Positions 1 through 64,000 of a DNA stretch of 64,000 nucleotides are shown piece by piece. Position numbers and translations under genes: made by a program. The stretch comes from Daedaleopsis sinensis (Eukaryota; Basidiomycota; Agaricomycetes; Polyporales; Polyporaceae), in contig CM066301.1 in the NCBI GenBank assembly GCA_033807695.1, positions 4,340,001 through 4,404,000 on the forward strand. Direction: 5' to 3'. Every line of letters begins with the position of its first letter. Position 1 is the first letter of the stretch. The notes under the pieces were generated by a model. It was not told the origin of the DNA. It saw only the letters and a list, made by a program, of their open reading frames with translations, and did no database searches.

Positions 1-660
1 CGTATTGGTCTCACCGGGGGCCCGGGGAAGACTGAGGCGGCTAGCATACTGCTCGTTCGTTGTCTCTGAGGTTGTCACATCGGGAAGTGGCGAGCCGGCG
101 GATGCTCCTGGGAATGAGACAACATGGGTCTTGCGTCTTGCTCCTCGTTCGGCCGCAGCACGCTCAGCAGGTAATGGCAGCGGCGGGCCAAACACGGGAG
201 GCGGGTCGGCAGCCTGAGGTATTGATGCAGCGGCGGCAGCTCTGAGATGGGGCAGTGGGGGAACGACATCGGGCTCCCAGTGGTCCTCAGGTTCTGGGGA
301 CGAGTCGTCGTCATCGGTAGACGAGTCGGGAGGATCGTGTTTGTTGCCGAAGTCGTCAAAAAACGCAGCGTCGTAGTCACCGAAGAAATCGCCTTCGAAG
401 GCGATCGGCTCAGCTTCGAGGTCGATATCGGGTTCAGGTAGAGGGGAACCGACACCGTTGGCCGGCTGTTGAGCGGATGGGGGAGAAGAGGGAGCAAGGG
501 GTTGGAGAGCCGCATGGCGAGCAGCGATGCAGGCGGGCTTCTTACTCTGCATGAGATGATTAGAGAGGCCGGACATGGAGAAGGTGTTGTGGCACCCCGG
601 GCACCGAGGGCCAGTCACATCACTGGGGACTTGAAGAGCGGAAGGTGCCAACTTGAACAT
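1..660 (-). CDS. 5' part of a Plavaka-type transposase-like gene (runs off the left edge)
   Basis: An open frame of exactly 220 codons runs from an ATG at 660 to base 1 with no stop. The N-terminus holds one zinc-finger-like motif (CPGCHNTFSMSGLSNH, then a Cys a few residues later), followed by an acidic D/E-rich stretch and a Pro/Ala-rich stretch. In Agaricomycete genomes an N-terminus of this form (CPxC, F, SGLSNHL, PxC, then an acidic segment) is usual for Plavaka (CACTA-like) transposon proteins. The catalytic part would lie left of the window, so the call rests on the N-terminus alone. A GGTGAG near base 13 could be a 5' splice site, in which case the first exon ends inside the window. 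It could instead be another zinc-finger protein of unknown role. Confidence 0.45.
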   Translation of the reverse strand, partial: MFKLAPSALQVPSDVTGPRCPGCHNTFSMSGLSNHLMQSKKPACIAARHAALQPLAPSSPPSAQQPANGVGSPLPEPDIDLEAEPIAFEGDFFGDYDAAFFDDFGNKHDPPDSSTDDDDSSPEPEDHWEPDVVPPLPHLRAAAAASIPQAADPPPVFGPPLPLPAERAAAERGARRKTHVVSFPGASAGSPLPDVTTSETTNEQYASRLSLPRAPGETNT

Positions 661-1064
661 GGTGCAGTTGGGGTTGCGAGACGAGGGAGAGACAGTCGTA
701 GGCCAGGGTTCAAGTCAAAGGTTCGACTCAGAGTCTGCACGAGCCTTGTTCGGTGATGCGCAGCCGGAACCAGACTCTGGCTGTGGCGCAGACCACCGGC
801 ACCGCGAGCCGCGTCACGTCGGAGCCCTTAGTAGTATGTCGGAGTGGTTATGATCCTCCATATTTGGACCGAAACTGTACAGTACCACAATTTTCAGAGT
901 CAGCACCACTGCATGAGATGATGATGTTTGCCGATGAGTTCGAACCTTGCGATATCCTCTCCCTACTTCAAGTCCACGCTCACTCTCGCAGCAGCCTGCG
1001 ACGTGTCGGTGTACTCTCGCTCCCTTCGTCAACCAAAATCGTTTATATTCAGCATCTACAACTC

Positions 1065-1486
1065 ATGTCATCACGACGTGCCAGCAAAAAGGTGTCTATG
1101 GCGACTCACCGTCCAGGTGAGGTTAGTTCAGCCCCGGGCCCTCGACCTCGCGCTGCACCTGCAGTCATTGCGGCCCCACCTGTCAAGACTGCCAGCCAAG
1201 TACCTAGTGCACCGGTGCCTCGTCCTAGGAAGGCTCGTGTTGCTGCGCCGCTGGCCGCCGAGGTCACAGTACCTGTCACGCGGGATGATCAAGTCGACGG
1301 TCAGTCTTATGCAAGCCCACTAATCTAGTACTGTGGTACTTACCTAGCCTTTTGCATAGCACGACAGCCCGACGGGAGCAGCCAAAATGTTCAAGCAAGT
1401 GCGCGCCCTCAACGACAGGCGAAGAAGGTCGCAATGGACAAAAAAGGCAAGTTGGTTCCTACGTGATCAAACCACAAGTTAGTTAG
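1065..1486 (+). CDS. Weak candidate gene, basic Pro/Ala-rich N-terminus, probably a fragment
   Basis: An ATG at 1065 opens a frame starting MSSRRASKKV and continuing Pro/Ala/Arg-rich to about 1290. A plausible intron (donor GGTCAGT near 1300, acceptor ending CACGACAG near 1368) joins it to a second frame that stops at 1486. The composition resembles the low-complexity N-terminus of the DUF6532 gene further right in this window, so this may be the broken-off 5' end of such a gene. No domain is visible. It may not be a functional gene. Confidence 0.25.
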
Positions 1487-1840
1487 CTAACCGACCACCC
1501 TAATCTGGCAGTTTGGCAAGCTGACGCACCATCGAAGCGCAAGCGGACTGTTCAAGTCGCGACACCCGCGAACAGCACAGGCCAGTAGTATATACACAGG
1601 TACTTCTAAGTACTAGGCCTAACAGACCAAGAGGACTTACAAGTACCGAGCTGTGCACCCCCAGCCCTCTCATTGGCCCGCGGGTCCTTCTGCTATCTTC
1701 CTCGCCCGGCTGTCCGCCCCTCCGAACGCCATGTCGTCCGATCCCGCCCCTGTCCCGCATTACGATCGCGCCCCTCTCCCGCCCCTCTCCCGCTCCTCTC
1801 CCGCTCTCCACCCCTCCGACACACACACCGCTCTTTGCTC

Positions 1841-1884
1841 GCTCGCTCGAGGTTGCTCAGAGCTCAGAGCAACCTCGAGCGAGC
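1841..1884. repeat. Perfect 18-bp inverted repeat (hairpin)
   Basis: GCTCGCTCGAGGTTGCTC at 1841-1858 is exactly complementary to GAGCAACCTCGAGCGAGC at 1867-1884, with an 8-nt loop. It sits at the right end of the pyrimidine-rich block. Confidence 0.9.
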
Positions 1885-2348
1885 AGGGGTAGGCTAGACA
1901 CGGGAGGACGTCGACCTTCAGTCTGAGCTACCCGGGCGCAACTCGCGCCCGTCCTATCGGGTGGCGCATCAAGCTCCTTCGTACCGCATGCGCACGTCCC
2001 GCCCCTCTCCCGCTGATCCCATCAGCGCTCAGCGCTCAGCCCCTGCCCCTTCCCGCTGGCCCCATACCGGTCGTCGGCACACCTCCCTCGTTGGCCCCTC
2101 CTCCCTGCTTCGCTCCTCTTTGTTCGCCCGCTCTCACTACTTACGATGGGTCCTGATGTTTGCAGATCAGTTACGCTCGGACGTGCTTCCCGACTGGCGG
2201 CGGGCGTGGTGTCAATGGCGCGTCGTCGTGCGTGCCGCGCCACCCGTACGGTCTCGACTGTCCCTATCTGTCCCCGATTCTCGCGCATGTTCAGGCACAC
2301 TCCCCGAATCCGATGTCTCTCGCGAGGCACGTACCATCGGCCTGGACC

Positions 2349-2396
2349 GTCGGCCACTTACCGTCGGCCACTTACCGTCGGCCACTTATCGTCGGC
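2349..2396. repeat. 14-bp tandem repeat, about 3.4 copies
   Basis: The unit GTCGGCCACTTACC occurs at 2349-2362 and 2363-2376, a one-base variant follows at 2377-2390, and a partial copy reaches 2396. Confidence 0.9.
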
Positions 2397-2745
2397 GATC
2401 AAGCTCTTCCAACACTGACATCACAGTCGTACCTCGCCGGCTACGCGCAGTTTAACATCCGAGGCTTCGCGCGAGGCAGTCGCGCGCCATGTTCGCACTA
2501 CCACTGCCCGACGCGCGCGAGTGTACATCACCACGCCGGGGTAACATCAGTTTTGCGCGGTCTGTCGCAAACCGGTCCGTGCACAATTCTTGTGTAGCAA
2601 AGAGGAGCTGTAGGTAGTACGTATTACTGAGGAGTTACAACCAAATGATCATATCACGCCCCACGGGCTTGCCTTTACCTGAAATTGTTGTGTGCGTCTC
2701 GATATCCGCTGTAAGTGCTTTTGCCTCGTGTGCTTTGGGCGAGTT

Positions 2746-3664
2746 CTACACGTAGTCCTCCACGAATCTCCCCCACCGACGTATCACCGGGCGCACTATC
2801 CGCTCCCATTCCCACCCGCGATCGGAACCCGACAAACGTGCGAACGCGAAGATCTCTTGGTGCGTTACCCGGCCTGCGCGTCCTTACGGGTGAGTACGGT
2901 CTCCCTGTAGGGCCGAACACTCACATGTACGGCAATACTCTCTCGCCATGCGCGGGCCTTGGCGACGACCTCGAGTGATGGCTCCCGGTGAACGCGTGCG
3001 CGCATCCAGATACGGCGCATTGACAGCACGGTCTGTCAACTCGTAGTGTACTAACCTCTCCAGCATCTTGACATTGGGCGAGGGACGTCCTACTTGCGGG
3101 TGCGCTGTAATGACGTCGTCGTCGCTTTCGCATGGCCAGAATCCCAGGAGGGTATACGGAGAGGTGCGGCAATTGTGCCACCACTGCGAAAGTCGCCGGT
3201 TGAGGCCGTCTGTGTAGCCTACCTTAATGTAGACCACGTCCGGCGTGCTACGCTCTGAGCTAAAATCAAAGTCGCTGTCTTGCGCGGTGACGTTAGTGGG
3301 CTTACCGACGAGCTCTAAAGCGTAGATGTAGCCGCTGCCCCCACCTTCTCTCGCGGGTCGTCGCATCTCTTCGCGCAATGCGACTTGCGTTCGTGGTTCG
3401 AGGTCGGAAGGAATAAAATCTATTTGACATTAGCAGCCATCGTAGTTGATACCATAGCGCGTACGTACCATCGTAATGGACATATTGATAGCGCGTTCTC
3501 CTCGAGCGGAACGCCGTTTCCCGCAGGCTTACAGCGAGATGATCCGCGCAGTAAAACCGTGCGCCCAACCAGTTGGGATATTGCAGCTGCTGCTCGATGG
3601 GTACCATCCGCTGGCAGCGCCTGTCACGATGCGTTCTCCCGCTGCATTGGCGTCTGGTCGCCAT
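2746..3664 (-). CDS. MUG113/T5orf172 (DUF1766) family protein, GIY-YIG-like fold
   Basis: Three exons fit in phase: 3664-3469, 3419-2925 and 2873-2746, giving 272 residues. The N-terminus has a small Cys/His motif (QCSG, RCQR, then YCADH), as in other fungal DUF1766 proteins. The core shows GYIYALEL, VVYIKVGYT and NRRLSQW; the two Tyr-containing strands and the Arg are the GIY-YIG signature of the T5orf172/MUG113 family. The last splice joins EYCRTC to THQEIFAF, the Cys...His-x-EIF tail of the family, so the gene reads as intact. Fission yeast mug113 is meiotically induced; the biochemical role is unknown. A possible extra 46-nt intron inside exon 2 (GTAAGC to TTTTAG) was rejected because splicing it breaks the frame. 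It is transcribed in the same direction as the KDZ gene upstream. Confidence 0.85.
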
Positions 3665-4543
3665 AGTGGTCACAATCTTCTTGTCGTAAGGAAAGTGCGT
3701 CGATGTGGTAGAGGCACGTTCTGTAACAGCCGCGCAAACCCGGAAACAACGGTGCTGTCAGCTGTCAGGTCGTCAACTCTGCGAACGCGCTCACCTCGTG
3801 CGGTAGCTAGCTAGGCCGGGTCCAAATGGCGCAGGCGAGCTTCGGGGCGAGACGGCTTGTGTCGAAACGCGCTGTGCGAGTCTCCAGCACAACCCTCCCG
3901 AGGTCAGGGCTACCTGGACACGAGGCACACGAACACATAGAATGGCCGCGGTGGTCAGCTAGCCCGTCGAGTAGTATCTTGCACTCACTGGTTTTTCAAT
4001 GTAGCGAGTCCGAGTCGGGGCAATGATTGCGAGCGCCGGTGTAATTCGCCTGGTCCGCTGTCTGTCCAATGCGTGCAGACGCTTGGGGGGCTGTAGACAT
4101 TCAGCAAATCCACATCGGGAGGGTACTTACCGTACGGTTACCCACGGATAGCAGCACGATAGAGCGTACCCGATTATGTTGCGTATGCAATGCTCCCTAC
4201 CGCGCGCGCATTCATCCGCACCTATGGTTACACGACGCGCCCACGTGATCTGTCGCGCGGCGTGGCGCGCGCTACGCCGCCCGAAGCGGTTGTGTTGTTC
4301 CGTTCACAAGGACTTATTGGCTCGCGTGAAGCTCAGGGCTTCGCTCGCGAGGGTTTGACCCATGCGCGAGCGATGTCCGGCTGCCCTTCGATGACCTTTC
4401 TGTGAATCGCATATGTGTTATAATCGCGCCCACGTGACATATGGCGCCGCGCGTCGAACTCATCCTGGGCGTACTCCGCGCCCCTTCTAGGACATACTTC
4501 GCGTGTGATGCTTCATTTGCTGTGTACATATGCAAGCTCTCTC
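3665..4543. other. Intergenic stretch, nothing recognised
   Basis: This lies between the KDZ stop codon and the start of the MUG113-like gene. Short ORFs on both strands show no domain and no coherent splice pattern. No terminal inverted repeat of the KDZ element was found here by eye. Confidence 0.4.
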
Positions 4544-7500
4544 CTACGTTGTCGCCACTCCCCCTGCGCGCGCATGCGGCATGCCGATACCCTGCCGGTG
4601 TTTTTGTTCAGCTTTTGTCGCGCTCGCTCCCCACGCACGACGTACCTCATCTACTGCCTTCGGGAACCTCGCTTCCGCTCTCTCCAGCAATCGACAATAC
4701 CGCACGTGCTGCCTGTGTGCTCGGTGAGCGCCCTGGCAATGTCGACGCGCAACTGACCTACCTTCGCGCGTACGCAGCAGCACCGAGGCGCCCTTGGTTT
4801 TTGCGCTCCTGCGCGCGCGAAGCCCAGGTCGCCGCGCTGGCGCGGTAGCTGTGTTTCGTGCGGAACATCTCTTCCGAAACCGTCTCATTCTCCTCCGTCC
4901 ACCTGGAGAGAAGGGCGCTGTATCGGAACCAGTGGACTCGTAAACCTGGTGGGTCAGTTAGCGGGTATGCTTTGATATGTGACTGGTCCACTCACTGTCA
5001 AACAGGAACTCCGTTATGTCTCTGCCGGTCTTCTTCGCCAGGAATGAGAAGTTGCCCCATAGCCAGGACGGGGCGCGCTGACTGTCTCCGATGCGCTGGT
5101 CCTCGGTCACGATCACAAAGGCTTGACAATGGGATTCCAGGAGTTCGCGGAGGTTCGGGTCGTCGCGCGCCATCCCCAACGTGATGAGTCGCTCACGTTC
5201 TGCGCGATATCGCGTTTTGGTGAGGTTCATCGCCGCTCTCATAGCATCCAGGCGGTGGTCTACAGGAGCGGTGCGCTTTACGCCGCTGACGTGCTTCTTG
5301 CGGTCCTCGACCCCCGCGTGCATCATGAGCTGCATTCGGAGGTCGTCCAATGCTTCGTGCGCGTATCCCTGCCGCAGTTCGCGCTCAGTCCGCACGGCGT
5401 CCGCCATAGCCTCGTCTTCCCGTACTGCGGCAGGGTAGTCCGAGGGTAATGGCATGGTCGGAATCGCTTCGAGGACTTTCGAGAGCTTGCTACGCATCTT
5501 CGCGGCCGCATTTCCTCGTTTGCGCTTCCGGCGCTTGTCCGCGTGTGAGCTGGGAGTCTCATGGCGCGCTGCGTCCTCGGGGTCAGAGCTGTCGGAGCCA
5601 TCTGCGTCTGCCTGTGCTGGTATTAGATAGGATGAGCCTGGTGCGCCCTGCGTGAATGGAGATGAGCGCGGCTGTGACGAGAGGAACGTGTTGAGGTAGG
5701 TCGCGAGGTCCGGTCTCGAATGCGGCGCGTCCGGGTCCACGCGCGCGCGTTTGGACGGTGTACTTGCCGCGTCATCTCCCCGCAGTTCCTCCTCCGCGCC
5801 GCTGTCACTCGACGTGTCCTCAGCGGAAGAAGCACCATCGGGCGGCGAATTCGGTTCTTGCGCCGAAGACCCCGCACGCACGATGTTTTCGAACGCGAGG
5901 TTGACGGCGGGCTGCATGAACTCATCGCGCCTGTGCCTGAGGGTCGTGGCCTTGTCTGCTAGTTCCTGTAATCTCTCGGAGAACTTCGCTATTTGCTTCT
6001 GGCTGTTCGGCATTGTCTTGACGTCCTCGCGCAGCACGCTCCTGGGAGATATGTCAGTCGCTCTCTGCGCCGCTTATATTGCGTTCGTATGCACCTGGCC
6101 TTTTCTAATTCCAGGATGTCGTGCATGACACTGGCTAGTCCATGCCCTTGGTGATCTCCTTTCTCCGCGAGCTCTTGCAAGAGATTTGCGGCTATCTGCT
6201 TGGAGGTCAACGCTAGCAGACATGAGCTTCGTGAATGAATGGTCACTACTACGGGCCAAGGCTTACATATCGTGGGTGCCAACTCGTACTCATTCGGCAG
6301 GTCCCCGTGTTGCTTGACGTCCACAGCCTGGCGTTTCCATGCTGCTTCGCGGGCCTTCCATTCGTCGAGTGTTTCCTGGCCATGTAGTTCGACTATGTTG
6401 TCTTCGAGGATCTTGACGTACTCCTGCGTCTGGCTCAGGTTCTCCTCACTTCGTGCCATCTTGGCCACGAGGAACGTCACTGCGCTAGTTGAGTACATGT
6501 ATGCTCCGAAATCGGTCGGACTCACCCATTTGATGTAGGTGCTTGACATTCTGCGCGTCCAGGATGTCGTTGAGCACGTCATGTCGGTGTCCGGCCGTCA
6601 TCTCCTTCGTCGACCGCGAGATCGCGTTGATGAGACCCCACAACCTTTCGCAAGTTTCCCCATCGTCCATGCATGAGCATGGTAGTAGGTTGAGGGAGAA
6701 CTTCTGGCGACACTCGCGCGTGTGCATGGACAGGTGCCATTTCCCGATCGCAGCCAGTATCGTAGGGAGGTCTGCTGAACTGATCGACTCGAGCTCGTCC
6801 AGCATTTCTTGAGTGAACTCCCGGGCAAGTCGGGACCCTATTCGTATGACGTATTGGCACATTATGTCGTAAACGATGACGAGTAGTTTGAGGGGCAGGT
6901 AGGGTTGCAACGCGGACACCAGCGCGATATCGATGTAGATGAAGCTAACCTGACGTTAGCATGGTGAGCCAATGTGATGCGGGGCAGGCGTACCCTTCCT
7001 TGTTTGCGAGATCTACCACCGAGCCCGGGAGCGTGCACATGTGCCGACACAGCACGGCCACAATACCGGAAACCGAACCGCGATACTTGCCATACTCCAT
7101 CGCGCCGAAATTGGAGCACGTACTTTTCTGCTCGCGACGGTCAGTTGATATCATGATGCGTGAAGGCGGTCGTTATACCTCCTTGTCCTTGGGTTTGGGG
7201 ACGTTCTTGATGTAATGAGCAAAATCCTTCTCGTGCACAAAGTATCCGCCCCCCATCGAGAGCGGGACGTCGTCGGGGTCTGCGTGCTTGTGTTTCAGAT
7301 TGAAGTGGAAGTTGCCATCTAGGGCGATGTGCAGCGCGTCGACGTGTCTGGGTGACTTATTCAGATTGCGCTGAACCCACAGGCGAGTGTCCATACCGGT
7401 ATTTATCGTCACGACCCTCCCATCCCTCGCGCATATTGATGTCCGGCTGAGGACACGCCGGACACAACGCCGTCAACACCCGGGGCTTGATGTCGCGAGT

Positions 7501-8662
7501 CGGGTCGACGGCTGCACGCTGGCACGCTCGAATGAATGCGTACTGCCGGAATGAGTCGTTTAGCTCGCGGTATCGTTCCTGTATGCGTTCAGTGGTCTAC
7601 CCTTCTACCGCATTTCGAGATTCACTCACTGGGACCTCTTCCGTGAGTACTGCGTCAGTGCGAGACTTGAGATAGGTCGAGAAGTCGTGGATATTGGTGT
7701 TTGTCTCGATCAGCAACCCGTGGTAGGCCTCGAGGGCGGCGATGGTGGTCGCGGTGCGGGGTCGGTCCCAGGTGGCCGGCCACAGTCCCGCCTCGATGAG
7801 TTGCTCCCCGTCCTCCCGCTTTGGCACACATCGGCAGAATGCGACTTTGACACTCATCAGCCCTCGTTCGTGGACGACGGTCATCTCGCGCAAGAATGTC
7901 GAAGGAGGCGGCCCACCGTCTTTTGGTGCTATACGCGGGCAGCAGGTAGTGCCGTGCCCTAGGGTCATGACATATCCGAGGTCTGTCATTGTTGTCTTGG
8001 CCCAATACTCATCGGCGCTGTTCCACATTCGGATCCTGTCGTACGGCCGGGTCTGATGCGAGGCGAGGATACACTCCTGGCACTGCATGGTGGCTAACGG
8101 GCAGTCTTGACACCGATACCATACTCCGCCCGCATCTAGGGGGGCCTGACAGGTGGGGCACTCAGTGCCCCCAGGCGGGGTTTCTCTGGCGTCCAAACAA
8201 TCTCGGGCATGGACCGCTTGTTTGTCTAGGAAATCACCCATCTTTCTTGACGGCTGCAACAGAGGTTTACAAAATGATACGTACGATGCAGACGTGACGT
8301 ACCAGGTGCCTTTGGCTGGCGCTAGGCCCCTGACTTTCCCCGCCATGCGCTGATGTCGTGGGTCTCCCCGCTGCCTCTGTGGTCGTCGGGTCTGCCTTTC
8401 CCGCCACCATCGGCGAGGCCGACGCAGGTGGCTCGGTGGAGGATGTTGATGCCATGAAACTGACCGGCGTACCCATGCCAGACCTTCCTTCCCCTCCTCC
8501 CGAAAAGTCATAGGCATGGCGTGATGATCTCTGCGTTGGGTTTTCCGCCGTGGGGCCAGATCCGTCGTGGCCAGTGTTGGACGTCATCGGGGTCGCGGCG
8601 GAGCGCGCGAGCAAGCTTGCTGCGCTACCCAGCCCAGGTATCTTCGGACGGCGAGGACCCAT
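4544..8662 (-). CDS. KDZ (Kyakuja-Dileera-Zisupton) transposase with CxC2 cysteine cluster, intact
   Basis: Eleven exons join in phase with no stop: 8662-8303, 8253-7630, 7578-7397, 7347-7179, 7127-6994, 6944-6526, 6479-6267, 6191-6095, 6041-4996, 4945-4762 and 4712-4544, giving about 1198 residues. Residues 1-120 are low complexity. A CxC2-type cluster starts near residue 152 (CPTC, YRCQDC, QCQEC, H). The transposase core shows ALDGNF (Asp399), STCSNFGAM, VLCRHM, VYDIMCQY (Asp516), GKWHLSMHTREC and DGETCERLW (Glu586/589); the two Asp and the Glu are the likely DDE triad. A coiled, charged C-terminal region ends with GRLGAAAYARR and a helical tail, as in KDZ proteins generally. KDZ elements are cut-and-paste DNA transposons abundant in basidiomycetes. 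Because every exon closes, the copy may still be active. Terminal repeats were not identified. Confidence 0.93.
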
Positions 8663-10159
8663 GGCGGAAACGGGGGGCAAGGCGGGAGGTAGCAGGAAAT
8701 TTGAAAGGAAACAGGGGTCGGGCGGGCGGTTTTCATATGAGGTGCAGTCCCAATTGGGCATGGGGCCCGATGGCCTCCCTCACAGTCCACCATCGTAGGC
8801 TTTCATCGGGATGCCGGGTTCATGCAATATTACACAACAATCTTACCATGAGCATGGACGTACGAGTGTAGTCAATGTATAGGAGGGGCTCTAACTGCCC
8901 CCTCACTGGGCGGAACCTTCACAAATATGCCCGACATGGCCGCAATTGACGATTTGAATGGTTCATATCATGTAATTATCTCAAACAATGGATCAACACA
9001 CTGAGACTGGGATACCTGAGTGTGTGGGACATGAGTGCAAAAGTTCCTATGTTCATATCCACGAGGAACGACTCACATCGAGGACCCCAAGAGTTCGCTC
9101 CCGCCACGTCCACCCCAGTTCGCCGGGTATAGTGGCGTTGCGTGTTCCTCCCGTGCCATGCGATTTGCTGCACTGATGCCCAGGGCGTGCAACCTCAATC
9201 TCGGTTTGGATAATGGATACAGGAAAAAAAGCTTACCTGTTCCCCAAAGTGTCCCGTCCCTGTTCACGTCCTCCACAATCTCTCCGAATTGGGCCGTTAG
9301 AGGTCCTGTGAGCATCGGCATATGAGTTACACACTGTGTTACCATACGGTACACGTTGTCGTACCGACAGCAGCTGGTTACCTGCTCGCCTCGGCGCGCA
9401 AGGATGAGGCATATCCCATGGGTTTGGGCCGAGGGTTGCGAAAGGAAGGGTGTCGGCAGAGCGGTAGGGTGTCCAATGGTCCTGCCCGTCGTTTGGAAAT
9501 GGTCGGGCGCACGTCGTGGGTCGGATAGTTCTCTCATCGGAGGCTGCTGCCGTCCGGAGATCACTTGCGTTGCTGTCCCGGACGCACCTTGGAGCTTACA
9601 TAGCTGGCAAGGTCGCGCCCAGGTGATCGGTGGGTGGGCCGTACTCGCGGCGGTGCAGGAGTTAAGGCGTACAGTCGAGGTAGAGGCGAGAGACAAAGAG
9701 CACGGCCGGACGGGCGCAAGTCCTGCGTCGTCGGACTTGGAATTTTGTTGACCTCCGCAAAAGTTCCTATGTCGGTTGTTAGTACCGTAGCTTATGATGT
9801 AACTGGGGTTGTATTGCAGGGATGACAGAGCTTTGATCGATCGTTATACAGCTGTGTTAATACTTTCAATCGCGGATTCAAAAATTTGCGTCATGTGACG
9901 ATAGATGGTTCCCACGACTGGCGTTTCCCCCAGCACGCCCGTTTGGGACGCGAAGGCTCTCCTCCTTCTCCGCCATCTCCTGCACGTCGCTCTGCTCCCT
10001 CTGACGCGACGGAGCTCTCAAAGTACCTTCAAAACGCTCTACTATCTGCTGAGTGTCGTGCCCCGCAATACGCGCGCCGACGCTCGCAGCTCTGTTCGAC
10101 AAGGTCGATCGCGCGCAACGCTCTAGCTTGCGCCGCGACGATCTCCAACTCTCGTCTCG
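8663..10159. other. Intergenic stretch with one weak minus-strand ORF
   Basis: This region separates the KDZ start from the four-gene plus-strand block. A minus-strand frame at 9073-9696 is open for about 200 codons but shows no recognisable motif and no clear flanking splice pattern. A short plus-strand frame near 9886-10283 may hold the true first exon of the next gene, since it ends at a GTGAGT donor at 10284. Confidence 0.35.
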
Positions 10160-12868
10160 GTGTCGGACCTATCCCCAGGATCCCGCGGCTCCCTCAAACC
10201 CTCGCCCAGGAATCAAGACCTCTCGGTGGCCCCCTTCAACACCTTCTCCGCCCCTCACGTCTCTGCAACCCATCAAGCCCGCGGTGAGTGTCACCTGCAA
10301 CCCGAATATCAGTATCCCCACATGGCATCGTCCGGGAATAGCCCAGCGGAGAAACCTCCTTCCAAGTTTCCGAACTTCAAGCGCATTGTACGAGAGCCCA
10401 CCCCAAACGATCCACAGGCCCCGGACCCACATCCGTCGGGGGTCGTAGAAGATGTCGCCGGGATTATACATGTGCCCACCATGTACGCTCGGTTGTTAAT
10501 TCCGCACCCGATCGCAGCTAACAGAGGCATTGTAGCTCGACTGCGGCGCTCAGTATCAGTGCGTCGGAGTCGCTCGCAGTTTTTTCCTCCGAGTCGGAGC
10601 GAAGCGAGGATGAGGAATCGGCGCGCGCCCCTCCTGTTCTGAAGGTCACGCGCCGAACAAAAGGTGACACTCTCCGCCGTGCAGCTCGTATTACGCTAAC
10701 CGTATCCGCCAGCTCCGAAGGTAACGAAATGGTACCAGGCGTTGGTGGCAGCCCGTGGCGAGTTCGACCGCATGGTCATTACATCCCCGAATCAAGCCTA
10801 CGTGCCGCCCTATCCCAAGGAGACTGCCGTCATTGAAACCTTCGACGACGGCAAGTGGGGCATACACGAGTACAGTCACAGCCCGCAGGACCTCACTCGC
10901 GGGTGGTGGCACCTGGCTTGCATCCCGACGTCTTCCACAAATCCAACCGCCGATTCTGTCCGGGTCTCTCTCAATGGCCGCAAACATTGGAAACCCGACG
11001 CGACCATCGGATTCAGCGGGCTTGGGTACATCGTGCCGGATATGATGAAAGATTTGATGACGCACGCCAAATCTGCCATCGAGGGCTGCGAGCGCATGTC
11101 CGCCCCGCCCAGTGTCCATCAATACGCCCGTTTCGTCATCTCCATCCTCCGCCAGTTCGTCCAACGCCTTCGACATGCTCCCGCGAGCCCTTCGGTCGCT
11201 ATCGCCGTCGCCGCGCACGTCCAGCGGCTCACCCTCGAACTACTCGGGCTCCAGACGTACATGGAAGTGGTAGTCCCCCGGATAGAGTCCGGCGACGACC
11301 ACTCCCGAGACGTCCTTCCTGTCATCGGGGCGTTCGTCCGAGAGGGTGCAGATGCGGCCACTCTCACTCGGGTGGGCATCCCGGTCTGGTTCCTTCAACC
11401 GTTGACCCACAAGATCGCAGTGTGGGAGGTCGTCCAGGTTCATCACTTCCCCAGCGACGTCTCGGACAAACCCTGCGACCCGCCTATCTACCATCGCCCA
11501 ACCAGCATCGCAGGCGTAGCCAATATGACCGGCGTATGGCAGCGGAACATGGTCCTCGCAGTCTCGAAACATCTCGGTGGCACTCACCTCGCCACGCTAA
11601 CTGTCGCCGAGGTCCCTGAGGCTGCCGACGTCCGCCGTCCTCCTGGTGTCGGCGCGGAGTCCAGCCGGAAGCGAGCGCGGCTAGAAGAACCAGAGGGGGA
11701 GAGCAGACATATTTCCATGCGAGCAGCCGGCGTGTATCTCGACGGCCAGGCAGGAAAGTCCTCCGGTACAAGGCGGCGAGGAGCGCGAGGTCAAGGTAAG
11801 AGGCAGCACGCGGCGGACACCAACGTTGGGGGCCTAAACGTGGGTGTTGTCGAAAAAGGGGAGATATCCACCGCCGACCCGAATGCGCCTCAGCCGGCAA
11901 AATCTTTCGTCCCCTCCCCTTTTACAGACGTTGCCCCGATTTGGGCAGCGGTTCTTCGGGCCGCCTCACCTATACCGCGCACATCGGCTTCTGCCCTCTA
12001 TTTCTATCCTCCACCTTTCCTGCTCGACACCCTTGACGACCGGTCGTTGTTGAACCTCGTTGCCGAACCGCGGCGGACTTGGGCGCGGTTCGACGAGAAG
12101 GTATCCCGCTACGTCCACAACTTCGTCCGTATCCGCTCTTTCCTTCGCGCTCGCGTCCTCGACCCTTCGCTATCGAACGACCCCCTGACGATTGCGGAGT
12201 GGCGTGCCGCGTTATGGGGTGATTACAATCCCAAGGACCACAAGGTCATGGCGCACGGTTCTCCCGCTGACCTGCGCCGCGCGAAACGCCGGCAAGAGGG
12301 CCACAACTTTATCAGCCGCCTCATATCTCGGGTGGCGCGGTTGCCTTCGTACAATCCGCTCGCAGGACCGTTCGCGTACGACGATATGGAGGTAGATTTG
12401 CTTGCAGCGCGCACGGACCTCCGTCTTCGCGAACGAGTCCTGTGGGAGTGTCACGAGGTGAACTTCAGGGCAGAGTTGATGGCGCTCGACACGCTCCTTG
12501 CGCATCGGGGTTCTTGGTGGCAGGTTCACCGATGGCAACGCGAGTCCACCGTGAGTGCCGTATGGGGTACCCCGTCTTCGGTCATGACCATCGTCCCTCG
12601 AGTCCCCGAAGAGGACCGCCAGCACCGGTGGCGTGCTCTTCCTGAAGACCGTGCCAGCCACGATGCCCTCCGTTGTTTTGTTTCACTAATGCCCCTCTGG
12701 CCGGAGTGCCCTCCTCTGCTCGTTGCTGCCGCGGACCGTGATCTCTCGTCGAATGAGTTTGCCACCATCCAGGAAGCAGCGGTAGGTTTCTATGTACGCA
12801 CATTTGTTAGAACCTTCGCCCGTCTCCCCACTCCGCCTGTGCCGTATCCCGCCCCATCTATTGTATAG
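10160..12868 (+). CDS. Unknown basidiomycete-type protein, first gene of a four-gene block
   Basis: The 3' exons are well supported: an exon ending at 10482, then 10536-10663 and 10713-12868, with introns carrying GCTAAC branch sites and in-phase joins. The true start is unclear; ATG candidates lie at 9905 and 10322. After an acidic Ser/Glu-rich linker (near 10560-10640) comes a folded-looking region from VTKWYQALVAARGEF, rich in Trp, Leu and Arg, then a basic linker with a KRARLEE-type nuclear localisation signal (near 11665-11700). A second helical region contains ALYFYPPPFLLD, WARFDEKVSRYVHNFVRIR and IAEWRAALWGDY. I do not recognise a named domain. Proteins of this style occur in Agaricomycete genomes as lineage-specific families, but I cannot confirm the match here. 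The next gene starts 187 bp downstream on the same strand. Confidence 0.6.
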
Positions 12869-13055
12869 TGCATCGTTCTGTAATATACAGATGGCCAAAC
12901 AGTGACCCAGAATCAGATCCGCTTTGGTGAGTGCTTCATCTTGCGGTAAATAATGCGAAACTAACGTCACGTGCCCAGTATTGTTATTTTGCTTGAGCGC
13001 CTTGAAGACATGAGCCGCCCGAAATGCGCCTCTTCCATCGCTAACTTATCTCACC

Positions 13056-14928
13056 ATGCGCTGGACTGAGGAAGAGCGTCGGTACGCCGACGAGCTTTTC
13101 TTGTCTCCGCAGATCCAAACTATCATCGCCGAACGTGGGGCCCAAGGCCCAGAAGAGGCATCGTTGATCATATACCAACGGTTCAAGGAAAAGAACTTCC
13201 CGCCGTACCCCGGGGAGACCGATGCTCAGTACGCCAAGCGTTGCAAGACCGCGAATAAGAAGAAGAAGCCCGTGCCGGTCCGAGTTCCGCCCGAAACTGC
13301 TGAGGAACACGCAGCTCGCTATACCGGGATGAAAGAGGTGAGTAGTTCCCCCAGAGTTGAGAGCCGTGTGTCATCTGCCCGCTCCAAGACCATCTTGAAC
13401 CGGATGCACGTCCTCAAGCACAAGCAAAAGAAGACAGCGCGTGTCCAGATGCCCGCGATTCCTGCCCTGAAGACGAGCAAGAAACCGAGGACGCCCACCG
13501 GCCTCGACGTGTTTCAAAAGACGTACAAGAACTCTGAAGTCGGGGTCGTGGAAGGCCCGAACAGGCGTCATTACGACGTAGGCACGCTGAGACGAGAAGC
13601 CGCTTTGGCGTGGCATGGAATGTCCCCCGCAGAGCAAGCCCCATACGAAGAGCAAGCGCGTTCTCTGTCCGGCAATCAATCGACGAGCCAGTCGGCCAAC
13701 GCGAGCGTGTTTGACAGCGGTGATGACGACGACGAGGACAGCGAAGTGTTCGCCAGCCTGTTCCCTCCGTGAGTCACGTTTTCTTGAAACGGCTAGGCAT
13801 ACTCATGAATGACAGATCTCCTGAGGACATCGCTCTTTGGATCCAAGAAGTCATGAAAACCTTGCGCACGGTGGCGAATTGGGGAGGTTCGATCTACGTA
13901 GGCGGACCAGACGAGACTGGTATGCAGCGGTACTACATGTACGTCACCAAATCGACCTGGTCTGCATGCGATTGCTAATCCCCATCGCTGTAGCCACTCT
14001 GAAGGGCGCAATCGCCTTGGTGAGGATTTTTCCCAAATGATGTTGAGAACGTTGGGCGCGCCGGCGCCGGCGCTGCCGTTAATCCTGAACCTATGGTTAG
14101 CACAATCCCGTGCCGGTGAGTTTGGTGCTTTCACTCCTTGACGCATTTCCTCACGCTTGTATGCAGGCGCGACGAGGGACGAATTGACCCCCATCGAGCA
14201 ACTGTTAGTGGAATTCAGGAAGAGTGAGTCACGCGGGCAAATTATGATCATTATCTCAGACCAGTGTTGCCCACAGTTATTCCGCCCGTGACGTTTGTCC
14301 CTCAGATGACGCACGAAGCCCTGTCCGGGGGCACCATCACCGCGGCGCGCAGTACGCCTGAGCCTTCTACGTCCCGGGCTGCCCTTGCCAGCCGCGGGGC
14401 CTCTCCCGGTTCGTGCTATCTATACGTCATCAAAGTCTGTTCTCACGCCGTCTCTGATCGTATAGAGGGCCCCGCCTTCGACGACGACCATGACATATAT
14501 CCGGCGAACCCCATTTTCGAAGCCCAGAACTCAGCCGGGCCGGCGTCCGAGGAGGCAGCACAAGACGAGGAGTCCCAAATAGCAAGTATAGACGCCGATA
14601 TCAATCCTCCGGAGGGCGGGGACGAGGTAGATGGTTTGGTGTACACTACTCCGTCCGTCGCGGTGGGACACAACAAGCGAGTTATGGCCGGTGGTAAGAC
14701 TGCTCGAACGGCCCCTTTAGGAGGTCGGAAGAAGCGCAAGGTCGCCGCCGTCGCTGGGGTGTCTATGCCCGACGCGCACGGGGAGCCGTTGAGGGTGTCA
14801 GCGCGTGGTTCCATCCCAACGGAGAAGATGGTCCTCCTAATGGCGTAAGTTGGTGCTTACTCAATGACAAGCCAGAACTGATTTCGAACAGGGACAGACA
14901 GAAGAAGGGCAAGGGGAGAGCGACTTAG
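13056..14928 (+). CDS. Unknown multi-exon protein with an HMG-box-like segment
   Basis: The gene starts MRWTEEERRYADELF at the ATG of 13056. The first exon runs to about 13770, where CCTCC meets GTGAGT. Four later exons join in phase (near 13816, 13994, 14166 and 14276), and the last coding piece ends RDRQKKGKGRAT at the TAG of 14928. Basic stretches (NKKKKP, KHKQKK, RKKRK) suggest nuclear localisation. The segment KKPRTPTGLDVFQKTYKNS followed by ALAWHGMSPAEQAPYEEQA has the spacing of an HMG box (a Pro start, a Phe-x3-Tyr, then W-x2-M/L-P-x2-PYE), a DNA-bending domain. This is inferred from pattern only. It lies between two other unknown plus-strand genes with gaps of about 190 bp on each side. 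Confidence 0.6.
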
Positions 14929-15121
14929 GGTTACGAAGCACGATAGATCAGTCTCAGCGCCGCATAGCACATCGTTACTCGTTCTTATGTACTAGCTGGA
15001 CGCGTAAATACACCCGCAGGGCTCGGTTCAATCGTAGAAGGAAGAGGCTGACATGAACCGCGCTTTGTCTCACTGACGCCCGTAGCCCGTGTCTTTCTGA
15101 ACCCGACCACCGTCTGCCTCC

Positions 15122-16359
15122 ATGGAAATCCCGCCCTCACCGAAGATGGTTCAGGTTCGAGTTGTCTGCTGGCTCCAGGTACGCCTCGTCCCCACTGTAT
15201 GCATCCCACGCACCCTCATCCTGCGCCAGAAGGGGGACCTTCCCCTCTATCGCGTCGTCGAGTTACAAGTCAACGAAGCGATATCCCTCGCCGACATCCC
15301 GTGGCTCGTCAACAGTACCAACGAGCTCAACCTCGTGGACGTTTTTCGATATCAGTACGGCGACTGGGCTACCTACTCCCTTCACAAGTACATCATCTCC
15401 GCCGTCGATGGTGGGGTCACCGTCCTCATCCGAGAACTCGACGTCGACGACGGTGATTGCCTCTTGTTCGGGTACGAGTTCGATTACTGCTACCGACAGA
15501 GGGGATTCCCGACGGTACCGAAGGAGCTGGCGATGCACGACGAGAGGAAGGAAGTGGGAGCACGGGCGGTACAGTGCTACTTGTGGACGGAGGTGCGTTC
15601 TCACTCAACCTTGGGACTGTCGCTCGCGCTCAGAAATGCGAAGAACGGGGCCCTGCCTACAGTCCACCTCATCAATTTCGGCGACATGAACGACGTAGTT
15701 TTGGCAGACAACCCTGGTTTTCTCGCTCGACTGAACGGTTGGACGACGAACCTGGACATGTGGTTCCCCGATGAGCAAGACTGGGCGCGAGTTTCCGCAT
15801 TCGGCGGCATCGTTGTCGAGCCCGACGTCGACATCATTTTCCTGAAAGACCCCCTCGTCTCCATCACCATAGGCCTGGGACGCCATCTCGTAGCCCTTGA
15901 GCGGAACCGGCACGTTCCCAAATATGGAGACGCCCCCAGGGAGTTCGAAGTCGACACGACGGTACGTACATGACAACCTTTGTGGCCTACGCTAACACCG
16001 GGCTCCCGCAGACAACAGCCAACCTCGTCGCAGCCATCAGCCCCGAGTACAACGTGCACACCACCGGAGAACGCGACACGGTCTTCGCGGACGTTCAAAC
16101 GGGCCAAGTCGACGACCTGATGCCACTCCTCGTTGCAGCAACCCCCGTCGAATTCGACAACATCGGTCCGACAGCACACCGAGCGGTAGTTACAGTCTCT
16201 ACAATGTACGCTCCCGGGCAGCTCGAGCACGAGCAAGTGGGCAGGGATGGTGGGGAGGAAGGAGGGAACGTACCTTTGCACGCGCAGGGGATGAAACGGC
16301 GCCGGGAGGGGGACGAGGATGACGTTACGCTGTCGGGGGGGCCCCGGCGCCGTTTGTAA
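15122..16359 (+). CDS. Unknown protein, third gene of the four-gene block; Crinkler-like header possible
   Basis: Exon 1 is 15122-15961 and exon 2 is 16012-16359, joined in phase across a 50-nt intron with a GCTAAC branch site. An additional in-phase 51-nt intron near 15180-15230 (GTACGC to GCGCCAG) is possible and would bring MVQVRVVCWLQ next to KGDLPLYRVVELQV. In that form the first 60 residues (beta-rich, C-W-L near the start, then F/Y-x-V, then a V/L-D-V-F strand) recall the ubiquitin-like header of Crinkler-RHS-type proteins. That resemblance is weak. The middle is mixed alpha/beta with Asp/Trp motifs, and the C-terminus is a basic nuclear-type tail (MKRRREG, GPRRRL). No catalytic motif was recognised. 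Confidence 0.55.
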
Positions 16360-16746
16360 GTGGGTCCGTGCGCGAGGCTTGAGCCACGTCTGGGCTGACC
16401 CAAGCTGTTCGATAAAACGAAGACCCGGCCGAGTACCATAGGTTTATCAGGTGTTCGTACCGCCTCCATACGATCGTTCGGACTCGGCGCTGAACCAAGT
16501 CGCCCGTATCCACGCGGGAACCTGAACGCCATTCGGCCGCACTAGTCTGATCCGAAATTTTCAGCCCAAACCGAAGATACGGGGGTGTAAGCGATGATTT
16601 TGGGGGATAAAACCCGTTCAAGGTGAGTCAGTCGCCCCCGCTGTGGGACTACTCTAGTTTGTCCTCCCTCGCGCTACCGTCCCTCTCTCGTCTCCCGCGA
16701 CCTGCAACTACCCCCTGCGTATACTCTCCGCTAGACTTTATATGAG

Positions 16747-18928
16747 ATGCCCAAGGTACGCCTGCGAGTGACCGAGTTGCCGAGCTACAACCATCCGGCC
16801 ACACCATACTCGCGCCAATCGACTCAAGCTCCCGCTCTGGGCCTCCCCGCCCGTCTCGGTACGATGGTGTTCGTGCGCCCGATGAGCACGAATTCCAAAA
16901 GCGAGTACAGCATGGAATTGCGCCTCCTCGCCCACACCGACGCCGATGCTCGTCGTCCCAAGGCCCCCGATCACTGCCTCGCCTGCGGCGAACAATGGCC
17001 CAAGCTCATGGCGTTTGTCGCGTATCGCACGGACCGAGCGGGGCAATGGGGACACAGGGTGAGTTCCTTAAGTGATGTCCACAGTTCGAATACTGACGGA
17101 TTGCCAGCATATGTCCGAGAATTGCGAGGAGGTTATGTGGCTGCCGCAGCCAGGCGTGCCCGCGGATCTTCACGCCCGCATCCTCGAGCAGATCGCGACC
17201 GACTCGGGCCAGCCGACTGCCACAAGCGCATCCCGCGTGCTCGCTACCTCCAATCATGCCGCGCCCCAAGACAACCGCACGTCGGACGCGATAGTCCAAC
17301 GTTTCAACCCCGTCAGTGGTGGGAACGACGATTGGAAGCTCGCCGTGGAGCTCGCGGGGGGCACCGCCAGCATACCGTCCCAGGCCGCCATGCTGCAGAA
17401 GATGGACGAGATGCAGATGAGCGCCGCCGAGGACGACGAGGCTATGGCTATCGATCTCGCGGGGGGGCGCGACCAGATATATCACCAGCGCGCTGAGCTC
17501 GAGCGCATCACGGCTGGTGCCCGCGCGGGCCCCGCCGCGGGTGTCGGAAGACCAACTGCCCAGAGCGCAAAGAAAGCCGATGGGCGCGCTGTCACGAAAG
17601 TATGTACTCGCTCATCTCGCCCGTTGGGTGCCTAACTGACTCGCGATATGTAGGGCGGCGGGCAGCAGCGGAGCGGACGCGGCGGGAACAAAGTACGTTT
17701 GCGTGGATGTATCCCCCCTCGCACGCTGACAACGTTCAACCACAGGCCCGCGGGAGGGCGTTTCGCAAGGGCAACGGCACGGGCCATAGGGCGAGCACTA
17801 CGAATAACGCTACGCGAGCTGGCGAGCCCCGGAACGTAAGCATGGCACACTGGCATGACGAAAGGCACGGACGTTCACATTCGGGCGCAGGCACAGGGCG
17901 AGCAGGCACCCACCCCGGCTACTGAAGTCCCGCGTGTCGCAGGTAACTCGAACGCAGCCGAGGCGGTGGCTGCTTCATTTCTAGTGACCGTCGTGTTCAA
18001 GCGACCCGTACGTGCGCCCCTTCATACTGCTCGTCATCGGCTGACGCGTTCACAGTCTATCAACGGGCAGCCTGAACCCAAGGAGGATATCACCGAGCAC
18101 ACCTTCGCGGACCCGGTCAAATGCGACCTCTCGACGGTCCCGGTCATCGTCACCACCCTCCGCGCGCTCGGAAAGACCGTCAACGACCTCGAGTACTGGT
18201 CTGTAGACCTCGGATCGTGGTTGCCGTACACCGAGGAGTACAGGCCGTCTGCGACCATGGTGATCAACATCATCCTAGTTCGCGTTACCTACGCGCTGTG
18301 GCCGACGTTCGGCAAGCACCTGCAGACGCTCGAGGTGTCGACGTACTGGGGCGCCCTGCCTGCGCAGCAATCGATGATCAACATGATGCGCGAGCACCGG
18401 ACCATCATTGATCGTCCCCAACGCCCTAACCACATCAACATCGTGCTCTACGACAAGGTGAGCACGACTGCAGTGTTACATCCGAGCTGTCTAATCTGTG
18501 ACCAGGACGGAGCGCGCCCGAAGGTCATGACCTGTGTCGCGTTGAACCACAATGGAGAGCTCGATCTGACGTCCGTCCCCGCGCTACACGAGGCCCTCAC
18601 CGCGGGTGGGTGCCAGTACTATGATGTGTGGGACGTGGACGAGGCCGACTGGATCACGCGTTTCCACACCCGACCGATAGCGGTAGCAGCCGGGAACTCG
18701 ACGATCATCGCCCGGAACGACAAGGCTTACGAACTCTTGTTCTTCGGACACGAGCTTGATGCACTGACCACACAGATCGAACACGACCGAAATGTAGCCA
18801 ACGGCCAATCGCACCTCGAGCGCGAGCGTGAGGAATTCCAAGAGGCCTGGGCCCAAGCAATGTCTGACGAAAACGGGACCCAGGTTGTAGACCTCGAGAC
18901 CCTCGAAGGGTTGCTTACTCGCCTGTGA
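16747..18928 (+). CDS. Unknown multi-exon protein, last gene of the four-gene block
   Basis: Seven exons fit in phase: 16747-17058, 17108-17599, 17654-17692, 17746-17835, 17891-18007, 18056-18457 and 18506-18928, giving about 624 residues. An alternative last splice (GTGAGT at 18925 to CAG at 18981) would add a tiny exon ending at 18994. The N-terminal third has a CxxC followed after the first intron by His and Cys (CLACGEQW, HMSENC), a possible zinc site. The middle is Gly/Arg/Lys-rich. The C-terminal third (EDITEHTFADPVKCDLS, LEYWSVDLGSW, YDVWDVDEADWITRF) is globular and ends in an acidic coiled stretch. I do not recognise it. It is the fourth consecutive plus-strand gene, 388 bp after the previous one. 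Confidence 0.6.
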
Positions 18929-20927
18929 GTCCGACTTCGCGTAAGACGACGTTGATACATGCTCATATACCTATCTTTCAGGAGCGCGAGGTAAGTAAGT
19001 GTACATAGCCGAAAGAAATAGCACCTGCAACGCTAGCGTACCGCAAGAGCGACGTGTAGAAAGAACTCGAACCCTTGTCTCCCCGAATTATGACATATAC
19101 ATGCGTAGACTTTATCTGAACGTGCAGCGCGACGAAGACGGGCGGAACACACGAAGCGGACAGATATCGGCGATCGCGAGATGAGTGGCAATGACATTGA
19201 GGTCGCAGATGTAAGCTAATACGTGTGCAGAGCCATGACGGCGCCCATTCCATGTCACCCAAACATAGCCAAGCGGAACGTCGAATCAGAGGCACGTACT
19301 TCGCCCCCACTCGACGCCGACTTTGTTCCACCCAATCAGGTAATGCAGACGCCCGCGATAACTCACCCGAAATGGCAATGTAAACGCCCATGGCAGAGAG
19401 TCATAGCCAAACCGCTCGCTTAGGCTCCCAGCTGGGGAAAGGAATTACAAGGGTAAGTCGCATGCCCGGCAGATGTGTGAAGATGACAGACCGTCGAGAT
19501 CCGCGGCGCAGGTACGCGGTTACGGAGCCATTGTGTTGCTCTCGGTGGCGCGCGTGGATGGCAGAGGGCGGAGGCCGAGGACGGCTGCAAGTGGAAGGCC
19601 CATGTGTGCGCGACCCCTGTTGCGGGCAGTATGACGCGCGGATGGCAACCTGAACTTTCGGGGCGCAACCCTACACGCCCGTCATATACAGGTTAGTGGG
19701 CTGTTCGAGGGAAGCAGTGCACGAATGCGCTGACCCTAGCATTTCTAGCCAGCAGAGGGCGCAGAAGGCCCGGACGGCGCTGTGATGCGTGCACCCGACG
19801 AGCCTGAGACCGACCACCGATTCCGGCGCAGGGTGTAGGACGGCGGGGACGGGGGGGACGCGCCTGCGGCCCACACAACGCGTGTAGCACGGTGTAGGAG
19901 GGGGTGGAAGGCGAGGACCCCTGGGCCGAGCTTCACGACAGCAGTCGGCCGTGCGCGGTGACGCGTCCCGCAGTTGTGACTGAGAGCGCATACCGTGTCT
20001 GCAGCACCGTGCACGACAACGGAGAGGGCGGGGGGCGCGCACCGGCTCGAGGCTGCTGCCAGCACGGGTATCCCACAGGTCATGTATCTGGGTGCGCTGG
20101 ATATTCCGAACTTCGGGCCTATGGACGGAGGCGACGGGTGGTGGGCCGCGTCCGTGCACACGTCGCGTGGTGTGGTCGCGTTCGCGTCCTGATGGCTAAG
20201 GGTTTGTACGCATGGACGTGTGGCCCCGGTGACGCTTCGTGTGCCACGAACTGCACGCATCCCGCACGCGCTCCGCTCACGTGTGGGCGCGCATCGACGC
20301 GTCGTACCGCGGGACCGCGTTGTGTAGGGGACGATGGTGTGAGCGGAGACGCGCAGCCATGGTGACGCGTTCGTGCGTGTCCGCGAACGCACGGTGTCCC
20401 CGGAACCGATGGGGCGGCCGGACGAATGTACGGGCTGGTGTGCCCGGCGTTGTAGTGAGATCCAGGGAGGAGCACGGACGCGAGCTGTGGGGGTGTCGAC
20501 GTGCGGAAGGGAGGGCGAGAAAGGCGGGGCGTGAAGGCGGGCGCGAAGGCGGGGGCCACGAGCCCGCCGTGGGCGCCCCGCGCGGGAGACGTCTGCATCG
20601 TGTGACGTCCGCGTCTTGGGGCTGACGCGTCGAGTCTATGTCTGCGGACGCAAGCTGTGGTCGGACAGACAGTGTGGAGGGAGCAGGGGACAGCGGGGGG
20701 ACGACAACGCGCCGGGGCAGGGTGGCTGTGACGGACGCGTCGTGTGGACGGGCGCAGCGGGTACACGAACGCGTCCTGTACCCCGGCGCGTTTTCGGGGG
20801 ACGCTATGAGGGACTGCCAAGGCATGTCTCCAGTGCGCGGATGAGAGCGGATGCGCCATCAGGCGGGGCCATGGCAAACGCGCGGATCGTGAGGGTGTTC
20901 GGCCGTATTGGTGGGGGCGGCCGCGTG

Positions 20928-21321
20928 GTGTCACGGTGGACGCACGGGGGACGGATGTCCGTGCACTGTCATGCGCGCGGGCGCGCGCGCGTGCGCACAG
21001 ACGCGTCATGTCGGACGCAGCCGTCGTGCTGGCAGACGCGGTGTGCGCGCGCGGAGGTGTCTTATACGCCGATCTGGGGGCCCGCGTGCTGTGGTGGACG
21101 TGTTGGGGGCGCGGAGGTCGTACACGTGCTTCGTGTCACGGAGGACGCACATCCGTGCACTGTCATGCGCGCGCGCGCGCGCGCGTGCGCACAGACGCGT
21201 CATGTCGGGCGCAGCCGTCGTGCTGGCAGACGCGGTGTGTGCGCGCGGAGTTGTCTTATACGACGATCTGGGGGCGGCGTGCTGTGGTGGACGTGTGGGG
21301 GGCGCGGAGGTCGTACACGTG
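20928..21321. repeat. Two tandem copies of a roughly 190-bp GC-rich unit
   Basis: The landmark GTGCACTGTCATGCGCGCG occurs at 20961 and at 21155, a period of 194 bp. Both copies go on through the same CG-rich run, the CACAGACGCGTCATGTCGG segment, the GCCGTCGTGCTGGCAGACG segment, a TCTTATACG motif and a GGTCGTACACGTG end. They differ by small indels and substitutions. Confidence 0.85.
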
Positions 21322-21553
21322 GAGGGAGGATTCGTCTTGCCGCCGGACGGGTCGTGCGGGCGGACGTGCGGCGCGGGAGGACGTGTTCGGCCTGCGGCCA
21401 CCGAGGTGGGTGGACGAGGATGCGTACTGTGGTGGACGCGTAGTGGACGCGGACATCCACTACACGTCCAACGCGTCGTGTGGCGGTACGGACGTGGGGT
21501 TGGGGTGCGTGGACGCGTGGTGTCCGCAGATGGAGGGTGGTCGTGGATGAGTA

Positions 21554-21586
21554 GGTAGTGTTGCACTCTACCAGTGCAACGTTACC
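21554..21586. repeat. Hairpin
   Basis: GTTGCACT at 21560-21567 and AGTGCAAC at 21573-21580 are perfectly complementary around a 5-nt loop. The arms extend outward to 12 of 14 matches between 21554 and 21586. Confidence 0.8.
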
Positions 21587-21622
21587 GAGCGCAGCTGTGG
21601 GGGGTGCTCGCCGTGACAGTGC

Positions 21623-21683
21623 TCGTCGGGGAGATGGCGCTGGCAGGCTCCCCGACGAACAGCTGGCAGGCTCCCCGACGAAC
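21623..21683. repeat. Inverted repeat plus overlapping direct repeat
   Basis: TCGTCGGGGAG (21623-21633) is complementary to CTCCCCGACGA (21648-21658). The 22-bp string GCTGGCAGGCTCCCCGACG plus AAC is present twice (21639-21660 and 21662-21683). Confidence 0.85.
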
Positions 21684-21712
21684 TCAATCACGGCGGGGCG
21701 AGCATAGCCGCC

Positions 21713-21760
21713 GGCCTCTGGAGGTGCAGGCTCTGTGCAGCTCCTGCACCTCCAGAGGCC
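21713..21760. repeat. Perfect 18-bp stem hairpin upstream of the HicA-like gene
   Basis: GGCCTCTGGAGGTGCAGG at 21713-21730 pairs exactly with CCTGCACCTCCAGAGGCC at 21743-21760 around a 12-nt loop. It ends 17 bp before the ATG of the small gene at 21778, so it may lie in that gene's 5' leader. Confidence 0.9.
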
Positions 21761-21777
21761 TCGGTACCGCCCCACCA

Positions 21778-22209
21778 ATGGTGATCGTCGTCAAGCGCAA
21801 GCTGTATCACGTCAGTACGAAATGCTGAAATGGCCCGTTTGGTGGTACTGACCGTAGTGCCCGCAGGTGTTTGCGTCTCTGTTCAAGATCAGCCACGGCG
21901 ATCGAGGACGCCTGCACTGGGACGATTTCGTCGCGGTGAGTAGAACTATCGCGTGTAGCATACCGGCCGCGCTAACCTTGGCCACAGGCGATGACCGCGG
22001 TCGGATTCGTCTACCAAACAGGCCGGAAGGGACGCAAAGGCGGGCGGGGATCTGCTCGGGTGTTTGTCCCAGGCCCGAGTGTGCCGTCGAGCCGGCGATT
22101 TCATTGCCACGAGGTCAGTGGTGTACTCAGACGGCGAACGCGTACTCACCTTCATTGTCTACAGCCCCATCCGAATCACGAGCTGACGGACGCTATGCAA
22201 AATCAGTAA
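21778..22209 (+). CDS. Small protein with a HicA-like/dsRBD-type fold, possibly a fragment of a larger family
   Basis: Four short exons join in phase 0: 21778-21810, 21867-21935, 21988-22113 and 22165-22209, giving 90 residues. The pattern KRKLYHVFASLF, then LHWDDFVAAMTAVGF, then SARVFVP, then FHCHEPHP matches the C-terminal domain of a widespread fungal protein family, in which W-x-DF-x2-AM-x2-VGF, G-S-x-W-x-F and FH-EPHP follow one another. That domain resembles the HicA mRNA-interferase fold (strand-helix with a His near the end). The usual conserved basic tail after PHP is cut short to about ten residues. Full-length relatives carry this at the end of a long protein, so this is either a stand-alone minimal version or a remnant. 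The perfect splice phases argue against simple decay. Confidence 0.5.
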
Positions 22210-22971
22210 GTAGGGTTAGCCGGGGTGGAGAACGATATCTGATGCGTACAGTACAGTTTGAGCACGAGGCTGGCATTGACTTACGGTTGGCAAAGCAGCG
22301 ACTTCGTACAGTCGTAGTACGATTGTTCTCATCAGAAACTGGGGATCCGGGAGAGCTATGTTTGTCGCGTAGAAATAGAGGCGAGTTAGTGAAGTTACTA
22401 ATGCACGCGCAGTTTTGAAATATCGAGGGCCTGCACGCGACGCGTGCATACGCCATATCACCCGCTCGTTCGTCAATGAAACAATGTTTGGGAGACTGTA
22501 AGATTCGTAATACATTGGAACTACTAGTACGTCACCCGTGTATGTACAGTAGGCTATGACATCACGCGCCTTTTGCCTCCGCGTCCGCCCTCGTGCCTGC
22601 TATGGACCTTACCGGTGTCCAAACGATGGACCGTGGGGCCAGGTCGCTCGCGCAGATTCTTGCGCGAGGTCCATCAGGGTCCATCATCGGCGAGACGGGT
22701 GTTCCTAAGACCGTCTCAGACCTGGCCCGCCCTTATCGGCGCGCACCAACTGTCTCCTATCAATGTCGCGCACGCTTGATCAACACTCCGATATCCGTTT
22801 ATCCTTCGTCCAATCCTGGCCTTCGTACAGCACAGCATGGTACTTGCAAGTCCCTTCGGTCTGTTACGCCGGGGACTTGCAAGTGACTGTGTATACGACT
22901 CCAGGCCAAGCCACCAAGAAGGCTAAGACCATGAGCGAAGGTCAGACTTATATCATCGTGTAGTCTGCACC

Positions 22972-25363
22972 TTGGACTTACCAAGTCAAGCACGTACAGC
23001 TCCCGGTGAGACGTTGTCCACGTCGAAGGCGCCGGCCAAAGTCTCCAGGACGCCCACCACATCGGCTAAGCCAAGGACCTCATCAGCCACTGCCACTCGG
23101 GATGTCATACGAGGCGCTGCTCACAACGGTATGTCCTCCCGGGTGCCCAGGTACCCACAGAGATGATGCATAGTTGTCTGTTCTGATATTGTGATAGTTG
23201 TTCCAGATCTGTCGGACTCGAGCGACTCAGACAGCGAAACACTGTACGCGTCAATGCAACGCACCCAAGACGCAACACCGGGTTCTACCGCCAAGGTCTT
23301 GAGACGTACGCTTAATACGCCCTTCATAGGTGCTTTGTTGGACTTATGGCTGACACAAGGGGATCACTTCACAGGACGTACCGTGGTCCCCTCTGACAAT
23401 GTCAACACCGTCGCCGGCTCTGATGCCGAACCTCCCGCCATCAGCGATGATGGTGACTCCGAGGACCTATTCGTCCCTGACGAGGACGGTGTTGAATACG
23501 CTACTGACGACGACGACGATTTGGGAGATCTAGACGAAGAGGCTGAGTATCTTGGGGCCCAACTCCAATCAGAGGTACGTACCTCAGTTGATACTGGTGC
23601 CACGCTGAACGTGCGGGCCGGGGCGCACAGCAACCCGTCTGGGTCCAGCCGCGCAACCACTCGGAGAACCCCTCAGCTCCAAGCGAGATAGATGCGTCTG
23701 AGGTTGGCGTCGGCGAAGGGCCTAAGAAGGGGAAAAATAGGGGTGAGGGAGTTGAACTTGCGATTCCAGCCCTGGTGCTGCAGGCAGAATGACGGAGTTA
23801 GTACTCACCCTGCGGTGCGACAGTGCCACACCTGCAAGTCGAAGACTGGGACGAGGAGATGCGGGGCGACGCTGAAGCAATGGAGGTCGACGAGGCCGAG
23901 GTCGTTGACCAGAGCCAACAAGGCAAGCGCCCCGCAACGCGTTCAGCGCCGAACAAGGTTCGTGTTGATACTACTGCACCCGTTCTATTCCCAGGCCTCA
24001 ACTTATACTACCTCCATGCCCAGGAACCCCCTTCGCAGCCAACCCACATCCGCGAGCTCGAACTCCCTCTCTGGAAAGACCAAGGCAAACCCCCCAAGGC
24101 CGCTCACGCCTCTGCCGCGGGTGTTGCGGCTGCAGATACGTTCGACCTGTCCGAACACGAATACGCGGATGGTGTCGTTGACGACAAGCACAAGTACGAC
24201 TACAGCGACGACGAGGACAACCCCGCTGGTGGCTACGCGATCACACCCCCGACCCAACCAGGGGGTGTCCTGTCCCTCACGGCTCAACACCCGCACATAG
24301 TCGGCACCGTCCGCCGCAGCTTCACTCTCATGGAGCGTGAGCTTCTCTTCGTCAACGCATTCCCGGACGCCGTTGGCAGGTTCCGTTTTGTGGCCAAGGC
24401 CATGCAAACCGCTGCCGGGGATCTTGGCCATAACAGCCTCAAGCAGCGTCTGTGTACTGACGAAGACTTCCTTCGTGCTCTGATCCCCCTGGTGAGTCCT
24501 CTTCGACTGCCCTCTACTACTGCATCTAGTCCAATGCAGCCCCTTTCATTCTGCAGACCAATCAACGTGCAAGCACCTTCCGCGGTGTCGTCAAGAAGAT
24601 CACGGACAGCTCAGTTGTCGCCTTCTATGACCTCAAGCCAGGCCAATGCACTGCGAAGATCGAATTTCTGTTGGAATGGCTTGTATATATATATCCTCAC
24701 ACGTTCAAGGTGCGTACTCGACACACATCACATCCAAGTTCCAGGTTGTCGCACCCTCGTCACTCCGTGCTCATCCACGTCAGGTCGGCGATGGGCAAAG
24801 CCTCGTCTCGTACGCAAAACCATACCAGCACAACATCGTCGAACACGCCCTCCGAATGTGCTTCTTTGATGGCACGCACTCTGCAGCTGCTCGCGAAGCC
24901 CACCGCTTCTCTTCCGTTCTCGACGATCGACCTGATGAGAAGGAGATCCCGCTCGCTATGCTCGCTCTCGTGGCCACTGCTGTATGTACTGCTCCGACCT
25001 CGCCACCGATGACTACTACCATGCGATGAATACTGACATGCACCTCACAGATACACGCCTCCTTAACAGAGTGGAAGAGTGGGGCCCACAAGACCATTCC
25101 TTTTTCAGCCGACACGTATCTTGATGTGTACAACGAACATGTCATCACGCTCAATGGGATCAAGGATGGGAACGTGCGTGGTTATCATATGATGATGCAC
25201 AAACTGTACAAGGGTGCAAGGTGCGTACTCAAAACGCTCCGGATCATCTAACGTTATTCACTGCCCTTCTGTCTATAGTGGTGTGGCTGCTCCAGCCCTG
25301 TCCCGCACGAAGGCCCTCGCCCACATTGACCTCGCCGGTATGGAGATTGATGGAGATTTCTAG
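22972..25363 (+). CDS. DUF6532-domain protein
   Basis: The 3' half is firm: exons end with donors at about 24491, 24710, 24982 and 25221 and close at the TAG of 25361-25363. The C-terminal domain shows STFRGVVKKITDSSVVAFYDL, a LVYIYPHTFK segment, FFDGTHSAAAREAHRF, EIPLAMLALVATAIHASL, EWKSGA and DTYLDVYNEHV. This is the layout of DUF6532, a domain of unknown function found in Agaricomycete families. The upstream exons are low complexity: a basic Thr/Ser/Pro-rich start, then an acidic D-rich stretch (near 23190-23570) and GPKKGKNR. The first exon is not resolved; frames from 22602 may also belong to it. No function is known, and nothing suggests a broken gene in the domain. Confidence 0.75.
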
Positions 25364-26684
25364 TTCCGAACACCCCCAACCCCCAACGCGGTCGTTCACC
25401 TGTCGTACGTGCATGTACTAAAATCCTAATCTGTCCATCCCGGGTCCCCTCCACGCTCATTTCACCCCATCCCGCTCGCTCCCACCACACTCATTTCATC
25501 CGCCGCTGGCCCGTCCCCCTTTCAACAAGCATTATGCATGTCTTCACACACCTGTACCGTATTGCTCAGGTCGTGAACTCGGACTCTCTACTACTACTAG
25601 TTCTGCACGGTCAGTTCTCTACTAGATACTGCCACATGTGTACCAGTACGTAGTCGTTACCTATAGCCTCGCTGAGACGTTGCAATGGTCATCATTACTT
25701 CTCGCGAACAATACCGGTGTGCGTTCGAAATGGTCTACCCCGCTTAGTGTGCTATTAGGCTGCTTTAGACAGGCTCATACATTGTGATAACGTACGCGAA
25801 CCAAGGACTAATGGGTGCTATAGACGGTAATTATACAATGACCTTCCGAATTATCATAACGCTCTAATGATCTTTATTAGAGGTAATGAGGCTATATTAT
25901 CCTGAGTAGCACTTCGGGTTTTCCCTGATGACTTTGTGTTACTGCTGCATCTCCCGAGTGGCACTGCCAGTAGGACTGAGATGTGGCGGATAGTCAGTTT
26001 GGGGGGCGGTTACGGTGAGCGCAAGGAACAAGTACTGCTATGAAAGGCGTGAACGGCAAAATGTTGAGGGGTGCCAATAGCAGTCACTAGTGGGACTTAC
26101 CAACAGGTGGTGCCACATGAGTGCCTCCAATTGTTTAGCTCGCCAGGATCCGCATGGCGAGCCTTTCCAGTACTGGGTTTTGCCTACGGACGGTGGCAGT
26201 GCCACCGGGGTGCCTCGTCCCCACGGTGCCAGTGACAGCAGGCTTGTCGAACATCATGCATCAGTACTCAGTACTCAGTGCGGAGAGATCCCTTACTAAG
26301 GCGACGACCGTGGGTCGTGACGCCCTGGCCGAAGGCAAATCAGTCAGCCATAAGTGCCTAGCCCTACCTAGCGGCGGCGGGTCACAGCGGGTCACACTCA
26401 GGGCGGCACTAGTGGTAGGCCTCAGAACTCCGTTAGCGGCCAGTGGCACCATCATGATTCAAGATAGATGATGAGGAAACCCGGATGAGAGCTTTGGTCA
26501 AAGCCTCAGGCCTCAAGGCTTCAGGACCAACGCCGCCCATGTACCACACAGGTACCCACAATTGTTTCTCGAAAGGCATCATACTAGAATCCGGCCCGGG
26601 CCCGGGGTGCCTCCGACATGCAGCTGCAGGTGCCGCACAAATCGTATTGTGATACTAGTAACGTGCCACATGAACTCAAAATGC
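25364..26684. other. Intergenic stretch left of the retrotransposon
   Basis: No gene is seen. The part 25540-26050 is relatively AT-rich compared with its surroundings. A short CAGTACTCAGTACTCAGTG repeat lies near 26262. The retrotransposon target site AATGC is at 26680-26684. Confidence 0.45.
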
Positions 26685-27059
26685 TGTAACGCTGTTACAC
26701 GGACCGGCTCGGGACACCGCTCGGACATAGACGTGACGGACGGATGACGGAGAGGTGACGGACAGAGGGACAGGCGGCGGACGCAGTGGATTGGACGGTA
26801 GCGGCGGACGGACGGGATTGGACACACGGAAGACGTTCGGACCTTTCATATTCGGTTCTCCTTACATACATATTCTCCTCGACGACCTGCGTTGCGCCTT
26901 AGTCCCTTCTCGCGCAACGCAGGTATGTCTCTTCTTATGCTCACTTGTATCTGTACTTATTAGTCCCTTCTCGCGCAACGCAGCCTTTGATCGTTATCCT
27001 GGCTGCGTGCCCTCGTGTGTTTATTCCAGTGTCCGCTGGCCACGACCGGCCAGCTTACA
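26685..27059 (+). repeat. 5' LTR
   Basis: This copy begins TGTAACGCTGTTACACGG and ends CCGGCCAGCTTACA. It carries a 24-bp direct repeat (26899-26922 and 26960-26983) and a hairpin with a perfect 12-bp stem (26886-26897 with 26912-26923). The offset to the 3' copy is a constant 5969 bp. Confidence 0.97.
26886..26923. promoter_or_regulatory. Conserved hairpin inside the LTR
   Basis: CCTGCGTTGCGC (26886-26897) and GCGCAACGCAGG (26912-26923) form a perfect 12-bp stem with a 14-nt loop. The right arm is part of a 24-bp direct repeat that recurs 61 bp later. The same structure is in the 3' LTR. It may be a regulatory, packaging or termination element; no function is shown by sequence alone. Confidence 0.6.
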
Positions 27060-27787
27060 CTTTTTTTTTAACGCCTCAAAGGCGCCACACACCCCAACGA
27101 GAATCATCCATACTCCACCCTTCTCGACGCCTTCGTTGAGCGCCGAGAACATCCTTCTGGACTTCCAGAAGCACCCGCCCTCCAGCAGGATATAGGCTGG
27201 ATCCCCCGGCATATTCTCCTTCCCACCCTCCAGTTTCCCGCACACACCAGTCCCCCAGTAACACCCGCACTCTGCCCGCCCTGTCCCAGCCCCGCCGAAA
27301 CCCCACCCGCCGTTCTCAGCGACGAACTCCAGTGTATATCGATACCAGTGCCCCGAAACTCTCCATCTACGACGTCACCCCGAGTGGTTCCGACATCACG
27401 GATCTGTCGTCTCCCACGTCCGCCGACCTCGCGGACGCGCTAAACGACAACATCCTCGCCGGACCCTCCGTCGTTCCGGATAGTGCACCCAAAGGTCCAC
27501 AAGACACAGGAAGCCAAGCTGAGTTACACTCAAGCTCTCCTTCCCCCATCATCTCCATTGCCCGCGTCCTCCCGCTTCCTAGTTCTTTTTCCCCTTCCAA
27601 CGTCTCTCTTCCCCCTTCTCCTGCCCGCATATACGCTCCTGTCACTTCCGATTCCGATTCCGATTCCGATTCTAGTCCCTTCGTTTCCCTCCCGTCCGTC
27701 CCGTCTCGTATCCTCCTCTCTACCTCACGTCTTTCTTCCGCCTCCAAATTCCATTCATTACCGCATACACGTACATATAACCACACA

Positions 27788-30700
27788 ATGCCAGACGTGG
27801 GCACTGCCACTCTCGACCAGAAGGACCCCACCAAGTGTCCGACGATCAAGAACGGCACCCTCGACCCCGAACTCCTACAGAGCTGGGTCGACATGGCTGA
27901 AGGATATTTCCTTCACAAGAACGTCGACGACGACCCCGGGAAACGTGCCAAGCTCGTCGCTTGCGGTTTCCAAGACCCCATCTTGAAGGCTTGGTGGCGC
28001 ACAAACGTCCTCTCCGATCTGCAGACTAAGACCTGGGACGACTTCGTACAAGACATGTACGACCAGTGGTTACCGGTCGGCTGGGACTCTGATCTCTACG
28101 CCGACATCCTCCGACTCGTCATGACCGAAGACCAGTCCTTCGAAGACTTCGCTCGCTCATTCGAATTGAAGAACCTACTCCTCGGGCGATCTCTACTGCT
28201 CATGGATGAGTCCACCATTCGCGTTAACATGGTTCCCCGCCTCACTCGTCGTCTCCGCCTCCTCTCTCAGTCCGACGTCTTCACCGGTTTCACCAAATAC
28301 CGCGACTGGAAGGCGGCGCTGATCACGGCGGACCGCGAATACACCACAACGGTGCGAGACATGCGCGCCCAGCTATCCGGTCGCGATCACAAGTTCCGCG
28401 CCGACTCCAACAACAAATCGAATCGCGCTCCCTTCTCCAGCTCGTCCCGATCGAACACCACTACCACACCCGCTCGCTCCTCCTCCGCGCGCGTGCCGCC
28501 CCTCACCGACGCCGAACGCGCCCTGCTCATGGCCAACAAGGGTTGTCTTAAGTGTCGGAGGTTCAACGCCGGCCACTTGCGCGACGCTTGCCCTAACGGC
28601 TTCCCCGACGCGTCTTCTTACCGGACTCTCACCCAAGGCGACGTTGACGCCTCAACTAAGTCTACAACGAACACTGGACCTTCGTCGAAGCCCTCCGGTT
28701 CCTCCTCCCGCAAGACCTTCGCAGCAGTGAACACGTCTACATCTCGCTCACCATCTCCTACGTCGTCGAACGTCGTGCCTGTCGGCGCCGTCTTGGCACA
28801 CTCTGTCAACACCCTCGGCACAGACTCCGACGATGCTATCTGGATCTCAGGGGGTGAGAGCTCAGAGGACGAGTGCGTCATCTCGTCCCCGCAACCTGTC
28901 TGGCTTGCTTCCATCACATCTCCTACCTCCTCGTCCGTTGATGTTGAAGAGATGCTGATGGACACGGGTTCGCCTTCAGTTCTTATTAGACAAGATGTCG
29001 CCAACGCGCACTCACTGCGCAGTCACACGCTACACAAACCTTTCAACTATACCGACGCGTTCGATGGAGTCAACAAGGTTGCGAAGCAGTTCTGTCGATT
29101 CCAGGTCACGGCGAGGGACGGGTCTTACACATCTCGTTCCTGCATCGCGATCATTGTCCCATCACTAGCCTACCCTGTAATTCTTGGCACGACCTTCCTC
29201 GCTGCCAACAATCTCCTCGTCGATGTAGCCAATCATGCCCTTTGGGACACCACATCCGGTCGCGATCTTTTCTCTCGACAACCTCGCCCCCCTCGCCCCA
29301 ATGAGTCTCCAGCTGATCGTCGCCGCCAAGAACGCGAGTACGACGACTTACATCGCCGTCTACACCGCACACGCATCTCCGACGTTAACCGTCAGTTCCT
29401 CGAGACCGCCACACGAACTCCCACCATCTTCGAACAAGTCGATATGCTGCCTGCGCCTTCAACCATCGGTGCAGTACGCACACAAGTCCAACGTCTCGCT
29501 TTCGCTGAGCGACTTTCCGTCCTTGACTCCCGTATGAAAAAGAAGTTCGCTTACCTGTTCCCTGCAGACATACCTCCCACACACCGTCTCCCGGACGACG
29601 TCTTCCACGAGATCCACCTCAAAGACGCCCAGCTTTCCATCGTCCGTCGGACTTACGACTGTCCGAAGAAATACCGTGAAGCGTGGAAGACACTACTCGA
29701 CCAGCACCTCGCTGCCGGTCGCCTTCGTCCATCTTCCTCTCCCTACGCTTCCCCTTCGTTCTTAGTACCGAAAGCTGACCCTACTGCTCTTCCTAGATGG
29801 GTCAACGACTACCGCACCTTGAACGCAAACACCATACCCGACGCTTATCCCCTTCCGAGTATACAAGAAATACTATCGGACTGCGCACGCGGTAAGATCT
29901 GGGGTAAATTAGACATGACTAACTCGTTCTTTCAGACGAAGGTCCACCCCGATCACATCAAATACACCGCGGTCACTACACCCTTCGGGCTCTACGAATG
30001 GACGGTCATGCCCCAAGGATGTCGCAACGCACCTAGCACACACCAGCGGCGCATGTACAACGCCTTACACCCCTTCATCGGCTCTATCTGCCACGTATAC
30101 CTCGATGATATTATCATCTGGTCCTCAGACGTTGACGAACACATCCGTAACGTCAACACCATCTTATCCGCGCTCCAGTCCCATTCCCTATTCTGCTCGC
30201 TTAAAAAGACTTCTCTTTTCTGCACAGAACTTAATTTCCTAGGTCACAACATATCCTTGGACGGCATCCGTCCGGATGGTTCCAAGATCGCCCGCATTCT
30301 CGACTGGCCCGTACCGACCTCTGCACACGACGTCCGGGCTTTCCTCGGATTAGTGCGGTACATCGCCAATTTCCTCCCGAAGCTCGCACACCACACGTCC
30401 GTTCTCAACCCGCTTACCACCAAGGAGGCGGAAAAGAACTTCGAATGGACTTCCGAACACGCTTTCGCGTTCGACGCAGTGAAACGCCTCGTCACCAGTC
30501 ACGAGTGCCTCACCGCGATCGACCACTCGAACCTCAGTAACAACCAGATCTTCGTGTCAACTGACGCGAGCGATTATTGCACAGGTGCTGTGCTCTCTTA
30601 TGGAGAGAGTCTCGAGACCGCTCGCCCTGTCGCCTTCGAATCTGCTCAACTTTCCGGCGCCGAACTCAATTACCCGGTGCACGAAAAGGAACTACTCGCG

Positions 30701-32620
30701 ATCGTTCGGGCGCTCAAGAAATGGCGTGTCGATTTACTCGGAGTACCTTTCACCGTTTTCACAGACCACCGCACGCTAGAAAATTTCTCTTCACAGAAAC
30801 ACCTGTCCCGGCGACAGGCCCGCTGGCAGGAGTTTCTAGGGCAATACGATTACACCATCACCTACATTCGCGGAGAAGATAACTCCGTCGCGGACGCGCT
30901 TTCACGACGCAAACCACTCGACGGGCCCTCTCCTTCGTCCCCATCGCCTGTGGTCGCCGTCGGTGCCCTGTGTCTCCTGCGAGACGCCTCATCCGCCATG
31001 CGCGCACATCCTCCTCCTGGCCCACGACGTCACTTCGCAGCCATCAACGCCGGTTCCCTGCGCGTGGCAACAGATCCCGCGTGGCTAGAACGGATCCGCT
31101 CTGGCTATCGCGAGGACAAGTGGTGTCTCCGTTTATTATCCTCCCTCACGAACGCTAAAGATCCTCTCTCCCCGCTGCTCGCAGGTGATCTCGACGGTTT
31201 TTCCGTAGCCGGCATTGCCGTTCGCGACGGCCTCCTCTTCGCAGGCGACCGACTCTGCATCCCTCGCGTGAACGACCTCCGCGAGGGACTCTACCGTCTC
31301 GCTCACGACAGTCTCGGACACTTCGGATCCGAGAAGTCATACGCATCGCTCCGCTCATCCTACTACTGGCCAAATATGCGCCGCGATCTCGAAACGCTCT
31401 ACATTCCCTCCTGCGACGCTTGCCAACGCAACAAACCGTCTACCAAATGTCCTACCGGTCCCCTCCACCCACTACCCGTTCCCGACGCCCGTTTCGACAG
31501 TATCTGTATCGACTTCGTCGGTACGCTACCCGACGACGGCGGCAACAACTGCATCGCCACCATCACCGACCGTCTCGGAGGAGACGTCAGACTCATCCCT
31601 ACCCGCTCGGACATCTCTGCCGAGGATTTCGCCGTTCTCTTCTTCCAGTTCTGGTACTGCGAGAACGGCTTACCCCTGCACATCATCTCCGATCGCGACA
31701 AGCTTTTCATCAGCAAGTTCTGGAAATCGCTACACAAACTATCCGGCGTCGATCTTCGCATGTCCACGTCTTACCACCCGGAGACCGACGGCGCTAGCGA
31801 GCGGACGAACCGCACTATGATCCAAATGTTGCGCTACCACGTATCGCGCAACCAGCGCGGCTGGGTTCGCGCTCTCCACCTCGTCCGTTTTCAAATCATG
31901 AACACGGTTAACACTTCGACGGGGTTCTCGCCTTTCCAGCTACGTCTCGGTTGCGCTCCGCGCATCCTTCCTCCCATATCATCTGCTCGCACCGCTGACA
32001 TCGTTGACTCCGCAGATGACGAGGGCACTCGCGCTGCTCAAATCATCTCACAAATTGAGACGGACGTGCTCGAAGCGCAGGACAACCTCCTGCTTGCGAA
32101 GACGAACCAGGCACTCGCTGCCGATGCTCATCGCAGAGCCGAAGTTCCTTACGCCGTCGGCGATCAAGTCCTCTTGTCTACATTCCACCGTCGACGGGAC
32201 TACATGCAACGCGGCGATCATCGTGTCGCCAAGTTCATGGTCCGATACGACGGACCTTACGTCGTGTCACTCGCGCATCCCGAAACATCTTCGTACACGC
32301 TCTCACTCCCTCCTTCGATGAATATACACCCTACGTTCCACGCCTCACTCCTCAAACCATACCTCCCCAACGACGACATCCTCTTCCCCGCTCGCGCCCA
32401 TCCCGAACCTGGTCCAGTCATGACCGCTGATGGCGAGGAGTTCCTCGTCGAACGCATCCTCGACCACAAGCGCATCGGTCGCGGCTACCGTTTCCTCGTG
32501 CGCTGGTTCGGTTACGGCTCAGGTTCGGACTCCTGGCTACCCGGCCGCGAAGTCAAGGACCTTGTCGCCCTCGACGACTACCTCAAGCTGCACTCGCTCG
32601 ACTTGCGCGTTCCCGCTTGA
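27788..32620 (+). CDS. Gag-pol polyprotein of a chromodomain Ty3/gypsy retrotransposon
   Basis: The frame is open from 27332, but the first in-frame ATG is at 27788, giving 1610 residues. Order of domains: a Gag capsid-like helical region; a zinc knuckle near residue 253 with spacing CX2CX6HX4C; an aspartic protease with DTGS near residue 392; reverse transcriptase with DYRTLN, LDMTNSFFQ and YLDD near residue 771; RNase H starting at TDASDY (Asp about 926); integrase with an HHCC finger (H...H, CDAC) and catalytic Asp 1242, Asp 1302 and Glu 1338 (D,D35E spacing); and a C-terminal chromodomain (about 1555-1605; VERIL, YRFLVRWFGY, DSWLP). The chromodomain places it among chromoviruses, where it can guide integration to chromatin. 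There is no internal stop or frameshift, and gag and pol share one frame. Confidence 0.96.
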   Translation: MPDVGTATLDQKDPTKCPTIKNGTLDPELLQSWVDMAEGYFLHKNVDDDPGKRAKLVACGFQDPILKAWWRTNVLSDLQTKTWDDFVQDMYDQWLPVGWDSDLYADILRLVMTEDQSFEDFARSFELKNLLLGRSLLLMDESTIRVNMVPRLTRRLRLLSQSDVFTGFTKYRDWKAALITADREYTTTVRDMRAQLSGRDHKFRADSNNKSNRAPFSSSSRSNTTTTPARSSSARVPPLTDAERALLMANKGCLKCRRFNAGHLRDACPNGFPDASSYRTLTQGDVDASTKSTTNTGPSSKPSGSSSRKTFAAVNTSTSRSPSPTSSNVVPVGAVLAHSVNTLGTDSDDAIWISGGESSEDECVISSPQPVWLASITSPTSSSVDVEEMLMDTGSPSVLIRQDVANAHSLRSHTLHKPFNYTDAFDGVNKVAKQFCRFQVTARDGSYTSRSCIAIIVPSLAYPVILGTTFLAANNLLVDVANHALWDTTSGRDLFSRQPRPPRPNESPADRRRQEREYDDLHRRLHRTRISDVNRQFLETATRTPTIFEQVDMLPAPSTIGAVRTQVQRLAFAERLSVLDSRMKKKFAYLFPADIPPTHRLPDDVFHEIHLKDAQLSIVRRTYDCPKKYREAWKTLLDQHLAAGRLRPSSSPYASPSFLVPKADPTALPRWVNDYRTLNANTIPDAYPLPSIQEILSDCARGKIWGKLDMTNSFFQTKVHPDHIKYTAVTTPFGLYEWTVMPQGCRNAPSTHQRRMYNALHPFIGSICHVYLDDIIIWSSDVDEHIRNVNTILSALQSHSLFCSLKKTSLFCTELNFLGHNISLDGIRPDGSKIARILDWPVPTSAHDVRAFLGLVRYIANFLPKLAHHTSVLNPLTTKEAEKNFEWTSEHAFAFDAVKRLVTSHECLTAIDHSNLSNNQIFVSTDASDYCTGAVLSYGESLETARPVAFESAQLSGAELNYPVHEKELLAIVRALKKWRVDLLGVPFTVFTDHRTLENFSSQKHLSRRQARWQEFLGQYDYTITYIRGEDNSVADALSRRKPLDGPSPSSPSPVVAVGALCLLRDASSAMRAHPPPGPRRHFAAINAGSLRVATDPAWLERIRSGYREDKWCLRLLSSLTNAKDPLSPLLAGDLDGFSVAGIAVRDGLLFAGDRLCIPRVNDLREGLYRLAHDSLGHFGSEKSYASLRSSYYWPNMRRDLETLYIPSCDACQRNKPSTKCPTGPLHPLPVPDARFDSICIDFVGTLPDDGGNNCIATITDRLGGDVRLIPTRSDISAEDFAVLFFQFWYCENGLPLHIISDRDKLFISKFWKSLHKLSGVDLRMSTSYHPETDGASERTNRTMIQMLRYHVSRNQRGWVRALHLVRFQIMNTVNTSTGFSPFQLRLGCAPRILPPISSARTADIVDSADDEGTRAAQIISQIETDVLEAQDNLLLAKTNQALAADAHRRAEVPYAVGDQVLLSTFHRRRDYMQRGDHRVAKFMVRYDGPYVVSLAHPETSSYTLSLPPSMNIHPTFHASLLKPYLPNDDILFPARAHPEPGPVMTADGEEFLVERILDHKRIGRGYRFLVRWFGYGSGSDSWLPGREVKDLVALDDYLKLHSLDLRVPA

Positions 32621-32640
32621 ACACCGGCTCGATTCTTCCT

Positions 32641-32653
32641 GGATGGGGAGGAG
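32641..32653 (+). promoter_or_regulatory. Polypurine tract for plus-strand priming
   Basis: GGATGGGGAGGAG directly precedes the 3' LTR, 20 bp after the gag-pol stop codon. Its position and purine content fit the standard primer for plus-strand DNA synthesis. Confidence 0.8.
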
Positions 32654-33028
32654 TGTAACGCTGTTACACGGACCGGCTCGGGACACCGCTCGGACATAGA
32701 CGTGACGGACGGATGACGGAGAGGTGACGGACAGAGGGACAGGCGGCGGACGCAGTGGATTGGACGGTAGCGGCGGACGGACGGGATTGGACACACGGAA
32801 GACGTTCGGACCTTTCATATTCGGTTCTCCTTACATACATATTCTCCTCGACGACCTGCGTTGCGCCTTAGTCCCTTCTCGCGCAACGCAGGTATGTCTC
32901 TTCTTATGCTCACTTGTATCTGTACTTATTAGTCCCTTCTCGCGCAACGCAGCCTTTGATCGTTATCCTGGCTGCGTGCCCTCGTGTGTTTATTCCAGTG
33001 TCCGCTGGCCACGACCGGCCAGCTTACA
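32654..33028 (+). repeat. 3' LTR
   Basis: This is the same sequence as the 5' LTR as far as read, from TGTAACG to CTTACA. It is followed by the AATGC duplication at 33029-33033. Confidence 0.97.
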
Positions 33029-33350
33029 AATGCATATGTATGTGCCTCAGGTATTCAATTCAACAGGTGTACTGTACTGGTACTGGTACTTGCCAGAACG
33101 GAGTATTACTGACATGATGTGCGGCGAGCCATTAAGATTGGTGAGGCGGTCTGATGCCGAGACGGTTACGTCATCATCTCCCGCATATTTATAATAGTTG
33201 AGGCAACGAGTCAACGTTCAACGACTACCGCTCCTGCTTCAACAACCACCAACTCGCAGTGATTGATCCAAGGTCAACGTTGCGCAAACCACCATCACAA
33301 ACACTACATCTTACCGCTCTCAATCCACACTTATCCATACCTCTGCTGCA

Positions 33351-34115
33351 ATGGCGTCCGAGAACTTACCATACGTATCTGGATACCTCTTCACGGAACA
33401 GGTCATGGAGCGTTTCCTCAAAGAAGGCGGTGTTGCCAGCCGTCTACTCGGTCCGGACACAATCGTAGAGAGGCCTCAAAAGCCTGAGGTCTACCCATAT
33501 GGAGGGGTAGCGCGGAAGTTACAAAAAAGCGGCTACATCTTCAGACAGTGTCGGGACAAGTCTCCTCCTGAAATAAGGAAGGATATACAGTTTGTTTCCA
33601 GTACGCCAGTTCAAGCATTACCCCCACCATTCCTCCTCCTCACGCTGACGGGTATCCTGTAGAGTACGAACCTATGGATGAAGATGGCAATATAACCGAG
33701 TGGTGGTTCTTCATACAGACTCCGGGCAAGTTCGACGCCTTGGAGTCGCCGGAGGACAATAATCCGTGCTGCCGAGACGTATTGACGATCAGGACGTTCA
33801 TCAACACGGCGAACCAGATGATAGTGGACGATGCTGCGCGCGTGCAGGCGGGCTTCAAGCTGGAGGATATGAAGTTTGTCATCCTGCCGTACAACGACCT
33901 TGAAATAACGCACACCCGGACATTAGATGTAGCAACGATCAAGGTAAGCATACCACTGATCTCAATCTCACATGATCAAGTTCGATGACCATTGCCACAT
34001 ACTGTAGGAGCAGAACAAATTGGAGGAGTGGCTGGTGAAGGAAGCAGAGAAGCTCGAGAGAGAGTTTAAGCATCTCATCATCAAAAAAGAAGGCTTTGAC
34101 TCTTCTCAAGCATAG
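33351..34115 (+). CDS. Small orphan protein of unknown function
   Basis: Three exons join in phase: 33351-33600, 33663-33943 and 34008-34115, giving 212 residues. Intron 1 (62 nt) has GTACGC, a GCTGAC branch site and a TGTAG acceptor; intron 2 is 64 nt with GTAAGC. The start is MASENLPYVSGYLF. The body is a compact alpha/beta-looking protein (GGVARKLQKSGYIFRQC, GNITEWWFFIQTPGKF), and the C-terminus is a charged helix (EEWLVKEAEKLEREF). There is no signal peptide and no membrane segment. No family was recognised. It begins about 320 bp after the retrotransposon, which has therefore inserted in or near its upstream region. Confidence 0.7.
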
Positions 34116-34444
34116 AAATTGTGGCTATCATCCATCGTGTACTCGCTCGTCTTAGAAGTCTCTTCAGTTCACAGCACAACGGCATTCCCGACCTGCAATT
34201 ACACTCGATGCGGGCACTTGAAGGAAGCTAGCACACGCCACACTAGAATCTCGACTTGATATATGAATACCCTTTGGCGAAGACCGTGCAGCGTGAGTGG
34301 TTGTCGAGTGTCTAATCATTGTGTGACCGTCACATTATATGAGTAAGTAAATACAAGATATTCCTCAGGTTTCATGGCACGCCATGTCAATGTCAATGGT
34401 CCTGCTGAACTTCCAGAACGGATTCGAATCTACATGTTGCTCAG

Positions 34445-36642
34445 TCACGACGACAGGTGAAGCGCGACAAGGAATGTCCGCTGGCATACGGGGCAACGCA
34501 TGTTCGTAGCCAGCTCCTGTATGATGCAGCTAAAACCCACAGTCAACATTCGAACTCACCGTCAGAGGCAACACGAAGTAGAGCATGGACGTACCCCCTG
34601 CAAAAGACGTGTCCACAAATTGTGGTGACAGGCTCGAAGCATGGGTCCTGGAAGCATAGCCTACAGTGGAACGATGTCCGCGGCGCGTCGGTGTTCGTCC
34701 GGTCTAGCTTGGAAGTCAAGCTGCGCCGATGCCCCCGCGGGACGTCCGGTGTACATCCGTGGAGGTGCGAGGCGGTGGCCCGGGCAGCTGCTGGAAGAGA
34801 ATCCGCGCCGGAGTCTGGCAGGGCGCGATCCGAGTCGGCGCCGGGTGAAAGGACACGGTTGTGGCGCGGCGCGCGCTGGTAGTTCGCGTTCAATCACGCA
34901 TACACCAAGCTAGTACGGCTCGACTGTAGGCTCACTATATGCGTGTCATCCGGGTCGGCGGCGACGCTCTCTCCCTCAAAAACGCGGTAGAGTTGCTCAG
35001 CCTGCGCGAAGTTCGCGTGGAGAGTCGAATAGCCCGACTTGTTCGGGCCCGCTTCAGTGTGGGCTCGCACACTGCCCGATGTGCTGTGCGAGTCGGCGTG
35101 AGATTGCGCGTACGGTGATAGGATCAGACACTCACTAGACCCTTCGATCCTGCAGCTTCGCCGGGGTGCTCGCCGGAGTGGTGTATGCAGACGTACCAGG
35201 ATCAGAGGGTACCGAGGTTATGCGGGAGCTGATATCCAACTTGGTGGATGTCGGCGCTATGGACCAGTCGAGGAGGTCGGAGATACTAGCAGTGTCAACA
35301 CGATCGCGAGGAGGCGCGGCCACGAGCCGGACTGCAGGAGAAGAGGCGTCCAGGACTGGCTGATAGCTGGCCGCGCTGACTGGACCCTCGAACGACGCTA
35401 CCGCATAGCTCTGTAGAGGAGATGCGCTGCGGGAGCTGATGTCGAACTTGAAGGATGGCGGCGCTGTGGACGAGACGGGTGGGTCGGAGATACTAGTAGC
35501 GCCAACACGATCGTGAGGAGACGCGGCCGCGAGCCGGACTGCAGGAGAAGAGGTGTCCAGGACTGGTTGATAGCTGGCCGCGCTGACTGAACTCTCGAAC
35601 GAGGCTGTCGCATGGCTCTGTTGACGCTAGCGTGACAGTAAACAATTATTCTGTTATATCCGCGGAAAATATACTTACCGCAGGATCAGCAGATGTGCTA
35701 TTGTAATCCGCTGACGCGCAGTTGGGTGGAGGAAGGGGCATGTCTTCCGTAGGTGCCGGTCGGGTAACCTGACAATCTTTGCGATGCTATACCGAGCAGC
35801 AGTGAGACAGTCTACGTCTGCAGCAGAAATACAAATCCGTGGCTGTTACTCACCGTCGACCATTCGAACAGGGTGTCGAAGCTCGTACTACATGATCTGC
35901 ATGTCGGGTGCATGGGCGACTCGCGGTAGTGATTTTGCAGTGCTTGCGAAGACCAAAGGTGGATGCTGCACCCTTCACAGGTCACAGCATCCGCTACATG
36001 CTGGTGAGGAAGCGAGACGTCAGCGCGGTCGACTCGGAGCTGGGGATGTGGGCGGACCTGGTCTAATTTGGCTGCCGTAGAAAATGCGAGCTTGCATATA
36101 TTGCACGGATGATGTTCTTTGACTGGCTGTGACCTGTCTCAGTCTTCAAGGAAGACAATAGAGCTTTCGAGGTGGGGCGTAAAACTTACTGGGGTGTAGT
36201 CCAGCGCCGGAGCATGTGCGTCTTGTTGATGCTGGATGATAGTGTCGAAACAGTTGGCTAGTGATACATGCACGATGCGACTCACCATAGCAAGAGATTG
36301 CCTACTTCCGAACTGTTCCCGACACCACGTGCAAGTAACGACCTCCGAGATTTTCGAGCTCTCTGTGTTTGACGCTGCCGTAGGGGCGGCCGCAGACGCA
36401 GACCGAGTCACAGGCCTAGAGGTTATCTCGTGCTCTGCTGTAGCTTGGAGAGATATCCCGGAGTGTACATCGGGAGTTTGGGTGTGCGTTTCACATTCCG
36501 TGTAGCTCCAGAACGTAGCGAGACACACAGAGCATAAGTAGCCGGGCTGCCACGAGTGTCCAGTTGCCTGCTGATGCTGCCGGCCAGTTCCCAGTCCGGA
36601 GAGCTCCTCCTTGCATTCGTGGCATCTGACTCTGACATTCAT
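34445..36642 (-). CDS. C2H2-RING paralogue A: N-terminal zinc fingers, linker, C-terminal RING finger
   Basis: Exon 1 (36642-36286) starts MNVRVRCHECKEEL and carries two fingers (CHEC...H-x5-H; CSVC...H). A third finger begins CTWC and is completed in exon 2 (36231-36190) by HQQDAH, so an intron splits it. Later exons hold CNICKLAF...H, then CEGC-x12-H-x6-H followed by HPTCRSC. The linker (about 35135-35634) has two in-frame copies of a 69-residue unit. The RING lies in the last two exons: FHCRLC, CGHVFC, then an intron (34594-34530), then GCIIQEL and CPVCQRTF, ending at the TGA of 34445. C3HC4 RING fingers usually recruit E2 enzymes for ubiquitin transfer. Some middle exon borders are approximate. 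The gene is the downstream end of the minus-strand tandem array. Confidence 0.8.
35221..35634. repeat. 207-bp in-frame tandem duplication in the linker of paralogue A
   Basis: Matching landmarks recur at a 207-bp offset: GGGAGCTGAT at 35224 and 35431, and CGATCG at 35301 and 35508. The period is a multiple of three, and both copies translate on the minus strand to Ser/Pro/Ala-rich units containing AASYQPVLD and SSPAVRL. Confidence 0.85.
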
Positions 36643-37467
36643 CTTCAGCGAGAGCAACAGGGAGTAGTAGATGCGAGGAGGTTGGGAGGGGGGTTGGGGG
36701 GAGGACGGTGGGAGTGGGTCGTCCGAGTCGAAGTGCGGACATTCAAGTTCAAGTTGATTTTGGCATTGGGTTGCTGCAGTGGATTTCACGAAGCGTCTAC
36801 CGGAGTGGCACCGACAGCTCAGCGCTCAGCAGAAAATATTGAAGGCTTCGGCCGCAGATCCGCATGAGGCCTGAGCGCGAGTCTTGGGATATCGGCTGCC
36901 GCAAGCATGCATGCACGCAGTTATTAGGCTAACCAGTGTTCGTAGCAGCATCTCCTGAGGCATACCCAGCTTTCGCTTTCCAGACCGTTCACCAGCTACA
37001 GCAAAATGACTGTATAGTACAGTATGTCCTAGCTTACGAGTGACCGTTCATTTGCATTTCGATCTTGAATTGAAACTGAGGAAGCGGTTGTATGGTGAAC
37101 GAGGTCCAAGAGCTAGATAATGTGATGATGAGGTACCCAGATCTCGGACGTCCGAGTGTTAGACATGTGGAGGCAGTGTAGAAGTTCTCCTAAGCGGTCA
37201 TCTCCAGGCTCCAGCTACTTATAGGATAGTTCATTCCTTCCCACGGTTTCGGCGTGACCCAACTTGGGCCAAGTACTATCGTGTCGAAAAGAATGGGTTT
37301 TGCTGAGTCAAAGTAGTGCCTGGACTCGGGCTCGTCATGTTAATGAGTACTGAGTAATATACGATCGTATACAGAAGAACAGGAGCATTGAAAAGAGGCT
37401 CGATTTAGTCGCCGCATCAGAAAGTACTACTATCCCGGCTCCAAGTCTTACTCCGTAGCCACCACGG
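36643..37467. other. Intergenic stretch between paralogues A and B
   Basis: No gene is recognised. This should hold the promoter of paralogue A (at the left, read leftward) and the 3' end of paralogue B. Confidence 0.45.
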
Positions 37468-39642
37468 TCACAGGCAAGGCCTGGCAACGACGTCCATCTT
37501 GACAAAGAACGGTGTATCGCAAGCGGGGCACCCCGTGATCGTAGTCATTTGACTGACGATACAGCTATAGCAGAAGAGATGGCCGCATGGCACAGTTGTG
37601 ACGGGCTCGGCGGGGTCTTTCAGACACACCCAGCAGTGGAACCTCGACAACTTTGGGGTGGAAGTCGGCGTGCGGCTCCTCTGAACAGGGTCTACTAGCG
37701 TACTCCGGGAGTCATCCGGGCCCAGCTCGACTCGAGGACGATGGGGTACCGATGTCCGAGATGACCGAAGCGGCAGGGTGGCAGACTAGTCATCACATCC
37801 CGTGAGAGTAAGAGTAAGTCAGTGAGTCTCGACGACCGGATATGGACGGTGCAAGTACGCACAGGTGGGGACATGGGCCCTTTCAGAAGTCCGTCAGTGC
37901 GATTCGGGAACGCTTGTACGTCCGAATATGGCGACGGTGTATTCGAGCGACTGGAGGACATTGTACCTTTGTCTAGCATGTGTGTCCCATTTCTGCTCTC
38001 TTCGTTCAATTCAGATACTAAAGTGTCGGAGCCGTGCGTCAATCCGGCTCTACTAGCTCGAGAAAGCGGGGTTGAACTGAACGGAGGAGGCACCGCACGT
38101 CGAGGAGCAGAAGAATCATACAGGGCATGGTCACTGCAGTGGCAGTCGAAAGCTGTTGTCAGTCATGTATATCACGAACTAGTGCAGCAGACTCACGATG
38201 CGGACGCGGACGATTGCTGCAGCCTTGGCGTGTCCGGAGGATATATGGGCGCGGAGGCTGCGCTCGAGGTCGCATACTCGAAGTCGTCCGCCTCAGCATG
38301 TACATTCACATCCGCGTCCGAACCAGAGGAGCCAAAGGTGAGTCTCGTAGCAACAGCGGGAGAGTCCGACCTAGGAGTATGATCTGATTCTTCGACCTTC
38401 TTATCTGAAGTCGATAGAGGGCCGAACTGTCAATGATCAATATCAATTTAGTGGGAACAGTATAATTGAACGTGCATCTTCAATAACTGACCGTCGTTGT
38501 CTCAACTCCTACGGCGCGGCGTTGTTTTGCAGGCACAGTACCTTGGTTCATTTCGTCGTCCCGTTTGAAGGAGCAGCGTGGCCTATGCTAAATAGAAGAT
38601 AATTCAGCTGAAAGCTCTCTCTACATGCTCGACGGGGCACGAAGCTCACTTCCAGGTACTGCACCATCGACTCGAATCCGAGATGGCATGACTTGCACTG
38701 GGGATGTACGATGCTCTGGTTGTAGTGGTCCTGTAGTTCTTCCTCCGTAGAGAAGCAGTAGTCACATCTCTCGCAGTTTAGCAGCGTTGGCGTGAATTCG
38801 ATTGTGGTCTCTTCCTGTAGAGTAGAGATCAGCACGGTGGCTCGGACGGTGAAATGGTAGACGAGGATAACCTCTGGCTCGTAAGTTGTAAGACCCACAG
38901 TACTCGGCTGTGACAGACTCGCGGCCGTTGTAGGACTACTCCAAATCTCCGAGTACAATTCAGTCTATAAAGAACATCATCCTTCTGTACTACTGGCACA
39001 GCCGTCGATACGACAACGATATTGCTTCACTCACCTGTAATTCCTGACTATTATCCGCAGACAATCTTGCGGTAGAGTAGTCGGGCTCTGGCTGTTTGAT
39101 ACGAGGTCAGCAACTCCTAAGTCACCAGTGTGGCAGGATAAGTCACCTACTTCGATGATATCATCTCCGTGTGACCAGAACTCGAAGCAGAGGTCGCAGA
39201 TCTGTTTCTGCGGTTCTACATTGCCAGCTCCGGAATCGCTAGTATCAGAACATCGGATCTCTGTACTGCAGATTGTACAGAGGAAGGTATTGCTATGGGC
39301 GGTAGAAGTGCCCTGCTAGTAAAGGCAGTCAGCGAACACCATTAGCAAACAATTATATTGAGCTATACATGATGATACATCGGAGTCGCATAGAATGAAC
39401 CGGATGGGATACTGATGGAACGGAGCGAGGAAGTAATGCGCACGTACCCCACGCATGTGGTTTGTGAGCTCGATGTGTGCTTGTAGATGTCTCTGCCGGA
39501 GGAAGGTCATTTTGCAGATGGTACAGAAGTACGCAGGCTTGTGAGCGTGTCCAGTTTCCCTTGCGTGTGCCTTGCAGCCGTCCATTGTGGTGTATACCTC
39601 GCTGCACTCATGGCATTTTCCCGGGAGATTCGGTTTGGCCAT
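37468..39642 (-). CDS. C2H2-RING paralogue B: zinc fingers, linker, C-terminal RING finger
   Basis: The gene starts MAKPNLPGKCHECSEVY at the ATG of 39642. Exon 1 holds two fingers (CHEC-x12-H-x5-H; CTIC-x12-H). A long intron follows, then a Cys-rich exon (FLCTICST, QKQICDLCFEFW) and a finger CERC-x12-H-x6-H followed by HPQCKSC, the module shared with A, C and E. Ser/Pro-rich linker exons lie near 38340-38190 and 38093-37850. The last exon runs from about 37786 to the stop at 37468 and contains the RING (FHCWVC, CGHLFCYSC, CPAC). Unlike A, C, D, E and F, this RING is not interrupted by an intron, and its tail is different (KMDVVARPCL). Middle exon borders are approximate. Confidence 0.78.
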
Positions 39643-39938
39643 GATGAGTAGGACGAGGGATGAGGAGTGAAGGTGAAGGTGAAGGTGCGCAGAGTCGCCG
39701 TGTGCGCGGCGCATGCACGACTGCAGTTCTACCGCAGCACGTACAGGAACTCTCACGCGAGCCTATTCGGCATCGACGCGCAGCACAAACTAAAAGATGC
39801 ATAGACATCACGGTTCATAGTGCAGGTGCAGCAGCCATGGAGAAGGTTCCGTGCTAAAAGTCAACCGCAGTAACGCAACCAGAGAATTGTGGATTACCAA
39901 AGTTCCTTGCAAAATATCGAGAAGCATGGGGTAGCAGG

Positions 39939-41832
39939 TTAGATATGCAGTTTCACCAAAAACACCTTCTGGCACACGGGACAACACATGCCGGTGGCGA
40001 TCCCTTGGACGATGCAGCTGCGGTAATGTTATGAGAAGCATCTCGTCTGATGACCAACTTTTAGTACCAACCTATGGCAGAACAGGTGACCGCACATGGT
40101 CGTCACAGGCTCGACTGGGGCGCGCGAGCACGAGCGACAGAGGAACGACGTCGCGGGCACTCTAGCAGAGTCTTCTTGCCTGTCGCTGGTATGAGGAGGT
40201 ACAGGCCGAGGGAACGGACCACGATTAGACAGCTGGAAAAGCATCGCGATCCGAGCAAGGCCATACATAGTGAGTTTGCATGATAGGACGAGATATAGAT
40301 ACGAGGGAGTACGCACGGGATTTGGACGACTTTGCGGGACACTCTGCGAGGAAGACACATTGCGTTCCCTTCCCAATACTACATGATCTGGAAGGTCTCT
40401 CCCATTTTGCTGTATGGAGTCTGATCGCGGCGGATGGGAGTAGTGTGTAGAACCGAGAGATAAACCGGACCCAGCGGTTCGACTGCTCTCGATGACACTC
40501 CCATCGTGTACTCCGCTGTCGTCGGAGATTAGTTGACAGTCCGCTGCTACATGGTCATTTATGTATGCTCACTGCAACGGCGTCATAGGTAAGGCCAGCG
40601 ATGAGCCGAAGCTGTTGTGACCAGCGAGAGACGTCTTTGTCACAGACGATATTGGCTTCATATCCGGTGACGCGATCTTAGCCCCGGGGAGCGTATCATT
40701 GTGCGGGATGTGTGAGTATCATTAGCTTTCAGTGTAGAAAAAGAATCTTACAACTTCTTCAGGAGCGGGATCTCCGCGAGTCTGAACAGGACACGACGGT
40801 GTAAGGTGACTCCTGTCAGACGGAGGACTGTGGTTCACCTGGCTCAACGATTCATATCAATCACACTTGGCCGTGCTGATAGGAGTAGACTGACCGTCGA
40901 CGAGCCTGCCAGGTGTCGCACACTCGTCGCATGTCCATTTGTATCTGGCACGAGGTCGTACGTCGCCGTAAGAGCACAAAGCACCTCGTGCTAGCGACAT
41001 CCACGCTATCGGTCACTCGGACTACGGTGGGGAGCTGGCTTGGAGTACGCACCTCAGCAAATGCGAATACCGTCTCAAAGCTTCGGGAGCAAGTGCCGCA
41101 GGTCGGATGATTCGGACTTTCTTTATAGTGTACCTGACGCGCCTCTTCTGTTTCAAACGCTCGTTCGCATTTCTTGCAAGCGTAGATGAGAGGCTGTTAC
41201 TGGAAGCGTCAGCGAGATTCGCGTGATCGTCGCACTCCGGGTGCAAAAAGCATAAATCACCTTGCGCTCTGGTCTGACTACGACTGGAATTGAAGGGCTC
41301 GCCGGCTGCCACAAGGCGGAAGAGGGCACTAGCCGTTGCTTCGAAGGAGATGTAACTTGAAGCGGCTGCCTTGAGTATAGGGACGAGCTCACATGGGACT
41401 GACTCCAAGTTGCGTCACTGGCGTGACCTTCCTTACAATGCTGGGTGCATCTATCAGTGTGCGGTAGAGGGAAAGAGTAAAGCGACTCACTGCATCATAT
41501 GCTGCGGTACCCAGGAAAATTCGATTCGGACTGCAGACGAAGCATGCAACAAACTAGAAAAGTTTACAGCGTTCGATCTGAGCGAGTAGTAGTGCAAATA
41601 TTGAAGTACTCACTCTCCCATCCTCTTGAGGAGGGAAATACCTAATGCCATTGAGCATGTGGCCTGTAGCGGCCTTGTGGGCCTTCATCATCTTCTTCGT
41701 GCTGAAGACGCCGGCACAATCGGCGCAGACAGATGAAGGTTGAGAAATATGTCCTGTCGCGCTTCCATGTTTCCTGCATTGTGCCTTGCTCTTGAACACT
41801 TCCTGACACTGGTTGCATCTGGCTGGAGGCAT
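39939..41832 (-). CDS. C2H2-RING paralogue C: zinc fingers, linker, C-terminal RING finger
   Basis: Exon 1 (41832-41614) starts MPPARCNQCQEVF with two fingers (CNQC-x12-H-x5-H; CADC-x12-H-x5-H). Exon 2 (41553-41491, 63 nt) carries CFVCSPNRIFLGTAAYD, and exon 3 (41440-41261) opens with HCKEGH, together making a third finger with spacing C-x2-C-x14-H-x4-H. A fourth finger (CKKC-x12-H-x6-H, then HPTCGTC) follows. The RING (FLCRSC, CGHLFC, intron, SCIVQGI, CCPVCQKVF) ends at the TAA of 39939-39941. The region 40400-41050 between finger 4 and RING contains linker exons I could not resolve. The RING half is clearly the same family as D, E and F. Confidence 0.78.
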
Positions 41833-42378
41833 CTGATTTCAGTGTGTGTGGTGGGAGATGGAAGGATGTGCAAGAGAGGTTGAAACGTCAAGGCCGCCAT
41901 ACAGTTACCGAGAAGCACCGGCCCGTCTGTGTACGTAATCCTTCCTTCCCAACCGGGGCTGCTAGCGCTCATCGACATCCTTCAAGTACTGTGCCACAGA
42001 GGGCTGCCAGATCCCATTTTAGAACCAACGCTCGGGCACGCTGCCCACTCGGTGGGCGCGCGGAAGTTCAAGCTAAAGTGCAAGTTGCTGCAGCCCCCGA
42101 CGAGGAGAGTTGTGGTCCGGGGCGAGTCGGGAAGAGGGGGCCGCCGCCGCCGGATGGCAAGGAGACTTTTGGCGTACGCGTGGTGGTTACAGGTAGTACT
42201 GAAAATAGTAGTAGTAGTAGCACCCGCTACATGAGCTTTGGCCAACAAGCACTGTAGTGTACTGTTGTATATCCAGTTCATCTCTTCGTGCCTAGCTGGA
42301 GATGTGTGATGAATAGTACTAATAGAGCGTTGTGCCGACCGCCTTCCGTTGTGTCTACTAACTATTACAGTGCGACAT

Positions 42379-43555
42379 TTAAACGTGCAGTCTGATTAGG
42401 AACATCTTCTGGCACACGGGGCAGAACATCTTGGTCTCGATCTCGCGGACGATACAGCTATTGCAACATGGCACTCGTCAGCGTTACTTCCTGCCTCCAC
42501 GCCGATTCCGGAACTAGCGACGTACCTCTGACAGAAGAGGTGGCCACACATCGTAGTGACGGGGCTCACGGGGTCACGGAGGCAGGAGCGGCAGTGAAAC
42601 GACCCCCTGCCAGTATCCGTAGAACGCGCAGCCGATCTCCCGTTCGGCACTGTACCACTCCGAGAGAGACTCGGCCAGGGAGAGCCGCTATGCTGTCTCC
42701 CGTGTGCTACATTGCCTAGAAGGTGCGTTCGCCCATCGAGTTCTACTGATTCCGACCGCAGCGGGTTGAACCCGTGGCGTGCGGATTTTGCTCTAGACTC
42801 GAAGTTGGAACCAGAGCCTGAGGGGCGACTCGGAGCGGTCTCGATGATACTTCCTTCAAGCACACTAGAATTCAATATGGGTTAATCAGAGTCTCCGAAA
42901 GCATAACACACACGCCCACTATATATCACTACTCACTCAGGCACTGTGGTCATGACCTCGCTCAGTGGTGTGATTGAGGAGAGCTCATCGGACACTGAGT
43001 TGGAGCTGTCGACGGGGACTACGACTGAAACCTGAGGATCCACCGGCTGTCGCAAGGACATGGTAGAGGAGGATTGCTGTTGAAGAGATCCTTGCACTGT
43101 CGGAAGAGGCTGTGGCATCTCGGATGATCGGGATCCTGAGTAGGTGTGTATCGCGCCATAATGCTGCCATGAACTAGTCAACTAATCTGGGTCATCTCGA
43201 ACTGACAGCACGCAGTCACTGACCAAGTCATAGGCTGCAGCACCGAGAAACGTCCGAGTGGGCTTGCAGATGACGCAGGTATCGAACTAGTAAGACGTGA
43301 GTACTTCAATTCCCATTAGGAGTGCGAGCTCACCATTTCAGCTGCGGCCTGAAGAGTGACTTCAACTATGTGGCCTGTGTCCATGCGATGTTCGTATTGC
43401 GCGTAGCTTGTAGTGAAAACCTCGCTGCACTCCGTGCAGAAATATGAAGGGGAATAGTCGTGCCCAGTTTCTTCCACGTGTCTCGATCCTTCCTTTTCGC
43501 CATCGAAAACCTCTTTGCATTCATTGCATCTTGCTGCTATACGCAGTCGCCGCAT
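42379..43555 (-). CDS. C2H2-RING paralogue D, complete five-exon model
   Basis: Exons 43555-43334, 43286-43224, 43163-42937, 42864-42526 and 42457-42379 join in phase to give 309 residues. Fingers 1 and 2 (CNEC-x12-H-x5-H; CTEC-x12-H-x5-H) are in exon 1. Exon 2 is 63 nt (FDTCVICKPTRTF...), and HYGAIH at the start of exon 3 completes finger 3 (C-x2-C-x14-H-x4-H). The linker is Ser/Gln/Pro-rich. The RING is C3HC4: HCRSC-x11-CGHLFC, then an intron inside the second Cys pair (CQ/SC), then FCPVCQKMF. It lacks the fourth finger module of A, B, C and E. Paralogue F shows the same exon order and near-identical RING and finger 1-3 residues. Likely an E3 ubiquitin ligase; the target is unknown. Confidence 0.88.
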
Positions 43556-44085
43556 GTCTATGTAGAGCCTGGTTAAGTGGAGTGTGACTCGGAGCTAGTG
43601 CCAGTTGACTGCTGACACTGACGGTAGTGCTATAAGTACCAGTGTAGGATGACTTGAACCAGTCCAAGCGACTCCTTACGTACGGACTACCGCAGCACAG
43701 TGGACGTGGGCATGCTTCAATTCTCTCGTTCCCCAGCCTCGCGCCTTGCTCGTGCTCCTTCATTTGTCGTGCCGCCTGTTGTGTTCGCTACCTGTCATTG
43801 ACTGGAAGTTACCCCGTATAGCATATCTTATAGTTACTGCGTGCAAACCATACATGAGAAGTCCGAGTCGAGGAGCGGTAAGTATGGATGGACAAAGTTC
43901 GTCGATTCACCAATGGACCAGTGACAGGAACATCATGTTCACCAAGACCCACTACTAAGCAGCGGGGATCTGCAGGTTCGTGCAGTGCAGGCAGTCATTA
44001 CATGAGCTCCTTAGGGGACTCAACACTCCATGCTCGTATCGAGCGTCGGGTAGGTCATCAGCCTTCAAGCTTCAAGCTTCAAACT

Positions 44086-46118
44086 TCAAGCTTCAAGGTC
44101 TAGTCTCACTAGGAACACCTTTTGGCAGACGGGGCAGCACATCCGTGTAGCAATCTCCTGGATGATACAGCTATCACAAGGGAATGATGAGCGATCAGCC
44201 CACCCACGTAGGCACGAAGCGGAAATGCACCTGTGACAGAAGAGGTGGCCGCACATGGTCGTGACGGGCTCGACAGGATCGTTCAGGCACGAGCGGCAGT
44301 GGAACGACATGCCGCTTGAAGCAGACGGCGCGGCGGCCCTGGCGGCTCTAGCGGCCCTTGCTGGCGCGCGGGCCTGCATAGGTGCGGCCGCCTGGACAGT
44401 CGGAGCCCGCTGAGGCGTGTATCTCTGAGGCGGAGGGGACGCTGTCCGAGCCTAAGGGCAGAGTAGAATCAAGTCAGTGCGAATGCTGTCACGGTGCTCA
44501 GGCGTATACGTACGGGCGCCGGCATTGGGTTACCGTAAGTAGAGGTTGACCATCCGGAGGGCGAGTGGTTGCGCTCTGTCGCCCTCCCGTTCACAGCCTG
44601 CCCCGAACGCACGGGCTGGGGCTCAGGCGCGGGAGCCTCGACGCGCTGGCCTTGGAGCGCGCGGGTAGAGGTAGACCATCCGGAGGGCGAGTGATCGCGC
44701 TCCATCGCCCTCCTGTTCACAGCCTGCCACGAACGGACCGGCGCGGACGCGGACTCAGGAGCCTCGACGCGCTGGCCTTGGAGCGCGCGGTAGACCCTCT
44801 CAGCTTCCACGTAGTCCGGTCCGTACACAGATGACAAGGTCGACTGAGATCGCGAAAGGACGTGGGACGCCGCCGGTCGAGCTCGCGCGCCCGCGAGACC
44901 GTTCGCAGGACTGCCAGCGAGGCCTGTCGGGCGTTCGATCGGCGTCGATCGCGAATGTGCTGCTGTCGGGATCGTTGCACGGTTCGAGACGACGGATGCT
45001 ACTTCAGAGAAGCCGGTGCTCTGGCGTCCTAAGGGCACCTGGGACATCGACGGCTGTGTGGTGGCTCCCACCGTGTCAGGCTCTTCGCTGGGAGCGCCTG
45101 CGGAGGCTGTCGCAGCAACGCTGCTCGAGTCGTGGTTGCTCGCCTGTGTCTAAGATGAACTGAACATAAGCGACGCAGTGCAGACTGAAAGGGACTGACC
45201 GCCACCGGTTCGTCCTTCTGATTTGCAGGGACTCCGTTGGTAGTGTAGGTCCCTGGCGGAGGACATCCCTTCTTGTGCTAAGCGCGAGCATCAGACTCAC
45301 ACCCGCGACATGCTGAAGTGAAGACAACCTACCGTGACGTACGAAACGATCGATTCGAAACCGAGGCCGCAGGTCCGGCAGTGCGGATGGACAAGACTCT
45401 CGTTGAAGTGTGTCTGGAGCGCAGACTCTGTAGGAAAGTCGTATTTGCACTTTGTGCAGTGGTTTGCGGCCGTGCTAGCGGCCGCTGGCGGCGCTGCGAT
45501 TGGTTGAGCGGGGGTTGGGGTAGCAGCGGGACTATGCGATGCTGTCTAATCACGTACACGCCCGCGTGAGCCTCCAAAACGACTAGGAGTCAGTAAGATC
45601 GACAAACCGGAGTCGCCATCGTATGGACTGCCTTTTGGTGCTGTAAGGAGGTATGCGGTGAGTGTTTCGTCGAGCAAGAACCAAAGGGTGTGCTCACATC
45701 GGCGAGTGCTGCAGCATCCTTGTAGATCTGATTCGGGGTGCACGAGAAGCAGGTCACGGCCTAAGAGGCGTGACATGATTACCTCATCTGTTGCTCTTCC
45801 GCGACTCAATCGTACCTTTGAGTTTGCGGCCGGGGCGGCCGCGAGACTCGGCCTTGTGGCGGCTTTCGGGCTGTAAGAGTTGCTGGCTTTTGGGAGCAGT
45901 TTCGCGGGAATCGAGGGAACCTTATGGCCAGTACTCTGCATATGCGCTAGCCTCTCTGGCCTCTTGTTGAACGCCTCAACGCACCCGGGCTGAGGGCAGT
46001 AGTACGACGGCCTGTGGACGTGGCCCTTCGCGGCTCCATGTTGCCCGCATTCGTAGCTGTCTTGGAAGACCAACTTACACTGATGACACCTTACTGGGAG
46101 CGTATCCGTCGTCGCCAT
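44086..46118 (-). CDS. C2H2-RING paralogue E: zinc fingers, repetitive linker, C-terminal RING finger
   Basis: Exon 1 (46118-45816) starts MATTDTLPVRCHQCKLVF with two fingers (CHQC-x12-H-x5-H; CPQPGC-x12-H-x5-H). Exon 2 (45760-45698) is again 63 nt and carries CFSCTPNQIYKDAAALAD, but the His pair of finger 3 seems lost. Exon 3 (45545-45333) holds CTKC-x12-H-x6-H followed by HPHCRTC. A long linker (about 45149-44520) contains two copies of a 42-residue unit. An Ala/Arg-rich segment precedes the RING (FHCRSC, CGHLFC, intron, SCIIQEI, CCPVCQKVF), which stops at 44086. A small extra exon near 45200-45260 is possible. E is the upstream end of the minus-strand array. Confidence 0.8.
44539..44790. 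repeat. 126-bp in-frame tandem duplication in the linker of paralogue E
   Basis: Units at 44539-44664 and 44665 to about 44790 both begin GTAGAGGT(T/A)GACCATCCGG. On the minus strand each encodes a 42-residue unit containing RALQGQRVEAP and HSPSGWSTST. Confidence 0.88.
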
Positions 46119-46553
46119 GTAGGAGAGGTCCGAGAGGATAGTCGGACGTACGAGACGAGACGGTACGTTTGCAACATGTTCAGGCCGTTGACGCGGAAAT
46201 TTAAAAGCCTTCCAACTACCGCAGCCTGAATGAGCCGCCCATGTCCACGCCACGTACACGAGGTGACGGTCACGGTCACGGTCACACCGCGAGCGATCGT
46301 CAAGACGAGAGCACAAAATCTATGTAAGGATGTGCAAGATACAGCAGCGCGAGATCGCGAGAACAGCACAGAGATAGTATGAAAGCACAATTAACCCCCT
46401 ATATACCCGAATACACACCGTCCAAGTGGATTTCCATGTTTTGTTGGGTCGGCCCCATATCCTGTCACTCGATGCGAGCACGGAGTCAAACGGTCAAGGT
46501 GAAGACAGGCGTGTCCGTGCAGTGGGCAGAGGAACACACTGGACACAATCTAT
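46119..46553. other. Intergenic stretch, nothing recognised
   Basis: This lies between the start of paralogue E and the stop codon of the TLC gene, both on the minus strand. A short GGTCAC repeat is present near 46265-46285 (GGTGACGGTCACGGTCACGG). Confidence 0.4.
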
Positions 46554-48195
46554 TCAGTGTCCCTGGCCGCTTGTAGAGACGACGGAAGCGGTCTCTCCGG
46601 TGGAGTTGCCGTTCGTGGTCGCACTGGCAGCAGCCTGGAGGGGCTTCGCTTCCTGGTCGAACCGCTTGCGGATCGCAAAGATCATCTTGTAGAACCTGAG
46701 AGACGGACACGGTTAAGCGGGAGCCATTCCGCAACGACAACGACAACATGGCTCACCAAATCGCGTTGAGCGAGTTCAACGTGAGATTGCCCGCGTAGAA
46801 CGCGATCAGGTAGGCGAGAGGCAGCTCTTCGCGGGCACCATAGAGCGCTCGCATGAAGTCGATGCTCAGGTACCATCCGTACACGATCCGGATGGAAAAG
46901 AACGTGGCAAGAAGCACGACCCCGTTGATCCACTGGGCCTTACTCCCGGTGTGGCCGGTCTTGTCAAGGAACCTACACAAGGGTATAAGTAGGGGTATGC
47001 GCGGGGTTGCTTATTCAGCAGGATACTGACCGATGGATGTTCAGGAAGATTGTGCTCCTGTGAAACAGTCAGGAAGACACAAAAGTTAGACATTACAGCG
47101 GACGTACGTTTCCCAGGTGAGGAAGCGGGGTGCATAGTAACCGAGGAATGGTCGCTGAGAAACGACAAGTCAGTCACGAAGGCGACGTGATGGTATATCA
47201 ATACTGAGACGCATGCTAGGATGCCTTCGATGCACACAATAGGATGGGATTCTCGGGCAGTCTCGTCTATGGGGACAGCCCAAACAGGGTTACCCATGGG
47301 CGCTAGGGCGCTAGAAAGCGAAAGACGCCGACCAACTCTACGCTCACAGCGATCCGCGTCAAGCGCACCACTCGACCGGTAGATGTTGCAAGGAGACAAC
47401 ACTCTGCGCAGAGGACGATTCTCTACTACTGAGTAGGTCGATTCTCAGCCTGATTATCTGAGCAGAGAAACACAGCGCAAAGCACCCGCAGTAGGAGAAG
47501 TCTCGGTGAATGATTACCAGTTAGGGGTATGTGGAGATATACGCCATGAAGATGAGAAGTCGAGGGTAAAACACTTACGAAGGCCATCATGTAGAGAGTC
47601 AAGCACGATATACCTGATAACAGAGAGCATGAGCGACCGAAGATGGAACGACCAACTATAGCTTCACCGTGGATTAGGAAGCCGACGTCGTCGAAGTTGA
47701 TAGCAGCGTCAAGAGTATCCCAGAGGAAGTAACTTGCAGTCCAGTTCAAACCCACATAGATCCAACGCATGAAACTGAACTCACCCGCAAGCGACAGCGA
47801 CAGTAGTGCCCACCCGATCATCCCAGCCAAAGAGCTTATCGTCCTTGAGCGTCTCAGAGCCGAAGCAGCTGACTGCGAGTGGCAGGACGATGAAGACGTG
47901 CAGGAGCGATACCATTTGGATGTTCCTAGCGCGTATTGAGCCACGCACAGAAGCTAACGTGCGGAAACGCTGCTCACCATTGGTTCACCGCGCGAGGAGA
48001 TCGTAGCTTCGCATAGCTCACGGGGAAGAGGCGAGAGCTGAAGAAGGGCGAGATGTAGAGATGGAGGGCGGTAAACGCGGTAAACGCGTAGAAGAGTGTG
48101 GGGAAGTAGTCCGGGAGGTGGGGAAGATGAAGGATACGACCGACGGGTTGGGCGACGGTGCGGAGGAAGTCGCTGAACGGGAGCTCGAGGGCCAT
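46554..48195 (-). CDS. TLC-domain membrane protein (TMEM56/TLCD4-like)
   Basis: The gene starts MALELPFSDFLRTVAQ at the ATG of 48195 and ends at the TGA of 46554-46556. About eight exons join in phase: exon 1 48195-47978, exon 2 47925-47785, then short exons carrying YFLWDTLDAAINFDDVGFL-IHG, ISCLTLYMMAF, RPFLGYYAPRFLTWE, TSTIFLNIHR, RFLDKTGHTGSKAQ...SLNAIW and a C-terminal WFYKMIFAIRKRF tail. These are the conserved positions of the TRAM-LAG1-CLN8 domain as found in TLCD4-type proteins: His after FLI, a helix-rich body, FLN-x-H, and GN-x-LN-x-LN-x-W. Several hydrophobic segments indicate a polytopic ER-type membrane protein, probably in lipid metabolism or trafficking. It is divergent from the DUF1776 gene and sits inside the C2H2-RING region. 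Confidence 0.85.
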
Positions 48196-48730
48196 GGTGG
48201 ATGGCGATTGGGGCGGGGGGACGTACATGTTGTTTATTAGGTGTCCGATGGCGTCTAGATCGGAAGTAGTGACCGAGAAGTCGTCAAGTCTGTGGGTGAT
48301 CCTAGTCCACGTAACGTCGGCGTGTGAGAGGACGAACGTGCCCGTGCCCGCTGCGCTGATTGCCTCCGACAGTCCCCTGTCCCAGAGCACGACATATCAG
48401 CACTCCTGAGTCCTCCAGACGTCGACAGCAGCGTCGGCGAGTACGAGAACGGCCGCACACACTCACCTCAGTCACCGTCACTGTCGACTCCTGTCGCCGT
48501 CGTCGTGGTAAGCATCCAGCAGGCGGCCTGGCATCTCAAATTCTCTACCGGTGGTGCCAGAGGGGGTCAACGCGATCACGTGCACCACTATTTGTAGAAA
48601 CAGTCCTCGGGGTCCGCTCGGAGCGACGGCACGTCAGACGCCGGAGACGCGTTCTCCGTCGGCTACACCGTGACTTGCCTTCGTCCGCAACGTCCACCAT
48701 CTCGTCCCGTCCACCATCTCGTCGTCCACG
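48196..48730. promoter_or_regulatory. Shared upstream region of two divergent genes
   Basis: The TLC gene starts leftward at 48195 and the DUF1776 gene rightward at 48731, so these 535 bp must hold both promoters. No TATA box or other defined motif was recognised; the right part is pyrimidine-rich, as is common before fungal start codons. Confidence 0.5.
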
Positions 48731-51334
48731 ATGCTCCTCATCCCTACAGTCGAGCAGATTGAAGACTACCTTGAGAGCGTCGAGGAGCTCATCATCTCAT
48801 CCCTCTCTGCCGCTACCCCCGATCTTCCCAAGGTCTCGGAAGCTATCCATCGTCTCTGGCAGGATGTCTTGCGACACAGTCCCCAAGCGGTCCCCGCAAG
48901 CCTCAAGGGTCTAGGAGCGTTCGAGGTACCTCCTCCACCTCCGCCTCCGCCGCCTCCGAAGGGATTCTGGGAGAGCACCGCCGATTGGGTCGCCGATCAT
49001 CCCTGGACGACCGCAGGAATCGGCGTGGGGTGCATCGGTGCTGGGCTACTCGTTGGATACGCACATCCCCGTCTCAGGCATAGGACACGGGTGGGGGCGC
49101 GCAAGCACGCGGCCGCTGCTAACGCGGAGAGGAGACAAGTCGTCGGTGAGTGCGTCCACTTCAGATATCGGACCCAGTAGCGGCCATGAGAGTCTGGACC
49201 CGGAGCAGCGCGGTCGCAGTCTTGCGCTCACTCAGGATCATTAATCTCGCAATAGACCGCTGTAGGCATGTTTCTGTCACGATCTAGGAAGTGGGGAGAG
49301 CGAGTAGATCGTGGCAGATACATGTCCCGGATCATCTAGCGAGGCCTGATGTTGTTACGCTCTACGGTGAGCAACCATCGACCCAGTCTCGTAAGCAACC
49401 ATTGTGGACATGTCATTGCTTCGGTCCAAATCACGCAGGAGAAGAGGCAGACCGAGACAGCGACATGTCCAACAATCTCTGATATAAGCGGGTGGGGTTG
49501 TCACGCTCCACCGTCCCACGACGGGCAAGGAAGTGGTAGGTATCCAACGACCGTCCCACCAGTCTCCCTAGGTAGGGAATAGCGCCTCGCCCGTCGTATC
49601 CGCGCCCTGTACAAGTTGCCAACGGCCAACTCGCATGACATCAATGTCTGATCCCCTGCGCGAGCTCTGTGCTTGTAGCTTGCTGCAAAGCTGCGCATGC
49701 AACCAGGGCTCATCTCTCGGAACGTATCGCAACTCAGACGTACGCTCAATATCTCTAGCTCCCTTTCTTCGAACGTGGCGCGGATGATCCCGCTCGCGTG
49801 TTTGGGCCGCGCCCACGCAGAGAATGGCCTGGCCATCGCTTTGCTTGCGACATCGTGCTATACCGGTTACTCTTGATTGATACTCATGACATTTCACACA
49901 TCCAGTGCTACTCGGAGCAGACTCTCCCCTCGGTCTTCCTCTCGTCCTCGATCTCGAGAAGAAGGGCTACATAGTGATTGCAAGCGTTGCGACTCCTGAG
50001 GCTGTCGAAGAGGTCGAAAGCAAATGCCATGGATACGTTCGTGCTCTCGTGCTCGACCCGACAGAGGTACGCAGGTGTCCTTTATCAGTTTCCGATCCGT
50101 CTCACGTCTGCTTCAGCCAGAGATGATTCCCTTCTTTCTACGTTCCCTCGCCTCGACCATGTCCCGACGCTTCCCTCTCACCGCCGCCGGCGACCCCCAC
50201 GCATCTCCCACGGCTCACCTCTACGTCCATTCTGTTGTCTCCCTCCTGAGCCTACCCTCTTCCAGCGCTGCTCCCCCGCCCGCGCCCCTCGAGCATCTCG
50301 ACCTGCACGGTTCATACCAGGACTACTTGAAAGCGACGCACATCACCCCCCTTCACATACTGCAGGCTCTGCTCCCGCTACTACGTGCGTCCCCCGCCCG
50401 TGCACGCGACTCCCTGTCGAACGGCGTGGGCAAGCAGAGCATCGTGGTATGCCTTCCGGCTACGGATGCGCGCGTCGGGCTGCCGTTCGCGAGTGCACAG
50501 GCAATGAGCGCCGCTGCGACTCTGCGCGGGGTCGAGGTCCTCCGTCGCGAAATTCGCGCGGCGGCGGCGTCAGCGTCTGGCTCCGACACGGCCCTGGCAA
50601 TGCGCAATATCAAAGTCGTCGTCGTCGATGTCGGTGCCGTCGGGCCCGCGGTAGGCGGCGCTATGCGCGAAGGCCTGCGAGACTCGGTTGAAGACTGGAC
50701 CCCCGCGGAGAAGGCAGCGTATGGTGCTGCATTTGGTTCCTTGCTCGAGCACGGCGGTCCGCAGCTCAGGCGAAACCCGAGCGACGTGTCCGTGTTCGTG
50801 GACACGGTCGTGGACGTGGTGAGCAGTGGACGGAAGAGTGAGAAGGGCTGCTCTGCGGTGGCGGCTTCTCTCGGCCTCGGGCGACTGCGCGAGTTCATCC
50901 GCGGAGACCGTGTTGCTGTTGGGGCCGGAGGTACGTTGTTTCTTCCCATAACGTCGGAGATAAATGCTCAATGGCGACTTGCGCGCATGATTCCAGCACA
51001 TACATACGCGATGGCATCGCACCTGCCCTCGCTGCTCTTAGACGCTCTGCTGAACGTCCCTTACCTCATGATCTCCATCCGCAACGCCCTCTTGCCAATC
51101 CCGCCTCGTGTCATCGTACCCCCACCATCCGCTGCGGCCGCAACCCGCCCTCCGCCGCCAGCTCCTGCTGCTGTTGATTCTCAGATGGAGAAGCGGCAGC
51201 AGGAAGGCACCGACAGCGAGCACGAGCACTCGGAGACGGGGAGCGAGGCGGATGTCGAGAGCAACGAGGGCTCCGGTTCTGGAGTCGGTGAATCGTGGGT
51301 GAGCTTGAAGAGTCGGCCGGCGGAGGAGTCCTAA
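48731..51334 (+). CDS. DUF1776 family protein (fungal SDR-like, NAD(P)-binding fold)
   Basis: Four exons join in phase: 48731-49145, 49906-50066, 50117-50930 and 50997-51334, giving 575 residues. The N-terminus (MLLIPTVEQIEDYLESVEEL) leads to a proline run, a WESTADWVADHPW segment and one likely membrane helix (GIGVGCIGAGLLVGYAH). Exon 2 starts the Rossmann-type region: VLLGADSPLGLPLVLDLEKK, with the Gly-rich turn modified to GADSPLG, then GYIVIASVATPE and YVRALVLDPTE. Further family marks are STMSRRFP, APLEHLDLHGSYQDYL and THITPLHILQALLPLLR. The C-terminal tail is acidic. Yeast Ynl181w/Pbr1 belongs to this family and is a membrane-linked oxidoreductase-like protein. The first intron is 760 nt, far longer than any other here. 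Confidence 0.9.
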
Positions 51335-51782
51335 GGGCTATCTTCGCACACCTCGCAAGTTTACGTTTGGATTTCCGATTCGTTACTAGGAGGCTCGGAT
51401 TCTGTGTATCTTTTGTACCATTGCTTGTACCAACAGCTGTGATGTTCATCAAGCCTACGTGTATGTATACATAAATGCCCAGACTCACACACTACTGCAA
51501 CACGAATAGCACTCACCATTCACATGTATGTACCCGTTAAAAACTGGAAGTGTGACAATTACCTCGGGGCTGGGGAAATGGCTTATTACTCCGCTGCGGT
51601 GTGTACGTAAGTCGGCTTGGACCGGAAGGACTGTACTTACTTAAAGTTATTGATTCTTATTGACGTCTACAGCGGAGGCGTGGCATGCACGAGTCGGCGA
51701 AGTTCAAGTTGTCGGCGCAGTCAACTGGCGCCAGCTCATTGCACGAAGTTCCTCTTCACCTTCCACCTAGGACATTTCAAGC
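51335..51782. other. Intergenic stretch before paralogue F
   Basis: The last 80 bp (with GCAGTCAACTGGCGCCAGCTC near 51716) resemble the upstream flank of paralogue D (GCAGTCAACTGGCACTAGCTC on the minus strand near 43610-43590). The duplication of D and F therefore seems to include promoter DNA. Confidence 0.55.
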
Positions 51783-53003
51783 ATGCCCATAACCAGATGC
51801 AATGAATGCAAAGAGGTTTTCGCCAGCAGAAAGCAATGCGCGAGACATGCCAAAGAGACAGGACACGTTCATTCTCCTGCGTACTTCTGCACGGAATGCA
51901 GCGAGGTCTTTAAAACGACCCTCGCACAAGATGAACACTGTACGGCCACAGGCCACATAGTCGAAGTCTCTCTTATGGCCGGGGCTGGAATGGTGAGCTC
52001 CCAGTCGTAGTAATGCCGATTTTGTGGGAACTCAATGAGGCGGCCTCTCGGGGCTCTAGTTTGATACCTGCATCATCTGCAAACCGCGTCGGATATTTCT
52101 CGGTGCTGCAGCCTACGACTTGGTCAGTCCCTGCGTACTGTCAGCTCACAGTGACCCTGACTGACTGACCAGGGCATCAGCATTATCGCGAGATACACGC
52201 CAGCTCAGAGTCCCGATCAACCGAAACGCAACAACCTCTTCCGACACTGGCAGGAGAAGGATCTCTTCAGCAGCAATCCTCCTCGATCTCCTTGCGGCAA
52301 CCGGACCAGGCACAGTCTTTAGTTACCACGGTACTAGTCCCCGTTGACAGCTCTAGTAGCTTGTCTGAGGTCTCCTCAATCACACCTAGCGAGGTTATGA
52401 CCCCAGTGCCTGACTCGTGAGTAGTGATATACCGTGACAGCGGGAGTGTTTGTTATGCTTTGGGGATTATGATTGACCTACTTTGAATCTAGTGTACACG
52501 ATCGAAGTGTCATCGAAACCACTGCTCGCCGCTCGGGTTCCGACTTCGAGTCTCAAGCACAATCTGCATCCCGCGAGTACTACCCACTGCGTCCGGAAAC
52601 AGTAGAGCCCGATGGGCGAACGCACCCGGTTCTAGGCGGCCGCACAGCGCACGGGCGGCGACTTAGCGGTTCCGAGTCTCCCCAATGGCCGAGTCTCGCT
52701 CGAAGTGGTACAGTGCCGAACGGGACACTGGCTCCACGTTCTGCAGCCACCCGGCTATCGTTCCACTGCCGCTCTTGCCTTCGTGCCCCCGTGAGCCCCG
52801 TCACTACGATGTGCGGCCACCTCTTCTGTCAGAGGTAAGTCGCTACTAGTTCCGGAGTCGGTGATGCTGGAGGCAGGAAGTAATGCTGACGAGTGTGTTG
52901 CGATAGTTGTATCGTCCACGAGATCGAGACCAAGATGTGCTGCCCCGTGTGCCAGAAGCCGTTCCTAATCAGACTGCACGTTGACTTGTCCGAGTCGCAG
53001 TAA
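51783..53003 (+). CDS. C2H2-RING paralogue F, inverted copy, complete five-exon model
   Basis: Exons 51783-51992, 52060-52122, 52181-52416, 52493-52834 and 52907-53003 join in phase and give 315 residues. Fingers 1 and 2 (CNEC-x12-H-x5-H; CTEC-x12-H-x5-H) are in exon 1. The 63-nt exon 2 holds CIICKPRRIFLGAAAYDL, and HYREIH opens exon 3, giving finger 3 with spacing C-x2-C-x14-H-x4-H. The linker (residues about 97-258) is Ser/Gln/Pro-rich. The RING starts at Cys262: CRSC-x11-CGHLFCQSC, then CPVCQKPF, with an intron inside the second Cys pair. This gene is on the opposite strand to A-E and is closest to D (about 40 of 44 RING-region residues alike by eye). It lies beyond the TLC and DUF1776 genes, so it is a dispersed, inverted duplicate. 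Confidence 0.9.
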
Positions 53004-53206
53004 CAGGTACTACTACAGTATAGCGGTCGAAGGCGATCACTCGGTCCGCGCAACACTCTATAACAATTCGTTACCCGCCTCCAGCTGGATCAAGGGATCA
53101 TCTACTAGTGTAAAAAGACATTATCTGGATATACGCTACAGTGCTTGTTGGTCAAAGCGTATGTGACCGGTGCCACTGCCGCTAACTTGAATCAAGTACT
53201 ACCACG

Positions 53207-53821
53207 TCAAAGTCTCCCCGTAAACCGCCGGCGCCGGTTCCCTCTACTAGACAAGACCCGGGGCACGGATTTCCTCGCCGGAGGCTGCAGCAACTTCTTG
53301 AGCTTCCACGCGCCGAACGCGCCCACCGCGTGCATCTTCGTCCGCACGCGCTCGAACCGCCTCCGCGCAGACTGCCGCCCGATCTTCCGCTCCTCCTTCT
53401 CGAGCGACGTCTTGCAATACTTCGCCCACTGCGCTCTTTCGCCCTCCGCAATGATCCACTCCGCTCGCGCGGAAATCGCGGCGCTCACGGCGGTGCGCCC
53501 CGCGTCGCTGAGGGCTGTCCACCACCGGTGCGTCTCCCGCTCGGCCTCGCATGCACTCCGCGTCCGCGGCCACCCCCAGACGCCGGGGAAGCGTACGTGG
53601 CGGTTGACGTGCGCAATGCGCTGCTGCGTGATGCGCGCGCTGTGCGCGGACCACGCCCTGCGGACGAGGGCGCGGTAGTGCGCGTGCGCACGCTCGGAGC
53701 GGGCGGTCCAGAAGCTCACGCTCACGGCGTAGCCCTGGCGCACGCGATCGAGGGAGGCTGCGCGCGCGCGCGAGGGCAGGTCCGTGTGTGCGGCGTGGTG
53801 CTTCACGCGTGCGGGGGTCAC
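53207..53821 (-). CDS. Basic orphan protein, 3' exon
   Basis: An open frame of 204 codons with strong Ala/Arg/Trp/His content (SFWTARSERAHAHYRALVRR, TRSACEAERETHRWWTALSD) stops at 53207. The frame stays open upstream of 53821 without an ATG, so this is probably the last exon of a longer gene. A possible upstream exon lies at 54250-54150 (MHGCRHCSRNPRSRSP...). The charged, helix-forming composition suggests a nucleic-acid-binding or structural role, but no family was recognised. An overlapping plus-strand frame of similar length is judged a shadow. GC content is higher than in the neighbours. Confidence 0.4.
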   Translation of the reverse strand: MTPARVKHHAAHTDLPSRARAASLDRVRQGYAVSVSFWTARSERAHAHYRALVRRAWSAHSARITQQRIAHVNRHVRFPGVWGWPRTRSACEAERETHRWWTALSDAGRTAVSAAISARAEWIIAEGERAQWAKYCKTSLEKEERKIGRQSARRRFERVRTKMHAVGAFGAWKLKKLLQPPARKSVPRVLSSRGNRRRRFTGRL

Positions 53822-54250
53822 GCTGGGGGTTTGCGGTTTAGTGCTCGGGGTGAGGGGTGAGGAATTGAGGGATGGGTCGCGAGCACGGGGCTCCGGTCGC
53901 TGGGAGTGAGGACGAGCGAAGGACTACGTACCGCAGTCGGCCCAGATGCGGGTTATCTGTGAGGAGACTAAGGCTCTCGGGTGGGGCTGCGGCTGCTACC
54001 TCAGGCTCCCCTTCGATCTCTTGCGGTACGGGCCCTGCGAGCGCAGGATGGTGTTGGCGTGGCTCGGGGTTGTGTTGCTCTGGGTTTGGGCTACGTGTAT
54101 GGTCTCTGTGTGGCTGATATGTGAGAGGGATTGAGGCGAAGGACTGTGATCGTAAGGCACTCGCCTGAGGCGACTAGGACCGGCGGCTACTGGCACGGGA
54201 GTAGGTGAGCGGGAGCGAGGATTTCGGGAGCAGTGCCTGCAGCCGTGCAT

Positions 54251-55401
54251 AATGAATTTCCGGAGACCGGACGGAGGACGGCGACATACACTCTGTTAAA
54301 TTTAGCCATCAGAGTCGAGTGTAGTTGAATGACCTGGACGCCAGCAGCAGTGAGCGAGAAGTTGAGAGATAGTATCAGTGGTAGATTCTGGGATTGCTCA
54401 CCATGCGCGATATTTAAGAGGCCATGATGTCGGAGGAAGTACTCGCATATGTCACAAAGACCAAGAGACTTACTTGGAGGAGCAGAGCTGAGACAAAAGG
54501 TAACACGAGAAGTTTGCCGCTTAGTACGGTATCTAGGTGCTAGTAGACGCTGCCAGAACTGAGTCGCAAACAACGACAATACCTAGGGCCCTACAACCAC
54601 GGAGAGATAGTGTTATATTGTATGGCGTCCGGCGTTCACGACGGGCGATGGCCAATGTTCTGTTCCCCACCGGAACTAGCCCATGAACTATCGCTGTGAC
54701 TGGACTCCTGGTCACAACGCTAGCTACCATGCTAGTTCGGGTCCGGAATCTGGAAAAAGGGAGGTAACAAACCAATGTAAGGCCCCATACAAACAAGACT
54801 AATGTTACGAAACGACTGTTCAGGTCCTGAACTAGCCTGGTAGCTAGCGTTGTGACCAGGAGTCCAGTCACAGCGCTAGCTCCTGGGCTAGTTCCGGTGG
54901 GGAACATCGCCCTTTGTCCGTCGTGGTTGTCAACGCTCTAGCCGAGAACAACAGCCTGTACTAGCCTGAAAGATCCAAGTCGTCCTAGACCGCGAGCATG
55001 AGATTGCGAAGCAACAACTAGCGGCCGGGAACAAGGACCGTGCGCTCATTGCTCTCAGAAACATCGGTACTTAGTCTTTGGTGATGAAGACAAGGACTCG
55101 TCCGAGATAGAATCAATCTACAAGAGCCACCAGCGGCCTACTTGTACTAGTACGTACCATATGAGACTTTGTGGGTCCCTGTGTGAATATTCCCACGTAG
55201 TATAGCCCTTGACCCCACGTGCGATTGAGCATGATCCTATCATCCGTCTCCCTTTTGATTTTCAACGTTCAGTGTCACTACTACTAGCTGCTACTGCCAA
55301 CTTGAAGACAATCAGGCTTGGTAAAGTTCTGATCTCACTCGCTTTATCTAACTAGTGTCTGATTGTCCTGCTAGATCAGAGCCTACCACGCATCCCACAA
55401 C
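54251..55401. other. Intergenic stretch with an inverted-repeat element
   Basis: No convincing gene is seen between the basic orphan and the CPD1-like gene. The main feature is a pair of 77-bp inverted repeats, listed separately. A minus-strand frame at 54533-54907 runs through both repeat arms and is an artefact of them. Confidence 0.45.
54662..54905. repeat. 77-bp inverted repeat pair separated by 90 bp
   Basis: The arm at 54662-54738 (starting GTTCCCCACCGGAACTAGCC) matches the reverse complement of 54829-54905 at all but about five positions. Flanks beyond the arms keep weaker complementarity (ACGACGGGCGAT against ATCGCCCTTTGTCCGTCGT). The arms contain GACTGGACTCCTGGTCACAA and CTAGCTACC motifs. 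It could be a MITE-like element or a long hairpin transcript source. Confidence 0.85.
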
Positions 55402-56064
55402 ATGGGTGAGCTTGTGCCAGAATGCTGCGCTCAGTGTGGTAGATTTTAAACCGCTGAGTTGAGTGTAGGAGTTTCTCTATGGCTCGTCCCTAACGCCTCC
55501 ACGACGACGAAAATCGAGACGACCATGAAGATCAAACCACAAACCGCAGCATCTCCCTCGTCGTTCCCTCGCTTTCATCCCCACGTTACCCTCGCCACAT
55601 CTCCCGATTCGGCAACTCTTCGTGCAGCGCTACCCCGCGATCAGCCTGCGATTCCAGTCCGCTTCAAATCCCTCGAAGTGGGCGACAAGTACTTCATGTC
55701 CGTCTTCCTTGCCGTGCACTCGCCGTCAGGCTCCCCCCTCGAGACGCTGCGAGTGCAGCTCCGCGCGTCGCTCGGGGCGCGCGCAGTCCCACCGCTCGCA
55801 CACCTGTCGCTATACTACATAGACGAGGCAGACAAGGAGGAGCGCGAGCGCACTGCTCAGGTGCTGAAGAGCCAACTGCGGGTGCTTCAAGGTGGGCGCG
55901 ATGACGAGAGCTTCGTGAAGCTAGCATGCTATTACGACGATGTCGAGGAGGAGCAAGATCCAGAGCTCATTGATGGGTTTGAGGGGGAGGAGATATGGCT
56001 GGTTAAGTGCGACGGGCCGGTTCCCAGCTGGGAGGTACTTGAAAAGTTCTCACTTGTGCAGTAA
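55402..56064 (+). CDS. CPD1: CPD1-like 2',3'-cyclic-nucleotide 3'-phosphodiesterase (2H family)
   Basis: The first coding exon is only ATGG (55402-55405). A 63-nt intron follows, and exon 2 (55469-56064) continues in phase to give MGVSLWLVP, the expected start for this family, and a total of 199 residues. The two signature motifs are present: HVT in FHPHVTLAT (His40, Thr42) and HLS in LAHLSLYY (His113, Ser115), the H-x-T/S pair of 2H phosphoesterases. Yeast CPD1 opens ADP-ribose 1'',2''-cyclic phosphate, a by-product of tRNA splicing. Length and motifs agree with a full enzyme. Without the tiny exon the frame has no ATG before residue 21, which supports the model. Confidence 0.9.
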
Positions 56065-56266
56065 TATTCCCCGCGGCTTGAACTTACTGTAAACTTGAAC
56101 TTAAATGTGTTATATCTTGGTATGTGTGCCTGTCCGAGAATGATACATGAATAACAAGTGACGAGAATATTCTACATAAGGCTAGCATAGCGGAAGAAAA
56201 CATAGTATAGTAGTAGAAACGGATATCATACTGTACATGTCAGGAGGAGGAGGTTGGTAAGTTCAG

Positions 56267-58060
56267 TCACTGCCGATCCGTGACTCGTCTAGAATAGTTC
56301 ATAGCGACCAATAGTTGCCGTAAGTCCTGGTCCAGTTGAGCCTGCCGTGACAATGCCTGTTCTCGCTTGACTCCTATCGAGTGACCGAGATGCAGATTAA
56401 ACTTGCATACGCAACCCCGCAGCGCGGCATTGATGTTGTTCTCGAGTAGTAGTTGGGGAGCCGAGTGCGTGTACCGCACTGTTGAAGGTTCCCTGCGTGG
56501 CATGAATTCATCTGGTGCCCGTGGGACCTTGACGTCATAGTTGATGGACTCGGACACATCGATTCCCACCAAAGAGAGCGAACGGACGGCCACTGCACAG
56601 CGTGCTCCCGACGGGTGCGCGTTTCTACTGGCAGCGTGTCTGAACGCGATGCTCTCCCGAAGAGCACGCACGAAATCCATAGAATGGAAGAATATCTCGC
56701 AAAGGACGAGGTCTTCCAGATATGGACATATGAGGGTGAAGTCCAACGTGTTGCTCGGCACGCAGCGGCTGCGAAGGGCTTCGGCGAAGGCCTGTGGGGG
56801 GTCGAATCCGGCAGAGTCCTTGATACGCAGGATGCGCAGCTCCCTAAGGTCAGAGAGAACGGCGACCCAGTCGATCTCTTTCTTGCGGGAGGGCGGGGTA
56901 AAGTGGAAAGGTTCCAAACCGCCCGAATGAATGAGAGATAGTTCGGGACGGACTCGGCGTGTGTAAAAATTCCTGTGTAAGATGAAGGGAGCACTGAATT
57001 CGCCGTCGATAGTCAGCTGCGTGATAGACATTGGACGGAGGCGCTGTCCGAGGGAAGTAACCGTGGCCTTGAATGCCTCAACCCGGAGGTTGTCATCCTG
57101 CATGCAGTCGGTCTCGCAAGTTATGGCCAAGATGATGGGCCCAGGGGATGAGTTGGACGAAGTGCAGCTCAAAGACACTAGCTCCTTTGTGCCTTGGATT
57201 TTTACCGAGATTTCGTTTCCAGGCAGGAATCCAAGGGGGCTGCTCGCCATCGACTGCTCCGGAAGGACGCATTCCAATGATGGAACGACAGATGCCTCCA
57301 CTGGCGCCCCATCCCACGACTTGAAGCTCATTTGAGAAGTGCTATGAGTGATGTTGACTTTCACCATAACGTCGGGCGACGGCAGGTACACGCGAGAGAG
57401 GAAGTAAGCCGTCTGAACAGAAGATTTGTCTTGAGACACGATGGTCAGATTCCTGAGGCTCGAAAGGGTGATTCGGGAGTTGTATACGTGTGATGTGGTC
57501 GGTGCGAATGCGTGGATGAAGTTCTGGATCTTGAGAGACTTCAGACGGCTGCGCGACAGGGCGTTTGCAAAGGGTGTGAAGCTTAAGCAAGGATCGGCAG
57601 ACGGATAGTCGGTGAGGGACAGATACTCGAGTCCGCCTCGGAGAATTTCGTCCAAATTCATGACCATCATGCCGTTGAGGGACAGGTCCTTGAGTTCCGG
57701 AAATTTGGGTGCTGGAAAGGAGGCGATCGAGACCACCTCATCTGCGCGTGGCTTTGATCCTGCAGCGTCGTACCCAGTGATAGTGAGACTGAGCGAGCGC
57801 AACAACGGCCAGCGAATCTGTAGCAGGGTTGCGATGTTGGCTCTTGGAACGTGCAATGGCCTGCAGTAGAAATTGCACTGCAGCGCTATCACCTTGGTGC
57901 GAATTCTGGACAGTTCCCCCCATGTAGTGAAGCGAACGGTCTCCAATTGTTCGGGTTTCACGGTCATATAGTTCTTCAAATCGAGTTGGACGTTGGGCCG
58001 GGCTTGTGTAGCCCAGATGAGCACCGGTAGATCCGATGGCATATTCGAGGGCGTGTTCAT
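56267..58060 (-). CDS. F-box/leucine-rich-repeat-type protein
   Basis: A single 597-codon frame from the ATG at 58060 to 56267. It starts MNTPSNMPSDLPVLIW; the segment is short for an F-box and no clear F-box helix triplet is visible. The rest shows irregular Leu-rich repeats (LLRSLSLTIT, FPELKDLSLNGMM, GLEYLSLTDYP, LKSLKIQNF, LRELRILRIKD, LEDLVLCEIFF) typical of the very large Agaricomycete F-box/LRR families. It probably acts as a substrate receptor for SCF ubiquitin ligases if an F-box exists in an unseen upstream exon, otherwise as a stand-alone LRR protein. It has no intron in the part seen, and the gene upstream is similar in style and strand. Confidence 0.65.
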   Translation of the reverse strand: MNTPSNMPSDLPVLIWATQARPNVQLDLKNYMTVKPEQLETVRFTTWGELSRIRTKVIALQCNFYCRPLHVPRANIATLLQIRWPLLRSLSLTITGYDAAGSKPRADEVVSIASFPAPKFPELKDLSLNGMMVMNLDEILRGGLEYLSLTDYPSADPCLSFTPFANALSRSRLKSLKIQNFIHAFAPTTSHVYNSRITLSSLRNLTIVSQDKSSVQTAYFLSRVYLPSPDVMVKVNITHSTSQMSFKSWDGAPVEASVVPSLECVLPEQSMASSPLGFLPGNEISVKIQGTKELVSLSCTSSNSSPGPIILAITCETDCMQDDNLRVEAFKATVTSLGQRLRPMSITQLTIDGEFSAPFILHRNFYTRRVRPELSLIHSGGLEPFHFTPPSRKKEIDWVAVLSDLRELRILRIKDSAGFDPPQAFAEALRSRCVPSNTLDFTLICPYLEDLVLCEIFFHSMDFVRALRESIAFRHAASRNAHPSGARCAVAVRSLSLVGIDVSESINYDVKVPRAPDEFMPRREPSTVRYTHSAPQLLLENNINAALRGCVCKFNLHLGHSIGVKREQALSRQAQLDQDLRQLLVAMNYSRRVTDRQ

Positions 58061-58899
58061 CTATAACTACAGTCAGAGAAAGAATAAAAGAGACGTCGAG
58101 AAACATACCTCAGGAGGTGCGGGATTGAGATTGTTGTGGGGACTCTGGAGATGTTGAGATGCCCATGTCAGCACGCAAGTTTTATACGTAGTCGGTTCAG
58201 ACAAAGCGCAGCGCGTAACGATGTTTCTTGACCGACCTGACCGACATCGCTTCAAGGTTGTAGATCAACGCCACCAGCTTTGACCTACTCAAATCATGCT
58301 GCTCAAATCAAAGCGGTCAACCCAGCAGATCGTGTCCCTGAGCTAGCAGTGATACGTTGACCTGAAACTTCGGACCACTCGGAGTCAACCATATTCATCT
58401 TGCTCGTGAACCCTGGCAGTCAACGTCAAAGATACTCCATAGTGCAGTACTAGCTTTAATTGTGGTATTCGTGTTCTCAACAGTGACGCATGAGACAGTG
58501 TGTCGCAGGGGCCGAGCCAAAGCTAGAACCTAGTAAGGTGTCACTTCAGTCATCAGCGCAGTATTGTGTTTATGTAAAATTAATAACCAGAGTGCCAAAG
58601 CAATTCACTAGAGCCATGTCAAGCTCTCAGATAAAGCGTTCTCGCTAGTTGACGAAGTGAAAAAGCTGGCAGAAACAAAGCTAGAGGTCAAGGTCGCCAG
58701 TGAACGTAAAACTTAAAGCAAACACGGTGCGCGCTTATTGGTCGCTGAGACGAGCTGAGACGCGGACGCGTCGCACACGCTTTGACACGACCAAGAAGTG
58801 CGGTACATACATCATACGCATACGAAGCATACAACACGGTATTAGGTCCATATCTCAATACAATCGTACATAACGTTCGGTGCACAGGCAGGAGAGCAG
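58061..58899. other. Intergenic stretch between two LRR-type genes
   Basis: This holds the upstream region of the 58060 gene and the 3' flank of the next. No gene is recognised. Confidence 0.4.
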
Positions 58900-60105
58900 T
58901 CACGAGCGAAGATTCACCCCGTTGTAAATCAAAGAGCCGATTGGCGCGGCACCGAGGTTCACAACCCGCGGGTTGAGCGCAGTGTCCAGCGCATATCCTC
59001 CCCCGGGATAGGAGAATCCATCCAGAGTCAGCTCCTGTAGCGACGGACAGAATGCCCCACCGCCGTGTGGCTGCAACAGAGCCGCAACGAGCTGGTTCCC
59101 CGTGCAAGGAGCCTGCCTGGGCGAGTTTGACACTCGCAAACGTGCGATGACAGGGAAAGCGAAGAGCATGGTTCCCCAGGATTCCGTCGTTGGAGTGTTG
59201 GCCGGGAAGTCGAGTGAGATTTCCGCGACGGCGACGGAGAGGAAGAATCCGAGGTCGGCGACGGCCCCTCCAAGCATTTCGTCGAGCGCGGTAGGACGTT
59301 GAAGGGAATGGTGTACGGATAACTCCAAGATTATGGAGGCACCGTCCTTAGCCGTCGCGTGAAGCTGGAAGCCGCGATCCTTGGCTACGATCTCCACCTT
59401 GGTCAGGGTAAACGGGAAGAGCCAGGTCTCGGGAAATATGGACCGATACGGTTTGCGAAAGCAATCGGTTTCGTGCTCGAAGGTGCTGACAATGTGCATG
59501 GACCTCAGCGATGGCAGGTCCACAACCGACAAGATGTCGCGCACATACGCTGGAGGATAACACAGCTCGAGAGTTGTGAGGTTATAGAGTGTTCGGGACG
59601 GGAGGGAGTACAAGCCTCTAGGGGGAGGGAAGAAAAAGAAATCGTCCAGAGAGAGGTATTGAAGAAAAGGCAACTGCGCCAGGCAGTCCATGAACGCGAG
59701 CAGATGCGGCCAATCGGCTTGAAGAGCCGTGAAGCAGGCCGTAAGACACCTAAGCCGGGGAACCGACTCTGGCGTGAACCGCACCAGAATACTACTGAAG
59801 CTGAGATCGTGGAGGAGTGGCAGGTATGGTAGTGTGATCGCCGCATCTAGTTCCCAATCCTCGCTCGATTCATCCCGGACATCGAGGGTCACTCTTCGAA
59901 TGGACCTGGGCGAGAACAAGCCTTGCAGCTCCTCCCACGAGAAGTGGGACCGACCGATCGCTTCGGTGCGCAGGTCGGCTACGTCTTCCCGATTGATCAT
60001 GCGTGCGTTAATTGCGAGGAGAGCGTCGGAAACGGTTCGAAAGCCGCGAGAGTCGAACAGATTCAGGGCGCCAATTGAGGCCAACGTTAGACGGACGGTG
60101 TCCAT
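58900..60105 (-). CDS. F-box/leucine-rich-repeat-type protein, main exon
   Basis: A frame of about 400 codons begins at ATG 60105 (MDTVRLTLASIGALNLF) and stops at 58900. It contains irregular Leu-rich units (LLHDLSFSSILV, LRCLTACFTALQ, FLQYLSLDDFF, LTTLELCYPP, LRSMHIVS, LQELTLDGF) and a Pro-rich acidic N-terminal half. An ATG at 60573 followed by a short acidic stretch and a GTGAGT donor at 60540 could be an earlier first exon, with a further exon near 60500-60260. Its style and strand match the gene at 56267-58060, so the two may be old tandem relatives. An F-box is not visible in the part read. Confidence 0.6.
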   Translation of the reverse strand: MDTVRLTLASIGALNLFDSRGFRTVSDALLAINARMINREDVADLRTEAIGRSHFSWEELQGLFSPRSIRRVTLDVRDESSEDWELDAAITLPYLPLLHDLSFSSILVRFTPESVPRLRCLTACFTALQADWPHLLAFMDCLAQLPFLQYLSLDDFFFFPPPRGLYSLPSRTLYNLTTLELCYPPAYVRDILSVVDLPSLRSMHIVSTFEHETDCFRKPYRSIFPETWLFPFTLTKVEIVAKDRGFQLHATAKDGASIILELSVHHSLQRPTALDEMLGGAVADLGFFLSVAVAEISLDFPANTPTTESWGTMLFAFPVIARLRVSNSPRQAPCTGNQLVAALLQPHGGGAFCPSLQELTLDGFSYPGGGYALDTALNPRVVNLGAAPIGSLIYNGVNLRS

Positions 60106-60585
60106 GTTGCCTATGACTTCGTGTGAGCAAGTACGCAATGCCTAAAGATCCAAGGAACACTCACTGCTGATCTCGAATGGACGGAGATTCGTGTGGAGAT
60201 CGCAGTGGAAAGTTGTAGGATGAGCTTGCGGTTTCGAGAGACGCACCACACATCTTATATACCATGTCGCCCTCCTGCCAAAGCATCCTCCCAGATAACC
60301 CAGACCCAGCACATCGATCTACGACAGTGAAGAGCGAGCGAAAGCGTTGAGACTGGGAGACGGCGGGGAACGTTCCATAGAAACACGCGCACCTCATGGC
60401 ACGGCGGCAGACATTGTCGCAGCTTGTCGCAGTCGGCTTCACGGAGTCTGCTTTGCGGTAGCTTGAATGCTCGCGGTGCTTGAATATCGCTTATCCGCGT
60501 CAATCGTACAGCTCGAAGATGACGAAAGCGGAACACTCACCTGAGATGGATCCTCCTCCTCCACCCTCTCCATGCCATGCACAGA

Positions 60586-61050
60586 CTACAACTCGAACGT
60601 GTTGCAGTAAGAGATACCACAATCGTATTCCGTGTTACGGTTGGCTTTCTTGAGGTGACTACTTGGCAAGGAATATTCCTGGTCGCGAGCGCCGGTGTCA
60701 GCGCTTTGAGCCAGCCGGAACGACACGGGATCCCCAGTGAAGAGGGGCGAAAGCAGCTGGGCCTGGTGAAATCGGTATCTGAAACAGCACGTACACAGTC
60801 AGCATTGGCAGTCAAAGCTAATAGATGGCGATCAGTACCTGAGCTCAAATGCCATCCGAACTCTGAACAAAGCACTGCAGTTGTGCAGCGGAGTGGACGG
60901 TCCGTCGGGAGCACCGCCACAAGCCGAGTTGCAGTCGTTGAACTTGAGCCTGGTTATGAGCGAAGGCTGGCAGAGAGGATAGAGTGACAGGAGAGGAGGA
61001 GAGAGTCTGCGCTGGTGCTTGGTATATGTGATGGACGATACTCGATGCAC
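60586..61050 (-). CDS. Unresolved small gene, 3' exons
   Basis: Two pieces splice in phase: one ending at 60839 (with FNDCNSACGGAPDGP, LHNCSALFRVRMAFELR), and one at 60778-60586 (YRFHQAQLLSPLF, ANRNTEYDCGISYC) that ends in a TAG. The intron has GTACTG, a GCTGAC branch site and a TTTCAG acceptor. Six Cys suggest disulphides and perhaps an extracellular protein, but the 5' end and any signal peptide are not resolved. The stop lies only 13 bp before a candidate ATG (60573) of the neighbouring LRR gene. Confidence 0.35.
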
Positions 61051-62978
61051 GATGTCGCGGGATAGTCGATGACCTTCAGCCGCGGCTTACGCCACCAGCC
61101 TGAGTGGTCTATAGGGGCGATGCGAACTCAGAACATGGACACTCACCAGAGTCGCACAACGTGCCCAATGAGTATGCTTGCCAAAAAGTGTGGTGGAGGG
61201 TCCGTATACCGCGCCCCGGAAGAAAGGCAGCCGACAGTAATGGACGTTCAGCTCAATACTGTGCCGTCACGGTGTTCACAGCAATTAGCCACTAGAGCAG
61301 CCAGCTAGAACCAACAGGTCGTATGAAGCTCACCTTGGGATATATCCCTCGACGTATCTGAGCTGTGCTATGCGTGAGAGTGGCGCGCCCGGTATGAACC
61401 TCGAAGTTCGTCGATAGTGATCGTGTTTAGGAACGACCACCTAGCATATGAGCCGGCATATCTTCGAGCGGGTAAGAAGAGAGTAAGCAGGGAGCAGGAG
61501 AGATCGAGAAGAAGGGACGGGACTGGGGGTTAGAGGCGCGAGGATGAAGTAGAGGGAAGAGATGATGGAGGGGGACGGTTTCGGTGTCTGGAGGGTGCCA
61601 TAGCCAGTAACTGGCGCTCTGACGTTTCTGATGCACAATAAGGCCGCGCAAGCCCGCTTTAAAGTCACCGCATTGATAAGCCATGAGGAAGAAGGAGAGA
61701 GTGAGCGGGTAATGCTGAGCTCTCACGTGGGATCATGGACGAAGGCCCTGGCGCAAAACAATTAGACTCAGATTGATGTATTAACAATTGATTCTCTTAC
61801 GGGTCTTGTTAGAGTCTAATACCTTCGCCGAGCTCATTTACAATCCTCAGAGGCGAGCTGGTTTGCAAGGCTGTCCGCTCTTATATTATCAATTAGAATC
61901 TGCCGATTGGCACAGTGGACGCACCTAGCGGGGACGAGAGGACGGCGAATTAGCGGATGTTGACGCACAAGGACCAACACTTACCTACAAGCAGTTCATA
62001 AGAGCAGTACTGGAACATATCGTGGCGGATAAGCCGTTCTTCTCAGTGTTGATACCCAATAAATCATGGATCGTGGCCCATATACACGCGCGTCTATATT
62101 CCAAAGGTCCGAGAAAATAGATAGTAACGACGCAAATGCACTGCGACACGCGTTTTCCTAGTGGAGAATGAGAATCGAGAAACATCATCTGTTAAGACCT
62201 GTCAGCGCGACTCAGAGGCTTCGAACAGAGATCGGTCGAGCAAGTTGAACTTCACCTGACTCGTCAATTATATAAGGACAGAACTGAAAATGATGAATTC
62301 ACATCTTCCCCCGGACTGCTGTTTCTTGCACCGAGGCATCGCGGAGCAAGAAAGACAGGAAAGACCCATCACAGAGAGAGAGGAATGATTATGACCGGCG
62401 AAGTCCATCAGGGCTCCCTGTACTTTCAATTTGCGACGGCCGAAGAGGCGTAACAGCGAGTAGGATTGTAGCAGGCGGGCATACAGATATGACTTGCTGC
62501 CTTTTGCCGGCTCAGCAAGGATACTGTATTATCATCGTGATACTGGGAATTAACCATGGTCGAGAGTGAGTATGGCAACCGCTGCGCTGGACGGTGTCGG
62601 AGTTGTCAGAAAAGAAACGTGCCCGGCGTCGTGAGGCACGTGCGGTTAGCTAGGCGCCCTTGATGCGGCGCTTTTGGTTATGGGCGCGCGACTTGTCTCT
62701 CGACCACGACGACCCCCGTGGCAGCCATCCCGCCCATCGTTGCCATCGTTGCCAACAGCGAGCTCAATATCTAGGTACGTACCAAGCCTAGGAGCGCCAT
62801 GTCTCTGCCCTTCCTCCCCCTCCTCACCGTCCACGCTGCGTTGCCCCAGACACATCTCCTGTCCTGTCCCAAGCCCTCCTCTCCGTCCCAACTCCCAGCA
62901 ACCCCCTCCGTCTCGTACACTCCCCACGGACACTAAGGCTCCCTGCTTTGCGATCCTGACCACTCTTATTCTCGAATC
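61051..62978. other. Gene-poor stretch before the KH-domain gene
   Basis: No gene with a domain is recognised. Purine-rich DNA lies at 61480-61560. The region 62800-62978 is pyrimidine-rich, as expected just upstream of a highly expressed fungal gene, and probably contains the promoter and 5' leader of the KH-domain gene. Confidence 0.45.
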
Positions 62979-64000
62979 ATGCCAGAAGCCGACATCACCC
63001 GCAAGCGCTCCCGCTCGCCCTCGGACAGCGACCAGCCCAAACAGAAGCGTGCCAACACAGGCGCCTCGAATGACTCTCACCGCTCGCACCATTCCTCTGC
63101 CGTGGCCGGTGACGTGAAGATGGAATCCCGCGCAGACGACACCGCTGCCTCTACCCCCGATGCCAAAGGCCATCCCTCTGACGGAGACCGCGTGTCTGCC
63201 GACGACTCGCGTGGCGACAGCACCACGACATCTGCAGCCGCTGGCTCTGCGTCCTCCGCGCCTCCTGCGTCGAACATCCACATGCGTTGCCTCATCGTCA
63301 CCCAGGACGCGTCGATAATCATCGGCAAGGCTGGCTCTCACGTCAACGAGATCAGGGAGAAGAGCGGAGCCCGCGTCATGGTCTCCGAGAGCATTCCTGG
63401 TAATCCAGAGCGAATCCTCAACGTGAGCGGCCCACTAGACGCGGTGTCCAAGGTACGTGTGCATATACTCAGTCCTGCCATGCAAACGCTGACATACCGT
63501 ATCTAGGCGTTTGGGCTGATAGTACGGAGGATCAACGACGAGCCTTTCGACAAGCCATCTGTCCCCGGCAGCCGTGCTGTCACCATCAAGTTCATGATCC
63601 CCAACTCCCGTATGGGCTCTGTGATTGGCAAGGGCGGTACAAAGATCAAGGAGATCCAGGATGCCAGCGGCGCAAGGCTGAATGCCAGCGAGGGTATGCT
63701 CCCCGGCTCTACGGAGGTACGTCCGGCGTCTTCGGTGGCCAAAGCCATGTCTCAACGCTCGAACGCGCAGCGCCTCCTGAGCGTGTCTGGTGTGGCGGAC
63801 GCGATTCACATCGCGACCTACTACATTGGCAACATCCTCATTGAAGCCAACGAGCGTATGCCCGCTTCCAACAACTCGACCTATCGTCCCACGAGCAACT
63901 CCAGAAGGCCACCGTACATGGGATCTTCCTACGTTCCCGGCTACACTGCGGCGGCTGCGCATAATCCCTATGCACCTGCGCCTGGCGCTGGCGCAGCTCC
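62979..64000 (+). CDS. Multi-KH-domain RNA-binding protein (PBP2/Rnc1/PCBP-like), 5' part
   Basis: Exons 62979-63452, 63507-63716 and 63771 onward join in phase 0; the gene runs off the right edge. The start MPEADITRKRSRSPSDSD is followed by a Ser/Asp/Ala-rich tail of about 95 residues. KH1 shows MRCLIVTQDASIIIGKAG then SHVNEIREKSG; KH2 shows IKFMIPNSRMGSVIGKGG then IKEIQDASGARL. Both have the GxxG loop (GKAG, GKGG) that contacts single-stranded RNA. Pro/Tyr/Ala-rich sequence follows, and a third KH domain would be expected beyond the window. Yeast Pbp2 and fission yeast Rnc1 are the nearest named relatives; Rnc1 stabilises a MAPK phosphatase mRNA. Confidence 0.93.

Follow-up and report, generated by a model that had tools for sequence, protein, structure and literature searches.

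A clustered and expanded family of C2H2 zinc-finger proteins with a C-terminal RING domain in Daedaleopsis sinensis

Six neighbouring genes, A to F, in a 64,000-nucleotide stretch of the Daedaleopsis sinensis genome (the window) each encode N-terminal C2H2 zinc fingers and a C-terminal C3HC4 RING in one chain, an arrangement also found in annotated proteins of other fungi. We consider it probable (about 0.6) that these genes belong to an unnamed family, found in mushroom-forming fungi, whose C2H2 array would serve as the recognition part, whose linker would be a tether and whose C-terminal RING would recruit an E2 enzyme to ubiquitinate targets.

Gene models and domain order

Positions 34445 to 53003 of the window were resolved into six spliced gene models with no internal stops, encoding proteins of 309–575 amino acids; the outermost bases of the models are the coordinates that the initial annotation had given. 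All introns are GT-AG and 47–135 nt long. Splice sites were set by eye, and a small script for which these models were also the training set recovered most inner junctions but no complete model exactly (0/6).

34445..36642, minus strand: gene A, 9 exons, 575 amino acids; fingers F1–F3, one degenerate finger, F4, F5 (C2HC), linker, RING (spliced model)
34595-34875 and 34445-34529, minus strand: gene A RING exons; RING slightly below the Pfam cut-off
37468..39642, minus strand: gene B, 9 exons, 528 amino acids; F1, F2, degenerate F3, F4, F5 (C2HC), linker, RING (spliced model)
37468-37785, minus strand: gene B RING exon; a single exon without the usual RING intron (Pfam PF00097, 34.2 bits)
39939..41832, minus strand: gene C, 10 exons, 442 amino acids; F1–F5, linker, RING (spliced model and motif scan)
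40072-40232 and 39939-40017, minus strand: gene C RING exons
42379..43555, minus strand: gene D, 5 exons, 309 amino acids; F1–F3, linker, RING, without F4 and F5 (spliced model and motif scan)
42526-42864 and 42379-42457, minus strand: gene D RING exons; RING exon above the Pfam cut-off
44086..46118, minus strand: gene E, 8 exons, 541 amino acids; F1–F5, linker including AERVYRALQG, RING (spliced model, Pfam PF00097, full-length match to P0001)
44231-44451 and 44086-44170, minus strand: gene E RING exons
51783..53003, plus strand: gene F, 5 exons, 315 amino acids; F1–F3, linker, RING; inverted (spliced model, Pfam PF00097, identity, tree)
52493-52834 and 52907-53003, plus strand: gene F RING exons

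The open models and a motif scan of A–F thus confirm the array as first described, with five minus-strand genes and one inverted gene, each with two N-terminal C2H2 fingers and a terminal RING. Finger F1 (C-x2-C-x12-H-x5-H) and finger F2 are present in all six proteins, F2 with the variants C-x4-C in E and H-x6-H in A. The third finger, which had been reported as split by an intron in every gene, is so in A, C, D, E and F, where the intron lies just 5' of the first His; in B it is degenerate, with two CxxC pairs that lack histidines. A fourth finger followed by HPxCxxC occurs in A, B, C and E, as annotated, and neither element is found in D or F; however, HPxCxxC proved to be the start of a previously overlooked fifth finger, C-x2-C-x12-H-x3-C (C2HC), whose His comes after an intron in all four genes. 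The same four carry a CxxC-x12-H-x(4-6)-H-x2-CxxC double finger ahead of the linker, which is absent from D and F. No finger reached the cut-off in Pfam scans of the A, B, E and F proteins. The linker, 50–58% Ser/Pro/Thr/Ala/Gly in A–F, bears out its description as Ser/Pro-rich.

All six proteins have a C3HC4 RING with eight zinc ligands which, as had been proposed, lies at the C-terminus, ending 10–16 residues before the end of the protein and 158–313 residues from the nearest finger. The short tails share a hydrophobic pattern, [FIML]-x-x-x-[LMV], in 6/6; the idea of a C-terminal tail of MDM2/IAP type was abandoned, as the E tail can also be aligned with the ordinary end of the TRIM21 RING. 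An intron interrupts the RING at phase 2 in every gene except B (5/6). Pfam protein scans took in A, B, E and F, with PF00097 (cut-off 21 bits) scoring 25.9 bits in E, 26.0 in F and 34.2 in B; the best RING score of A was just under the cut-off (PF13923, 26.5 versus 27). D was scored through its RING exon in the genome search (23.7 bits against the PF00097 cut-off), and C was absent from the genome-search list.

Relatives and sequence divergence

The cluster scan, which covered this one eukaryotic genome, placed the C2H2-array and RING family at 12 or more loci, namely at least A–F, G, H–K and L, so that an array of six members holds for the window and not for the family. L, on another contig, is a conserved member with nine fingers; A–F have fewer good fingers (three to five) and are clustered, and the last finger of A, B, C and E is of the C2HC type. 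A database search with E gave only two matches, P0001 of Daedaleopsis nitida (63% identity over 100% of E) and P0002 of Cerioporus squamosus (31% over 98%). For L there were 14 database relatives, 13 under polypore names and one from Lactarius. In all 16 proteins the Cys and His residues of one common finger pair and of the RING are invariant. AlphaFold models of P0001 and P0003 contain five finger helices and a RING, and nine fingers and a RING, respectively; the linker of P0001 is mostly at pLDDT <50. When residues 1–225 of P0001 were used as the query, P0001 alone was returned among 4955 candidates; P0002 was missed by this word-based search, which overlooks divergent members.

The same order of C2H2 array, Ser/Pro-rich linker and C3HC4 RING is seen in unnamed Polyporales proteins such as C8Q80DRAFT_1271889 and C8Q80DRAFT_753712 (Daedaleopsis nitida), with which E and L align over 100% of their length. 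The original proposal that fingers and RING lie in one gene is upheld by such single annotated proteins, the D. nitida protein matching E end to end. The companion claim that no named family has this architecture stands as regards the name; the architecture itself is already represented in databases by proteins of Polyporales and one Lactarius that are labelled hypothetical or 'RING-type domain-containing'. A literature search, with most subscription papers outside its scope, found no paper naming a C2H2 array with a C-terminal RING. A survey of C2H2 genes in Basidiomycota gathered them by PF00096, and the word 'ubiquitin' is absent from its main text (PMC12295980).

Pairwise identity among A–F is 50–91% in the RING and 29–66% in fingers 1 and 2, in agreement with the suggested expanded family with variable recognition modules. 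Within fingers 1 and 2, helix positions differed more often than beta positions (105/120 versus 28/60, and 110/120 versus 37/60), which is expected for any C2H2 finger. Gene F is nearest to D (72% identity, aligned residues only); the tree groups D and F with B, C, E and P0001 (support 75) and has long branches for B, C and G–K. Selection was assessed in five of the 15 possible pairs, of which D/F was the one fully usable. This pair is under purifying selection overall (dN/dS 0.35 over 298 codons), with values of 0.19 for fingers 1 and 2 (62 codons), 0.39 for the linker, 0.26 for the RING and a weakly determined 0.85 for finger 3 (37 codons). Positive selection, considered for the fingers, was not detected in D/F. 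The pairs C/E, C/D, C/F and E/F, compared over fingers 1 and 2 and the RING only, had dS from 0.7 to >2 or undefined, and dN/dS of 0.06–0.35 where defined.

The RING domain and its E2-contact position

Superposition of the P0001 RING gave 1.3 A over 47 columns with TRAF6-Ubc13 (3hcu) and 1.3 A over 48 columns with RNF125 (5dka), each at 40% identity, and 1.1 A over 43 columns with RNF168 (8x7j). Foldseek E-values for these RING matches were 0.005–0.014 with a probability of 1.00; an E-value of 0.001 was reached by zinc-finger arrays only and not by the RING. The best sequence matches of the E RING were TRIM21, RNF4, RNF125 and TRAF6; the family RING is predicted to be TRAF6/RNF125-like.

The position preceding the second zinc Cys corresponds to the E2-contact Ile of BRCA1, TRAF6 (Ile72) and c-Cbl. 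It is hydrophobic in A (Leu), B (Val) and L (Ile), and Ser in C, D, E, F and G; among relatives it is Ala in P0001, Ser in P0002 and, in the 14 L-type proteins, Ser in six (P0008–P0013, named Trametes and Cubamyces), Ala in one and Met in one. As a control, 20 other RINGs of this genome were fetched, and all 16 that were readable had Ile, Val or Leu at this position. Many active RINGs have Arg after the last Cys, a position occupied by Gln in A, C, D, E and F and by Asp in B. In C–F the RING retains all eight zinc ligands and the Pro that lies between its final two Cys; D, E and F also retain the Leu after the second RING Cys. E3 activity of the family, as proposed in the initial annotation, is likely; it is nevertheless not a given, because four of the six RINGs carry Ser where Ile, Val or Leu is usual.

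Comparison with known systems places the family apart in domain order. The Hel2/ZNF598 ribosome-collision E3 ligases, present in fungi, also combine a RING with several C2H2 fingers, but their RING is N-terminal, so that the order is opposite in all six proteins; no Hel2/ZNF598 match was named among the matches listed in the Pfam, sequence and profile comparisons. TRAF6, whose zinc fingers adjoin its RING, ranked with the best matches to E2-bound RINGs, both by Foldseek and by sequence, yet it too has the opposite order, and C–F have Ser, and P0001 Ala, where TRAF6 has Ile. Neither a TRAF domain nor an F-box domain was found in Pfam scans of A, B, E and F. The RING-UIM ligases RNF114, RNF125, RNF138 and RNF166 likewise have a RING fold and, on the same chain, C2HC and C2H2 fingers; in these the RING precedes and packs against the C2HC finger, whereas in A–F it comes last, well separated from the fingers. 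The C2HC spacing is C-x2-C-x12-H-x3-C in A, B, C and E and C-x2-C-x11-H-x3-C in RNF125 (PMC4944129). F-box families, to which the expansion had been likened, offer an analogy in logic alone: F-box proteins act in a cullin complex whereas members of the present family, as predicted single-chain E3s, would work alone, and the D/F pair gave no sign of positive selection. F-box, BTB and RING families of mushroom-forming fungi are ubiquitin-related as well and are described as upregulated or conserved in fruiting-body development, and the passages available name no C2H2-RING family (PMC12884345, PMC8893723).

Alternative explanations and proposed role

The Ser residues raise the possibility that C, D, E and F have non-canonical RINGs, which fold and perhaps dimerise but bind E2 poorly or bind another E2, and that these paralogues act as scaffolds or as competitors of the more ordinary A, B and L, for which the relation of BARD1 to BRCA1 or of MDMX to MDM2 is a model. 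The divergence from A, B and L and from every readable RING of the control is consistent with this, as is the continued good conservation of the C–F RINGs. However, zinc ligands and Pro are all kept, as is the Leu in D, E and F, and Ser may be compatible with RING activity in this family, because Ser also occurs in P0002 and 6/14 L-type proteins, and Ala in P0001, the counterpart of E; we regard this alternative as unlikely. Rather doubtful, in our view, is the reading that the proteins are regulators that bind DNA or RNA and work mainly through the finger array, with the RING confined to a subsidiary role in turnover or partner binding. The L-type array does resemble CTCF, ZFP568 and other DNA-binding arrays in profile and Foldseek comparisons, and the N-terminal finger of P0003 matches zf-C2H2_jaz (PF12171, described as double-stranded-RNA-binding; 43.3 versus 22.6 bits), but any C2H2 array may match such structures. 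Only single fingers fit, since the aligned arrays have rmsd values of 9.5–25.7 A among the matches listed, and D and F are down to three fingers while retaining the RING.

That several copies are decaying, unexpressed relics is very improbable: finger losses and degenerations (F3 of B, the further finger of A, F4 and F5 of D and F) and the long branches would fit such decay, but all six frames are open after splicing with conserved RING ligands, the D/F dN/dS is 0.35, and E is 63% identical to a full-length Daedaleopsis protein. The models rest on genome sequence, with introns placed by eye and no whole model reproduced by the script, so finger exons and RING exons might have been wrongly joined from separate neighbouring genes. 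This reading was rejected on the ground that both parts are present in every one of the 16 database proteins found, and it is scarcely credible given also that intron landmarks recur (just before the first His of F3 in 5/6, just before the F5 His in 4/4, at phase 2 of the RING in 5/6) and that, in all six cases, a RING block follows the finger block on its own strand.

Under the preferred reading of A–F as E2-recruiting recognition proteins, the N-terminal fingers would recognise nucleic acid or protein, the long, mostly disordered linker would act as a tether, and the RING with its short hydrophobic tail would recruit a ubiquitin-loaded E2, so that ubiquitin passes to the bound target or to something held nearby. 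L presumably does the ancestral job, and A–F, G and H–K would be faster-evolving copies in which fingers have been lost, altered or diverged and the RING kept. A more speculative and rather doubtful extension is that, in a family of single-chain ubiquitin ligases, the conserved nine-finger member seeded clusters of fast-changing copies, and that in the branch C–F replacement by Ser of a hydrophobic E2-contact residue that is nearly universal gave the RINGs a new E2 preference or turned the proteins into built-in antagonists of active copies. In that case both the choice of targets and catalysis would diversify by duplication, as a fungal counterpart of the TRIM or KRAB-zinc-finger expansions, and the system might be directed against mobile elements or serve in development. 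RING genes are listed as active or conserved in fruiting in the passages available from two studies, without families or recognised targets (PMC12884345, PMC8893723). A defined, as yet unnamed family whose conserved member and expanded branch of partly unusual RINGs occur together in one genome would make a search for substrates and a test of E2 dependence straightforward.

Gene models and finger anatomy

The six window genes encoding C2H2 zinc fingers and a C-terminal RING (A–F) all gave open proteins after splicing with GT-AG introns of 47–135 nt, and the outer coordinates that the initial annotation had assigned to the array coincide exactly with those of the spliced models:

Gene A: 36642-34445, minus strand, spliced open model of 575 aa
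Gene B: 39642-37468, minus strand, spliced open model of 528 aa
Gene C: 41832-39939, minus strand, spliced open model of 442 aa
Gene D: 43555-42379, minus strand, spliced open model of 309 aa
Gene E: 46118-44086, minus strand, spliced open model of 541 aa
Gene F: 51783-53003, plus strand, spliced open model of 315 aa

A–F look like real coding genes. Splice sites were placed by eye. An exon-finding script regained most inner junctions but none of the six models in full, with poor results for B and C; having been trained on these same models, it offers a circular and weak test, and homology is the stronger support. Between E and F lie 5.7 kb (46119-51782) holding at least one long open frame (50000-51334, plus strand; no Pfam match at 1e-3), so F is not strictly in tandem with A–E. 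An open 1826-aa frame (27140-32620, plus strand) for a Ty3/gypsy-type LTR retrotransposon polyprotein with chromodomain sits ~1.8 kb past the 3' end of gene A, and a cyclic phosphodiesterase-like frame (CPDase, PF07823; 55450-56064, plus strand) lies downstream of gene F.

The two N-terminal C2H2 fingers proposed earlier (F1 and F2; fingers are numbered F1–F5 from the N-terminus, gene F being a different thing) were found in all six proteins. The C-x2-C-x12-H-x5-H spacing given for both holds for F1 throughout (motif scan), whereas F2 deviates in E (C-x4-C) and A (H-x6-H). F3 is C-x2-C-x14-H-x4-H in C, D, E and F and C-x2-C-x12-H-x4-H in A, with an intron immediately 5' of its first His in these five genes; the description of a split third finger fails for B, where F3 is degenerate. 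In A, B, C and E, F4 (C-x2-C-x12-H-x6-H) joins directly via HPxC to F5, a C2HC finger (C-x2-C-x12-H-x3-C) whose His follows an intron in all four genes; the HPxCxxC noted previously is present, but starts this added finger rather than ending the finger part. D and F pass from F3 straight to the linker, which spans 158–313 residues in A–F and is 50–58% Ser/Pro/Thr/Ala/Gly, as expected of the Ser/Pro-rich linker described. All six proteins carry the claimed C-terminal C3HC4 RING, ending 10–16 residues past its last Cys; a phase-2 intron interrupts it in every gene except B. Apart from the addition of F5 and the degenerate F3 of B, the original observation on A–F is thus confirmed.

Arrays of similar back-to-back fingers (CxxC...HxxCxxC) also occur on another contig (C4, ~4336.2-4338.4 kb; 1181-3393 of the stretch fetched); no RING motif was found around them in the 7 kb fetched, and this finger type is therefore not tied to a RING.

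Relatives in databases and in the genome

A database search with E gave two matches in all among 7989 scored candidates: a 505-aa Daedaleopsis nitida protein (P0001; 63% identity, whole length) and a 539-aa Cerioporus squamosus protein (P0002; 31% over 98%). Fingers, linker and RING align in the same order in all three. The search suggested for the predicted proteins did find single proteins of this composition; fingers and RING belong to one gene, and the architecture is not new. The genome was searched with E and pieces of it, plus motif scans of fetched stretches, only the best candidates being scored. Including A–F, there are at least 12 family loci, among them G (485 aa; C2:4242568 to ~4240690, on the window's contig, ~132 kb from gene A) and H, I, J, K and L on contig C10; the models are uncertain for parts of H and I and for the central portion of K, itself perhaps two genes. 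H (C10, ~3167.3-3168.6 kb, minus strand; 7300-8600 of stretch L049) apparently has two successive C-terminal RINGs, both interrupted by an intron in the position typical of the family.

L, a conserved nine-finger member of 678 aa, matches 14 database proteins (P0003–P0016), one named Daedaleopsis nitida (71%) and others from Earliella, Polyporus, Lentinus, Ganoderma, Trametes (five) and Cubamyces; the Wolfiporia match has 32% identity over 52% of the length, that from Somion 29% over 31%, and that from Lactarius, a partial protein, 28% over 25%. A taxonomy check of four genera placed Daedaleopsis, Wolfiporia and Somion in Polyporales and Lactarius in Russulales; the other matches to L bear polypore names. 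When all 16 proteins (P0001–P0016) are aligned, one pair of fingers keeps its ligands without exception, as do most ligand positions of the RING; the same holds for the 14 L-type proteins. An R-x-x-S-E-P segment, which we take to resemble a 14-3-3 mode-1 site, is kept in 13 of these 14 linkers (absent from partial P0016) and in L itself (RAISEP); it was not found in A–F.

Some UniRef relatives are called 'RING-type domain-containing protein'; no family name was seen among those listed, and a literature search for a C2H2 array with a C-terminal RING found no describing paper. The earlier statement that no named family has this architecture therefore holds for the name, although the architecture was already deposited: the family is unnamed, yet already seen in databases.

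Divergence and selection

A midpoint-rooted tree of the RING plus F4/F5 where present (28 of 29 RINGs; partial P0016 excluded) paired E with P0001 (support 91) and D with F (95), and grouped B–F with P0001 (75) and L with P0003–P0015 (96); A does not group with B–F, and deep nodes are weakly supported (43–65). Pairwise identity among A–F is 50–91% in the RING and 29–66% in fingers 1–2. The D/F pair is under purifying selection (dN/dS 0.35 over 298 codons, with no diversifying selection detected across these; 0.85 on the 37 codons of finger 3 alone); four further pairs, partly tested, were at or near saturation. Between D and F, dS differs among regions (~1.0 in fingers 1–2, 0.53 in the linker, 0.22–0.23 in both finger 3 and the RING); partial gene conversion would be consistent with this unevenness.

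The RING and putative ligase function

Among the proteins scanned (A, B, E and F), Pfam PF00097 scored above cut-off in E, F and B, and A fell slightly under a RING cut-off; in the genome search the D RING exon also scored above cut-off. The residue before the second RING Cys is the classical E2 contact (Ile26 of BRCA1, Ile72 of TRAF6). At this position A has Leu and B has Val; C–G share Ser, and H–L carry Leu or Ile. P0001 has Ala and P0002 Ser, and the 14 L-type proteins divide into Ser (6), Ile (4), Val (2), Ala (1) and Met (1). As controls, 20 of the 33 non-family zf-C3HC4 genome matches were fetched (37 in total, four being B, D, E and F); all 16 with a readable C-x2-C...C-x-H-x2-C motif have Ile, Val or Leu, the four not fitting the pattern being excluded. 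Four of the six window RINGs (C–F) thus break the hydrophobic rule. In our reading this Ser is a genuine caveat to the term 'ligase' for C–F but no proof of inactivity, since it is common to six L-type proteins named Trametes or Cubamyces; the zinc ligands point to a RING, and putative E2 binding is a separate question.

AlphaFold models of P0001 (E counterpart; 16 sequences) and P0003 (L counterpart; 14 sequences) have mean pLDDT of only 57.5 and 60.9 because the linkers lie under 50, whereas most of the finger and RING regions reach 77–95 (50–85 near finger 3 of P0001). P0003 shows nine fingers and a RING; P0001 shows five finger helices, a RING and, within the linker, a single isolated helix (347-359) that is the AERVYRALQG segment (AEQLYRVFEG in A; a loose version in P0002). 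Foldseek fitted the P0001 RING to TRAF6 with Ubc13 (3hcu; 1.3 Å over 47 columns, 40% identity), RNF125 (5dka; 1.3 Å over 48) and RNF168 (8x7j; 1.1 Å over 43), at E-values of 0.005–0.014 and probability 1.00. The nine P0001 matches under 0.001 were all zinc-finger arrays with large overall rmsd, and the P0003 model matched CTCF, ZFP568 and other DNA-binding arrays (rmsd 9.5–25.7 Å).

RNF125 makes a good mechanistic neighbour: according to one study, its C2HC finger packs against the RING and is required for E2 binding (PMC4944129). F5 might conceivably act likewise at a distance; proteins D and F, having no F5, speak against its being essential. Two studies report upregulation or conservation of RING, F-box and BTB genes during fruiting-body development (PMC12884345, PMC8893723). 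The initial interpretation, a lineage-expanded E3 ligase family, is partly supported: the unnamed family to which A–F belong, found in this analysis mainly in Polyporales, probably consists of single-chain RING ligases and has an expanded branch that is partly odd in its RING.
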